Below are positions 1 through 64,000 of a stretch of 64,000 nt of DNA, in pieces. The position numbers and the translations under genes were made by a program. The notes under the pieces were generated by a model. It had not been told where the DNA came from and made no database searches. It saw only the letters and a list, made by a program, of their open reading frames with translations. This DNA comes from Dryococelus australis (Eukaryota > Arthropoda > Insecta > Phasmatodea > Phasmatidae): NCBI GenBank assembly GCA_029891345.1, contig CM057009.1:303615166-303679165 (forward strand), given 5' to 3'. Within the stretch, counting starts at the first letter, position 1. Every line of letters begins with the position of its first letter.

Positions 1-2791
1 TAGTTGTAAAATTGATACTTTTTCAATTTTTTTTAACACTGCACTGCCCAAAGAGTGTATTAAAACTTAGTACTCCTTGTCACCCTAATATTAATTACAT
101 TCAGAATGAAGTGGGATTATATAATGCACAACAGATTAAAAATACATTTTTTCAAAGGTCTGTGTACTCAACAGGGTTGAAAATACAGAATGGGACAACT
201 TGTGCCCTATAGCTATTCATTAAGATTATCTTTCATAAAAAACACAAATTTTAATTTTGTCCCTCACGTAACTTTTTTTGGCTTCAAAAACAAAAAATTT
301 TCATATTTTCCTAAGTTGGAGACTATTTGTTTCTAGGAAGGAAGTCTTCAACCCAAATAACTTTGATGTTGCACACTGTTTTACATGTAGACACTAATCA
401 CACAAAAGATCAGAACTCTAGACGCAACTTTGGTGAAGCAGGATGGGGTGTAAATTGGGGAAAACCGTAATCTGAATGCTGAAACCAGATGGCCACCATC
501 TTGAAAATACAAAATGTAATTTATAATATAAATATAGAGTGTAATAATATCTTATGTAAGTTTTTTAATGACACAAAAACTCCTCATAGGCGACTTATTA
601 AAAAAGTTACGGATAGTTGTGTAAACCTCTGAAATCTATGAAATTTGCTTGCAGTGTGTATGAAATAATGGCTGCTATCATCCACTTGTAGATAAAAATA
701 TAAATTAAAGTTTTTCTTTCATCTTAAGGATAGTGTAACATAGGAACAAATTTTTATCAAAATCATAAATGGTGTAGCTTTAGCCCCTTGATGATTTAAC
801 GATACAGCATAACGATGACAGAATTCAATGTAGTTTCACTACCAAGCAACATTTGGTCGGTGGAGGTCATCTGGGACCGTGCTGCTGTTTCTTTTAGAGT
901 GAATACTTTACTACTTGCAAAGAGAGAGCACTTGTAAACTATACACAGGGAAAAACTGCATTTAAAACTTATCAAAAAGCACAAATGATACAACTTTTCT
1001 CTATTGTCGTCCAACACCGACAAAAGCACGTCTATGACATATTTAATGCCATCACTCTGGCTACAGCTCATTGCACCACATTGCATCATCCCATCATGAA
1101 ACCAAGTTGTAATTCTCTTAACCCTGCTGTTTCAAATAGCATATGCATAGAGATGGGCTCGTAAATACAAACCATTGTAACTAGAAATATAGGGAGACCA
1201 GCATTTCAACTTTGTGTACTTTTATCCATTTCATTTCTGTTAAATATTATGAATGGTACTGTTATTTTAGAAGCCGTTGTTAAATTTAGCTAGATTTATA
1301 TTTCACGTTCACCTCTCTACTAAATTCATTATATTTATTATTGTAATTTTCTCATATTAATGTTATTTATTTTCATTTGATGATTGTGCTAAGTAACATG
1401 ATTTATCTTTGAAATTTTAATGTTCCTTTCTCTAAGCAAGCTCTACATAGATTAATTCATTTCATATAGCCCAAGAGAAAGCAACTTAGTTTCCGCAAGT
1501 TTTAACTGAAGTTTTACGTTCCAGGAAGTGTTTTAAACCTAAGTTTCTATCTCGGAGTTAAATCATTTTTTGAACCCCGGTGACACTCATTTTGTATGTC
1601 ATAGAGTGCAGTTCAACATAATTTTTGCTCTTCATATTTCCTTTAATATTTAAACATGACTGCCATTGTAAGAAAAAGGAGGTGTTGAGAGGCACATACA
1701 GTCTGTTAAATGTGCGTCGGTAGATCTGAAGAGACCACAAATGCCATATTTAGCATTTATTAGTGCTTAATATTTGTGATGCTGCCTTCTCCACTTCCAA
1801 GCTACGGATGAGTATGCTTCTCTAAGGGATTGTGCTAATGGAAATTTGATATATTCAAATTCAGTGCAAACTAATTTTGAAGAAGCACAACTTTTATGAG
1901 TTTTGATGCTGGAAAAAAACTTTTAAAAAGGTTTAGGGCTAATTTTCTCAGGACATAACCAGAAGCAAAGTCAGATTAAAAATGATCATGCAGTCTAGCC
2001 TATGTATATTTATTAACAATGAATATTATTAATTATTTTGTACATGTACATCAATAGGAGAGTTATTCACCTTCACGTAAATTGCTAATTTGTTTAGTTA
2101 CCAAAAGAGAGGTATAGTTTATCTAGCTTCAAATAAGTTTAAAACTAAAGTAACTTTCTGCTTGAATGACAGCATTTAAATTTCCTAATTGCAAACTTTT
2201 TTCTGACTAATTATAATTAAACCTTGATTTTTCTCATAGTTCCAATTATTTAAATATTAAATTCAGACAAAATTAAAATGCATCTTTTTGATCAGGGGAC
2301 TTATTCTAAGTTATTTGTTTTGTTTCCTCCTGACAAAAATATTTGTTATTACTGGAATTTTTGTTTACTAATGAAAGGAGCTATTTTAAGTGCATTCTAG
2401 TGTTTATTCCACATCACTATGATCATTAAGAAACTCTAAATAAAAACGAAGCCCTTTGGGCCTTCCTTACTATGTTTTATTATAAAAACTTTGCTGGTGT
2501 GCGTAACAGATTGTTTTTTGGGCCTGTGAAAGAATAAAATTGTGATGTGTTGTGCCTTCATGCATTACAGGAACATAAAAACATACTTCAGAAAAAATAT
2601 TTTGAATGCACCATAACCTTTCTGTTTTAATTTGTGAATTATCTAACCAGCAGTGTAGACTGGCTATTGTGAGGGAATTCACTACATTATTATAGTTTTT
2701 ATAATGAAATAAGAGATCATAAACACTTATTTAATTTGAAATATTTGCTTTGAACTATGTAGTTCATAAATCACAAGATAGGTAGCGCTAA
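1..2791. other. AT-rich DNA, no gene recognised
   Basis: No open frame here resembles a known protein, and I saw no terminal inverted repeats or LTR ends. The longest frame (796-1089, minus) looks like chance coding. Likely intergenic or intronic. Confidence 0.6.
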
Positions 2792-2796
2792 ACTGT

Positions 2797-4672
2797 AACG
2801 CAGCCGGGTGAGACACGAGACGAATGATGGCACACATACTCACTGGTAATATGGGCATCAGCAGTGCTTCCCAATCATTGCACTATTGAGACTAAGGGTT
2901 CTCAGGGATGCTGTGGGTTCTGTGTGTCCATCTCACCCGTGCGTACTTACAAACATGGAGGCAATACTAAACTTTTACTAAACATCACTTTGAAAATAAG
3001 CACTTACTAAAATACATGTGGCTAGGACACTGTCACTACTGTATAAAAGAGGTAAGTTCACTGTAGACTTGCTTTTATTGTTACTATGCGTACACATCAA
3101 CATGCCAATTAAATTATGATTATCTCAATCATGACTAGCCAATTCCACTTGGGTGCTCCCCTGCCCGCAATTGTGTAGTGCACGCCTAGATGGATGATCT
3201 CACCGAGGTGCGTGAAAGCACAATCTTCACAAGGGAAGAGGTCCGACAGCCGCTAGGGTGGATTGACGATTTTACCGTGAAGACAGGACATGGTGAAATA
3301 CAAATGAAAACACTTGATGAAACGTATTAACACATGTGACTACTCGTGGCATCACTTACGCAAACACGCCTGGGCTTGCCCGCCAGCACGTGGGTAGTAT
3401 GGTGACAGCCTGTACACAGATCCGGATTGGACGGAAGTAATTGCATCGTACACAAATTACAAAATGACATAAACCTTCAAAAGATAAAAAAGAAACAAGA
3501 TGGGGTATGAGATGAGTATTCACATTAAACACACACATGTTTGAAAACAAGCTTAAATGGCGTGGATGCCACTGGATGAAATTCGTAGCGGACCACATGG
3601 TGCAGGTGGACTTGCAATATTTCTGTGTGAAAACTGCAAATTAAATTTCAACAAAATATTATTCTGATAGAGAAAATTATTCTCTTTGAGATTGAAGTGA
3701 TTACAGGATTGTAACATGCCTGATGGCAGAAAAATCAAACATGAACCTGACCGCCTGGGCAAACACAAAAGCATCAATTTAAGTGGAAATTACATGGAAC
3801 CCTGACAAAAATTTAACATAGAACGCTGAATAAAATATTGCACATACGATATTATATAAATAAGTGCTTAAAACGCAATGATCGCATTGACATAGACTTG
3901 GCATAGGTTAGCCACGTGGTTGTACGTGAAATTGCCATAAAATAGTCAAACATGAAAATACCCTTAAAATACATATATGAAAACAAAACCCTTGAAATTG
4001 AACGTATCAATAATGAAGAAATTACAAAGAAACACCACTAACAGGTGGATAGCGCATGATTCAAGTTTCGCGGATCACATGACCTATATGACATCTTTCT
4101 CCTCATTCTCCTCGATTAAGTTAAAAATGCCACAAGGGCGAAATAAATTAGTTAAGTGGAAGTATAATGCTGGGGAAATGTCTGGCAAACATACACAAGC
4201 AAAGTTTCACCAGTATACTAAAAGTGCTATTGAAATCTACATCGGTGAACAAAAGGTTGTAGTGCATACGCATACACATAAGTGGAAGTGCTATGTACAC
4301 CGAGTAAAATATTTTATTATTGAAAATAAAATGGTACAAATAAATTAAATAATGTGTTACATTTTGTAATTTTCCTGTGGATTTTTAATCTTAATTTCAG
4401 TATCTCTTTATGACAGCTTTCATGCTGGTATATTAGTGTTCTTAATCTCGTTGCCGCAGGCACTTTGAATTTCATATCCAAACAATTTTAAGCAAACAAC
4501 AAACACTTTAAAAGCATTCTAAGACATATTAAACACTGCAAATACAAATATGAAACACATTTTACATTGAAAAATAGTATTTATGTGAAAGTTCAAAATA
4601 TTGGCCTCTTTGTGCACATGCAGGACACGTGATACATGTGTGGTGAGTGCCGCTGGCTGTTAGCCGGCATCA
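2797..4672 (-). mobile_element. Solo LTR of Gypsy element A family, inverted
   Basis: Read on the minus strand this stretch matches the LTRs at 6042-7976 and 13166-15101 over nearly its whole length. It begins with TGATGCCGGCT (reverse complement ending at 4672) and ends with the shared GTGTCTCACCC region near 2808. The sequence actgtaa occurs on both sides (2792-2798 and 4673-4679), as expected for a target-site duplication. No internal gag or pol is present, so it is a solo LTR left by LTR-LTR recombination. The exact ends are uncertain by a few bases because the duplication overlaps the LTR ends. Confidence 0.85.
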
Positions 4673-4679
4673 ACTGTAA

Positions 4680-6039
4680 ATAGTTCTTGGTGGTTTACAA
4701 CCAAAATACTATCTCTTGAAAATAATTTAGTGAATATTCATATATTGATATTAATACAATCCACAAGAAACATTGCAGCTTCTAGTTTGTTGTCAGTCAT
4801 TTATTTTATAATCTTGGTATTTTAAATAACAGAGGAATATGCTTGTTCATAAATATCTTGCAGGAAAAACAGCAACATGATCATTTAGAAAAATCTTTGG
4901 GCATGTAACAACTAAAGTTTTGTCTGCTCTCTCTTATCAGCGTACATTCGCGTCTATTTCAACTCAGTGCAAACAAAATTAAGGCATATTTATGTGTAAT
5001 ACATCATATGTTCAGCCGAGTTACAAAATAGTGCAATGCCATCCGCAAATTTGATGCTTTTGACAAACAAAATATACATTTTTCCTATAACACACTATGT
5101 AATTAATACTAATATTTAAAACATGCCAAAAGCAAACAAAATATTTCCCATACTTTACTACTTGGGTTTATTCATATTTTCAATCTTAATTATATATGAT
5201 TTACAAAGTCTCATAAAACAGTTAAAGTTCATGTACATAATGTTGCCACCCTGCATTTGCTAACGAAAACCTGAACATTGCCGAAGTCTCAATGGCATCT
5301 GGAAGGGTTGTAAGGAATTATGACTTAGAATACCAAATTGCCTTTCTCGAAGATCCTATTCGTTAAGAGAGCTGTTGAAACATAATGATAACAAAAAATT
5401 AACGAATCACTTAGAATAAGCCCCCCAGGAATGTTTGAGTATTTGTGTAGTGTTTGAAGTAGTTGTAGATTTTTTTTTTTTTAAGTGTCTTTCATGCAAA
5501 TTGTACAAAAAATTTATTTATCTCTTTTAGGATTCGTACATATGTATTTTGAAGTGTTATGTGTCTTCTTGTTGTGACTTGTACCTTTGCTACAGTAAAT
5601 GCTGAATTCTGATTTAATTTCATCAGTTGACTTTTACAGAAATTGTTTCTTTATTGCTGGGATTTGTCTTTGTCAAAATTCAAAGTAAGCTACTCACATC
5701 ACTTTATGTATAGAGAAAGTATGGCGGTGCCAGACTAAGCTTATCACATAATTACACTCATATCTACCAGGGCTCTAAACAACACGAAATACTAACAACC
5801 TAAATATACATACGTTATCACATACCTAACAAGGAAAGAAGTGCTAAATTATGAATGTCTTATCTGTTTGTATTAACAGTATTTTAAAGAGATTTTCACT
5901 GAAAATTACATTGCCATAGTAAATAATTAATGACCAATATATCAAATATTCAGATTTATTGACTGTAAACCAAATAAGAGCAAAAATGCCTACCAGTGTA
6001 GTAAATATGTGCCATACACAAAATACAAGGGATAGAAAT
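4680..6039. other. AT-rich spacer between two LTRs, no gene
   Basis: Nothing recognisable. It separates the inverted solo LTR from the 5' LTR of element A. Confidence 0.6.
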
Positions 6040-6041
6040 AT

Positions 6042-7976
6042 TGATGCCGGCTGACAGCCAGCGGCGCTAGAGACCATGACGGTGCTCACGTGTCATGTGT
6101 TCCGCACGTGCGCAAAGAGGCCAATAACTTTGAACTTTCCTATAAATGTTAATTTCAGTGTAAAATGTGTTATGTTATCTTTACAGTGTTCAATATGTCT
6201 TAAAATGTTTTAAAGTGCTTGTACTAATTTTAATTGTTTGGTTATGAACATTCAAAAAGCCTGCGGCACCGAGATTAAGAACACTTAATAGTCTGGCATG
6301 AAGGCCATCACAAAGAGACATTAAAATAATATTGAAATTCATAACAAAATTATATAAATGTAAAAAAAAAAAATCTTATTTTATTTGTGCCATTTTATTT
6401 TCAATATAAAATATTTCACTTGCGTGCATAGCACTTCTGCTTATGTGAACCCCGCAGGCGGCCATGGTAGGTCCGTGTGACGCTTGTATCTGGACAGTCT
6501 GTCGAGGAGAGCTGGTGAGGTAAGACACTGTCACGTATGCACTATAACTTTTGTTCACTGATGTAGGTTTCCATAGTAAATTTAGTTTACCGGTTAATCA
6601 TTGCTTGCGTAGGTTTTTGCCAGACATTTTCGTCAGCATTATGCTTCAGCTTTACTAATTCTTACGCCCTTTGGATTTTTAACTTAATCGAGAAGAAGGG
6701 GGAGAAAGATGTCGGAGAGGTCAGGCGACCCGCACATTTTGAATCAGGCACCATCTGCCTATGTTTATGGCATTTCAGTGAAACTTCTGCATATTTGATA
6801 CACACAATTTTAAGAGCTTTATTTTTAGGATGTATTTTAAGGTAATTTTTGTGTTTGAATATTTTACTGCAACATCACGTATAACCACGTGGCAGACTGA
6901 AGCCAAGTCATTGGACACACCATTAGTGCATTTTAAGAGCTTATTTATATAACATTGTATGTGCAATAATTTATTTCAGGGTATTATGTCAGTTTTATTC
7001 AGGGTTCAATGTATTTTTCACGTAAATTGATGCTTTTTGTACTTGACCATGCTGTCACAGTATTGTTTGATTTCACTGCCATCAGGCATGTTACAAGCCT
7101 ATAACAATGCTAATCATAAAAAGAACCACGTGCTCAACACGAATAATACTATATTTGAATTTAGGTTGCCGTTTCCACGCTGAAATATTGCAATTTCACC
7201 TGCACCACGTGGTCTGCTATAAACTTCATACAGCAGCATCCACGCCACCTAAGCTTGTTTTCAAACGTGTGTGTTTTTATTGTGAATATTCATCTCATCT
7301 CCCATCTTATTTCATGTCTCATTCAAGGGTCTATGTAAGTGTGTAATTAGTGTACGGTGCAATTACTCCTGTCCTAGCTGGCTCTGTGTATAGGCCACCA
7401 CCACACTAACCACGTGCAGGAGGGCGAGCCCCAATGAGTTTGCGTTAGTGATGGCAAGTAATCACTCATGTTAATGTGTATTAAAGGTATTCATTTGTAA
7501 TTAATTGTGTCCTGTCTTCAGGGAAAAACCGTCAGTCCACCCTAGCAGCTGTCAGCCCTCTTCCCTTGTGAAGGCTGTGCTTTCACGCACCTCGGTGAGA
7601 TCATCCATTTAGGCATGCACTAGATTAATTACGGGTTGGGGAGCACCCAAGTGGAATTGGCTTGTGATGACAAAGATAACCATTTCATTGGCACGTTGAT
7701 GTGTATAAATAATATCAATTAAACAAGTGTATTGTGAACTCAATTTTTTATTCCGTAATGACAGTGTCCTAGCCACATATGTTTTATTAATTGTTTATTT
7801 CAGTGATTTTATTAAAAGTTTAGTATTGCCAAAATGGGTGAGATGGATACACAGAACCCACAACATCCCTGAGAACCCTGAGTCTCCATAGTGCGGTGAT
7901 TGGGAAGCACTGCTGGTTCCCAAATTACCAGTAAGTATTTGTGTCATTGTACGTCTTGTGTCTCACCCAATGGCAT
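6042..7976 (+). repeat. 5' LTR of element A
   Basis: Matches 13166-15101 directly and 2797-4672 in inverse orientation. It starts TGATGCCGGCTGACAGCC and ends around GTCTCACCCAATGGCAT. A TATA-like GTATAAATA lies near 7700, followed about 250 bases later by the LTR end; that would suit a promoter but is unproven. The open frames inside it are chance frames. Confidence 0.9.
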
Positions 7977-7980
7977 CAAT

Positions 7981-8000
7981 TGGCGTTCCCAAGAGGGGCC
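7981..8000 (+). promoter_or_regulatory. Putative primer binding site
   Basis: The stretch starting TGGCGTTCCCAAGAGGGGCC follows the 5' LTR by four bases and begins with the TGG usual for tRNA-primed elements. I cannot assign the tRNA with confidence. Confidence 0.35.
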
Positions 8001-8045
8001 AAGTGTGTTCATCCACGTCGTGTCATCCGCATCAACCGCGAGAAG

Positions 8046-9000
8046 ATGGCGGACACCACGCCTGATCGACCGCGAGAAGCCCTGAAGACATCCGCGTCGG
8101 CAACCGTGACACCCGCGAACGCAAGTTACTTGGACATGCCAATCAATCAGTGCACAAATTGTGGGAGATTGGGTGAAATTAACTTGTTTGAGGGAAGTAT
8201 GTGGGAGTAACCCTTATGTCAATGCACGTCCGACAATGTCTCTACGCAGTCAGAGCAACGCCTGTGTGCATGCACCCGATTTGACGGGGCGGGAACCAAG
8301 TGGGCGCAGTGCCAACAATGTAAGAAAGACTCAAATTTACGATGTATATTGCCTGCAGAGTTTACCACCTACCGCAACGGTGTTATAAACTGTGAATAGT
8401 GCCGCAAGACGAACTGTGCTGAGATCACGCCACCGCCAACACCAGAGGTGAAACCCACGCCGCCAGTAGTTGTTACTTACATGCCACAGGGCTTAACCGG
8501 GCAAGAAGAGCGCGATGTATTACTGCCAACTTTCACGGGACACAAATCAGAAGATCCGGGTACGTGTGCAGTGTGCAAAGAGAAATTGCATAGGCATCGC
8601 ATACATAGGGTTGACTGGACTGAGGTAACTGCCAACAGGTTAAGGGGAACCGCTGCCACATGGTGGAACTTGGTAAGGGACTATCGAGTCACGTGGGAGG
8701 AATTCTGTGAGATAGTGATAGGTCGATTTGACACCGACGGGGATGCTATACAGGCACAAGCATGACTGTACCATGAACAGCAACATGAATGTGAAGGCAT
8801 TGAGGAATTTATACAACATAAACTAGGCTTATTCAAGCGTTTGAACCCAGGTCAGCCGACACGCGGTGTTTTAGAATGCATTATGACATTGTCAACACCG
8901 GACATTAGGCCACATCTGAGAAGGGCAACAAGGGCAAGTGTCGAACAGTTTACGCGTGCAGAGTGTTTGTATGAACAGGACGTGCGAGCGGGACAGGCGT
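8046..9000 (+). pseudogene. gag: Gag of element A, with cysteine-rich N-terminus
   Basis: The Gag frame most plausibly starts at ATG 8046 (MADTTPDRP) and runs in one frame through in-frame stops at 8211, about 8398 and 8763. The N-terminal 125 codons contain a dense cysteine cluster (CTNC at 8151-8162, then LCQC, LCAC, CQQC, RC, and CE-stop-CRKTNC near 8390-8418), spaced like a zinc-binding domain. After a proline-rich linker (PPPTPEV) comes a capsid-like region with LRGTAATWWNL and TWEEFCEIV (about 8640-8715), typical of the retrotransposon Gag family. No CCHC zinc knuckle is seen between the capsid region and the protease. Gag should form the particle and bind element RNA. The stops make this copy defective. 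Confidence 0.75.
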
Positions 9001-12000
9001 ACCAATCCCCGAGATTGAACTTTCACACGTCAACATATACAATGCTGCCAGATGTTACGCGACCGCTGCCTGTTTACACCCGTGAGGCAGAACTGCGGAG
9101 ACAGAAACTTTCACCACAACAGGGGAAATGGTTACCAGGGCAACAGGTTGGAAAACTAATTCGGGAGGTTGGCGAAACTGCACCTGCACCAATCTCGTCA
9201 TCAAGTCGTACCATCCGCCTAATGAAGGATGCAAAAGTATTCCAGGTAACTGACAGTACCGTCAAAGAACTACAAGTATATGTTGAACTTGAAGGTAAAA
9301 ATGTCACAGCTGTAATTGACACTGCTGCTAGTCACAACGTTGTGCGTGAGGGTTTAGTACAAGCAATAACAACTAGGGTGCCCCCGAGACGTCTACAATT
9401 CGCTACCACCCACCACCAGGGAGAAGTGAAAAGTGTGATGCATGTAGCGGTAGGAATTAGAGAGCTGCGTACCAAGTGCGATGTCTACATTGTGCCGGTC
9501 TTGTGCGAAGAAGTGATTTGGGGACTGCCATGGCTTGTTGACAACAGCGCCGTGATAGAACTGCATCTGAATCATCTGCATGTAGGGACACGTGGCCGAT
9601 GGACTGTTTACGCTGTGGGAGCAACACCGCCAATAACAACTGCTGTGCCGCTTGCTGACTTCGAGCACAAGGTGCCCGCCACACATCAGCAATGTCTGCA
9701 ACATCTACTGGACCAGTACGCCAGTGTGTTCCACACTGAGGGGAAGCTGCACCGCACCGATGTCATGGAGTACGCGATCGTCACCACGCACGAGGACCCA
9801 GTGTACTCCAAGCCACGAGACCCAGGTATTTTCTTTCGCCGTGTCATCAACCAACAGGTATGTGAGATGCTCAACAATAATGTTGTTGAACCTACACAAA
9901 GTCTCTCTAATTCAGGTACTACCCTTGCTCCAAAGAAAGATAATGAATGGAGATTCTGTGTCGATTGTAGACCACTAAATAAGATAACCGTAAACATGCC
10001 GCCAGCAGTCATAAACATGAAAGACACTTTGTCAACACTAGGACCAGCTTCAGTATTCACGTCACTCGATTTAAAGTCTGGATACTGGCAAGTACCTATC
10101 CGCCCACAGGATAGAAAGAAAACAGCCTTTGCTACCCCAGATGGACTTTGATTTCAGTTTGTAGCCATGCCATTTGATTTAAAGTGTACCCCTGCAACGT
10201 TTCAGAACTTAATGGTTAATGTATTAGATGGATTTATTGGAGACTTTTCGATGGCGTATTTGGATGATGTACTTGTTTGGTCTAACAGATGGAATGAGCA
10301 TTTGCACCATTTGACCCTTGTGTTTGAATGGCTTGAACGTAATAAAATTACATGCAATGTGGAAAAGTGTAAGTTGGGTATGAGTAGAATGGAGTTTCTA
10401 GGGCATTATGTAACAGAAAACAGACATGAACCAGAACAACAACACATACGGGACATTCAAAACAAACCCACAACCAGATCACGTAAACAAGTCAGGAAGT
10501 TTTTTGGCTTATTTAATTGGTTAAGGGAATTTGTCCCAAACTTTTCCATAATCACTGCACCGTTAACTGCTTTGTTGAGTGAGAAACGTAAATTTGTCTG
10601 GGCACCTCAAGCCGATTGAGCATTTCAAGACATTAAAATTGCATTTCAGAACTGTAATCCTCTGTCTAGATTCAACCCAGAATTATCTATTGTCATACAA
10701 ACAGATGCCAGTCAAGAAGGCATTGGGGCCGTGCTGTATCAGGAGGGAACACACAGGGAAAAACATATCATCAGTTATCACAGTGCAAAGTTCGGAGACA
10801 CAGAACGTAAATATCATGTTAACTAACAAGAATGTTTGGCCATTGTACATCCATTGCGGAAGTACTGGCCGTACTTGCTAGGAAGGCAGTTCACACTCAA
10901 AACTGACAACCAATGCCTTGTATGGTTAGAGGGAATGCATAACGGGAAAAGTAAACTTGCCCGCTGGGCGCTGTTACTGCAAGAGTATGATTTCAAGGAA
11001 GAACACTTGGTGGGGAAAACCAACTAGCTCGCGGACGCCTTGTCCAGAAATCCTTGTCTGAATATAACAGTAACTGACGATGCAGAGTAGGAAGATGCGC
11101 TACCGCCATGCCGTGCAATACCAACTGCAGAAACACAAATCCTTGTTGTACAAAACATTGCTGCCACACCACCTGGTGAACTTGTTTCGTTGAATGTACG
11201 TGATGTGTTAAAAGAGGTACACACCGCACAAGAAAATTCCCCAGATGCTGCGCAACGCCGACAACACTGTGCCACATGCTACACAGAACACTGGAGGGTG
11301 GTGGACAGGGAAATACAAACAAAACCACCTGGTAACTGTGCAGGATGGCGGACATATGTACCGAGAGAGAAACGGGAACTTGTGTTAAAATACGTATACG
11401 ACAGTTTGGAACATGGACATCCAGGATCCGAGCAGACACAAAAGAACGTGCAGAAATGTTTTCACTGCCCAGGGATTCATGGAGATGTCAGGAAATATGT
11501 ACAGAACTGTGTCACATGTAACACCCGTAAGCCACGGAGAGTAGACGGTGACGCTCCACAACAACCAAGGCCGCCAACTCAGCCATTCAGAACCATAGCT
11601 ATCGACATGATGGTCCCATAACCACGTACGAAAACTGGGAAAAGATTTCTTGTTTTTGCCACAGATTGGTTTACCCGTTGGACCGAAGCATTTCCAGTCA
11701 GCAATGTTCGTGCGCATATCGGGGCACAAATAATGCAGAACGAGTTTTTCCCGAGGTAGGGGCACCCCGAATATTTGTTGACGGACAATAGAACACAGTT
11801 TGTAGGGTGAAAATGGAGGGAGTACTGTACCAGGTGGGGAACAGAACACCGTACTACCCCAGCCTACCATCCCAGGGCTAACCCAACCAAGAGACGAAAC
11901 CAGGACGTAAAAATCCAATTATGTGTCCGGTTAGGCAAGGACCATACTAGGTGGGCCGAATTGATCTCGGAGATAATGTTTTGCCTGCGGAATAGAGTGG

Positions 12001-12086
12001 ATGCGGCAACCGGCAAAACACCCGCCGAGATGGTACAAGGTCGTGAACTCCATGCCCGCACCCCGCGAAAACCCACCCAGATCACC
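9001..12086 (+). pseudogene. pol: Pol of element A: protease, RT, RNase H, integrase
   Basis: Continues in the same frame as Gag. Protease: VIDTAASHNVV (catalytic Asp codon 9318-9320; D-T-A where D-T/S-G is usual). RT: FCVDCRPLNK and FTSLDLKSGYWQVPI, then a TGA at 10149, then AMPFDL and the YLDD box at 10257-10268. RNase H: QTDASQEGIGAVLY (about 10695-10740) and TDNQCLVW, ending LADALSRNP near 11045. Integrase: zinc-binding HGHPG...CVTC (about 11410-11520), first Asp in AIDMM (11604-11606), second in LTDNRTQF (11784-11786). Lys (11889-11891) sits 35 residues later, where the catalytic Glu is expected. In-frame stops include 10149, 10617, 10824, 11025, 11088, 11619, 11757 and 11808. No frameshift is needed until about 12055-12086, where the frame slips. 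Confidence 0.92.
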
Positions 12087-13122
12087 TGAACAAATCGCCA
12101 AACACCAGGTGCAGGTACATGAAGAAGCCAGGGCAAACCAGCTCAGCGATAGTAATGTATGGATACCAGATAGCAAGAGGCCACCACCCGAACTTGTACC
12201 CGGGATGTAAGTGTATGTACAAGAAAACCCGTGATCGGCCGGAACTAAGAAATACTGTGCTGGACTGGCACCAAAATGGACAGGGCCAGTGAGAGTACTG
12301 GAAAAGATAGGAAATTCCACATATCTAGTGAAGTTGGGACCTAGACGTGTCACGAAATGGCACCGTGACAACCTGCGGATAGCCCAACCGCCTGTAGGGA
12401 AGAGAGGCAAGGAGACAATGTTACGCCCAATACCGCACCGTGCTCGGAGAATTTCACCAGGGAGTTCACAGGAAAACAACAACACGTACACTGAGGAGAA
12501 CCACACTAACATGGGAACACCCAGCCAAAATAGTGAACTGCTATTTGAGGGTTTTGCACTGACTGAACACTCAACACCTAGTAATGAGGAGGTGGAAACA
12601 AGTAGTACCGCCACACCATTTCTGGGTTTTTCTGTTAATACAGGTAAAAACACAAAGAATCAGAGTGAGTTTAAGGGGTTTCGAAGTGTACACGAAGAAA
12701 GTGGTAACACCAGTGCACATGTAAATTTGAACACAACCAGTGCCAGTGAGTTGAGTTTTAAGGGGTTTCCCCAGGGCACAGCTGAATTTGGTTGTTACCA
12801 AAGTATAAACGTAAATCTTGATACCACATGCAAAGGCGAGATGCCTTTTAGGAGCTTTCCAGTTCCCGCAGGGGAGAGCATAGTAGGGCAAGAGAGTTTG
12901 AAAGGGTTTGGGGAAACTAGTAGGGCAGTAAGTGTGACACCAAGTGTCAACAAAGTGCAACACAGCATTCACAAGAGGCGAGCTGAGTCACCACCACGTA
13001 CCCACATTGTTGTTCCTGCCTACAACCCCCCCCCTGCAAACGCCGAAGAGATCGATGACCTCCAAGGCCATGTTTTCTTTGCCCTCAATCGGCAACCAGC
13101 CGAGCAGAGCCTGCCAGAGTAA
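12001..13122 (+). pseudogene. Integrase C-terminus (GPY/F) and long FxGF-motif tail
   Basis: After the frame slip the new frame reads ENPPRSPEQIAKHQVQVHEE, a stop at 12208 and another near 12232, then KYCAGLAPKWTGPVRVLEKI and VTKWHRDNLR. That is the GPY/F chromatin- and DNA-binding module found behind Gypsy integrases. From about 12400 to the stop at 13120 a stretch of about 240 codons is completely open, unlike the rest of pol. It is rich in Ser, Thr, Asn and Glu, so probably disordered, and carries six spaced F-x-G-F-like motifs. The tail ends with a basic HKRR and a short HIVVPAYNPPP segment before the purine tract. It has no transmembrane segments, so it is not an envelope. Its function is not known to me. 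Confidence 0.7.
12544..12909 (+). repeat. Six-copy F-x-G-F motif array in the integrase tail
   Basis: Motifs at 12544-12555 (FEGF), 12619-12630 (FLGF), 12670-12681 (FKGF), 12757-12768 (FKGF), 12847-12858 (FRSF) and 12898-12909 (LKGF). Most are preceded by Ser/Gly-Glu (SELLFEGF, SEFKGF, SELSFKGF, GEMPFRSF, ESLKGF) and are 17-30 residues apart. Copies four and five share a longer unit: VNLNTT...SELSFKGFP and VNLDTT...GEMPFRSFP. The array is therefore a degenerate protein repeat. Confidence 0.8.
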
Positions 13123-13152
13123 TGTTGTGTTGTTCGCACCGTCTTGGCCTTC

Positions 13153-13162
13153 GAGGGAGGGG
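13153..13162 (+). promoter_or_regulatory. Polypurine tract
   Basis: GAGGGAGGGG directly before TCATG and the 3' LTR start: the usual place and composition for the plus-strand primer of an LTR retrotransposon. Confidence 0.75.
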
Positions 13163-13165
13163 TCA

Positions 13166-15101
13166 TGTGATACCGGCTGAAAGCCGGCGGCGCTCGAGCC
13201 CATGACGGCGTTCACATGTCACGTGTTCCACACGTGCACAAAGAGGCCGATAATATTGAACTTTCCCATAAATGGTAATTTCAGGATAAAATGTGTTATG
13301 TTGTCTTTATAGTGTTCAGTATGTCTTAAAATGTTTTAAAGTGCTTGTACTAATTTTAATTGTTTGGTTATGAATATTCAAAGTGCCTGTGGTGCCGAGA
13401 TTAGGCACACTTGATATTCTGGCATGAATGCCATCACAAAGAGACATTAAAATAATATTGAAATTCATAACAAAATTATATAAATGTAAAACAATATATA
13501 AATTAATTTGTGCCATTTTATTTTCAATATAAAATATTTTACTCGATGGGCATAGCACTTCTGCTTATGTGAACCCCGCAGGCGGCCATGATAGGTCCGT
13601 GTGACGCTTGTATCTGGACAGTCTGTCGAGGAGAGCTGGCGAAATAAGACACTGTCATGTGTGCACTACAACTTTTGTTCACTGATGTAGGTTTCCATAT
13701 TAAATTTAGTTTACCGGTTAATCTTTGCTTGCATACGTTTTTGCCAGACATTTTCACCAGCATTATGCTCAGCTTTACTAATTCTTACGCCCTTGAGGCA
13801 TTTTTAACTTAATAGAGAAGAAGGAGGAGAAAGATGTCGGAGAGGTCAGGCGACCCGCACATTTTGAATCAGGCACCATCTGCCTATGTTTATGGCATTT
13901 CAGTATAACTTCTGCATAATTGCTACATGCAATTTTAAGAGCTTTATTTTTATGTATGTATTTCAGGGCAATTTTCGTGTTTGAATATTTTACTGCAACA
14001 TCACGTATAACTACATGGCCAACTGAAACCAAGTCATTGTAATGCCATAATTGCATTTTAAGAGCTTATTTATATAACATCGTATGTGCAATCATTTATT
14101 TCAGTTTTTTTGACAGTTTTATTCAGGGTTCAATGTATTTTTCACGTAAATTGATGCTTTTTGTACTTGATCATGCGGTCACAGTAATGTTTGATTTCAC
14201 TGCCATCAGGCATGTTACAAGCCTATAACAATGCTAATCATAAAGAGAACCACATGCTTAACACGAATAATACTATATTTGAATTTAGTTTGGCATTTCC
14301 ACACAGAAATATTGCAATTTCACCTGCACCACGTGGTCTGCTACGAACTTCATACAGCCACCTAAGCTTTTTTCCATTCACTTGTGTGTTTATTGTGAAT
14401 ATTCATCTTGTGTCCCATCTTATTTCATGTATCATTCAAGGGTCTATGCAATTGTGTAATTAGTGTACGGTGCAATTACTCCCGTCCTAGTGGGCTCTGA
14501 GTATAGGCAGTCACCGCACTAACCACTTGCTGGGGGACAAGCCCCGACGAGTTTGCGTTAGTGATGCCGAGTAATCGCTCATGTTAATGTGTATTAAGGG
14601 TATTCATTTGTAATTCACCATGTCCTGTCTTCAGGGAAAAACCGTCAGTCCACTCTAGCGGCTGTCGGCCCTCTTCGCTTATGAAGGCTGTGCTTTCACG
14701 CACCTCGGTGAGATCATCCATTTAGGCATGCACTAGATTAATTACGGGTTGGGAAGCACCCAAGCGGAATTGGCTAGTCATGACCGAGATAACCATTTTG
14801 TTGGCACGTTGATATGTATAAACAATATCAATAAAACAAGTGTATAGTGAACTCAATTTTTTATTCCGTAATGACAGTGTCCTAGCCACATATGTTTTAT
14901 CAATTGCTTATTTCAGTGATTTTATTAAATGTTTGGTATTGCCAACGTGTTTGTAAGTATGGGTGAGATGGACACACAGAACCCACAACATCTCTGAGAA
15001 CCCTGAGTCTCAATATTGCATTGATTGGGAAGCAACGCTGGTGCTCAAATTACCAATAAGTATTTGTGTCATTGTTCGTCTCGTGTCTCACACGATGGCG
15101 T
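13166..15101 (+). repeat. 3' LTR of element A
   Basis: Direct copy of 6042-7976 with substitutions and small indels (for example a gap around 14350-14360 relative to 7225-7250). It begins TGTGATACCGGCTGAAAG and ends near GTCTCACACGATGGCGT. Confidence 0.9.
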
Positions 15102-17698
15102 AAAATTGTACCAGGTAAAATATATGAGGAAAGACAAAACCTATTATTTATCAAAATAGCACAACACACTTTTAAAAGAATTGAGCAGGTCTCAATATTT
15201 TATAAGTATCACACTTGAACTAATATGAATGCTCATTTTATAACCATGCACATATTTTACCATTAACATTTGTGCAAAATACCATGGAAGGTAACCCTTC
15301 ATTTTCTCCATACAAAAAAAAATCAAGATATTTTAAAGGCTCGTAATAAAATGCTCTTCTCACAAATTAATTGAGAATAGAAAAAAAAAAGCCATAAATT
15401 AATTCTCATTACATACTGAGCCAAAATATACAAGTAAAATACTGTGATATTAAAAACACACTTAAATGGTTCATTGACACCAATACACACAAATGAATTA
15501 TTCTCCTGCTTGGTAGGATTACACAAAATTCAACTGTGAATCATAATTTAATTAAAAACCGTGGTGTAAATACTTTCAATCACGATAAAGTATATAAAAC
15601 CAATACACAACAAGCATTAATAAAAGGTAATGTCAATTGCAATCATGGAACAGCATGAACATTTTGGCGTTTGCCCTGCCAGAGAAAACTTTTCCTCAAC
15701 AGTAAATTTTATTATACGAACTCTCAGTTTGGAGCCGCAACATGTGAAATATCCAAACTCTCCTAGGCTCAGAAATTCAACTAGGTATATCCCAATTACA
15801 TTTTACAAAATCTCCATGTATGTCATTAAACATAAGCTCCATCTCAAAATTTTACACAACTGTGAAGTTGTTTAACACCAAACTTTGACTAACATTGATT
15901 AATATAATAACCACTAAAAATCACTTAGATTGAAAGATCAAGATACAACCTAAATTGCCTCTCAGGAGGCTGGCCTACTTTCAGAATTAGAGCCAGTTAC
16001 ATTTTACTTCTACGAGACCAAAGTAGGTGTTGTGTGTTTCTTTTAGAACCGTCATTACAAAACTGATGTTAATATTGTAATACCTCTCAATCGGGCCTCC
16101 GACTAGGTGGACTAGAAATATAAAAGGTTTTCAAAAACTTTGCACTACTGTGTGTATCCTGACGAATACCCAGAAATTCAGGCAAGAGCTACAATGATCA
16201 ACTGAGGCATGAGCGGGCAACATAAATGCCCTATCATAGCCATTCATAACCTGGGTAAAACATTTTCTTAGCAGAATACATAAAATGTCACAGTCAAATC
16301 AAGAAAATACTTCTACCAAAGTAAATTATAGCATAGAAACTATTGACCTCACTCATAACCGAGTGGACAATTAGCACGAGTTGCGGCAGTCAAATGGAAA
16401 AGATGCTTAGATAGTCCATCGAACAGGCAAATATTTAACACAGCAAAATTTACTTGATCACTATACCCGACTATTAACATCATTAATCATCCACTTTAGA
16501 CAAGCAGAAGACTTGGCAAAGACCATCAGATTTACCATCACCAACAAATGTTACTCTCACAAAATACCATTATTAAATTATTAGTTCCGCTTGGATGCCG
16601 GGACTCATGGCTTTCGTTGTGTTGTTCATGGTGCCTCGTTTCAAAAAGATTGATGATTAAAATATACTAAAGAGACCTACTGTAGAATCTTTCAACTGGT
16701 TGCAATCGCCCACCACAGCCGAAGTAACCCGATGGAGGTTTCCATGTTCGCCCTAGGTGCTCACCGCCGAACTGCACTGAACTAGGAGGAGAGATCGAAG
16801 AAGGAGTGGGGGTGTGCAAGGCCATAAATAACTTAACCTGGAGGGGAAAAGAGGGATTGAGGCAGGAGGGGATCAAAAGGAGAGCTAGGGAGGGGAACGA
16901 GTTGGCAGAGGAGCTTGCCATTTAGCCAGTGCCACTGTCGCAAATATAAATCATCACATTGTTTATTTCCCATCATCCTGTAGACAAACATTTGGGCAAA
17001 TATTGTGGCACACTGGCAAAATACTTTTCTATTATACTATCCTATAGTCACACACAGTTTTCTGAATGGCTTTAAGAAACTAATCAATTTTCAACCGCAT
17101 TAAATCAGTTTGCCATTCTGCAGCATCAAATTATGACCCATATGGCAAGAAAATATAGCTTTATCACATCCAAAAGAAAATATGGCCACCATCTAAAAAG
17201 AATGGTATTTTAGTCAAAATAAAGATATTTCAGAAATGTTACCACTCCTGCACACAAACAAAAAAAACTATAAATACATACTCCTATATTAAATTCAGTG
17301 ATAAAACGTAAACAGCAACTTTGACATTGTAGCACCAAGAACTTTGTATGTAATTTCATAAATAATGCATCTTCTGCTCTCACAGTTGCACAACATGTTG
17401 AGAGAGCTGATAACTGCTACTAAACATTGCTTTGGCTAATGGTAGCAGTACATAAAACGGTAAAATATGAAGATATTAAAATTAACTTTTCTGATAGTTC
17501 ATAAATTTTAAATTTTGAAGAGCTGCAGGCATTTTGGGTTAACCTTGGATTGTAGTAATAAAAGCAAGACATAATTATAATTAATTAAATACTTTTGAAA
17601 ACTCTAATTAAAATCTGTTTCAACGTATCGACTTTCCCTGCAATTTGAATTTCATGCTTCAAACTCAATGTTTGAATAAATAAATTTGCAGAAGTTAC
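15102..17698. other. Noncoding, AT-rich
   Basis: No recognisable protein, repeat end or RNA gene. An 84-codon minus frame at 16667-16921 is low-complexity and proline/serine-rich; I do not call it a gene. Confidence 0.55.
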
Positions 17699-17804
17699 CA
17701 ATCAGTTGAAGTACAAAAGGTGTTGGTCTCCCTTGTGCGGTCCAAGAAGACCTGACCGAGGTAACAGGGCCATTGTCTCCAGTCACCTCAACTGGAAATG
17801 AGGG
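17699..17804 (-). CDS. Possible internal exon, unassigned
   Basis: On the minus strand a pyrimidine-rich acceptor (TTTCCATTGCAG) precedes 106 open bases, closed by a donor (GATTG/GTAACT). The peptide starts PSFPVEVTGDNGPV and ends GRPTPFVLQLI; I recognise no family. The frame is in phase 0 at its start and phase 1 at its end. No neighbouring exon can be joined to it here, so it could be chance. Confidence 0.25.
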
Positions 17805-20609
17805 CTGCAATGGAAACTTAATGGTGAAACATAAAAACAAAATAACTCTTGAATTACATCCAGAACACTGGTGGGAAAAATAGCAATGAATATACAGCAC
17901 TGAAAACATAGTAAAATTATTAAAATAAAACCAACTTGCAATTATGAGTGGATGGACAAAATTACATTGAAAATGTTTCATACATTAAGTATACGCTAAG
18001 GGACAGGCTATCGACTGTAATTCCCTACAAACAAAACACAAAACACAGCAACCCACTTTCTTTAAGATTTAATACACAAACGATTTGCGGACAATAAACA
18101 GAGGTAATTCCCTGGGATTTCTTTGCAGTTGGTACTGATCAACGTCACAAAGTTCAGTCTGCCTGCCCTTGCACTGCAAAACTAAACTCACGCCCACTCG
18201 TGTGATGTCTCCAGAAACCTGCCTGAAAACATTTACTGTTAAAATCTGCTCATTGGCAGTCCGCTGTGAAAGACACAGAAACCACTCTTGCGGAGGAACA
18301 ACAGAAGCACCCGAGCACACACCACTCACAATAAAGACTTGCCAGCATTGTGTAAAGCGAGTATATGTTATTCACGGCGCATAGAGTATACACAGCCTGT
18401 GCCAGTGCCGGCGCCAACCGTGGATGCGTTGGGCGGGTGACATAGATAAGCGGTGCATAGTTGTGCGTGTAATTTTCTCAACGTGCATCACTCAGAGCGG
18501 TTCTTTAGATAACAGAGTTAGTTGAAAGTTTATAATGCAATGCAATAAAGACTATAAAGGGACTTTAAATGAGGCAATGTGCCATTTAAACAATACAGTA
18601 CAATCTCTATTACTACAAGCTTATTTAAATTTTACTGACTTACACACACACACACAAAAGTTTGAAACTTAGGAAATGTTATGTTTTCTGTAAACATTGA
18701 AACATTAGATATGAAAAAATGTAAGAAAAAATAAAATGTGCCTTTATTGAAAAAGTCTTCAATTTTATTTCCTTGGCACCTGGGACAGTTTTTGTTGATA
18801 ACACACCATGCTGAAAAATTTTTTTTTACTTCTCTGTTACTTCTTAGTTCAGAATGCCCTTTTACGCTTTGTTGGCGGTGGGAAAAAACACTACAAAGTG
18901 AACAATGACCTGGACCGGCAGTCGATAAACTGGCAACACATGTTAACGGAATTTTATGACGAAGGATGGTGATTGCGGGAGGGGGGCATGGTCCGAAATG
19001 ACAAACTCGTTATTTCGTAAGTTTCACTTTGGACGTTCTCAGCAGCCACTTGTTCAGCTTTTGCGGCAACACTTTCTTCCTTTTTAAAATATGTCTTGTG
19101 TATTTTATGAACAATTATTTATTTTAAAAAACATTTTATTTACACCTTCGCGCATGTGTTTTGAAGGTAAAAAAATGTGGCACTTTGTCATTTTGTATTT
19201 TTGCTAACATCCACAAGATACAATATATGAAATACCAAATTACAGAATATGCCACTATTTTTGTATTCAAAATGGAGTCTCGTGATCATTTTGTCAGCAA
19301 AATCTGCCATTTCGGACACGGCCTCCAGGCAGTCGGATATGCACTTCACAACAGGCAGAAATGGATGACTCACTCATGTCTCCGTGGCAGGCTGACAGTT
19401 TAAAGAGATAAACATCAACTCACGTGGCACAGCGATAATAGATTTAATGGTGTCGCTACTTCTTAAACGACACATGTTACAGCTTTGCCTTACCGCAGAA
19501 GTTACAGTAGACTTTGAGAGAAGTCAAAACCGCACGGATAAGCCAAAAGCCAAAAGCCAGCTAAGTGAAGCACAAATAAGCGGGAGTATACTGTACTTCC
19601 TTTTATTATTACTTACTCTCTTTCTGAGTAACCTTGATACCATTATTTGTAATGTGCTGTGGTATTCTGACTTTTAAAGGTGGTGATTATTATTTACCGG
19701 TAAGTACCCTTGGCATAATTTCTTAAGTTATCAAGCACATTTCATAAACAAGAAAAAATTCCCACCACTTGGAAATTTTCTCACACATTAACCACAGCAT
19801 TTGAGGTCCTGTAAATTTCCTGCCTTTCCCTCATTTCCAGACTGCTAGACACCCTAATTTTATACATTATGTTCATATGTTTTCTACAAAATTTCCTTCA
19901 GTGAACTACTTTAGATTGGTAAATGACAGTAATATTTTTGATTGCTTATTGTATTTTTTGAATGTAAAGTATTTGAAACTTACGTAATTTATCAATTGGG
20001 CTAAATAATATATCAACATGCCATCGTCATTTGATTATGCAACTCAACCGGGGCTCATACCTTTTACATGTCTCTTTGGGTTTACAGTACATCAAGCGCT
20101 GTTCATTTTTCACTCGTGTAGTGTTGTTCAGTCACAGGTCCCTCGTATTGTGAAGTTACATACATATTTCATCATGTATAATACTTCAAATTTGTTATAC
20201 TGTTAAGTATTGTCTCCCATTCCATGCTTAACAAACATTGTTTAATGGATGAAACCCATAAAATTTTATGTTTACAAATATATTTTAAAAAATAGCATTC
20301 CATCCTTTCTAATAATCACATTTGCTCTCTATGATGCTGAAATATTATAGAGTGTGACACATTCTAATATCCACTAACAGCTATATGGTATCGCAAATAT
20401 AAACACAAAAATGCCAACATGTAACCCCTTCCCCCACTTTTTTTTCCAAAAACGTTCATACACCCCTCTCTGCCCAACAGTTGTAGATATCCTTTGAGAC
20501 AGAATGCTCCAAACCATATAGACTGGTATAAAACTATAATGAATGAATATCTCACAATAATGTTCATTTACTTATCCATTTCTAATAATAATTTCATAAT
20601 ATACTGCTT
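17805..20609. other. Noncoding stretch
   Basis: No gene recognised. It includes a short CA microsatellite near 18645-18658. The 76-codon plus frame at 19447-19677 is unassigned. Confidence 0.5.
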
Positions 20610-22005
20610 CCATTAAAACTGCAACAACAAGAACGATGCCAGTTATCACAACCAGATTTAAGATTTATTGGACGGAATACACATTATACATAGGCGGCAT
20701 GATTAATCTTCAGCACTGTATGATGTACAGAACAGATAAATCAGTACTGTGTTGCCCTATCATGGGAAGCAATAACCGCTCACAAGATGTGGCATTGAGA
20801 GGTAGAGACTTAATGTCCATCTGGGGTATCTCTGCCCGTGCTGCTTCAATGCATCCTAAAAGCTCATTGATTGTGGCAGCAGGTATCCTGTGGTAGGCCA
20901 GTCATTACCCAACCATGGACCACACATTTTTGATAGTCAAGAAATCCATTGAATGTGCAGGCCAAGAAAGCAAGAGTGACAAGTTGGTCATCTAGGAAGC
21001 ATTGCATGATGTGCATTACATGTGGCCATGCATTTTCCTGTTATCACAGGGTGCCAGACTGGCCCTGAAGATATGGGATAGTAATAGGCTCTGCACTTCC
21101 ACCATGTAACAGTTGCTGGTCAGTGCACCAGCGGTACGGACTAGGTGTAAGCTAGACTGAAATCTGATGGCATCCCATTCCATAACTCCAGGTGCTGAAC
21201 TGGTAAGGCAATGAGTGCATAATGCAGTACATGGCAAGATGTGCACCATGGTGCTGCCAGCCATGGATGCAACCATTATGGTACTGCAAGCAAAAGAAGG
21301 ATTTCTTAGAGAAGCTGATGACATGTTATTCGTCCCTCCAGGTTCGATGTTCCACACACCACTGCAACTACAGGCACGTGCGGTAAGCAGTCTGTGGCAG
21401 CTGCAGTAATCTGCCCTCATAAAGATGCTCCGATACTCTAGGTGGCGACAAACCATGCGTACATAGACAGATTGATGTGTCACATGCTTGAATTCCTGAG
21501 TGAAGGTATTTGATGTGTCTGTATGGTCCATAAACATAATCTGCGTTAGAACAGATACCTGTCCGCATGCTCGTTAATGCAGTGGGCTGTTAACTTACTG
21601 TGTATCGCTTACATAGTTCCTCATTGACCAACTTATCCCATATTTGCTTTAGTGTGGTTTCATTTCTTATACTGAGAGAACCAATTGTGGGTTAGCATAA
21701 GCCACAATCCCGATAGGCCACGATTTTCCCATGGACACAGGAGAAACCTGTTTGTACGTTTTGTGTTTTTAGCACAGCATGCTCGCTCCATCTGTGCATA
21801 CAAACAAAAGAGAAATACAATGCCACTACTAATTGGTGGCTTCCCAACCTCCTGTTATATACAGCTTGTCAGTGGTGCCATTGGCACATATGCTGCACCC
21901 CTTGGCTGAACAACTTTTCACATCATTGTCCTTCCCCGCTGTATGCATTCCCCCAAATGTGGGATCATTCAGGTGCACCCGTATTGGTGTGGTGATTTTA
22001 ATGGT
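20610..22005 (-). mobile_element. Tc1-like DNA transposon, degenerate
   Basis: CCATTAAAACTGCAACA at 20610 and, inverted, TTTTAATGG at 21997-22005 are candidate terminal inverted repeats, giving about 1.4 kb. The minus-strand frame at 21016-21537 contains SAPGVMEWDAI, LVRTAGALTS and CYMVEVQSLLL. These line up with the PGVMVWGAI / LTxxRYxxEVL block around the second catalytic Asp of Tc1-family transposases. The DDE region downstream is broken by stops, and the N-terminal DNA-binding part (21540-21900) is barely readable. Such elements move by cut-and-paste at TA sites; this one is dead. I am confident of the family, less so of the ends. Confidence 0.75.
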
Positions 22006-22030
22006 CAGCAGTGTAAAATTAAGCTTATTA

Positions 22031-22204
22031 CAATGAAACCCTGTTAAGAAGTTCCCACTTAAGAAATTTTCCTGCCTAATAAGTTGAATAATTGTGCACC
22101 TTGTCTATCTTCATTTGTGTAATTTGACCATGTTAAAAAGTTTTCCCGGTTAATAAGCATTATTTTTTCAGTCCCTTTAAAAACGTCTTAACAGAGTTTA
22201 ACTG
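22031..22204. mobile_element. Small MITE with pogo-like inverted repeats
   Basis: CAATGAAACCCTGTTAAGAA at the left and the inverse of CAGTTAAACTCTGTTAAGAC at the right, both flanked by TA (22029-22030 and 22205-22206). At 174 bp it is too short to code. The repeat resembles the CAGT(T/G)AAAC starts of pogo/Tigger elements. Confidence 0.65.
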
Positions 22205-22399
22205 TATGTGGCAAACTATTTTTAAGTAAGATGGATGCCTGGTTGTACTGTCATAACCATAGTCACCAAGTTTGCCATTTACACCATCATGTCTGAAATG
22301 GATTTCATTTTTCATAAAATCTGTTTTTAACAAAACATTATTACTAAGTACCTAATTTTAGCCAATCTGTAATAAAAATTGAGAGTACTTGAACTATAT

Positions 22400-25250
22400 A
22401 TGCGAATTGCCCTTGTACTCCAGCAATTTTCCCAGGAAAACAATTTCTTGTGCCCATTGTAGCTCCTTAGCTACACACACGCTCATTCACCTTAAAACAT
22501 CTGTTCTGACATTCTGGTGGTGACTGTGATGAAGACACTGGTGTCTTGTGGATAGCTGTTGGGTGAATCTTGTCTAGAGATGTCCGCAGTGGCAACCCCA
22601 TACGAAGTTCAGCTGGAGTCTTCTGGCTACCAATGCCTGGTGTAGTTCACAGCGGAAATTACATCCTGGTGTGTCTGGTTTACCAATCATCAAGAGCTAG
22701 ATTCTTCAGCTTCACCTTGAAAGTATGGACCATGCATTCTGTTTGGCCGTTGCTCGATGGATGGAATGGTGTTGATCAAATCAGCCTTGTACCACTCTTC
22801 CTCCCAAAACATTCCATCTCTTTGGACACAGAAGCAGACCCGTGTCTGAAATAATACTCTCTGGTATACCGTGAAGGCTGATGTCCAACTTACAAATAAA
22901 TTTTGCAGATGACATTGAGAGTACCATTTTAACATCTAGCTATTCTGAAAAAGTATCAAATGCAATCAGGAACACCTTGCCTAAGAATTACCCAAAGAAA
23001 TTGATGTGGACCCTGGTTCATGGTCTAGCTTCCTGCTTCCAGCTAATGCACATATTCTTGGGTGGGTTAGCTTGGAACGGTTGCCCTTGCTGGCACTGGC
23101 CTATGTAGTGCTCAATGTCACTTGGGCCACCACATGTAGCTGCACACAACTGCTTCTGACCTCACTACAACATTGTGAGCTGCATGCAGCACTCCCGACA
23201 AATCCATTTGCAACATTGAAAGTATTGTCACTATGTTTCCCTAAAAAACACAGCCTTTATAGAGGGATAATTCACTTCTCTATTTCCATTAGGGTTTGAG
23301 CTCTTCTGACACCATCTCTGCTCGCAGCCAGCCTATATTGGTGTTCTTCCTGACCACACACAGTACCAGGTTCACTTCAGTCAATTGGGCGATCTGTGTA
23401 GCTTCAAGTGTGGGATCTGGTAAGGGTTCCAACAATAGTACATCCCCTACAGCTTGGCTTTCCTTTCCTGGTCTATCTAGCAGCAGCCTGCTTAGGGCAT
23501 CTGCATGCCCTAAGCTTGGCCCTGGTTTGTACACAAGCTTGTAGTCAAACATTGCTAGTCATAAGCTCAAACGCAGAAGTCTCAGGGAAAAAATATCTGG
23601 AGTTTGCCTAGAAGGGTTTAAAACCTTAACAGTGGTTGATGATCAGTAACAACTGTGAAGGGTCAAGCTGTTACATACTGCCTGAACTTGATGACTCCGA
23701 ACATAATCGTTAACCCCTCAGTATCAATTTTAGCATAGTACTTCCCATGCTTCTGTCATGTGCATGAACAAAATGTAATGGCTCTTTCACTCCCATCCTC
23801 TTTGACGTGAGCGAGCACTGCTCCCAAGCCACACTTGGAAGCATTACAGGTCAGTGTCAATGGCTTCGTTACATCATAAAGCACCAATACGGAATCCGAC
23901 TGAAGATGTTTCTACGCTGCATAAAATGCATCATTGTGGGCCTTTGACCATTCCCACTGCTTCCCTTTGTCCAGCAGGCAATGCAATGGGTCTGCCACCC
24001 TAGCCTTGTCATAGGGAACCTGTTGTAGAAATTCGGCAGCCCTAGAAATTCTTGTAATTCTTTCTTGCATATAGGTGCTGTAGCCTGGTAGAAAGCTTCC
24101 ACTTTTATAATGTCGGGTATAACCCAGCATCATCCACGTGATATCCTAAAAGTTTCACTGATGGCACTGCAAACCTACATTTATACTTCTCTAATCCAAC
24201 CCAGCTTCCTCACTTGCTGCCAGTGCTTCTCTTTGTTAAGCCTGTAATGAGGATATCGTCCAGCATCACCACCACTCCTGGTATCCCTGAGAGCATAGTC
24301 ACTATTAATCTTTGAAACCCTGATGTGGCACAAATGACATTTAAAGGCAACCACTACACTCTCAACAGCCCCTTCATGATGTCCACCATCAATAAGTTGG
24401 AAGTTTACTCATCTACTGATATCTGCAAATATGCATCTGCCAAGTCCAACTTCATGAAAATCTTACCTCCTGATTAATTAGAGAATACCTGATGGTTGTC
24501 AGGAGTGGGTAGACCTCTCCTTCTTGCACACCCTATTCAATGTACAATTGTAATCTCCAGAGAGGCATTGGTCAAACTGCTTTACAGACGACAACAGGTG
24601 TAGCACAATTTGAATAGGTGACAGGCATGTAAATGCCTTGCTCCACCAATCTATCTATTTCCTTTTCCATGCTAACTTGTAGTGTGAATGCTACTGGATG
24701 GCACTTCTGGAATACTGGTTTTGCATTTGGCTCAATCTCTATGCATACAGGTGGTTCTGTGTATTGCCACATCTTGACACTCGCAAACACCTATGGATGC
24801 TGACTCACCTTTGTGACTGTTTCTTCAAGCTGTACTGTGAAGATATCCTCCAAAGATATGCCTAGGGGTTCCAACCAGCTATGTCCCAAGAAACTAGGTC
24901 CCTTCCCTGCAGCTGCCAGCAAGGGTAATGTACCATTTGCAACTTTGGTATGCACATGCAGCTCAAAAAGGGTAGTGCTCTCAACATATCTTGAGATCGT
25001 ATATGCAACAGTAACTTAACTTCTTGTACTTCAGGTCTCTCTGGCCACAGTCGCTCACAGGTATCGTTGCTGATAATTGTAAACCAGTCCCTGTATTGAC
25101 CTCCATGACTAATTCCCTGCCATTCAACCTTACTGTCATTCATATTGGTGGCTGGCTCTTTGGTGACTGTGTGTGCAAGCTGTACAGGTTGTACAAGGCA
25201 GAATATTACTCAGACAAGTCCCTCTTGTCCAATACACTGTAGGAATAACT
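22400..25250 (-). pseudogene. pol: Pol relic of a second Gypsy lineage
   Basis: Minus-strand order: protease-like LVMEVNTGTGLQLS (about 25080-25120; Asn at 25095-25097 where the catalytic Asp is expected), linker LLAAAGKGP-like and FLGHSWLEPLG, RT N-terminus with PVFQKCHPVAFTLQ and EIDRLVEQGIYMPV (24600-24780), and a badly broken RT core. Then come RNase H ([13 protein letters not shown] near 23830), KLVYKPG and HADALSRL (23480-23550), and integrase with PFHPSSNGQTEC (about 22750) and KTPAELRMGLPLRTSLD (about 22600). Many stops and slips. The linker and NGQxE style resemble K02A2.6-type Gypsy elements rather than element A. Confidence 0.85.
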
Positions 25251-26130
25251 TCTTTGGTTTAGCTTCATTTTTGGGTTGTCATATCTGGCTCAATCTGTCT
25301 GTTTCCTTTTAGCTATACACGCTCGCTCCAAATGCCCTTGCTTTGGAGCAGAAATTGCACACAGTGCTTCGGTGCCTGCAACTCTCTGGGTTGTGTAGGC
25401 CATTGCAACGCCAGCATGGTGGTTGTTCTGGTGCACTGTTAGGCAAAGTACATTGCCCATCCCGGTTGGGTTTGTTCCTGGGAGGGGGAGGGATGCCTGT
25501 AAAAACTTACTTGATTCACTTCCTCTGCCATCTTAATCACCTCAACCTGCATATCACTCACATTCTGACTGGATTCTTCTGCTGCCATGGCCATATCCAG
25601 AGCTGCCTGGAATGTCAACTTGCCCAAGGACAGAAATGGATGCTGGAGTGCTTTGTCATGCACTCCACACACTAACCGATCTCGTATAATTTTGTTCACA
25701 TCTTGAAAGTTGCAATGCGCCGAGAGTCGTCGCAGCTCGGTAACATAGCTGGAAATTTATTCACCCTCGTGCTAATCACACTTGTGGAACTTGTATGACT
25801 CCATAATTTCAGTCGGTTTGGGTTCAAAATTATGTGATAACGTCTCAAAAATGTCTGCTATATTCACCTAGCTCGTAGCCTTCGGTAAGACCAATTACGC
25901 CACTAAGTTGTACAGTTGAGTTCTGCATACCGTAAAAAAGATTGCTTTATTCTATTCCTTATCTATCACTTTGTGTGCTATGAAGTAGTACTGTAAATAC
26001 ACTGAGTATGTATTCCACTCGTCCCAGCATGGAAAAAATTGGCCAAATGGAGTAAAAAATGCCATTAGGGGTTATGTAGTGCCCAACAACGTCTCAACAC
26101 CAATACTGCATCACGCACTAATTGCTTTAC
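25250..26130 (-). pseudogene. gag: Gag relic of the second Gypsy lineage
   Basis: Minus-strand reading gives HNFEPKPTEIMESYKFHKC, ELRRLSAHCNFQ, IIRDRLVCGVHDKALQ and LTFQAALDMAMAAEES (25440-25860), the classic Gag helix block of K02A2.6-like Gypsy. A knuckle follows at 25340-25430: CWRCNGLHNPESC then CNFC. It lies directly upstream of the protease relic at 25100. Stops and frame slips are present. I could not define LTRs for this element. Confidence 0.8.
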
Positions 26131-26619
26131 CTTGTCACCAGTGTTGAATCCTCTGTAGTTCAAATGGATGCAGTTAATTTTGCACAGCCTCTAACAACAC
26201 ACATAAGTTTACCACTTAGGTCTCACACAGGTGCAGCCTTGCCCATTTCCCACCATGACAAGGACATAACTGCTGCGTCCATAATTATTCTACCAACTGC
26301 CCCTCGCCAGTACCAACCCATTCTGAACTGAAAACTGAGAGTACTTGAGAAGCAGATTATAAATTAAAATATCTAAAAGTCACAATCAAAGACTTACTAT
26401 TACACTTTCTGGTGGAATTGCTTGTCCAAATGATATAAAAACAACTATCTGAATCTAAAGAGCAAAGATATTTTTAATATAAATATATATTAAATATTGG
26501 ATGTCTAAAAAGTAGTCAATATCATGTACTAGATATCATAACATAAAAAATGTATAAGGCAATATCTTTCATTAAAATATAGAATGAACCTTTGCAAAAA
26601 GCACGTGCTGTGGGTGTAC
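26131..26619. other. Noncoding spacer
   Basis: Between the Gypsy relic and the PAF1-like exon; nothing recognised. Confidence 0.5.
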
Positions 26620-26763
26620 CTTGAAGTCTGGAAATACTGGTAATATCTCCACTGGGAACACATTAGGCTTGCTGTGATGCATCAAAATGGGTATCTTTGC
26701 TTCCTCAAAAGTTGTCTTAATGATATTTATTTGATTTTCATGGTCACCGATAAGGATCTTCTC
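26620..26763 (-). CDS. PAF1-like exon (RNA polymerase II-associated factor 1)
   Basis: On the minus strand a TTTTGGCAG acceptor and an AAG/GTACAC donor bound a 144-bp open frame of exactly 48 codons, phase 0 at both ends. The peptide includes QINIIKTTFEEAK, HHSKPNVFPVEI and ends LPVFPDFK. This matches the region of PAF1 with (D)xQIxAIEKTFEDA...HYSKPxVxPVEVxPVFPDFK. PAF1 is the scaffold of the nuclear PAF1 complex, which travels with elongating RNA polymerase II and supports H2B ubiquitination and H3K4/K79 methylation. The following conserved block (NPCAQVIFDSDP in other animals) is not seen nearby. This could be one exon of a long, transposon-filled gene, or a diverged pseudogene copy. Confidence 0.6.
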
Positions 26764-27422
26764 CTGCCAAAACCACATATCACCATTACATGTACCTCAT
26801 AGATCTGTAAATTCAGTTTCACAATATGCTGTTTCTTTAAGTGCATGCTGTGTATTATTAATGAATAGATTCTAAGACTATTATTTGAATGGGCATTTAA
26901 CAGTAGTCATGCATCATAAACTGTATTCTGCAGGCTCTCAGTGAACCCACTGCCCATCTGGCACCGAGAACATTATCACTTTTAAACCTATCTAAATATA
27001 CACAATGTATGTACACATGATTTATGGATGTTTAAGTTATGGTATATTCTCATCTATCCATGAATCACATAATATGACAATCATACAAATACACGAATAA
27101 TTGCAATGTCAATATTTATTAACTGAAATGAAAAAAAATTACTTTCTTGATGCAAATGGGAATAAACAGATTACTTATATATGTGATATGAACTATGCTG
27201 AAAAAATTATTTGCATTATAATATCATTGGTAGCTTGTTTTGATTATAAAATATTTTATTTACAACTACATAGAATTTTTTCCCATTTCTGAAAATCCAG
27301 TTTGTTTGCAATATTAAAGGTTATTTACAAGAATAGAAAATTGATCCATTGCAAGAAGAATGAAACTATTTTCTTGCAACCCCTACTGGGAACTTAAGTT
27401 TATATTAGATTTTGTTCCTTAC
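26764..27422. other. Putative intron or spacer
   Basis: AT-rich, no repeat or gene recognised. It would be the intron between the two candidate exons if they are joined. Confidence 0.4.
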
Positions 27423-27652
27423 CACTTCCTTGGAGCAGCTGCTAACATTCCATGAGTTTTCATATTTCTTTGGAATAATGGCACGCAGCAAGCTTAAAGA
27501 CTTTTCTAGTTCACTGGATTCTTGCAGGTTGATAATCTCCTTGCACTCACTGGCATTCTGTGAGTCCTCTGGTTTACAGATTAGCTGTGAGCTGGTGCGA
27601 TCCTCTGGTGCACCAATTTGCTGCCAGGTTTCAGGATCCTCTGGCTCATCAT
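27423..27652 (-). CDS. Possible host exon, acidic peptide, unassigned
   Basis: On the minus strand GTTACAG/AT and GAAGTG/GTAAGG bound a 230-bp open frame. The peptide begins DDEPEDPETWQQIGAPEDR, is acidic and polar, and ends WNVSSCSKEV. It ends in phase 0, compatible with the PAF1-like exon downstream, but its sequence does not resemble the PAF1 part that should precede that exon. No family recognised. It might be an exon of a different or derived gene, or a chance frame. Confidence 0.35.
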
Positions 27653-28929
27653 CTGTAACATTCATATAATGTACAACAGTCCTTGGTCTCTTTAGTGTTT
27701 TTTACAACTTACCATAAATCATATTTTGTTATTCTACTATTATGGACATGGTAAAGTAAACAGCAAAACTTCAATGTATTTCAAGAAGGAATGGAATCTG
27801 AATGTGAATGATAACTAGACATTAGTTGTTTTGAGCTAAGACGTTCGGGATGAACATAGATTCTTCAGGGGTTGTATTGGTGGGTCAGTGAGAGGTTTGA
27901 TGAAGGTAACTGATGAGGTCGGGCATAAGCTAAACAGTTATTTAGGATTAGCAACAGTTCTGTGATTCCAGGGCACAATTAAACACACTAAGGAGACGTT
28001 TTCGAACACTCCCCAATGCTTCTGCAGTAGTATAATTCGGTAGGTATGAAAATTAAATGCTAACATAACTGAACATGAATAAGTATATGGAAAAAATTCT
28101 TCTAGAGAGGGCCAGTACCCAAAGTGAATGTTAGGCACTTAAATAAGAACCAAGTATCTAAGTTTGTCTGAATGATATATTCAGAACACAGTATACATGG
28201 CAATGTTATTTACACAGGCACATCATACAAGGCTTGTTGTGAACTGGCATGGAAAACGTATCATGAGGCAACATGCAACAAAACTCTGGGGTGTGATAGG
28301 TCAGCTGAGATGACCATGTTCCTTAGGGCAAAAAATAAAAAAATAAAATACATCCTAGTAATTTATGCTTATTAGCAACACTAACGATGGTTGGAGTTTA
28401 AGAGGTTGAATGTGTTCAATGTGTCAGTCAGTAAGTCTGTGGAAAGCAGACTGTCTGGGCGGCATGAGATGGCTACTGAGCTCGGCAAGCATATTGCTTC
28501 TTCTGCATATCAGAATAAAAATGGCCATGTGACTTTCAGCAAGTATTTTCAGTGACTGCTCAGATGCACACTGCGCCTGCTTATTAAAGAAATAAATTAA
28601 AAAACAAAAAGCAATATCTATTGAAATTAACACTGTAAACACAAATAAGATCATTTCAGTAAATAATATATATTTATGAACACTGACGTTTGTGACCATT
28701 TTCTATTTAGATATAAATGATTAAGTTTAGTCTAATCTTCAGAGGTCATTATATTTGTTTATATTGTCTTGAGTGTCATGGAAGTGACACATATTTTTCT
28801 CATATTTCTCCCCATTATTATACAAGTGCAGCACTTATATAATGCTTATCTTTTACATATGTGCAAGATTTGAATTCTTGCATGTTGTTATGTATCACAG
28901 GAATGAAACAGTCTGAAATTACATTTCTA
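27653..28929. other. Noncoding, AT-rich
   Basis: No recognisable gene or repeat boundary. Confidence 0.5.
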
Positions 28930-29240
28930 TAATTTTCTTATGAATTTTAGTATAATTTTAATGTCTCTTAGTGATTGTGTTCATGCCGGAGTATTAAGTG
29001 TTCTTAATTTTGGTGCAGCGGGCACTTAGAATATTCATAACCAAACAATTAAATTTAGTACTAACACTTTAAAACATTTTAAGATATATTAAACACTGTA
29101 AAGACAATATAACACATGTTACCCTGAAATTAACATTTATAGGAAAGGTCAAAATTATCAGCCTCTTTGCGCACGTGCAGAACACGTGACATGTGAGCGC
29201 CATCATGGGCTCTAGAGCAAATTGCTGATAGCCGGCGTCA
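28930..29240 (-). repeat. Truncated LTR fragment of element A family
   Basis: The minus strand matches the first 310 bases of the element A LTR (start TGACGCCGGC at 29240; GCACGTGCGCAAAGAGGC shared). The remainder of the LTR is missing. It is more diverged than the three long copies. Confidence 0.8.
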
Positions 29241-30152
29241 GTTTTTTAATCATCCTTTATGGTGATTCTATTAGAACTTATACGAGTGTTTTGCATCATG
29301 ATAGATGGCACTTTAGCATCTGTGTTAAAATTTTGTTTTGTTATAAAAAGTTACTGTTAGAGAAAATCTGTTCTACATGACTTTAATGCAATTTATATAA
29401 TGTGGGAAGAGGTAATTTAAATATGTTGCCAATATTAATTATCAATATAATTTGGGACCACTGCATGGCCATTTGATTGTATCGCATCTGACATTTGGGC
29501 AAAATTGTCCAGTCACGCTAACTTCTGGGTAGCTGATTTTAACTTCTTTCTTTGCTCTTCTAAGAATCATTATGTGAAGTTACAATAATACATTTTTTGG
29601 CAAATTATGTTGTAGAGCTTTGCATTACCACCTCTGGTGAGTGTATTTAACTTGTTTATTTTATTTTATATATGAATTGTGTGTTTATTTTCTCCTGTTT
29701 TGTATTTTTCATAGATTTAACTTTGTAGTGTGATCCATCTTACTACATGGCTTGAATACCTAATCTGGCATCTTGCTGTTCGAAATACATTGCTGATATC
29801 CAGCCCAGCCTCATTGCAAAGGTGTTTCATTGTGGCTGTTGATTTCCTCACCAGCTTAATGGCAGTGATGTTTCACAGTGGCTATTGATTTGCTAGCTGC
29901 TATTTGCATTCAGGAAAGCCATACTTTCTTATTTATTTGGTTGCATCCGGAGTTTCTAATCTACTTTTCGGACTTAATAATATAAAAGAAGGCATTCAAA
30001 ATAATAATATAAAAATAACTGGACATTTCAGCCTCTTTTTAAAAATTTATGTGGTATTAATAAAGTAAAAAAAATCGGAAAATTAATATTTTATATATAT
30101 TACTATAAGCTTAATATTAATTATTTTAATTTTGTGAAGAGAAAAGAAACTC
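29241..30152. other. Possible 5' LTR of the next Gypsy relic
   Basis: No gene. It lies directly before a primer-site-like sequence and a Gag relic, so an LTR is expected here, but no second copy is visible in the window to confirm it. Confidence 0.3.
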
Positions 30153-30164
30153 TGGGGCTCGTCC
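30153..30164 (+). promoter_or_regulatory. Primer binding site-like sequence (tRNA-Pro type)
   Basis: TGGGGCTCGTCC matches most of the known tRNA-Pro primer site start TGGGGGCTCGTCC, with one G fewer. It precedes the Gag relic by about 350 bases. Confidence 0.45.
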
Positions 30165-30499
30165 CTTTTTCTCTTACTGTACTATTTTACTGGTCGCAGA
30201 AATTGATCTGCATGTTTAGTTTTGGGCACTCTATGGAAACAGTGTTGAAAATGCTTGATTTGTTTGCCTCTTTCTGGGGCTTATGATTCACGTTCCAGCC
30301 ATGAGACAGGAGGGATGGCTCAATATTTTGGTAGCATTTGGCGTGGCTTTCTGCCAACGTGGTCCTCTTTAAATTTTTTTCTCCCCTCTTGTGCCAGCCA
30401 CCTTGGATGGTGACCATAATATGTAAGTTTTTTGTAAAAGTTTGTTGTGTCCTAGGTTAAGTTATTTTGTTGCTATTTATTCACTTTTTGATTATTTTT

Positions 30500-32300
30500 T
30501 AATCATGCCTTCCACTATTGTGCCACAATTCTTGTTGAAGCAAGAAATAGTTTATGAGTTGTTACACGAAGTACAACCCACTGATGGTACTGTGGCCGAA
30601 CTGTGCAAGTCTCTGTGCTCTGCCCAAGTATCTGTGCTCTGCCCTTTGAGAAATTGAGATTCCTAGTGTGGCAAATTTAACTAATGTGATGTTAATGTGG
30701 AATATGAGTATTGTGAATCAAAGTTGTTTAGTTTGATGGAATTTGTGGATAACTTGGAGGATGAATCTAATAATGCCTCTCATTTTTATGAAAGACAAAG
30801 ATTGGCACACTTAGACAGAGGTGCCACTAACCTATTATGTATCATTCGTAATGACCTTTCTGACACTCAGTTTGCCTCTCTTGAAAACATCCTCGACCAA
30901 ATCAAAGTTGTGTATGACGCTGTTAGTAAAAACCTAGTAATTTGCAGGTGGTCACTACCACTGAGTATGAAACTCTTTTCACATCTAGCAGAACAATTCT
31001 CTGATCTTCCCATTGCTGGACCATTCACAGCAGGTATCCAAAATCCTGTACGTAACATTTCTAACATTGTAAGTTATCCTACATTCAATCTACTAAGTAC
31101 TTTCACTGCTACTGTTGCTGGTCTTGGAGGAGCAGTTTTTTTCCACTGCTCAGATGTTTGGTCCTAAGCCATATTCTTTATTTGTGCCCCAGGTAAATAT
31201 GTCAACTGTAATGCACCATAGTGTGTACCATGTGCCATCTCCTGTATTTTGGAAAATCCCACATCTCCTAGAGCTTACACTAAAAGAATTCCCTGTTACT
31301 GCTGGTTTGAATGTCACAAAATTTCTTGAATTTTTAAAAATAGTTGTCAGACTACACCAGAGTAATATTATTTATGAACCTCACTTGATACCGGTAATTT
31401 ATCCCTTTACTCAGGGGCCATTAACCGAGAGAACTCAACTTGCCATAGCCAGTCCATAGAATTTGATCAGTATCATGAAGATATCTTGCATTTCTTTGTT
31501 CCCGCTCATCTTTTTACTGAATTGTGTTTAAAACAGTACAATAGATTGCAAAATCTTAATGAACCACTGTCACTTTATATTAATAGCACAAAGGAAGCTG
31601 CCCTTACTTTGAGACTGAACCTATGAGAAAAGAACGTTGTAGAAAATATCTGGGAGGGACTTGCCCCTCATTCGGGCACTTGTTTAGTGTTATTTGAGGA
31701 ACCAAATAATTTTGCTGGATTGGACAAAAATTGTGTATACACATTCAGAACATTTGTTATGTTGACCATAGGCGTGAAATGCGTCCTCCAATTTTTGGCC
31801 CACCCAAATACCATTAACGTCAACATGACAAAACTAACACACATTCTGTACACAGTGAATTAGATTATAAGGGTCAGTCTGACAATTACCAATATTACAA
31901 AGAAACTGGTTACAAAGTAGTACCGCCTCCTGATAACCAGCCATTCAAGAGACCCATATGTAATTTTTATAAGATGGTATTATATATTTCCTCCAACTGT
32001 TGGCAGACCATTAGGAGAACACCTGAGCAGTAATCCTCATTTCGGGCCCTATTCCCAGGATGCACTGTAAAATGCTCCCAACAACCGGTGAAACCTGGTC
32101 AACTATTTCAACAATTAATTGCTCCAGTTGATTATCCTAATGATTCAGATCATTTTACAGTTTGTCACATCCACTTTCTGAATGTTATGGCAATTCAACG
32201 ACATAACACTCCATGTGTTGAAGTGGTATCGGGTTCTCTTTCAATTAATGCACTTGTTGATTCTAGTCCTGCATGGTATTATAATTTCAGGTAAATTATT
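30500..32300 (+). pseudogene. gag: Gag-protease relic of a Gypsy element
   Basis: Plus-strand frames give, in order: LLHEVQPTDGTVAEL (about 30555); a coiled, charged segment (30697-30960); FGPKPYSLF and LLELTLKEFPVTAGLNVTKF (31150-31330); LFTELCLKQYNRLQNLNEPL (about 31515-31570); NIWEGLAPHSGTCLVLFEEP (31640-31700); and a protease-like start PCVEVVSGSLSINALVDSS (32210-32265), where D-S-S replaces the usual D-T/S-G. The helix block with a 'W-x-GL' step is typical of insect Gypsy Gag. RT and integrase are absent after about 32300. Numerous stops. Exact clade not assigned. Confidence 0.65.
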
Positions 32301-33663
32301 CCTCTAATTACCCATATCTTGTTGCACCACAGTGAAAATTCAGATTGCCTTGTTTACTTGGAAGGTTAAATGTCTTGTGGCAGATAATTTGAGTTGATAT
32401 TGTTAACATGGCTTGGCTACTGGTGAGGGGCAGATTTTGCCAGATTTGAGAGAAACCCTGGTTCGTGGCTAGAAAATTAACGAAATAAATTAACAAATTT
32501 TGGTAGGGCGTCAGCTCATCTATGCATGGGTGAGAATGTGGATTCTTATTCTCAGGGCAGCAGCACGTCGACAGCCACTGTCCCGTCACGAGCACACGTT
32601 TAACGAAAGAAATTAAGACAAGAGTTCATGTTACACACATTTCATAACGTTGCACATGGTTCCTGGAGTGGGCCAGGTCCTTAAGGTACTAGAACAATAA
32701 ATTATGATGTGGATCCTCTAAAAGCATGTATTGGCAGAACGAGATTACATTCAAACACAATAACACTACCCTCATCTAGAGTAGGAAAATTTAAAGGCGT
32801 TCAACTCTCCAGGGTCTTGAGTCTGACAGAGAGGAGGATACGTACACGGGAGGAGCAAAAACAATAAAGAAGGTTCCGGTACACTAACACACTTTATTGC
32901 AGCTACAAGATCAGTTAAAATTGGTGAAGGCCGCCATGATGTGTGACACACATGTATCTTCATTGGCCCGCTGCTCAAGACTAAAGATGTGTCTCAGTGA
33001 TCCGGCTGCCTTGCCTGCGATCTCCCGCCAACACCAAGAGGGAAATTAAATCATACATACATTTGGTCAGATTTATACAAAAATACAACTCAGAAACACA
33101 AAATAAGCACTGGAGGAATTAGAACAACAATTCCAACATGTTAAATTAATGAATTAATGTCCAGCGTTCTTATTTTAATTTGTATTGGAAAAATGATATT
33201 TACGGAACAGGCCGGCAAAGCAAATAGAAATTGATCAGAAAATAAAACAAGACAACTAACACTTACATAGACACCTAGAAAAGCAGTTATTAAATTATAA
33301 CAATAATTTAATATTACGTGAAGGAATTTGATTTTAGGCACGTGGCATGGCAGATGCCAGAACTGCCAGTATCATTTACTTGACACATTAACAAAATCTG
33401 ATAAAATGAAATATGCCCTTCTAATTAAACAAAACATGCCACAAGCACCGAAAAAATATATAATCAATTATGAGCATTTCAAGTTTGTGATTAGTAAACA
33501 TAGGTAACCTATGTGGCTTTGCACTCTTTGGCTATTTACACCTCACTTATTGGGAGCACACAGGGATAACACATTCCCTTATATAAATTTTACTCTGCTT
33601 TCAGGGGTACAGGTTAGATTACCACTGTAAACACACTGAACTGAGTTTATTCTTCGTATCACA
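32301..33663 (-). repeat. Probable 3' LTR region of element B
   Basis: Minus-strand sequence from 33663 begins TGTGATACGAAG, sharing TGTGATAC with the element A LTR start. A polyadenylation signal AATAAA (inverse at 32893-32898) lies 770 bases downstream. Only one copy is present, so the end is not defined; 32300-32600 may belong to neither element. No genes are seen. Confidence 0.4.
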
Positions 33664-34800
33664 GGTCTGGCGGGTCATGACCCGGTTCAAAGATGTGTTA
33701 CTGCATGAACGAGTTTAGTAACACCTTTACAGAATGCACAGCCATGTGTGGGCCACATCAAATGCCCCCCACATGGAGAGACCACTGGTGCGATGTAGCG
33801 ACCTCTTGTAGCGCTGGTTACTCTGTAATGCAGCAGGAGGGGTGGGATGGCACAAGAGGTGCTGCCTCAGCCTGTAAGTATGGAATTGCTAGTTATTTAC
33901 CTCATGAGACATCTCGGGCAGTCGCCGATGGCGTTGAGAATGTGGGTCATCAGGAAGTGCTGCAGGTGCCCCTGGCACAGGGCCTGTAGGAGGGTGCATG
34001 CCGGCAGCATGTGTTGGCACGTGTGAGCCCTGGCTGGCACGAACTAGGTGCCTGAAGCGGGGTGGTCACCCACGGCATTGCTGTTGTCAGTGGGCCGGGC
34101 GGTGATACACCGATGAACAGGTAGAGGCGGCAGAAGAGCTGATCCTGTCTACCTGGTGTAACTGTTGCCACTCTTTGTTGCTGTGTACAGGGGGGTTGCA
34201 CTTCCACCCACATGTCATTGATAAGCTCTGCCGCTGACCACTAAACTGCAGTGGTGGTAGGTAGCTGCTCAAGGGCTGGAAGGCCGTGAATGTCGTGGGG
34301 TGACATTTCCCCCACATGTCACTGATGTCATCTGTTGCGACCACTATGTGTTGTTTGTACGAGCGTGGCAGCAGGTGGCGTGGCAGCTGGGAAGCCATGA
34401 AAATCGAGGAGTGACTGCCATCGCGATGTATGACTTCTACTTCGGGTATTGCTATGGCTTAGGTTAGATGGAAAAATGTCAATAACTTCAGCCTCTGCAG
34501 CACTACCTAAGTTTCGGTAAAACTTTGTCTCGCCACTCTGACTGCACTGAGTGTTTGACCGATCACTGTTCCTACCATCGGACATCCAGGTTGTGTTGAT
34601 ATTTGCAGGTGTCGTCTTGTTTGATGTGGTAGGGTCATTGTTTTGGTTTTCTGTTATGTCCTCTTGCTTGTCAGGTGGACTAGTTTCTTCAATGTCGTCA
34701 GGGTTGGAAGCAGCGCGGATATCATCGTTGTGGACTTTACACCCCTTTCTCGGCCCAATCAGTACTAGGTACAATGTGAGACTGATTTCCTCTAGAATTC
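33664..34800 (-). pseudogene. Element B GPY/F module and FxGF tail
   Basis: Minus-strand FCAGLAPKWTGPHRILEE and CKVHNDDIR (34730-34850) match the element A GPY/F module closely. The tail after it is acidic and polar (DDIEETSPPDKQEDITE, then Ser/Asn-rich) and reaches SLLDFHGFPAATP at about 34385-34410 before its first stop. Beyond that the frame is broken but keeps related peptides (PHDIHGLPALEQ). Same architecture as element A: integrase, GPY/F, long disordered tail with F-x-G-F. Confidence 0.7.
34190..34430 (-). repeat. Degenerate tandem repeat carrying the FxGF motif in element B
   Basis: Minus-strand units of about 105-110 bases repeat. GTGGTCGCAACAGATGACAT (about 34347 down) pairs with GTGGTCAGCGGCAGAGCTTA (about 34240 down), and both continue ATGACATGTGGG-like. 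The motif codons are FHGF (34391-34402) and its decayed counterpart IHGL (34280-34291; FTAF if shifted by one base). Confidence 0.6.
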
Positions 34801-35860
34801 TGTGGGGCCCGGTCCATTTGGGGGCAAGTCCCGCACAAAAGTTCTGTTTGGCCGTTGACTAGTAGTGCGCACACACGTAAACATAATCACCTTGTAACAA
34901 GGGCTTAGGTGGTAATTTAGTTTCCGGCAGCTATTTTTGAACACAACAATTTTTGTTTTTGCGCACTTCGTGATGATGCTGTCTTCTTTCTGCTTCGCTT
35001 ACCTCAGAGTCTGCAGCATCTGAGTTAGTGTCTGGTGCAAGGCAGGCAAACTCTCCTGGGGATGCCAGGCCTGCGCCATACAACTCAGCAGGAGATTTCC
35101 CTGTGGCTTTGTTGGTGCGGTTATGTAAACAAAAAGTATTGTCTGGTATCTGCTGTGCCCATGTTGCATGGTCTTTGTTGACTCTAAGGTGCAGCTGTGC
35201 CTTTACCTCCTAATTTTGGCATTCGGTCAGGTTTGCACGTGCGTGGTAAATGTCAGTTGTGTGGTGTTCGACGTGCCAATCCATACACAAACCTCGTCAA
35301 CGCGGTCTTGAGAACTGGGTGGCATTGTCACTTACAAGTGTTTTGGGGTATCCCCAGCAGAGAAAAAACTCCTTTTTCAAAGTTGCGGCAATGAGACATA
35401 TGCATGCGCTCTGCAGTATATACAGTTCACACCAATGTGTAAGCAAATAGATTACCACAAGTATGAAGGTTTTTCCCATCTGATGAGCGTGGATATGGGC
35501 CCATGAGGTCTAGGACAATAGATTCAAAGGATGTTGCAGTAGCCTCGGTTGTTGTTGGGCGTTCCTACCTGATCTCCATGTTTTGTAAACATTACATGCA
35601 TGACACTTGCTTACATACTCTCTAACCTCCTTCATGAGGCAGGGCCACAAATACGATTATGTAATGTTATGCACTGTTTGTGCAACGCCGGGGTGTCCGA
35701 ATAGCTTATTGTTATGGGTGGTGTGAATAACAGTAGTGTGCGCTCCTGGCGGCACATAGAGACACCACCAACCTCCTGACCGAATGTTACGTGTCTCGAG
35801 ACGGTTGTCAATTACCCGTCACCCTTCTAACACATCCTGTCTACACTGGGCTTTTATTTA
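34800..35860 (-). pseudogene. Integrase of element B
   Basis: Minus strand: zinc-binding FGHPGVAQTVHNIT and CHACNVYK (35590-35700), first catalytic Asp in VLDLMGPYPRSSDGK (about 35495), a frame slip in the A-run near 35480, then TFILVVIYLLTHW and KTLVSDNATQF (35300-35480; second Asp). HARANLTECQN follows with Glu (35222-35224) at the place where element A has Lys. ATWAQQIPDNTFCLHNRT and TGKSPAEL (35080-35170) are shared with element A. Everything 5' of the integrase (RT, protease, Gag) is missing. Stops are present. Confidence 0.85.
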
Positions 35861-36320
35861 TTTTACATCTCATGCATATTTCTTTGTTTTCTGTGTACAT
35901 ACCACTGTATGAAATGTTATGTTGCAATAAAACGTATTTTAAAGACAACTTAAATAATTTCTTTTAAAAAACTATACAAATACAGTAATCGCTTGCCAAA
36001 TGCAGGGAATACGTTTTTTAAAAACATGAAAAAACCGCAGTAGACGAATACAAGCTTTTATGGGGGAAAGGGGTATAGATTTAGTCGGCCGACTATTTAG
36101 CATTTCATTACTAGAAATTTGATGTATTACGCACAAAACAGTAACTGAACACATTGTTAGAGATTCCTTATGTTTGAAGCAAAACACAGCACTTTATTTA
36201 TTGATAATAGATATGAAGATACATATTCAAAATTAAATCGTTGGTGTGCTGGGGCTAGCAGCAAAAACATTGCAGTGTGACTGTGTATGTATTTGGGCGA
36301 GTGTCTAGATCCTTTGCAGC
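35861..36320. other. AT-rich, possibly upstream region of the next exon
   Basis: No gene recognised. Base composition changes sharply to GC-rich near 36300. Confidence 0.4.
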
Positions 36321-36445
36321 ATGGCCGGGCGTGGCAGGTTGCTGCTGTCGCTCGGGCCTAGATCCTTGAGGCTGGGAAACTGTCTGTCATTCGCTACAAG
36401 ATTACTCCGAGGAGTGACGGCCACCGCCACTGCCGTCGGTACAGG
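36321..36445 (+). CDS. Possible first exon with mitochondrial presequence
   Basis: ATG at 36321 (context CAGCATGG, in-frame stop upstream at 36306) opens 41 codons that end at a donor-like ACAGG/GTAGGT. The peptide starts MAGRGRLLLSLGPRSLRLGN and continues with Leu-Leu-Arg and an Ala/Thr-rich stretch. It has at least seven Arg and no Asp or Glu, the hallmark of a mitochondrial targeting presequence. The stretch is GC-rich in AT-rich surroundings, as for a promoter-proximal exon. The protein cannot be named from the presequence, and no following exon is evident. Confidence 0.4.
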
Positions 36446-38046
36446 GTAGGTTCACTTTGTAACAGCAGCCTGGTATTGGGAAAACATGCTATAGATGCAA
36501 TTAAGGTCATTGTGTTCAATTTCTACAAAATTTAGGCATTGTTTTGGCCTCTGCACTGGCACAATGAGGCCCAGCAATGTTTACTGGAATATAAAAATTT
36601 AGTGCCGTCAACTTGAAATATTAACTATCCCAAATTTTCCATCAAAAACTTCTGATGTGGCCTATACACGCACATGGCCTTACATGCCAAAATATAGTAA
36701 TATAAAAACACACTTACCTTTATTCACTTTACACATAAAATTGACTTCACAAAAATAAAAACAATTGCTCACCATAAAAGACTACCACCTTACATAGGCA
36801 TGAGTAAACACAAAAAAAAATTAAAAAAGGCATTGAATTAAATTTGAAGTTATCTTACATACACTGATGAGGGAACTAGTCTATAATGTGCCACTGTTTT
36901 TACAGCAAAAGAGGAGGGATAACATAAGCGAAAAACGACACGGAGGGTAAGGTAGAGGTGGCGGTACGTGACTAGAACAAGGAATTCGCTCTGACCTACC
37001 CTGCAACTTCCCCACCTCAAAACACCCCAGTCTCCTTCTGGCATGAAGTAATTTATTGCTTCACGCTGCTTGGGACAACAAATGTCAAATTCTAGGATGG
37101 CAGCTTCAGAAATGTGTGACCACTAACATCAGTAAAGGCTAGTTTTCCTTAGACTGAAAACTGTGGATAATATAAACTTGTACCGCGGTTGGAGAAAAGG
37201 TCTACAAAACAAATCTGCGCAGAACTGAAACCGCGTTTCAAGATACTATGGTTGGTGAGGGATTACTGTATAATCCCCTATGTTTCTAATTATAACATAT
37301 TAAGTATATTCATGGGGAAAAAAATTATGAAAATGGTCAAATATCACATATTTAAAGCTTGCCTATGCAGTTTCCTTAAGTGGCAAGAAAAAAGTACAAA
37401 CATATGGGCATAGTTTAATCTGTGGGCTTTCATTGCATGTAATAAAATCTCACTGTTTCAGATCTGATTTTCACAGAACAGAAACACTGCACGCTTTGCA
37501 CATAGGAGCAATGAGGCACTAGACATGCATGTTCGTGTCGCCCATATAGCTCCCTCGCTTCTTGACGTTGAATGCGCAGGTGCACACTCATACATACACA
37601 TTGTTATTGAGTTACAATTTATTATGTTGTTTTGGAAATGCCGTAGTCCAAAAACATGTACGCTAGTTAGCCACTTTTAATCAAATTTTTATTTTTAAGT
37701 GAACCTAGATATTTAACTAATTATTATATTATTCATGCCAAATAAATTCTAAGGGGCATTACTCTTAATTAAATATAATACACCTATGTGTTGTATGGTC
37801 ATATAGCTACCATCTTTTGTTGTGATTGTGTTGATTACAGGAAATGTGTTTAACATTCCATAGTACTATAGGGTATACTCATACCCTTCAATGTTTTGTG
37901 ATGCTTGGTACACCCCGAATGCCTACCTTAGAATATGTCTGATAGTGAAGGAAAAGAATAAAGTGAACGGAATTCTTATTTTTAGGAGATGGTCAAAATG
38001 TTACAATAAGTAATGACTTTCTGTATAAATATGATTCGGGAAGTGC
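36446..38046. other. Noncoding, AT-rich
   Basis: Nothing recognised; would be intron if the exon at 36321 is real. Confidence 0.45.
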
Positions 38047-38157
38047 ATGGGGTTCATCGTAATTCCAGTGGGGATCCTTATAAACCCAGTGAGGGATGGA
38101 ACCGCATGTCCCCGCAATAGTGTGCCAATCTTTATACGCAATGTAGATGCCATGGAG
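38047..38157 (+). CDS. Possible exon, unassigned
   Basis: An open frame (MGFIVIPVGILINPVRDG ... VPIFIRNVDAME) ends at a strong donor, ATGGAG/GTAAGT. No convincing acceptor lies just upstream, and the phase does not fit the exon at 36321. Family unknown; may be chance. Confidence 0.22.
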
Positions 38158-40295
38158 GTAAGTCATACCATGTAACTCCGGCCGCCCAACAACGATGCCG
38201 GACCGAACCCGCAGTGCCGTGAGCTGCTTACTGTCTAATCCCCTTCACTATCTGGAGTGGTGTCACGTGACAACTTGCTGACACTGGGGTCTGCGTAAGT
38301 TATTTTGTTCCTTGTCCCACTATATTTGAATGGGTGGTTTAAATGTAATGAGTAGTACTTCCAAAAATACAAAACAGTGTCACAGGTCCTGTACTAACTT
38401 GTCAGAGAAAAGAGATGAACCTTATCATGGGTTTCCTCAGAAAGAGGAGGTAGGCATAGTTGGTAATAATGTAAACCCTGGTAAGTTAGGTGATACGAGT
38501 GGTACATTCTAAATGCCAAAAGATATGTCTGTATAGGACACCAGGAGTAGTAGGGTAAGCAAGAACCCACAATGCCTCCCAGAGGCATAAAATAAAAAGG
38601 AAAATGTGTTACATTTGGATATAGTTGTTGAATTGGCCAACCTATGGTGAGATATATGCTAGACTGGTATTGGCGATTGAAGAAGCACGGGCTTGATATA
38701 ATATATGTTGTAAATTTGTAAGTAATGAATAATAAATAACACTATATAAAATAGCCATGTTGTGTGAATTAATGTTACCGTGAAACTTATGTCTTGAACA
38801 CTTTATGAATAATGTGCATGAAACCAGACCAACCTGGCATTGGATATGATAAATATGGTGACAGTTTCGAAAGTGTATTTGTCTGTTATAGAATTGGCTC
38901 TTTAAAAGCTTTAGGCATTGCAACTCTTTGTACTGTTTTCGTGTGATTTGGGGATCTGATACTGTTTACAATTTGTTTTTCCTGTAGTAGTAAGATAGTG
39001 TGTTGGAATTACCTTCTTGAGTACAACTCTAGATATGAACTTGCCAGGAGTTCCTGCAATAAAACCATGTTGTGGAAGATGCCATGTCCATCAGGTGTAT
39101 TAATTAATGTTAAGATCTAAGTTATTGCCAACATACTGCACAAACTGATCAGAATCTATTGATGTATCAAGATTTGCATTTGTTGATATACTTCTCTCAT
39201 ATTTATCTGCTTAAATGCAGGTGGAACAGAAGCCAGGCCGGTGTAGAGTATCAATCAAAAACTTAAAAATGGTGGTGCATTTGCATTACCAGCCCCAGTT
39301 TAAGAGGCACAACAAAATATTGTTGCTTTATTCAATGTGTAATAGTTTGTTAAATAAAGGCAAATTTTTTTTCACCTATTACTATCATGACTGACCTCAT
39401 AAATTATTATAGACCGTCTGGCAATAGGATCATTGCTTTCTTTATAGAAGCCATATCTTCCATTGGTGGATAATCTGTTTGAATGGATTTCACATCATTC
39501 TTAATTAGTATAGCAGCTATTTCAATTATTTTATTCCTCCATCGCTTCATTATCTTTTTTGGAGTATTGTAGTGTTGCTGAAGATTTGAATCAGCACTTT
39601 TTCAGAACATTATAACATTTGGTTGCTCTCTCCAATTTTTAAATACTGCTACGTGCTCCCTGCTTTTTTCTGCATGAGCGAATGGAAGTGAAAGACAAAT
39701 CAGTTATATTATAGCCGTGGCTAAAAGTCAGTGGAATGTTTTGAATGACAAGCGAGTGAAAACCAGGAATATGAGTGGCTGAGTTTCAAAGATAGATGAT
39801 GAATGGTGAGAGAAGTGACCAACAGAAGGGAAATATGTGACTGTATCAAGCAGTGAAGAGTACAGCTGGCAGGCTGTACTTTTGGACTAGTTGCGTGAGT
39901 GAAATACATTGCAAATGATGGCAACAGACAGACTGAACATGTGTTAAAGATGAGCATGAGTTAATTGACTAATGAAACAGCGTCATTGAGAAGGACATTA
40001 TTTAGAGTTGAAATATACATTAAATATTATGCTCACTGAGAAATAAAAAATGTAAGAGTGGAAATATATAATTTAATGCTGAAAATTGACACAGTCCGCA
40101 GCTCGTGAGACAACAGCCCTTGTCGGCCCATGAGCTATCTCTTAAGGAATATAAACAACATGGTGGAGTAGAGCGCTGGCCCTGCAGTGCACTGCCGAAG
40201 GCCATCAACACCAGACAGTGTACGCAAATCAATGCAATGTTTGTGAAGTGTGCAAGGGGTATAGTTTTTATTAAAGATTTGTTCGCAGTGCCACA
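38158..40295. other. Noncoding stretch
   Basis: No gene or repeat end recognised. A short GC-rich patch (38180-38300) after the donor at 38158 holds no long frame. Confidence 0.45.
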
Positions 40296-40559
40296 ATGTC
40301 TAAAATTGAAAATGAAAGGAGAATGTTCCTGAGCGGCTGGAGCGGAAGCGAAGCCCGAGGACAGGTTTCCTCACCAAGTTCAAGGGTCCTGTGGCCCCGA
40401 ATCCGCAAAATGGACCTAATGCCAGATGCTGTAAAAACTCCGGAATGGCCACCGGCTGAGAGGGGTAAAGAAGTTCCGTACTCTATTGTTTGCCTTGTCC
40501 ATGGTGCTCCAGCATTCTGCCTCATCACTATCATTGAGCCTTCATCCCGCAATCTTTGA
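40296..40559 (+). CDS. Unassigned open frame in a GC-richer patch
   Basis: 87 codons, starting MSKIENERRMFLSGWSGSEA. The opposite strand is open too over 40271-40552. I recognise no family, domain or signal. Frames open on both strands in a GC-rich patch are often chance, or a scrap of a repeat. Confidence 0.2.
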   Translation: MSKIENERRMFLSGWSGSEARGQVSSPSSRVLWPRIRKMDLMPDAVKTPEWPPAERGKEVPYSIVCLVHGAPAFCLITIIEPSSRNL

Positions 40560-41360
40560 TGGAACCATACAAATGTCTCTCACGGGAGGGTTTGCTATTG
40601 CACTGGGTAGCACAGCTGGTACTGCTCCACTACTTGTCTTGTTGTGTTGGATTCTCCGTACACAAGGTGCAAGTTTGCTAGCTCTGCTCGCATAAAACGT
40701 TCCATGCTTCCACAATCAGTTGCAGGCACATGCTGACTTGCCAGCACCCAAGGCCACCTCTACCCAAGCACTGATTACATCCCCACCCGTTTCCTCCACC
40801 ATGTGCGTGGCACAGGTGGCAAATATGTTGTCTATCCCCGCAGGACTATACCGCACCTTCAAAATTTTGTGTGGCATTTTTTCAAAAACCATTTACCGAA
40901 GCGAGTTCGAACAAGAGAAATTTTGTCTTCATTGTGCCATGGTGGCTCATAATCTTTCTCTAATTTTTCTTTACGGCCTAGTGTTCCAAAGTTATATGCA
41001 AAAAGAGGGTCACTACCCCTGCTTACACAATGAAGTGGGATGATTTGAACAACCAAATTAACCCACACTTACGATATCCGAGTCATAAAACAATATTCCG
41101 ATTTTAGTCCCTCCATCTCAAGTACTACCTACAATATTTACATTTATGCATTTCAAAATACAATTTTTAACATTGCGTACCTTCCCTTAATATTCACCAC
41201 ATGATAGTGTTGCCAATGTATATACATTGCCTTATTTTCCACAAGTAATCACCACCTGGAGTTTGACACATAAACTCTAGTCCACATTGTATATGTGTGT
41301 GTGTGTATATATATATCCCAAAAAGTCCCAGAATGTCCCAAAAAGTAACATAGTAACAAT
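40560..41360. other. Noncoding, with a short TG/TA microsatellite
   Basis: No gene. A (TG)n(TA)n tract lies at about 41291-41316. Confidence 0.5.
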
Positions 41361-41369
41361 TAATTTTCA

Positions 41370-42135
41370 TGAAAATATTAATGTATTGATTTCTTACACA
41401 GGTGTATGAAGAGATGCTCTCTGTAAAAGAAAGTATAGCCATTGTTTCCTGGAAACTTGGGTACAAAACATTCAAAAAGCATGTGAGCTGTACCATTGAC
41501 AATATGGAAAAGAGCCCCCAAAAAGTACCAATTAATATTCCACGAATCAGTATTTGATGTGATCTTCATTTCACTCTAAGGAAAAAAGCATATCACATTC
41601 AGGTAATGCATCACCTGGAGGAGAAAGATTATGCAGCCCATATGGCAATGTGTGCTGACCTTTTAGAGGCAGTGGAAAATGAAAACCAGTAAGACAACCT
41701 CCTCTGTGCAGACGAAGCCATATTTCACACACGTGGTTTAGTGAACAGCCACAACTGCTTGATATGGGCTGACAAAAATCCTCATGAGATACAAGAAATG
41801 TCCCAAAGATGAACATGTATCTAGGGATGACCAAGACTAGTATTTATGGATAATTTACATTGGCAAAGTTAACAGTAACAGGTACAAGTTACCTAGTTGT
41901 ATTTGTGCTTTTCTTGGAACTACAACTGGAGTCTGATGGCATTCTGAATACCATTGTGTTCCACTAAATTCCACATGTACAGGATTAAATTCACAAGCCT
42001 GCATCAGCTGAATGAAATTATTGTGGAGGTGGTCAACAGCATCACACCTGTTCAAATACAGAGTGTTCAGCACTATGGTGGAATGGTGATCTTTGTGCAT
42101 TGACATGCAGGGTGGGCTACGTTGAACTTTATTGA
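41370..42135 (+). pseudogene. Fragment of an IS630/Tc3-like transposase
   Basis: Plus-strand reading: KKAYHIQVMHHLEEKDYAAH and MCADLLEAVENENQ (41580-41690), then LLCADEAIFHTRGLVNSHN and IWADKNPHE (41700-41795). The latter matches the FSDEATFHxxGxVNRHNxRIW block around the catalytic Asp of a transposase family common in insects (DUF4817/Tc3 type). A C-terminal piece, LNEIIVEVVNSITPVQIQSV, follows at 42010-42070. The middle, with the second Asp, is missing or scrambled between 41850 and 41960. Confidence 0.7.
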
Positions 42136-42399
42136 TATCTGATGACTCATATGCCTTATTGATGTATATCTACAGTTCTTATACATAACACATTTTCCAT
42201 ATAAATGAATCATTACTTTGGAGCTGAAAAAATAATATGAACATCTTGGTATAAAACACATAATTTCCGGAGTTTGTTTTCTGACTTATCTGTGGTGCAC
42301 GAACGTTGTCTTTTGTTTTCCCCTTGTACTATATAATCTCTCTAGATGTATGCTTCGCCGCCAGTACGTATGTGATGGTTTTGGGTGAGTTGATCTATC

Positions 42400-42895
42400 A
42401 TCATGTCGGACCTTACAGACTTAAAATTGTTGGTTCCCGATTAGTTGGTGCATCCGTGACAACTGTCGCAAATCAGCTAAGAGTATAAAGAGCTACTATA
42501 TCTAGTGTCATGAAAGCATACAGAGTTCAAAAGAAAAAGTCGTCTGCTAAACACAATAGTAGAAGAAAACCAAAACTTGCAGATAGAGACTGGAAAAAAT
42601 TAAAGAGGGTTGTTATCTCTAATAATACGACCACCATGACCAACGTGACTACTGAGCTAAATGTGTCTAGAGAACATAGTGTCAATGAAATAAGAGCAAC
42701 AAGAACTGCTAGAGCTGCTATTACCAAACCTCTTGTAAATCAGCCGACTCCAAAAAAGAGACATGTGGTGCAAGGAGCACAAAAGCTGGACTACCGACCT
42801 ACGGAAACATGTCACATGGTCCAACGAGTCTATATTTACACTATTCCCTACCACAGGACGTATTAACATATGGAGAACATCAGAGAAAGTTTACA
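42400..42895 (+). pseudogene. Tc1-like transposase, N-terminal half (split)
   Basis: GSRLVGASVTTVANQLRV, then after a stop RATISSVMKAYRVQKKKSSA and RRKPKLADRDWKKLK form the paired helix-turn-helix region of a Tc1 transposase. It continues with RAAITKPLVN and a degraded stretch around the first Asp, up to the hAT insertion at 42896. The C-terminal half resumes at 46815. Defective. Confidence 0.85.
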
Positions 42896-43279
42896 CAGGA
42901 TGTCCACACAAATCTGCAAGAAAATTTCCCTGACTTCCCCTGATCAAAATTTTAAATTTCCCTGACCAAATTCTTGTTTTTAATAGTTTGCCTATTTTAC
43001 AATTTTTTTAAAGAAATAAAGAAAATCCAGCCTCCAACATTTCCATAGCTGGCCTAGTTCTCTCACAACTTTCTTTATTTTTTTTTTATTTTTTTATTTT
43101 TTTTTTTTTTTTACCTTTTTATTTATTGACTATCAAACCTAACTGCAAAAACACATTAAGAATGTTTATTACACAATTTCATACAAAATAATAAACAGAA
43201 TTCATAAAGTCATTAATTAAGTCACTCTTTAATCTTTCAAAACACAACCTTAAAGGAACTAATATTAATGAGACACCTT

Positions 43280-45519
43280 CTAGCCCCTTTTCATATTCTC
43301 AAGAATTTTTTTCTTGCATTCAATTTCAATGTCTTCTTTCTCTCGCTCAAATTTCATGATTTTCTTTTTTCCTTCTAGCTCACTGGGCTGTTGCTCAATT
43401 TTCCTTTTTTCTCTCCATTGTTTGTCTTCTTCTGTGCATTCTACTCTCTTTTCTTTTCCAAATAAGCTTGGTATCTTCACCTTGCAGCTTGCACACAAGG
43501 AAGCATATTTCTTATAATGATCAACTCTTATAATACTTTTCACAGTATCATAAATAATACGCTGAGCCACTAATGATTCTTCTGATAAATTTTCAACATG
43601 GAGAGACTTGTTTACTGAGAAGCCACTTTCTACAGAAGCATTTCCATGTGAAAAAATTAAACGCAGCTTCATAACATGCCATAAATCCTCAAATCTCTTG
43701 TCATTGCCAATAAGTGAATGAAAAAATTCACCAAGTCCTAGAGCATCCTTGTTGCAAGATACAAAATTAGTGAAACTCTACTTCCACTTCTCCGACTGAG
43801 ATTCAAGAGTCAGAGTAACATACTGTTTTTTGGCCCCCTCTCAGCCAGGTTTTCGGATATTCTTTTGCCATCATGTAACTCTTCAAGGACAATGTCAACT
43901 CTCTTCAAACCCAAACCTGACTGGAAGAGAATAACATTTGGATCGAAGCAAGTCAGTCCTAGTACAAGATGTGATTTCAGAGGGCTTTCCAATTTGAGCT
44001 TTTCTACAATGCTGACAGGAATTTTTTAAAACTCATTTTTACACATCATTTTGTTCTTGTCAGAACACTTGACTTCTTTGCGCATCTTTTTAACAGCATA
44101 TCCAACATCGACATTCTCTGTTGGAATGAGGTTTTTCACTGTTGGGCAGATCTAATGACATAAGTTTGTATGCAGTATTGGCTTCAGAAATTTTTTCTTG
44201 ATTCACAAATCTCATTAGGAGATTCCTAACAAATTCTTCAAAAGATGTGTACAGGAAAAGCACCAATGGTTTCTGACTTTGAAACCTTTCTAAGAAGGGT
44301 TCACACTCTGATATTAGACTTTTGAAAGTAGCCAGTCTGACATTCAGAAGAAGATCAGTCATAGCTTCTTTGAGACATTTGTGTTTATCACTTCCTGGTA
44401 TTGATTCTTCTTTAACAAATTTTGCAACACAATCATATAGTTTCAGTGCTTGATCAACACTTGCACCATTTTCTTGCACTTCACATAAGTAAACATGAAG
44501 GGAAAATCTTTACTCCCTGTAATTTCTGTGTACTTTGCTCGACATGCTGGACTGTCTTTGAAAAGACTATACATAGCTCTCAGAACACGATAAACATCCC
44601 AACCATCTGTTTGATGACCTGTCTTTACAGCTCCCTTAACAGTATGTAGGCCACAAGTGCCAACATCAAGAAGAGATTTCCCATCCGGATTGTCAACTTT
44701 TAGTTTGTTTTAAAGTCTCTTTTGAAAACTATGATTTACATTTGACCCATCCATCAAAATTTGCAACAAGTTTTCCAAAGGGAGCATAAGGCCTTCAGAG
44801 AATCCTACCAAAAGATCTTCGGAATTTACACTTCCTAAGAAAACACTGTTCTACTAACGTGTACAAACTCTTTGTTGGCTGACATCCCAAAAGCGTACAA
44901 CCATATGTATTTGATTACTCTGCACTACCATATTAAGCAACTGTTCAAGTCAGACTGCAAACAATGTATAATATAAGGAACTAATCCATAATGAATTACA
45001 CATGAGATTTTGGTTTTTCTCATTCAGAAGCTCTGAGCAATTTTACTATAGTGAAACATTCTTCCGAAAAGAAATGCACTTTTGTCACAAGAGTTCAAAG
45101 ACATCTTAACTGCAACTATTTCCAGTGCCCACATTATTTCTGCTGATGTAACCTTATCCTCATTCTCTGTGAAAGTTTACATATTTGTTTGCCTGCGTAA
45201 CTGGAGCTCAAGAAGAATTTTATGTATGTCAGCTACATGATGGTAATGAAGGCACAGCACACTGCTCAGATCTAGTGGATTTAGCAAATAATGAAATTGT
45301 GGGTTGCAAACATGTACTTTGAGCATTTTTTATATGTTTTGGTCCATTAGCATGAGAAAGAACAGACTGTCTCCCCATATTACTTATATTGAAAGATTTC
45401 AAGCACACTTTACAATAAGGTAATGAAGAATTTTCAGGCACCAAATCTAACCATCTAGCAAATTCTGGATTCAGTTTGAAATCTAACCATTGTTTATTAA
45501 ATGTACACTGCTTAGCCAT
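43280..45519 (-). pseudogene. hAT-family transposase relic
   Basis: Starts MAKQCTFNKQWLDFKLNPEF (45519 down), followed by a BED-like zinc finger YCKVCLKSF...SHANGPKH. A middle part (44090-44479) has KLYDCVAKFVKEE and FKSLISECEPFLERF. The end (43280-43672) has IFSHGNASVESGFSVNKSL, the hAT dimerisation motif (LSHGNAxVERGFSxNK), then a lysine/glutamate-rich tail. Stops and slips separate these blocks. Catalytic residues of the middle are not readable. Confidence 0.75.
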
Positions 45520-46019
45520 TATGTTCCTTCACCTGTTCCATAAAGTTGCAGTATTTACACAAATACTTGCCAGAACTTTGTTTGAACCATCTGATGGAGC
45601 AGTTCACAGCATTTAAATTTTTTTTTCACTAGATACAAATTACACAATTCTTAAAACCTGAAACACATTACCTGAAACAAATAATTAACCAAACATCCAT
45701 ATACAATCAATCATGTACTACACAAATTATTATGTCTGTTTGGATTTAAGTTCTTGTAATCTTCTACACAAAATTTATCATGCATAGGTCTGCATTGTAT
45801 TATTTAACAGTTTCTGGTAAAGATATACAGATAAAAACAAGTACGTAAAAAGATGCATATTAGTTCCTGCCATTGCACATTGTTAACAGACATTATGCAG
45901 ACTTCCAAATTATTACAATCATCATACTTAATTTGAAACAAGCATTATATTACAAAAAATTAAAATTCAAACATAGCCTTGCAAAAGCCATTTCATAGTG
46001 TGTGTGTGTGTGTGCTTAT

Positions 46020-46570
46020 TGGTGTGGTAACCAGTAGCCAGGGCTGGCAGGCGATGCGTGGGAGCGCAGAATGGTGCGACCTTGGCGAGCTAGCCCGGCT
46101 GTTTAGAAAACAACCCTGCCAGGGAAGGTATTGAGGCCAGGCGCGGCCCTATATAAGTCTGGGGCGATGGCGGCTCGTGGCCATCTTGAATCCGGACAAC
46201 TGCAGGACGACTCCCAGAAGACCACCAGGCCCGTGGTCCCGCTTCGACTCTGCCACCGTCGAGGAGGTCTGCACGTTGGTGCCCGCGAGAATAACTAGGG
46301 TAAATATAATTCCAGTAGGGCGCCCTAGGTTGTGACGCGTTAGGGATACTCGTGGAACCCTTCAGACTCCATCTGAGTCAATGAGCACAATAATTATATT
46401 AATCATAGTCGTACTGTTAGAGATCTTATTGCCAATATTTGATAACTGTAAAGTAACGCAGAGTGCAAGTCATGTCAAATGCTGTATAGTTGTTGTGAGC
46501 GAATAAAAGTTGTGTTTTATGTTTTGAGTGCTCTATTCCATTTAGTTACTATTATCCTCCTTCTTGCGTG
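46020..46570 (+). repeat. Solo LTR-like insert inside the hAT element
   Basis: A GC-rich 540-bp block in AT-rich DNA, starting near TGTGGTAACCAG after a GT microsatellite. It has a TATA box CTATATAAG (46150-46158), a GC-rich leader and a polyadenylation signal AATAAA (46502-46507) with a T/GT-rich stretch after it. That order is the anatomy of an LTR. No second copy in the window and no clear target duplication. Confidence 0.5.
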
Positions 46571-46814
46571 ACCTGAAACATCCTAAAGTAAGGCCACAGC
46601 ATTATGCACTAAACCACCATCTGAAAAAAAATGCTTCCACAGTCTGGGGGATGGCAGACTGGAGCGTACCATTTTCCCCTTATGTTACTATCACTGGGTA
46701 ATTTCCATGACTTTTCCAGGATTTAAAGTAAATTCCCTGACTTTCCCTGGCAAATTATAACTTTGCTGACTTTTTCCCAGATTTTCCCTGACTTTTCAGA
46801 ATGTAGACACCCTG

Positions 46815-47330
46815 TTAGAATCCAGACTGTCTTCTCCCAGCCGTGAAGAATGGGGGAGATTCTGCCCTGGTTTGGGTGGTCATATCATGGTTTTCAGTGG
46901 GTCCTATCATCGCAGTGAATGGAAAGATAACTGGTAAGGTCTATGAAACCATTTTAGGTGACCATGTTCATTCAATGGTGCAGACATTGTTCCCAGTAGG
47001 GGATGGCTTCTTCCAAGACAACAATGACCCAACTAACATTACTGGAAATGTCCAAGAGTGGTTTGATGAACATAGGATACAATAACATGTCTTTCCTGGC
47101 CTTCATAATCACCTGATTTGAATATTATCAAGCTGTTGTGCTCTGTATTAGAAAACAAATTAAGGGCCCACTACCCACCTCCAGTATCTCTTCCAGAATT
47201 GGAGCAGTTTTTTTTAGAAGTAGTATAAAATCCCATTGACCACAATTCAGGATTTATATGCATCGATCCCCAGGTTCAGGATGTTTTGGATGCTAAAAGT
47301 GGCCAGCCCTACATCCTATTAGGCGGGTGT
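46815..47330 (+). pseudogene. Tc1-like transposase, C-terminal half (split)
   Basis: Resumes the frame cut at 42896: MKNGGDSALVWVVISWFSVG, ITGKVYETILGDHVHSMVQT, GDGFFQDNNDPTN and VQEWFDEH. These match the Tc1 block with the second catalytic Asp (FQDDNAP; here the second of the two Asp is Asn, while the first is kept). The end (IPLTTIQDLYASIPRF) is recognisable to about 47270. Confidence 0.85.
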
Positions 47331-47345
47331 TCATATTTTGTCCTA

Positions 47346-47452
47346 TGTATGGATGTATACATGTACATATGTATGGATGCATGCATGTACATATGTATCA
47401 ATGAATACATGCATGTACATATGTATGTATGCATGCACATACATATGTACAT
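47346..47452. repeat. Imperfect ATGTATG/CATGCATGTACAT tandem repeat
   Basis: Three to four degenerate copies of a unit of about 40 bases containing GCATGTACATATGTAT; alternating purine-pyrimidine sequence. The frames across it are artefacts. Confidence 0.75.
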
Positions 47453-47520
47453 GGTGTCTTTGAACAACTCCAACAAACAATGGCATGTTATTCCTTATGA
47501 AAATGTAACAAAATAATTCA

Positions 47521-47796
47521 TGTACAACTAGGCCCCCCAAAAAATAGAGTCTTGAAATGCATTTAGTAAAAATATCAGAATGTTCTTACGATTAAGAAAC
47601 TGTGGCATTATTTTTAAAAGGAACATATTAAAAAAAACTTTTTGTAGGATAAAAAATTATTTTGTGTAACAGTTATTTTGGAAGTACGTTATTTAACTAA
47701 AGTTAGTGTTTGGGATTTATAACTTAATGGATTTGTGGTAAATGTTAAATTTCCTGGAGATTTACAATTTAGTTTTACATCCCACCTAGTTGTACA
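47521..47796. mobile_element. MITE with TGTACAACTAGG inverted repeats
   Basis: TGTACAACTAGG at 47521-47532 and its exact inverse at 47785-47796; 276 bp, AT-rich, no coding. No convincing target duplication. Confidence 0.6.
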
Positions 47797-49852
47797 GGTA
47801 TGCAGGAGAGCTCCACACAGCAGAGCAGTTGTGGGAATGCCTGCTGGCTAAGGTTTCCTTATCGTATAACTGGATGTTAGTGTAAATATTTTAGCTTGTA
47901 GCATCATCTATTCGCGTTGCTTCATCACGCATACTGTACCATTCCTTGCAAGGTAAAATTTTGCACTGTGTTGACGTGTTCCTGACGTCCATGTATCCCT
48001 TGTGCCCATTTGTTCCATCGCAGACCCATTAAGCACACAGTAACACTCGACCAATCGACTTTAGGTAGCGGTCTCGATCAGTGCACGTCGACAAGAACTG
48101 CATTACACTTTTCTTGCTGCCCTGTAACTCGTGGCAGTGGGTCATAATATTTAACATTCACCACAAGAGGTAACTCTCGTGATGAATGGATATGTGACAT
48201 AAACGAGTGTGTCCCGTGAAGTCACGACCATTAGACACAACAGCCATTGGAGGGAACACTGGGGTAAGCGGCGCCGCTCATTCCAACGACTTTCCGATGT
48301 GCGCAATGTCGACGGGACCCGTGGCCGAATCCGGAGTGCGATGTGGCTCCAAGTGGTTTCAAAAGACGGGGAATCAAATTCCTGCAGGAAGTGTGAAGTG
48401 CCGAGTGATTCCCTAGCAGCATTAATTAATAGGAGCATTTTTAAGCTTAATTAACAGTGATTGCCTCCTAAACTCACTAGGGAAACCGCCAACTCCAGCA
48501 TAGAGAGTAGATAACATTACATAGAAAACAGGGTGTAGCTCCGCCCTCAGTTATGAAGTCCGTGTGTCAACACATCCATACACATTGCTGAAATTAATTA
48601 CATAACCACACACACCAATTCTAAAATGTTAATTATAAGAGTGTACATGTAATCATCTACCGAGAATCAGCCATCTGAGGCATCATTTCATTTATTATCA
48701 CCCTTCAAGTGCGGTGACATTCTCGTGACGTCACATTCTTAGCCATATCTGGGGTTCTGGCATTCACAAGTATGTCACCAATGTGTTTTAGTTTAGCAAT
48801 CTTAATTATGTACAACATCAATTTCACTTATCATGTTATTCATTAAGTTCAGTTTTTTTCATGCTTTCATTTTGGCACCGGATTCGCCAGACGCATGGCA
48901 AAACTGACGCCATGTCGTTAGTCAGACTTCAGCACTCCAGACAACCGGCAGGGCAGACGGTAAGCTCCGCGTAACCCCCTCGGAAATTCAATATAGGCTG
49001 CAATTTTTTTCATAGCCATAGTTAACGTAATTCAAGAACCTTTTAGTATTTTTATTTAGCCGAGGGGAGGTCTCCCTGCATCCTGACGTCACATATCAGG
49101 ACTTCGTGTGCGGGACGCGTTTCGCGTAATTACAATCTAAGACTTACATCTTATTTTCCAGCAGTAGCGACCACCGGCAGGTCCAGAGTGCCAGGTCCGC
49201 TTAACTAAGGTAAGCATTAACAAGTGCAGTAACATTCCGTTGTACCTATATGGAAATAAAACAGTCATACCATAATTAGACATGTTTTATTGCATTTAAC
49301 TCTCCTGAGTTCATCAGGTACTGCGCCCTAATAGCAGCCTTCAAATTTACAAGTGTGTTTCAGTGTGTGTTGCATTTACGGGGCCTGCCTCCCTTAAGCA
49401 GGATAAGTTCAGTGGTAATATAGGCGTGCGAAGTGGCCGACAGCTTCGCTCACAGGCAATATTTTACCTTTACGTAATATAACTGACAAATTCACTCAGC
49501 TCTCCTTCATATTGATCGCGTATCCAGAGTCGCCGTAGGCCGTCCGCTGTACGACCCCCATCAACAATCGTTCTCTACACCGAACGTGGCGCCAGGCACT
49601 TCATCAGTTCCTGATCCCCACCTGATCTCAGGTGGGACATGAACACACCACCAGCACCTCTAGAGGTGCAGCGCATCAGTGTCCACTGTCTGTAGGCATC
49701 ACAGAAAAAAATTACCCTTTGCACCATCCAGAGCTGCATTCTTTCATCCCCTTGCTATCTATATACAGTTTGGAAACTAAATTTTAATGTATCTTCCTGC
49801 CTAACATGCCATAATCCGTATATCACTCCCTGTGCGAAGTGCTCTTCTTCCA

Positions 49853-49902
<50 letters not shown>

Positions 49903-50574
49903 CCCATGGGCTTGATAACATCTAGATGCATCTTTTGGCTGCAGGAGCTGTGCTAGTTTGTGACAAGGATGTAGTTGCAGAATGTGCGTTTATTAACTTC
50001 CAATGTAGATGTGTTTTTTTAAGAAATGCAGTGTAGGACAACATAGACAAATAGTATTTTTTAGTAAGTTGGTGATAAGCTGTGAGCGGACATGCACACG
50101 TTCACGTGAACTTATCCAGAACCCTACAAATGGGTAAGTTCTCTGACAATAGATCCTGTATTCTTTTATAACATGTTAGATCCCATAACTAATTTAGGTT
50201 TCGACAATTTATATGTCCTAACAGATGGACATAGTTCCAGTCTGACTTCCAAATAGTAGTTCCAATTCAAGTTTCTGTTCGTCATCTACTGTTCTTTTTG
50301 TGGTGCACAGGTGACCAAATTAGACTTCCCGTCTGATTAAGCTTAAAGAAAGTGGTGCTCAAAGACAACATGGAGTTCACTGGCTATTGTGGTTCGTGTT
50401 GATGTCCAGATGTCCCTGGACATTGGAGAGATAAACAGATATGAACAAATCCTAAATAATTTTCTAGTTTGGTTTTAAAAAATATATTTTTAAATAGGTT
50501 ACATGACGGACTCTAAAGTATTTTCCCATTCAAGATTAAATTATATGATTTCTTGGCAACTGAAATATAATATT
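47797..50574. other. GC-richer noncoding region with splice-like signals
   Basis: No long gene. CTTATTTTCCAG/ at 49161 and AAG/GTAAGC at 49209 bound a 48-base possible exon with stops in every frame. A donor-like GACG/GTAAGC is at 48960. 48200-48420 is open on both strands but unassigned. A poly-T run sits at 49856-49902. Possibly a 5' untranslated or noncoding RNA region, or retroelement leader; unproven. Confidence 0.35.
49856..49902. repeat. Poly-T run, 47 bases
   Basis: Uninterrupted T tract. It could be the poly-A tail of a minus-strand retroposed sequence or a sequencing/assembly artefact; no retroposon body recognised beside it. Confidence 0.9.
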
Positions 50575-51146
50575 CAACAAGGCAGAGACGGATCCAGGGA
50601 GGGGGGGGGGGGGGAGCCTCAACATCAAAAGCAGTAATTTTTTATTTTGGCTTAATATCACTTGGTTACTGCGAAGTTCAATAAAGATTATGTTCAATAG
50701 TATAAGTCGTGTCTCCGGCTGTTATTTATGTCAGTATCCTATGTTTCATATAATTGTAGTATTTTTGACAGTACTGCGAGCATGTACACCTACTGCTTAT
50801 ATGTTGTAATTGTTGGACATAAAGCCAGTCAAGATTTACCATACTAGTGGTGCAACAAAGATCTTTCATTGACAGTTGCACAATAAATTGTTGACAGGCA
50901 TTGTGACCACAACGAATATATCATTAAACAGTGGTCTACATACCCTTAACATTTACTACTCTTATTTGAAACATAAAACGTAACTCCAGTGTGGCAGCTT
51001 CTGATGAAAATGCTTTTGAACATCAACACGTTTCTGGAGATAAAAATCAAACAAAGCCGAGAAGAGAATTTTTTTGTAGGAAACAGCTTATGCTGTGCTC
51101 TCTACAGTGCAGTGGCAATGTGGCATTGACAATGATGTCAAGTATA

Positions 51147-51382
51147 GGCCGTTCATGGTAAAGTGAGCACTTTTTGATGCAGTCTCGTCAGACATAATAA
51201 CCAATAAACACGCTTAATTGTGGCCTCGGACTTTTGGTTTTGAGTACAGTGAAATGTTTTATACATTGTATTTGTTACTTACATGACAGTATTTACATTA
51301 ACAAATGGAGGAAAGATATAAATTGGCTAAAAGAAAAAAAGTAACCAAGGCTGCTAAAGTGCTCACTTTACCGTGAACGGTC
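51147..51382. mobile_element. MITE nested in the hAT leader
   Basis: GGCCGTTCATGGTAAAGTGA at the left and the inverse of GACCGTTCACGGTAAAGTGA at the right; 236 bp, flanked on both sides by tata (51143-51146 and 51383-51386). A related copy lies at 57209-57628. Confidence 0.8.
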
Positions 51383-53065
51383 TATATCCACCTTCCCCTT
51401 CTGGCCACCCCTGGGTGAGTTTAAAATGTGAAAGGTAAAGAGTGTAGGGGAAGGGGAAGAGGAAGGAGAGCTTGTGGAATGAGAGATAGTTGAAGCTTTT
51501 TTCCAATGAGTCACTAGCAGTGAAGCGAGTCAGGTCACTAGCGTGGTGTTCTGTTTAAAGGAAAGATAATATTTGGAACCAGTGTACAAATACCATCTCA
51601 TAATTTTCTGTTACTGACTGTTATTTTGTGGTTGCGAGGACAAACAAAAGAAAGTAATTTTTTAATGTAGAATAGCAAGTGTCGATGTATAATTTTTGGA
51701 CGCAGATAACTCGTCTACCAAAGTAACAAAAATGGTAAGTTATAAAGATTAATTTGATTCTCTTATTGAGAAATTTAAGTTACCTTATCTTGGTACAGAG
51801 TCCAATTAAAATGACTCTATTTCTTGAGTTGTATCATATTAGTATCAGCGATCAGTGTTCGAATTGATGAAAATGTAGAACCAGTGGGAATTATTTGTTA
51901 ATATTTCAAAATTCTTTTTTTTAAGGTTTATTGTTAAGAAGTTATTTATCACTATAATGGGATTTTCAACATCCTTTTTAATCACTATGGCACTTGATAT
52001 AGTATTTTAAACTTTGGTGCAGTGCAATTTTAGGTTATTTAAACACATATTGTAATAGCGGAAATTTTCTTTCCCCTGTTAGGGGAGATGATAGAAATGC
52101 AGCAGTTGGGGAAAATATCCTATTAAAAAAGGTGGTGGGGACTTTTCAATTCGAACACTGAACACTAGCCAAAGGATAATAAACACAGTATGCTAAATCA
52201 CATTTATTACTAATTACTTTTTGAAACCATTTTAGTTTGTTACATGTACTTATTGTACACATCTTGTCAGTGACAGTACCCGGTTGTGGCCGACCAGGAA
52301 TCAAATGCGGATCACCATCAGATCATATTTCTAATAAAAAGTATTAACTTCCCATATCTTTATGATTTGAAAGTGGAAGTCGCATGCATGAGCCACAACA
52401 CCAACCGAGACCCCTCAGTTATCTATAATAATTGGTAATAAATCTAACTCTTCAGCCTAAAGATTAACATTTCACATTTGAAATAATTGGACATTTAAAA
52501 AAATGTTCATTTTAGTTTTACTATATAAAGGGGTTTCTTTGACCACTTTAAACCAGTTCTGAAACAAAACATTATATACCATATTTGTATTTAATTTTTT
52601 TGAACTGTTTTAAAGTCAAAATAATTCTTGGGGCAACATACATGGCACGACTACCAATAAAATGTAGAACATATGTAATTCATAGAGTGATCAAAGTACC
52701 ACTACTAGTCATAGAAACCCCCTTCTGCAGTACTATTTTTAAACATTTATAAAACACAGAGTTAACAATAGTAATTTGCAATATTTTGGAAAGTAATGTA
52801 ATGAAAATGTTATATTCTTGCATTTTACCTAACTTACAAAACACTTTTTAAAAAAATCTAAATATTTTCTATGGCCTAATTAATGGCAGAAGAATTTTTT
52901 TACAACAGATAAACTGACTGGATGGTATAATTTTCTCTTTTTAAATAATTAATACAATCTGTATGGTAACATTTCAATTTGCAGGAAAATATTATTATGT
53001 ATTTAGAAATTTTGTATGATTTCACAGACAAGTCCCCATTCATCAAAAGGAATTAAAGAGGTCCC

Positions 53066-54057
53066 ATGTTGCATACTGGGATTGACAACTACTTCAAGCG
53101 TGTGCCCAAAGAACAAAAGGAGGTTGTATCCAGTTCACAGTTTACAAATTCATCGACTCTTGTTCCTGAATCTTCAGATTTTTGCAGTCCTGTAGTGTCA
53201 AGCGCTGCTGGTACATCTTCTTTACGTGCAATTTCAGATATAAGTAGACCATCAAATGCAGAAAAACAAGGAGCTACAAATGACAAACGTATTTACATTG
53301 GAAAAACTGTGGATGATTTTACGAAGAGGAATTTTCTACAAGATCACTGGAGTCGCTCAGAAGACTATGTTTTTCCGTACACCATCAAAAAGCTAAAAGG
53401 AAAGGAAGTGCATTGCCATCCAATACACCGGCACTTGGAGATGTTTCAGTGGCTTGTGTTCTCTGATATCTGCCAAGGATTATTTTGTAAATACTGTGCC
53501 TTGTTCGTACTAGGCCAGGTCGGAGGGTTGCATAAGACTGTCCAGTTAAGTCAGTTGGTTACTAGGCCTTTTACTCAGTTTAGTAAGCTGTTAAGGAATT
53601 ATGGGTATTTGAACATGCATGCAGAAAAAACGTACCACAAACATGCAGTAGCAGCAGGAAAACAGTTTCTTAATTGCTTATCAGATCCAGTGAAAAGCAT
53701 TGACAACCAAGTATATACAAAATGCGTAGAGCGAGTCAAAGAAAATAGGAAATTTTTGATCTCCATTGTTGAAACAGAAATTTTTTTGGGGCTTCAGAAC
53801 ATTTCCTTCCGTGGCCATAGGGATGATGGCCATGTGTTTAGTTCAAATGGAGGCTTTTGTGACAATGAAGGAAATTTTCGAGAACTTGTACGCTTTCGTA
53901 TCAACAGTGGTGACAACAAGCTTGAGCAATATTAGGAAAATACTTCAGCGCGGACAATGTACACAAGCAAAACAATTAAAAATGATTTGATTTCATGCTG
54001 TGGTGATGAAATAATGTCAGTTACTATCAGAAGAGTTAAATGTGCAAAAATATACAG

Positions 54058-54115
<58 letters not shown>

Positions 54116-55448
54116 AGAAATGGATGTTACGGAACCCACGGTAACTGGTGAGGATATGGGAACTCAGATGCTAACATTTTTTAAAAATCACGATTTGAAT
54201 CCAGCAGACAGAGTTGGAATAGCCACAGACTGTTGTTCAGTTATGGTTTCTGAAACTAGGGGAGCAGTAAACCAAATTCAAAAAGAAGCACAAAATACCA
54301 TAATATGTCCTTGCTATAAACATGCATTGAATCTGTCATTGTCAAAATGCAGTAAAGTTCAAAATATTTGAAATGCTGTTGGCATTATGAAAGAAGTTAT
54401 AAGTTTCTTTTCATCATCCTCCAAAAGAAATTTAGTTGTTTGTCAAAATCTTGGAAGGCAACTTGTTGGACTTTGTGAAACACTATGGGTTGAACATCAC
54501 AACAGTGTTTTGCAGTTCTGTACAGCTCTCCCCAAAATTGCTGCAGCACTTGAGTGTGTTAGCATGTGGAAAGATAGTGCAAGCGCATCAAAGGTAAAAT
54601 CTCTACTATGTGCAATAAGTGAAAGTGATTTCATTGTCGCAGTGGTGTCTCTTTCTGATTTACTGATCACAACACTCTAGCTGAGTAAGGCATTACAGAA
54701 AAAAACACTGGATCTCAAAACAGCTATAGAAATGTTCCTTGATACGATTAATACTTTGAAGGCAAAATGTGGTAACTGTGAGCAAGAGTTTCTTTGCTTA
54801 TTCAGTGAGGCGTGTGATATTGCTGTAGAGCTTGGGACAGAATTTAAAGTTCGACGCATTGCGAAGAATCAAGTTCACAGGTGTAATACACCTGCTCCTG
54901 ATCTAGAGGTATTCTTCCGGCAGACAGTGTATGTTCCACTGCTTGATCATTTTTTGCAAGATGTAGAATAAAGATTTCCTCATGATACTTTAGGTGCCTA
55001 CAATTTGTTTGCATTAATGCCACGTTCAACAAAAACACCGAACAATCCACCAATGAATGATGATATTGTCAGAAAAATTGTAAGCAAATACTCTGGGCTC
55101 TTAAAAATGGATGTGACTTATGCCAGCAAAGCACTTTCCGGTGAATACATTTTGTGTGTGGTCTGCAAAATGGGATAGGAAAAGTAACGAGGAAGACAGA
55201 ATCAGAAAACAGTGATAGAGCTTCTTTCGGAATGTGACAGGGATGTATTCCCCGTAACCAAAATACTGCTTCTAGTGTTAGCAACTTTGCCTGTTAGTGT
55301 AGCGACTGCAAAGAGGACCTTTTCAACTCTGAAGAGGATCAAAACGTGGTTGAGAACAATAATGAATGAAGATTGTCTGATAGGACTGGCTCTCCTGGCA
55401 ACTCATCGCGATATTACAATTAACCCTGACCAGGTTATAGGTTATTGA
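53066..55448 (+). pseudogene. hAT transposase, ZMYM1/DUF4371 type
   Basis: Begins MLHTGIDNYFKRVP (53066). A TTF-type zinc finger region follows: FLQDHWSRSEDYVFPYT, then FSDICQGLFCKYCALF (53450-53510). DUF4371-like FRGHRDDGHVFSSNGGF lies at 53805-53865. A 56-base poly-A run (54058-54113) stands where the first catalytic Asp segment (usually ADExTD) should be. After it come VGIATDCCSVMVSE (second Asp), CPCYKHALNLSLS and LWVEHHNSVLQF (WxEHH with the expected Glu), and the C-terminal dimerisation block LPVSVATAKRTFSTLKRIK (55275-55345). Several stops and frame slips. In life it would cut and join hAT ends in the nucleus; this copy cannot. Confidence 0.9.
54058..54113. repeat. Poly-A run inside the transposase gene
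   Basis: 56 consecutive A between KCAKIY and GEMDVTEPTVTG. Compared with family members about 45 codons are missing here, including the first catalytic Asp. Confidence 0.9.
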
Positions 55449-55573
55449 TAGATTTGCCATGAGCAGAAATCGTAGGCTAAAGTTTGTTTTTTAAATACAG
55501 TACAGTATAAAATTATTCTTGAACTATAAACATTATTTAAAGGATTTATACAAGCCACCCCTGCTGGAAAAGT

Positions 55574-55936
55574 AACTGTCATTTCACAGTTACTCAGTCA
55601 CAGTTGTTTATAGTCAATGGTGCAAAATAGCATATAAAACTACAGTTATGCAACAGCAGTTTTTCAGCTGTCAACTGCAGTATTAAAGTTGGACAAGTGT
55701 AACTGTATAGTTGGCAACTGTTAAACTACAGTTGGAGACAGTAATATTGGTGCTGCTGACTGCGAAAGTGCAGTTGGGTGACTGTAGTCTTACAGTTGTC
55801 AACTGCAGTATTATTGTTACCAACTGTCAAACCACAGTTAGGTGACTGTAGTCTTACAGTTGTTGCACAGTTGATAACTTCAGTAGGTCAGTTATGTAAC
55901 TGCTGTTTTTCAACCAACAACCACCGTTTGACAGTT
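55574..55936. repeat. ACAGTT/AACTGT-rich subterminal block
   Basis: About 13 exact ACAGTT or AACTGT hexamers, plus near matches (GCAGTTG, AACTGCAG), in about 360 bases, on both strands. A longer direct repeat, GGTGACTGTAGTCTTACAGT, occurs near 55777 and 55841 (64 bases apart). It lies between the transposase stop and the right end of the hAT element. Confidence 0.8.
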
Positions 55937-56660
55937 GCTTTGTGTGACTTCAAGTCTACAATCAGGAGCTTCAAAATTGTAGTTAATCTAATGAAATTGT
56001 GTGTTTTTCCTCTCTGCATTTGTTGACAAAGTCATACTTGTCAGTAATCATTGTGCATATTATAACTAAAAATTGGCTAAATGTTTGTAGTAATTTTGAT
56101 AACGAATTCGAATTTGGTACATTTGTAGCAGCTGCATTGGTTGCAAGCTAGTAATAAGCATTTGCAATGAAAAGTTAATGTTTGTAAACAAAAGCACATA
56201 TGTGTTTAACCAATGAAAATTGTTTATTTGGGTACATAATTTCGAAATTATATTATTTTTGTACATTCAGCATTGACTGAGATGGTAATTAATTTGATAG
56301 AAGTGCATTTTTTTAAATTAAAGAAATCAACACAACTGCTATCCAATTTTAAAGCATAAAAATAAATTATTCTTGCAAAAGATATGTAAATTAATGTTCT
56401 TGCAAAAAGAGCTTAGAAATAATGCTAAATGAAGAATACATACAGCTTAGCATCTGGATGTAACTTTAAACCTTTTCCGTAACACATTCTTAGAATTCTT
56501 AATAATATTCTCCCCAACAAATAAAAAAATTAATACATATTTAACTTATAGAGGAGTTCTTCGCATTCCCATAAAATAATTGTATAACAAGTACAGAAAA
56601 AATAGCACACGCCTATCCAATGCAAACTGAACTTACAGGAAAATGATTTTGAGTTCAAGA
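55937..56660. other. AT-rich 3' part of the hAT element
   Basis: No gene; ends at the poly-C tract and right terminal repeat. Confidence 0.6.
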
Positions 56661-57208
56661 TGCGACCCCCCCCCCCCCCAACACATCACAGGATCCGCCA
56701 CTGCAACAAGGTAACCTAGCTAACGGAAATTTAAATGTTTACCTTGACCTATAAAGGAATAATGCGAGGGGCTATTTTTCAATTTCTAATTTTGAACTTT
56801 TTATTTAAATTTAAAGTTTAATGAATTTAGAAGAGGTTATTAAATGAAAGTTTTTGGATAACTGATTATGTCTTTTGTCCATCTAATGGTTTGATTAGTA
56901 AGAAATGTCAACAAATTAATGTATTTATATGTCGAGAGTATATATTATTTATTTCCAATATAAAAGTCACAAATCCACAGAATAAGTTTCTTTTATTTGA
57001 ATTCCTTGTGGTAGAAAGTGTAGGAGTGTTATTTTGAAAATATTTATTAGTATTAACTAATACGTTTCAGTAGGCCTAACCTGTTGTTTTAATGATTTGT
57101 GCCAATTTTCCCAGCATGCAATTTATTTATTTGTAACATAATGTGTGGTAGAAGTTGAAAAGTTTCCAGTAGTGGCACAGAACAACTCTGTTAATAGTGA
57201 TTTGTAAA

Positions 57209-57628
57209 GACTGTTCACAATAAAATGAGCACTTTTGAAATCAACATTAGAAAAAAGTCACTGCTCCTACCTTGGTATATTTTAACGGGCGCCCTGAGTT
57301 ACATGCGTCCAGTAAAGTTGGTAACGATGGATGGGAAGTAGTTCCATAACTTTATGTCGAATAAAAAGTGTTATGTAATAATTTTTGATAACATAAATTA
57401 TTTCTTTTGCTTTCTGTTTTTTTTTAATACATTGAAATGTACAAAATGAGGATATTTTTTACATGTTTACGTTTCTAATAATTTCACTGTTTCACTTGAC
57501 CGACGCATGAATAAAGAAATGAGGCCCACGACAATGTTAATTGTACATAAGGCGGAAGAAAACACAATGTGCATCCAAGTAGATCTTAAGAAGGGCTTTC
57601 AAAAGTTCTCATTTTACAGTGAATAGCC
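57209..57628. mobile_element. Second copy of the GGCCGTTCA MITE family
   Basis: GACTGTTCACAATAAAATGA at the left and, inverted, GGCTATTCACTGTAAAATGA at the right; 420 bp with an AT-rich unique centre. More diverged than the copy at 51147-51382. Confidence 0.65.
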
Positions 57629-57906
57629 TACATAAGACTTTCCATCCTTGAGTCACAGTGTGTGGCTAACTGAAGTTGGTTATGACATCAGTTGGGCTGT
57701 ACAATGAAGCTTAACATTAGCGCCTTGGACAGATTGACTCCTAAAGTCAAAGTACGCAGTTATTAGTATGCAACATGGTGGCAACAGTAAACTCATTAAA
57801 GAACAATGTGTGTAAACAACTAAGTGCAAACAAAACATAAAATGTGTTCATATTACACTTCAAGGTGATTTAATAGATGTTTAAAGCCTAAAAACGGTAA
57901 TGGGTA

Positions 57907-58640
57907 ATGGTGAAACAAATCAGTGGGATTACAGATCAAACCAATAGAAATGTTAAGATATGGAAACAAACACATTTCTTCATGTATTTAATGGGCAACA
58001 AATTGGATGACATTACAACCATGTTTAAAAAACCAGAAACAGGTTTTTGGACATACAAAGAACTTTCCAAAGCATTTTATAAATATTTCAAACCAAGAGT
58101 GAACATAATTTTTAATGCTTTAAATTCAATTTGTGTGTGTAGCAATAGAGGGGAAAGTGTGGAGGAATTCTTCACATCACTACATAATCTTGCTGAGGCT
58201 TGCAAGTCTGGACCAGTGAAAGATGAACTTATCCAGGATACGATCACGATTGACATGTGGGGCATTGCCATCAATGAAAAAATGCAATTAAAAAGCAAAT
58301 TCACACATAAAGAGGCAGTAAATATGTATCATCAAGGGGAACTGCAGTTATCACAAACATAACAGTTACGAGAAAAGCAGACAGTGGCAAATGTTCTGAG
58401 AGTTGTACATAAAAACAGGGACATGTCAGGGGAACAATCAGATGTGACTTTTACATTCAAAGGGAAAACTATTAACTCTGGAGCATGCCAAAAAGACTTC
58501 CCATTGAAAACAAGCCAGTCTCACACACGTCAGCAGCCTAATTGTGAAAATTGTGGTAGGTTTCTTGAGGACAAGGTAAATTGCCTTGCCCACAATGCAA
58601 GACAGTGCAATAAGTAAAGAACGTTCATCACATTAAGGAA
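57907..58640 (+). pseudogene. gag: Gag relic of a third Gypsy lineage
   Basis: TGFWTYKELSKAFYKYFKPR, VEEFFTSLHNLAEACKSG and KDELIQDTITIDMWGIA (57907-58362) form the Gag helix block with a DELIxDxIVxG step. Next come EKMQLKSKFTHKEA, then a knuckle-like CENCGRF...CLAHNARQCNK (58545-58615). A stop at 58360 separates capsid and knuckle. The order agrees with the pol relic downstream. Confidence 0.8.
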
Positions 58641-61340
58641 GAGCTTGGTGCTGGGGAAGATTTCACCACTGATTTTGTAATACGGCTTATCACATTAGGA
58701 TTAAAAAACACATGTAGTAAACCCTTTGGTAGCATAAATTGAAGTTATGGAACTAGAAAGATTGTGACCTTTTATACCCACACATGAGCAGACATCACAT
58801 GTATTAACAGTAAGATCTTGACACCACAAACATAAAGCCAGAAGCAAAGTTTGCCTGAGTCAGTGGTCCCAATATAAGTCTTTTGAAGGTAATAGGCACA
58901 AATAACTTGGTGTTTTGCCAAAAGGGACAGAAACAGCTAATTGAAGTTTATTTTATAGAAAATCTTCTTCATCCCATCTTACATAAAAATGCTATTCAGA
59001 CACTGAAAGTGCTTCAGCTCATTAACAACATAAATGTGGACAGAAATATTCAGTGAGCTGGGAAAATTATTGTTGAAATGGATATACAAAAGAGTAATTA
59101 CAAACCAAATGCTCTGAAAATTCCACGAGCAGTGCCTATCCCTTTATTGGGAAAAGTCAAGTAGGAATTGGAAAGAATGGTGTGGCATAGCCATAAACAA
59201 GTGTTTTTGGTGTTGAAATGATCACATTCTTAGGTCATGTTACTTCAGCTGAAGGTATAGCCATAGAACCTAATAGAGACCAAACTCTTGTAGAGTTTTA
59301 CGAACCTGGGGACAAAGCAGAATTATATTTTCTGAGTAAGGTTAACTATATAGGAAATTTCATTCCCGGGAAAAGCCAAGTATTCGAACCATTAAATGAA
59401 TTGTCGAAGGAAAAGCAAAGATATGTGTGGGATTCACATCAGCAGGAAGTCTTTGGAAAGATCAAAGACCTCAATGCTTCAGGCACCATGTTTTGCACAC
59501 TGATGTGTAAAAGAAACTGGTTGTAAGTGCAGATATTTCCTCTTATGGATTGGGTTGTGCTTTATTGCCAATAGATTATTACAATTATAGAGAAGTTGTT
59601 AATTATAGTTCTTAAGTCCTCTCTAAACTTTAAAACTGAAAATAGGTATGACAAGATCAAAATGGCCTTGGCCTTAACAGGTATGCAAAAACTTGCGGGA
59701 ATATATCTTGGGGTTACAGATGATTCTTAGAACAGATCATAAGCCACTAGTTATAATCTTGCAATAAAAAAAAAGTCGATTAATTAACACCTAGAATTCA
59801 AGGATTTCGTATACGACTAATGAAATTTAATTATTCTGTTTTGTATGTACCAGGGAAACAGTTAGTTCTTGCTGAGTACATATCAAAATACTCAATCCAA
59901 GAATAAAGAGTGTATGGATGAGGATCTATCTGTACAGGCCACAGCGCATATTAATATGATTGTTAATAGTTTATCAATGGCTCCAGATATACTAGACCTC
60001 ATTAAACAGCATCAAGAATCAGATGTAATTTGCTAGAAACTAAAGGATTTCTGTTCTAATGGGTGGCGTAACCAAAAAGACAAACCTGCAGAGCTGGCTG
60101 TGTACTACCAGTATCGAGCAGCTATCTTTATAAACAAAGGTTTCCTCTTAAAGGGGACCAAGTTGATTATTCCTCCAGCATTGCAAGAGGTTATATGAAA
60201 AACAATTACACAATGGGCACCTTGGTATATACAAATGAAGAGCTCTTGCTCGACAGACTGTGTGGTGGTTGGTACTGAGTACACAGTTACAATTAGCTGT
60301 AAAAAAGTGTACAATCTATATATAATAACACAGCATCCTGAAGGAACATTCCTTTAAAGAAATGGTACCTTGTTATCCTAGGCAGAAAGTAGGCATGGAT
60401 TTAATGGCATGTGAAGGTAAATGGTATTTGCTTACAACACATTATTTTTCTTAGTATTTTGAATTGCTCAATTTCCAGGCTATGACTGAAAAGTCTATCA
60501 TTGAACAACATAAATCAATATTTGCTCAATTTGGCATACCAGAAATTGTGCGAACGGATACAAGTTGAAAGGAACATTTCGGAAATTTGCAAGGCAGTAT
60601 GGATTCTTGCACAGAACAAGTAGTCCCTATTATAGTCAGTCAAATAACTGTGCTGAAGTAACAATTAAAATTGCAAATACCCTTATAAAAAACAACAATG
60701 ACATTCATAAAGCCCTTCCATAGTGTACCACTCAACATTGCATTGTCTCCATTAGGGATCATGCTGGGCCGAAAGGTCAGGACCACTATAACTAGGTTCA
60801 TTCTATTTTACAGAGCTGCTTTCAAAAATGTGCACAAAGAGATTTTAAAAAATGATCAAAAAGACTGGGACAATAACAGCCACAGAGTCTAACAACTGAT
60901 GCCAGCGAGACTGGGAGAAAGAGTCTGAATCCCATATAAAAAAGCACATGGACATGTCATTCGAACAGAGGCCCTTCAGTATCCCAGGTCATGCCATGAT
61001 TATAACAGAAGGTTGACCGTAATCTACAACATTTATTGCCACCTCCAGTATGGAAATCTGATCATGAGAGGTTGATCAGTGAGAATTATTTTGGCAGCAG
61101 AGACAATAAGGCCACTGCTCAGAGGAATCTTAACCTTAGCATTGGGGATAGTTACAGATTACTATCCCACCCAGAAGATGTAGTCAAGACACAGGCAGAT
61201 TAATCAACACATGGAACGTATAATGGAAACTGTGAAGTAGAGTTAGAGCCAGAATGGAGAGGACAGGATCAGACAAAAAGGCAAGTTATAATATTGAAAA
61301 CAACCACTAACTCATGAAGGTCAAGTAGGTAGAAGGTATG
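58641..61340 (+). pseudogene. pol: Pol relic of the third Gypsy lineage
   Basis: Heavily decayed. The readable parts, in order: protease/RT start not clear (58650-59200); RT end ITFLGHVTSAEGIAIEPN and NYIGNFIPGKSQVFEPLNEL (59218-59400); KQRYVWDSHQQEVFGKIKDL; RNase H start VVSADISSYGLGCALL (about 59520-59570); YSVLYVPGKQLVLAEYIS (about 59835-59890); integrase zinc region near 60180-60320; and core fragments with many stops to about 60900. Same layout as K02A2.6-like Gypsy. No LTRs recognised at either side. Confidence 0.75.
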
Positions 61341-62757
61341 GCAACAAGGTGCCCGTGGACAAGTACGACTTAGTTAAAAGAGTTCAAGGGTCCATGGTCC
61401 ATTACCTTTACAAATGTTCTGTTTATTTCATAGCTGGTAATGTAGAGATACTTGAAGACAAATATAGCTTGGCAGTGGAAAATAACACTTTCTGCACATG
61501 TCACTGTGTAAGGTCAGCTCTGCATACGGCATGATCAAATGCATAAAGCTTGCAGATGCATCACACCGATATGTTGTGCCCAAGACGTGGGCATACACAA
61601 AAGTCTAAGACACGGTGCACAGCACAGATCACTGTCATAATTGAGGCTATCATCTTTGGTAGGCCTACTAACACTATCACATCCTACACTTACTTTATCA
61701 CAGGCACTCACTACGTACACAAGTAGAGACTGCATTTGCTGTGCTATTGACACCACAGCAGTGACATGATGCTGGGATGGTTAGACAGACTTGTGGAGAG
61801 ACAGGATGCCCCGGTGTATGCCCAGCATCATGGCAGCTGGTTGGCTGGAGCGAGGGTGGACTGTGAAGATTGCTGCACTGTTTTTATACCTGCAACTGGA
61901 AGCATTTTTTCAGCTGACTGGTCGATGTAAGGTTGCTGGTGTAAAATCTCTGCTCATGTTCAACTGTTGCCAGTTTGGTATGCTAGGCGTACCCTGGGCA
62001 TCTCCTGTGGCATGGCTAGACCAGCTGGTAGGGTGGTACATGCTTGGAATGTGTCCAATGCCAGCATGTCCCGAGTCCTGCTGGTTCGTGTCATGCACAG
62101 ATATGTCTCAGAAGACAGCAGGTGGATATCTCAGTGCCTGCGAAGGTGTCTTGCATTGAAGTAGATTAGTGAATTGTTGGTAAAGAGGTAGGTAGGTAAA
62201 GCGTACATATCCATGCAGGCAGGTTGTGCAATGCAGCACTGGTGTCTGATAGACACCTGGCATCAGTGCAGGCATGTTCAGTTGTTGATGGCACTCAAGA
62301 TTCAAGGTATTTATGTAGTACTTTATGTATTTAAGGTAGTTTGATTAGTGTGCAAATTTGTTCAAAAAAACAATGAAGTGTTAAACCATTCCTAATAAAA
62401 TATCATGGGTAGCACACTAATAATTCCTATCTTGAAAAGTGTAATGTTATGAAAGACAATCATGCACTTCTATTTATATGCTGTCATCATATAAAAATAC
62501 ATGTGATCCCAATAAATAATGATACATGACATACATCTACACATACTAATGATAATTAAGCACATAGTACTTTAACCATAATAAGCATTTAAGTAACGCA
62601 ATTTAAATAGTTTTTAATAAAGGGATATGTTAAACCTTGTGGTCAGAAGCCACTGGAAATTGATAACAATCCGCTTATTATAATTAACAGTGTAAGAAAT
62701 GAATGACATCTTATATCATATTTATGGCTATTTATTTTTTATTAGCAAGGCACACCA
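61341..62757. other. Unassigned; contains a perfect 12-bp hairpin
   Basis: No gene recognised. CATGATGCTGGG (61765-61776) and its exact inverse (61821-61832) could form a hairpin with a 44-base loop. The 122-codon frame at 61791-62159 is cysteine- and tryptophan-rich and unlike any family I know. Confidence 0.4.
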
Positions 62758-62886
62758 ATGGATGATGAGTAGCTAACTTTACTTGTGCAAGAGAACAGAC
62801 GTCTGTATGACTTGGAAGACTCAAACTACCACAATCAACTGACAAGAGAAAATTTGTACGACAAAAATGGTGAAAAGATGAATAAG
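62758..62886 (+). pseudogene. MADF-domain fragment of a PIF/Harbinger element
   Basis: MDDE, a stop, then LTLLVQENRRLYDLEDSNYH and TRENLYDKNGEKMNK: the first two helices of a MADF (Myb/SANT-like) domain, with the LYD...Y signature. PIF/Harbinger elements carry such a DNA-binding gene next to the transposase. It faces the minus-strand transposase at 63330-63885. The third helix is missing; either an intron follows (a GTAAGT lies at 62995) or the gene is cut. Confidence 0.6.
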
Positions 62887-62899
62887 TTCACACTTTATG

Positions 62900-63329
62900 T
62901 ATTGGTAAATGTATGTATTACACACACTATTGAACATGACATATTTTTGGGTTTACCTAATTCAATATCCTATATTGAAACAAGGTTTGTCGGGTAAGTA
63001 TACTGTACCAAGATACTCTTATTGAGTGGATATTATTAACATGCATTAAATACTCAAACATATTGCATTAATACTCGTACATAGTACTACATAATATGTC
63101 ATGTTATATTCAAATAGCTATTAATTGCGTAGCAAAATAATTGTTTGTTTAATTAAAACACATTTTTTAATACTGTACTTTAATAATACGAAACATCAAC
63201 ATATTTTTTAAAGTATAATACTATCTGTTATATGCCTCAAAAACATCTCAGTTCAGTCATGTCTCCCTTTCTGTATCACTCTTGTTTGCCAGTCTACACT
63301 CCAGTGGAAGAGATGAAGTAGTCTGTGAA
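62900..63329. other. AT-rich stretch between the two Harbinger genes
   Basis: No gene; terminal repeats of the element were not found. Confidence 0.5.
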
Positions 63330-63885
63330 CTTTTGTCAAACTAGCATTGCTTTACCTGAAAACGAACCACCAACACCTTTCATACTTTGCAGCGCAGCAC
63401 ACTCTGTATCATTATTTTCATTTTTAGTAGGTCTGCAAGTAACGAGCATTCATCTCACAAAAAATTGTGAAAACAGCATGTTGCAGTAACAACACTGTAT
63501 AGATGTTTGGGGGTCATCTGTAACTTCCATTAGTAAAAGCGAAACCTCTTATCATATGTATGTGAAGAAGGAATGCCTTGTCACCTACTATAATATGAGG
63601 CATGGGTAGATGAGTTCCAGGAAGTGGCTGGTCATCAGGAAAATCCAGCTCATTTCTGAGTAATCATTTGCCAAATGCACTGTTTGCAAAGATACCTGTG
63701 TCAATGTTATTTCCATATGCTCCTACATCAATCATTATGAACTTATAAATATTATCTACAAGCGCAAGAAGAACAATAATGAATTTTTTTGTAATTAAAA
63801 TACAATGACTCACTATTGGCAGGCGTGTCAAATAAGCCATGCTTGCCGTCTACGGCCCTGATGCAATTCTGTAAATTCCATTTCA
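63330..63885 (-). pseudogene. PIF/Harbinger DDE transposase, C-terminal part
   Basis: Minus strand: WNLQNCIRAVDGKHGLFDTP (first Asp in VDGKH), SESLYFNYKKFFIVLLALVD, FIMIDVGAYGNNIDTGIF (second Asp), then PLPGTHLPMPHIIVGDKAFL and TATCCFHNFL. This is the DDE superfamily 4 layout. Codon 63577-63579 is Lys in VGDKAF where GDEAF is usual, so the catalytic Glu seems lost. There are also stops after FGK and RFRFY. The N-terminal part is replaced by copia sequence. Confidence 0.88.
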
Positions 63886-64000
63886 CTTGACCTCTCCCAA
63901 ATCCTTCATCTTGAAGCAGTTCATCAATCCAGCTTTAATGACATTTTTCATGTGACTGTCATTGCAAGCTATAAGCATGTCATCAACATAAACATCTACA
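63886..64000 (-). pseudogene. Ty1/copia reverse transcriptase fragment
   Basis: Minus strand: VDVYVDDMLIACNDSHMKN (the YVDD box of copia RT) and NCFKMKDLGEVK (the F-x-MKDLGE block), breaking off directly at the Harbinger sequence. It runs off the window edge. Confidence 0.85.

What the first reader, a model, noticed from the sequence alone, without database searches (positions are those of the whole stretch)
12544..12909. Gypsy integrase tail with six F-x-G-F motifs: possible host-factor docking array
Behind the GPY/F module of element A a fully open, polar tail of about 240 codons carries FEGF, FLGF, FKGF, FKGF, FRSF and LKGF, mostly after Ser/Gly-Glu, 17-30 residues apart. An F-x-G-F core with acidic residues before it in a disordered region recalls, from my knowledge of that family, the short motifs that bind TFIIS N-terminal-type domains, including the integrase-binding domain of LEDGF/p75. 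LEDGF is the tether that steers lentiviral integration to transcribed genes. A retrotransposon carrying a multivalent version could tether its integrase to transcription-elongation factors. This is inference; only the motif array is seen.
Basis: partly seen in the sequence, partly recalled or inferred. Interest (0 to 1): 0.78.

Follow-up and report, generated by a model that had tools for sequence, protein, structure and literature searches.

The report
Conserved F-x-G-F array on gypsy integrase
An old jumping gene in this genome, and a distantly related second group of jumping genes, carry short repeated protein motifs on the tail of their integrase that selection appears to have kept while the surrounding tail drifted, so the tail is probably a docking strip for another protein, perhaps one that marks active genes.

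Summary
The array is real: four exact F-x-G-F plus FRSF and LKGF at 12544-12909, against 0.06 FxGF expected in shuffled tails (0 of 20,000 reach four). The window copy is dead, but the genome holds at least 133 copies of this tail with the six sites at stable spacing. In element A, variants shared by many copies are mostly silent inside FxGF (ratio 0.16) and neutral in linkers (1.0); a stricter clade-filtered test showed no difference. Element B, a second gypsy in the window (34328-34858, minus), and its relatives carry one or two units around F-x-G-F on otherwise different tails; there the F, G and F codons give pN/pS 0.24 against 0.85 for the tail, and 0 of 106 equally spaced triples are as low. 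So a selected motif array is supported. The LEDGF/TFIIS-N partner is not shown: the strict consensus D/ExExFxGF is met by 0 of 6 motifs, the middle residue is mostly basic in A, and the host search for an IBD protein did not complete. Best reading: a multivalent integrase-tail docking array, with a LEDGF/JASPer-type domain the leading candidate.

The parts
6042..7974 (+). 5' LTR of element A
   Evidence: 89.4% identical to 13168-15099; K2P 0.097 over 1916 columns
8766..10151 (+). Protease and first part of reverse transcriptase of element A (broken copy)
   Evidence: Pfam gag-asp_proteas 2.4e-6, RVT_1 1.1e-10
10152..10619 (+). Second part of reverse transcriptase, element A
   Evidence: Pfam RVT_1 9.6e-14
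11091..11621 (+). Integrase zinc-binding (H2C2) region, element A
   Evidence: Pfam PF17921 1e-16
12235..13122 (+). End of pol: SH3-like (GPY/F-type) module and long polar tail
   Evidence: open 295 codons; PF24626 SH3_Tf2-1 at 19.3 bits, below its cut-off of 30; AlphaFold2 mean pLDDT 31, no helix or strand predicted in the tail
12544..12555 (+). motif 1 FEGF
   Evidence: F 113, G 111, F 121 of 133 copies
12619..12630 (+). motif 2 FLGF
   Evidence: F 126, G 112, F 122 of 133
12670..12681 (+). motif 3 FKGF
   Evidence: F 113, G 111, F 126 of 133
12757..12768 (+). motif 4 FKGF
   Evidence: F 123, G 112, F 127 of 133
12847..12858 (+). motif 5 FRSF (minority state at the third position)
   Evidence: F 119, G 113 (S 5), F 124 of 133
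12898..12909 (+). motif 6 LKGF
   Evidence: L 117, G 118, F 113 of 133
13168..15099 (+). 3' LTR of element A
34328..34858 (-). Element B: end of pol, SH3-like module and a different tail
   Evidence: 53% identity over 53 aa to A in the SH3-like part; integrase zinc-region match at 35818-35513, 31% over 102 aa; no Pfam family at E 0.01
34391..34402 (-). Element B FHGF (SLLDFHGFPA), the conserved unit of the B-like families

Best explanation
The tail is a disordered docking strip on the integrase end of pol that presents several short linear motifs (F-x-G-F, usually with an acidic residue just before) to a repeated or shared partner. Multivalency lets weak single contacts add up. The most likely partner class is a helical TFIIS-N/LEDGF-IBD-type domain of a chromatin or elongation protein (JASPer/LEDGF, IWS1 and similar), which would tether the integration complex to transcribed chromatin. 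Shown here: motif array, family-wide conservation, signs of selective constraint on the motif in two lineages. Inferred: that the tail stays on mature integrase, the partner, and the targeting outcome.
For: Array far above chance. Array length is 139 or 140 aa in 118 of 133 copies, so no live minisatellite. Core columns more conserved than random tail columns (permutation p 0.0006), and 0 of 18 core columns against 26 of 92 linker columns have a second residue at 10% or more. Shared variants, non-CpG, 13 carriers for transitions and 7 for transversions: FxGF 3 nonsynonymous/7 synonymous (ratio 0.16) against linker 51/19 (1.0), Fisher 0.011. Element B lineage: F, G, F codons pN/pS 0.24 (bootstrap 0.14-0.39) against tail 0.79-0.91; its SH3-like module 0.41. 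A second unit some 30-40 residues on appears in 10 of the 20 loci L134-L153, in six of them in another frame. 20 further B-like tails hold 11 FxGF in their open parts against 0.043 expected, spread over 9 of the 20; these tails are related, so not 11 independent events. FxGF is the published core of LEDGF-IBD ligands, with an insect example. Precedent for a disordered integrase tail as chromatin tether: MLV integrase and BET proteins (PMC4176367, passages).
Against: No binding evidence. Strict consensus D/ExExFxGF met by 0 of 6. Motif 2 has an acid within four residues before it in only 23 of 131 copies. Middle residue is mostly K or R in five of six A motifs, and R, H or C in 32 of 39 B-like copies; MLL1 has a leucine there. 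The clade-filtered selection test showed no significant difference at any of three settings (for example FxGF 3N/3S, linker 32N/17S, p 0.66). Low carrier thresholds (4-5 copies) give weaker ratios (0.59-0.93), and at 20 or more carriers the counts are too few (0/3 against 19/14, p 0.095). In B-like copies the Gly is less conserved than the Phe (28 against 37 and 34 of 39), several other tail columns are as conserved, and by pN alone 2 of 106 triples are as low. Only one genome was examined. The host's IBD/TND proteins were not found or tested (the search did not complete).
Confidence: 0.48

Rival explanations
1. A constrained multivalent motif array, but for another partner: a different host domain, a nuclear-import or condensate factor, or the element's own Gag or integrase (assembly rather than targeting).
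For: The selection data say the motif matters, not to whom it binds. The motif differs from the strict IBM consensus (0 of 6), has a mostly basic middle residue in A and often a following proline (motifs 3-5 and B-like units), and the partner was not tested.
Against: The F.GF core with a nearby acid in a polar, probably disordered tail is the published signature of IBD ligands. Other motif classes scanned for are absent or not above chance: FGxF, FG, FxFG, GLFG, NPF, PPxY, PTAP, LC8 TQT, LxxLL, LIR-type, PxIxIT, WxW.
Confidence: 0.35
2. The array has no function: a tandem duplication relic in a tail that tolerates anything.
For: Motifs 1-3 and 4-6 look like an internal duplication; the linkers are near neutral (ratio about 1); the tree is star-like and the clade-filtered test was not significant.
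Against: Core constraint in A by frequency, MK-type, permutation and bootstrap tests and separately in the B-like lineage, whose tail has little reliable similarity to A's. Array length is stable.
Confidence: 0.07
3. Aromatic 'stickers' of a FG-nucleoporin-like or phase-separating tail that helps the complex enter the nucleus or gather with Gag.
For: Spaced Phe pairs in a Ser/Thr/Asn/Glu-rich region without predicted structure.
Against: FG dipeptides are near chance (2 against 1.1 expected), no FxFG or GLFG. In B-like copies the low pN/pS sits on F, G and F and not on the neighbouring codons, which stickers would not need.
Confidence: 0.1

Closest known systems
LEDGF/p75-IBD binding motifs (IBM) and TFIIS-N-domain interacting motifs (TIM): MLL1, IWS1, Drosophila JIL-1
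   Same: F-x-G-F core, acid just before (D or E at -1 in 23 of 39 B-like copies, as in JIL-1 DFxGFDE), in a region without predicted structure; IWS1 carries several TND-interacting motifs in its disordered N-terminus
   Different: Strict consensus D/ExExFxGF not met; middle residue mostly basic in A; proline often follows; here on a retrotransposon integrase and up to six per molecule; binding unknown
MLV (gammaretroviral) integrase C-terminal tail binding BET ET domains
   Different: Different sequence and partner; a 28-residue tail, not an array of about 140 residues
Lentiviral integrase and LEDGF/p75
   Same: Proposed host domain would be the same (IBD)
   Different: HIV-1 uses a pocket at the catalytic-core dimer interface (PMC4176367, passages), not a linear motif in a tail
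Ty3 chromodomain integrase and other yeast LTR elements
   Same: LTR-element integrase used for target choice through host factors (PMC8632968, passages; PMC5408687, passages)
   Different: Folded chromodomain and Pol III factors for Ty3; no FxGF array in the passages seen

Membership tests
Ty3/gypsy (Metaviridae) LTR retrotransposon | Paired LTRs around protease, RT and integrase | tested here: met
   LTRs 6042-7974 and 13168-15099; protease, RVT_1, H2C2. Catalytic core region 11600-12230 is broken in all three frames; the Ty3/gypsy clade itself was not tested by a tree
GPY/F-type integrase C-terminal module | SH3-like module after the catalytic core | tested here: inconclusive
   PF24626 E 0.0013, 19.3 bits, below cut-off 30; W-T-G-P and a shared 53-aa block in A and B
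IBM/TIM (LEDGF-IBD or TFIIS-N ligand) | F-x-G-F core | tested here: met
   4 of 6 exact in the window copy; each core residue in 111-127 of 133 copies for motifs 1-5, motif 6 with L first; B-like unit 1 exact in 24 of 40
IBM/TIM (LEDGF-IBD or TFIIS-N ligand) | Strict published consensus D/ExExFxGF | tested here: not met
   0 of 6; a single acid within four residues before, in 5 of 6
IBM/TIM (LEDGF-IBD or TFIIS-N ligand) | Lies in a disordered region | tested here: inconclusive
   AlphaFold2 with a 2-sequence alignment: mean pLDDT 31, no helix or strand in the tail. The SH3-like part is also low, so the model is weak evidence
IBM/TIM (LEDGF-IBD or TFIIS-N ligand) | Binds an IBD/TND domain through the two Phe | not testable with these tools
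   no complex prediction or assay; host PF11467 search did not complete
Selected short linear motif | Constraint on motif, drift of linkers | tested here: met
   the clade-filtered version of the test was not significant

The most novel reading that the evidence does not exclude
A clade of insect-type gypsy retrotransposons, independently of lentiviruses, targets active gene bodies by plugging multivalent FxGF motifs on the integrase tail into LEDGF/JASPer-type domains, imitating cellular partners of that domain.
Probability: 0.35. Interest if true: 0.85.

Novelty: new variant of a known kind. Interest (0 to 1): 0.66.

Why it matters
Tethering of integrase to host chromatin or transcription factors is known for lentiviruses (LEDGF), gammaretroviruses (BET) and a few yeast elements. 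A metazoan gypsy clade carrying a conserved array of LEDGF-ligand-like motifs would suggest that an endogenous retrotransposon converged on the same class of host domain by copying the cellular ligand, in multivalent form. It gives a directly testable peptide-level prediction and about 300 matched fossil copies in this assembly (133, 166) whose positions could be compared with genes.

Tried and rejected
Protein database searches with the A tail and with a nine-row profile of eight A tails and the B tail found no relative at E 0.01. Viral-contig scans with the tail, an RT piece and the A/B alignment found none. PDB sequence searches: for A one weak unrelated match (MEX3C, E 0.34), for B none at E 1. 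Ongoing tandem-repeat expansion was rejected: TRF finds no array at 7000-15000 and the array length is stable. CK2-site enrichment, known for regulating IBMs from my recall, was not seen (3 against 3.9 expected). FG-repeat, FGxF and other motif classes rejected. Clade-filtered selection test: not significant at three settings, too few events in a star-like tree. Literature: I saw listings only (titles and starts of abstracts) for (0 papers; 1; 0; 13 listed of 16; 6 of 7; 9 of 10; 12 of 12; 6 of 13; 10 of 31) and 130 (25 of 39 that hold the string FxGF). No listed title or abstract start concerns FxGF motifs in a retrotransposon integrase; the unlisted ones were not seen, and only open-licence PMC papers are covered. 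Passages were read in eight papers, no paper whole. Cermakova et al. 2021 and Tesina et al. 2015 were not read (recalled; the latter is not held). The host-protein search (PF11467 in the own genome) was asked for 22 times and never answered.

Full report
OBSERVATION. The ORF 12235-13122 (+) is open over 295 codons and ends element A's pol. It begins with an SH3-like, GPY/F-type module (Pfam SH3_Tf2-1 at 19.3 bits, below the cut-off of 30) followed by a polar tail. Shuffling the tail gives 0.06 FxGF on average and never four in 20,000 tries. The element is old: its LTRs (6042-7974, 13168-15099) differ by K2P 0.097, and protease, RT, zinc finger and catalytic core sit in broken frames. So the window copy itself is a fossil and its two irregular motifs need relatives to be read.

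RELATIVES OF A. The window's assembly (3.4 Gb, 646 contigs, unnamed) could be searched. It gave 133 scored matches of the tail, a lower bound by the tool's own words, at 64-82% identity apart from the window copy itself. I fetched all 133 and aligned them by codon. The six sites are family features: F, G and F each in 111-127 of 133 copies for motifs 1-5. Motif 6 is LKGF by family norm (L in 117, F in 3). FRSF and FEGF are minority states of the window copy (S in 5, E in 10 of 133). The array has 139 or 140 residues in 118 of 133 copies, so it is not an unstable minisatellite, and 116 of 133 copies keep four or more sites intact if F, L, Y or M is allowed first. The array probably arose by internal duplication: motifs 1-4, 2-5 and 3-6 pair at 71, 76 and 76 codons with similar flanks (18, 12 and 2 of 1,000 flank shuffles score as high), and 4-5 also match (0 of 1,000).

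SELECTION IN A. The copies are mostly a star (terminal branch sum 10.7, internal 1.05 substitutions per site), so most differences are post-insertion decay. Variants carried by many copies are the informative ones. With thresholds that I judge recurrent mutation rarely reaches (13 carriers for transitions, 7 for transversions, CpG sites left out; the medians are 4 and 2), FxGF codons have 3 nonsynonymous and 7 synonymous shared variants (ratio 0.16), the linkers 51 and 19 (1.0), the SH3-like module 4 and 6 (0.29); Fisher FxGF against linker p = 0.011. At 15/8 the FxGF ratio is 0.08 (p = 0.017), at 10/6 it is 0.42 (p = 0.043). With a plain threshold of 7 the figures are 6/12 against 89/29 (p = 0.0007), and FxGF shared against singleton variants (6/12 against 48/7) differ at p = 2.5e-5 while the linkers do not (p = 0.09); 3 of 10,000 sets of six random four-codon blocks are as low. 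0 of 18 core columns but 26 of 92 linker columns have a second residue at 10% or more. Overall pairwise pN/pS is 0.63 (bootstrap of 60, 0.53-0.70) for FxGF and 0.94-1.04 for linkers; 44 of 5,000 random block sets are as low. Against this: at thresholds of 4 or 5 carriers the ratio rises to 0.59-0.93, at 20 carriers the counts are too few (p = 0.095), and if variants must also be clade-clustered on the tree the difference vanishes (3N/3S against 32N/17S, p = 0.66; 8/6 against 62/31, p = 0.55; 0/0 against 12/5). I read that as lack of power, but it is a null result. I ran several thresholds and did not correct for that.

ELEMENT B AND ITS RELATIVES. A second gypsy in the window, on the minus strand (34328-34858), shares 53% identity with A over a 53-residue SH3-like block and little that aligns reliably in the tail. 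Its tail holds one FxGF, SLLDFHGFPA (34391-34402), against a shuffle probability of 0.004. The genome search with B gave 166 matches, not all listed, down to 37% identity. I used 40 of the 166: the window copy, the 19 next loci returned, and 20 places that I picked for long open frames (19 of the 20 without a stop inside the match) before looking at their motifs. The motif stands out: F 37, G 28, F 34 of 39 copies with a residue there, L at -2 in 36 of 39, D or E at -1 in 23 of 39 (N in 9); unit 1 is exact F.GF in 24 of 40. The F, G and F codons have pN/pS 0.24 (bootstrap of 200, 0.14-0.39) against 0.79-0.91 for tail residues 61-150, 0.41 for the SH3-like module, 0.91 and 1.06 for the immediate flanks; with the middle codon included the ratio is 0.46. 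0 of 106 other triples with the same spacing have as low a ratio; by pN alone 2 of 106 do, and several other single columns are as conserved. Of the loci L134-L153, 10 of 20 show a second unit some 30-40 residues on, six of them in another frame, as after later frameshifts. Of the 20 picked places, 9 hold 11 FxGF in their open tails against 0.043 expected, 5 more hold one only beyond a stop, 6 hold none. So a related but distinct lineage keeps the same motif, in one or two units instead of six.

WHAT IT IS AND HOW IT MAY WORK. Shown: a family-wide array of F-x-G-F motifs, with signs of selective maintenance in two gypsy lineages while linkers drift. That is the signature of a short-linear-motif docking region. 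Inferred: that it stays attached to integrase (the tail is the pol C-terminus), that it binds a folded host domain, and which one. The best lead is the LEDGF-IBD/TFIIS-N family. Its ligands share FxGF: the consensus D/ExExFxGF is quoted in PMC8022399 (passage), and in Drosophila the JIL-1 kinase, whose JASPer-binding region holds DFxGFDE, binds the LEDGF domain of JASPer, which reads H3K36me3 (PMC6877644, passages). IWS1 carries several TND-interacting motifs in its disordered N-terminus (PMC13175633, passages). A disordered integrase tail as tether is known from MLV and BET proteins (PMC4176367, passages). Against a simple filing: the strict consensus is met by 0 of 6 motifs, motif 2 usually lacks a preceding acid (23 of 131 copies have one), the middle residue is mostly K or R in five of six A motifs and R, H or C in 32 of 39 B-like copies, and proline often follows. 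The R/H/C mix in B looks like decay of CGN codons; that is my inference. Other motif classes tested are absent or near chance. AlphaFold2 with only two sequences gave mean pLDDT 31, compatible with disorder but weak, since the SH3-like part is low too.

LIMITS. No relatives turned up in the protein or viral collections. The search for the host's own IBD protein did not complete. Insertion sites were not compared with genes. No title or abstract start in the listings of my literature searches concerns FxGF in a retrotransposon integrase, but these cover open-licence PMC papers only and several listings were cut.

VERDICT. Partner unproved. New variant of a known kind (integrase-tail tether), interest 0.66; if the LEDGF-type partner is true, about 0.85.

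Noticed in passing
window 2805-4673 (minus): A relative of element A's LTR at about 77-79% identity, probably a solo LTR of an older subfamily.
   Followed up: no
window 28919-29246 (minus): A 328-base piece at 85% identity to the start of element A's LTR, another solo or truncated LTR.
   Followed up: no
window 57901-59430 (+): An open frame (57901-58362, no Pfam hit) that reads gag-like to me, followed by a weak RT match at 59206-59430 (26% to element A): possibly a third LTR element.
   Followed up: no
window 53057-53935 (+): 292-codon open frame without a Pfam match.
   Followed up: no
L135, L137, L144, L149 and six others of L134-L153: B-like elements carry a second unit around FxGF (for example SPLDFHGFPA) some 30-40 residues after the first, lying beyond the stop of the window's B copy.
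   Followed up: partly
B-like loci, residue 154 (middle of FxGF): Middle residue is R, H or C in 32 of 39 copies, a pattern that looks like CpG decay of an arginine codon; with K/R in element A this hints at a shared basic middle position.
   Followed up: partly
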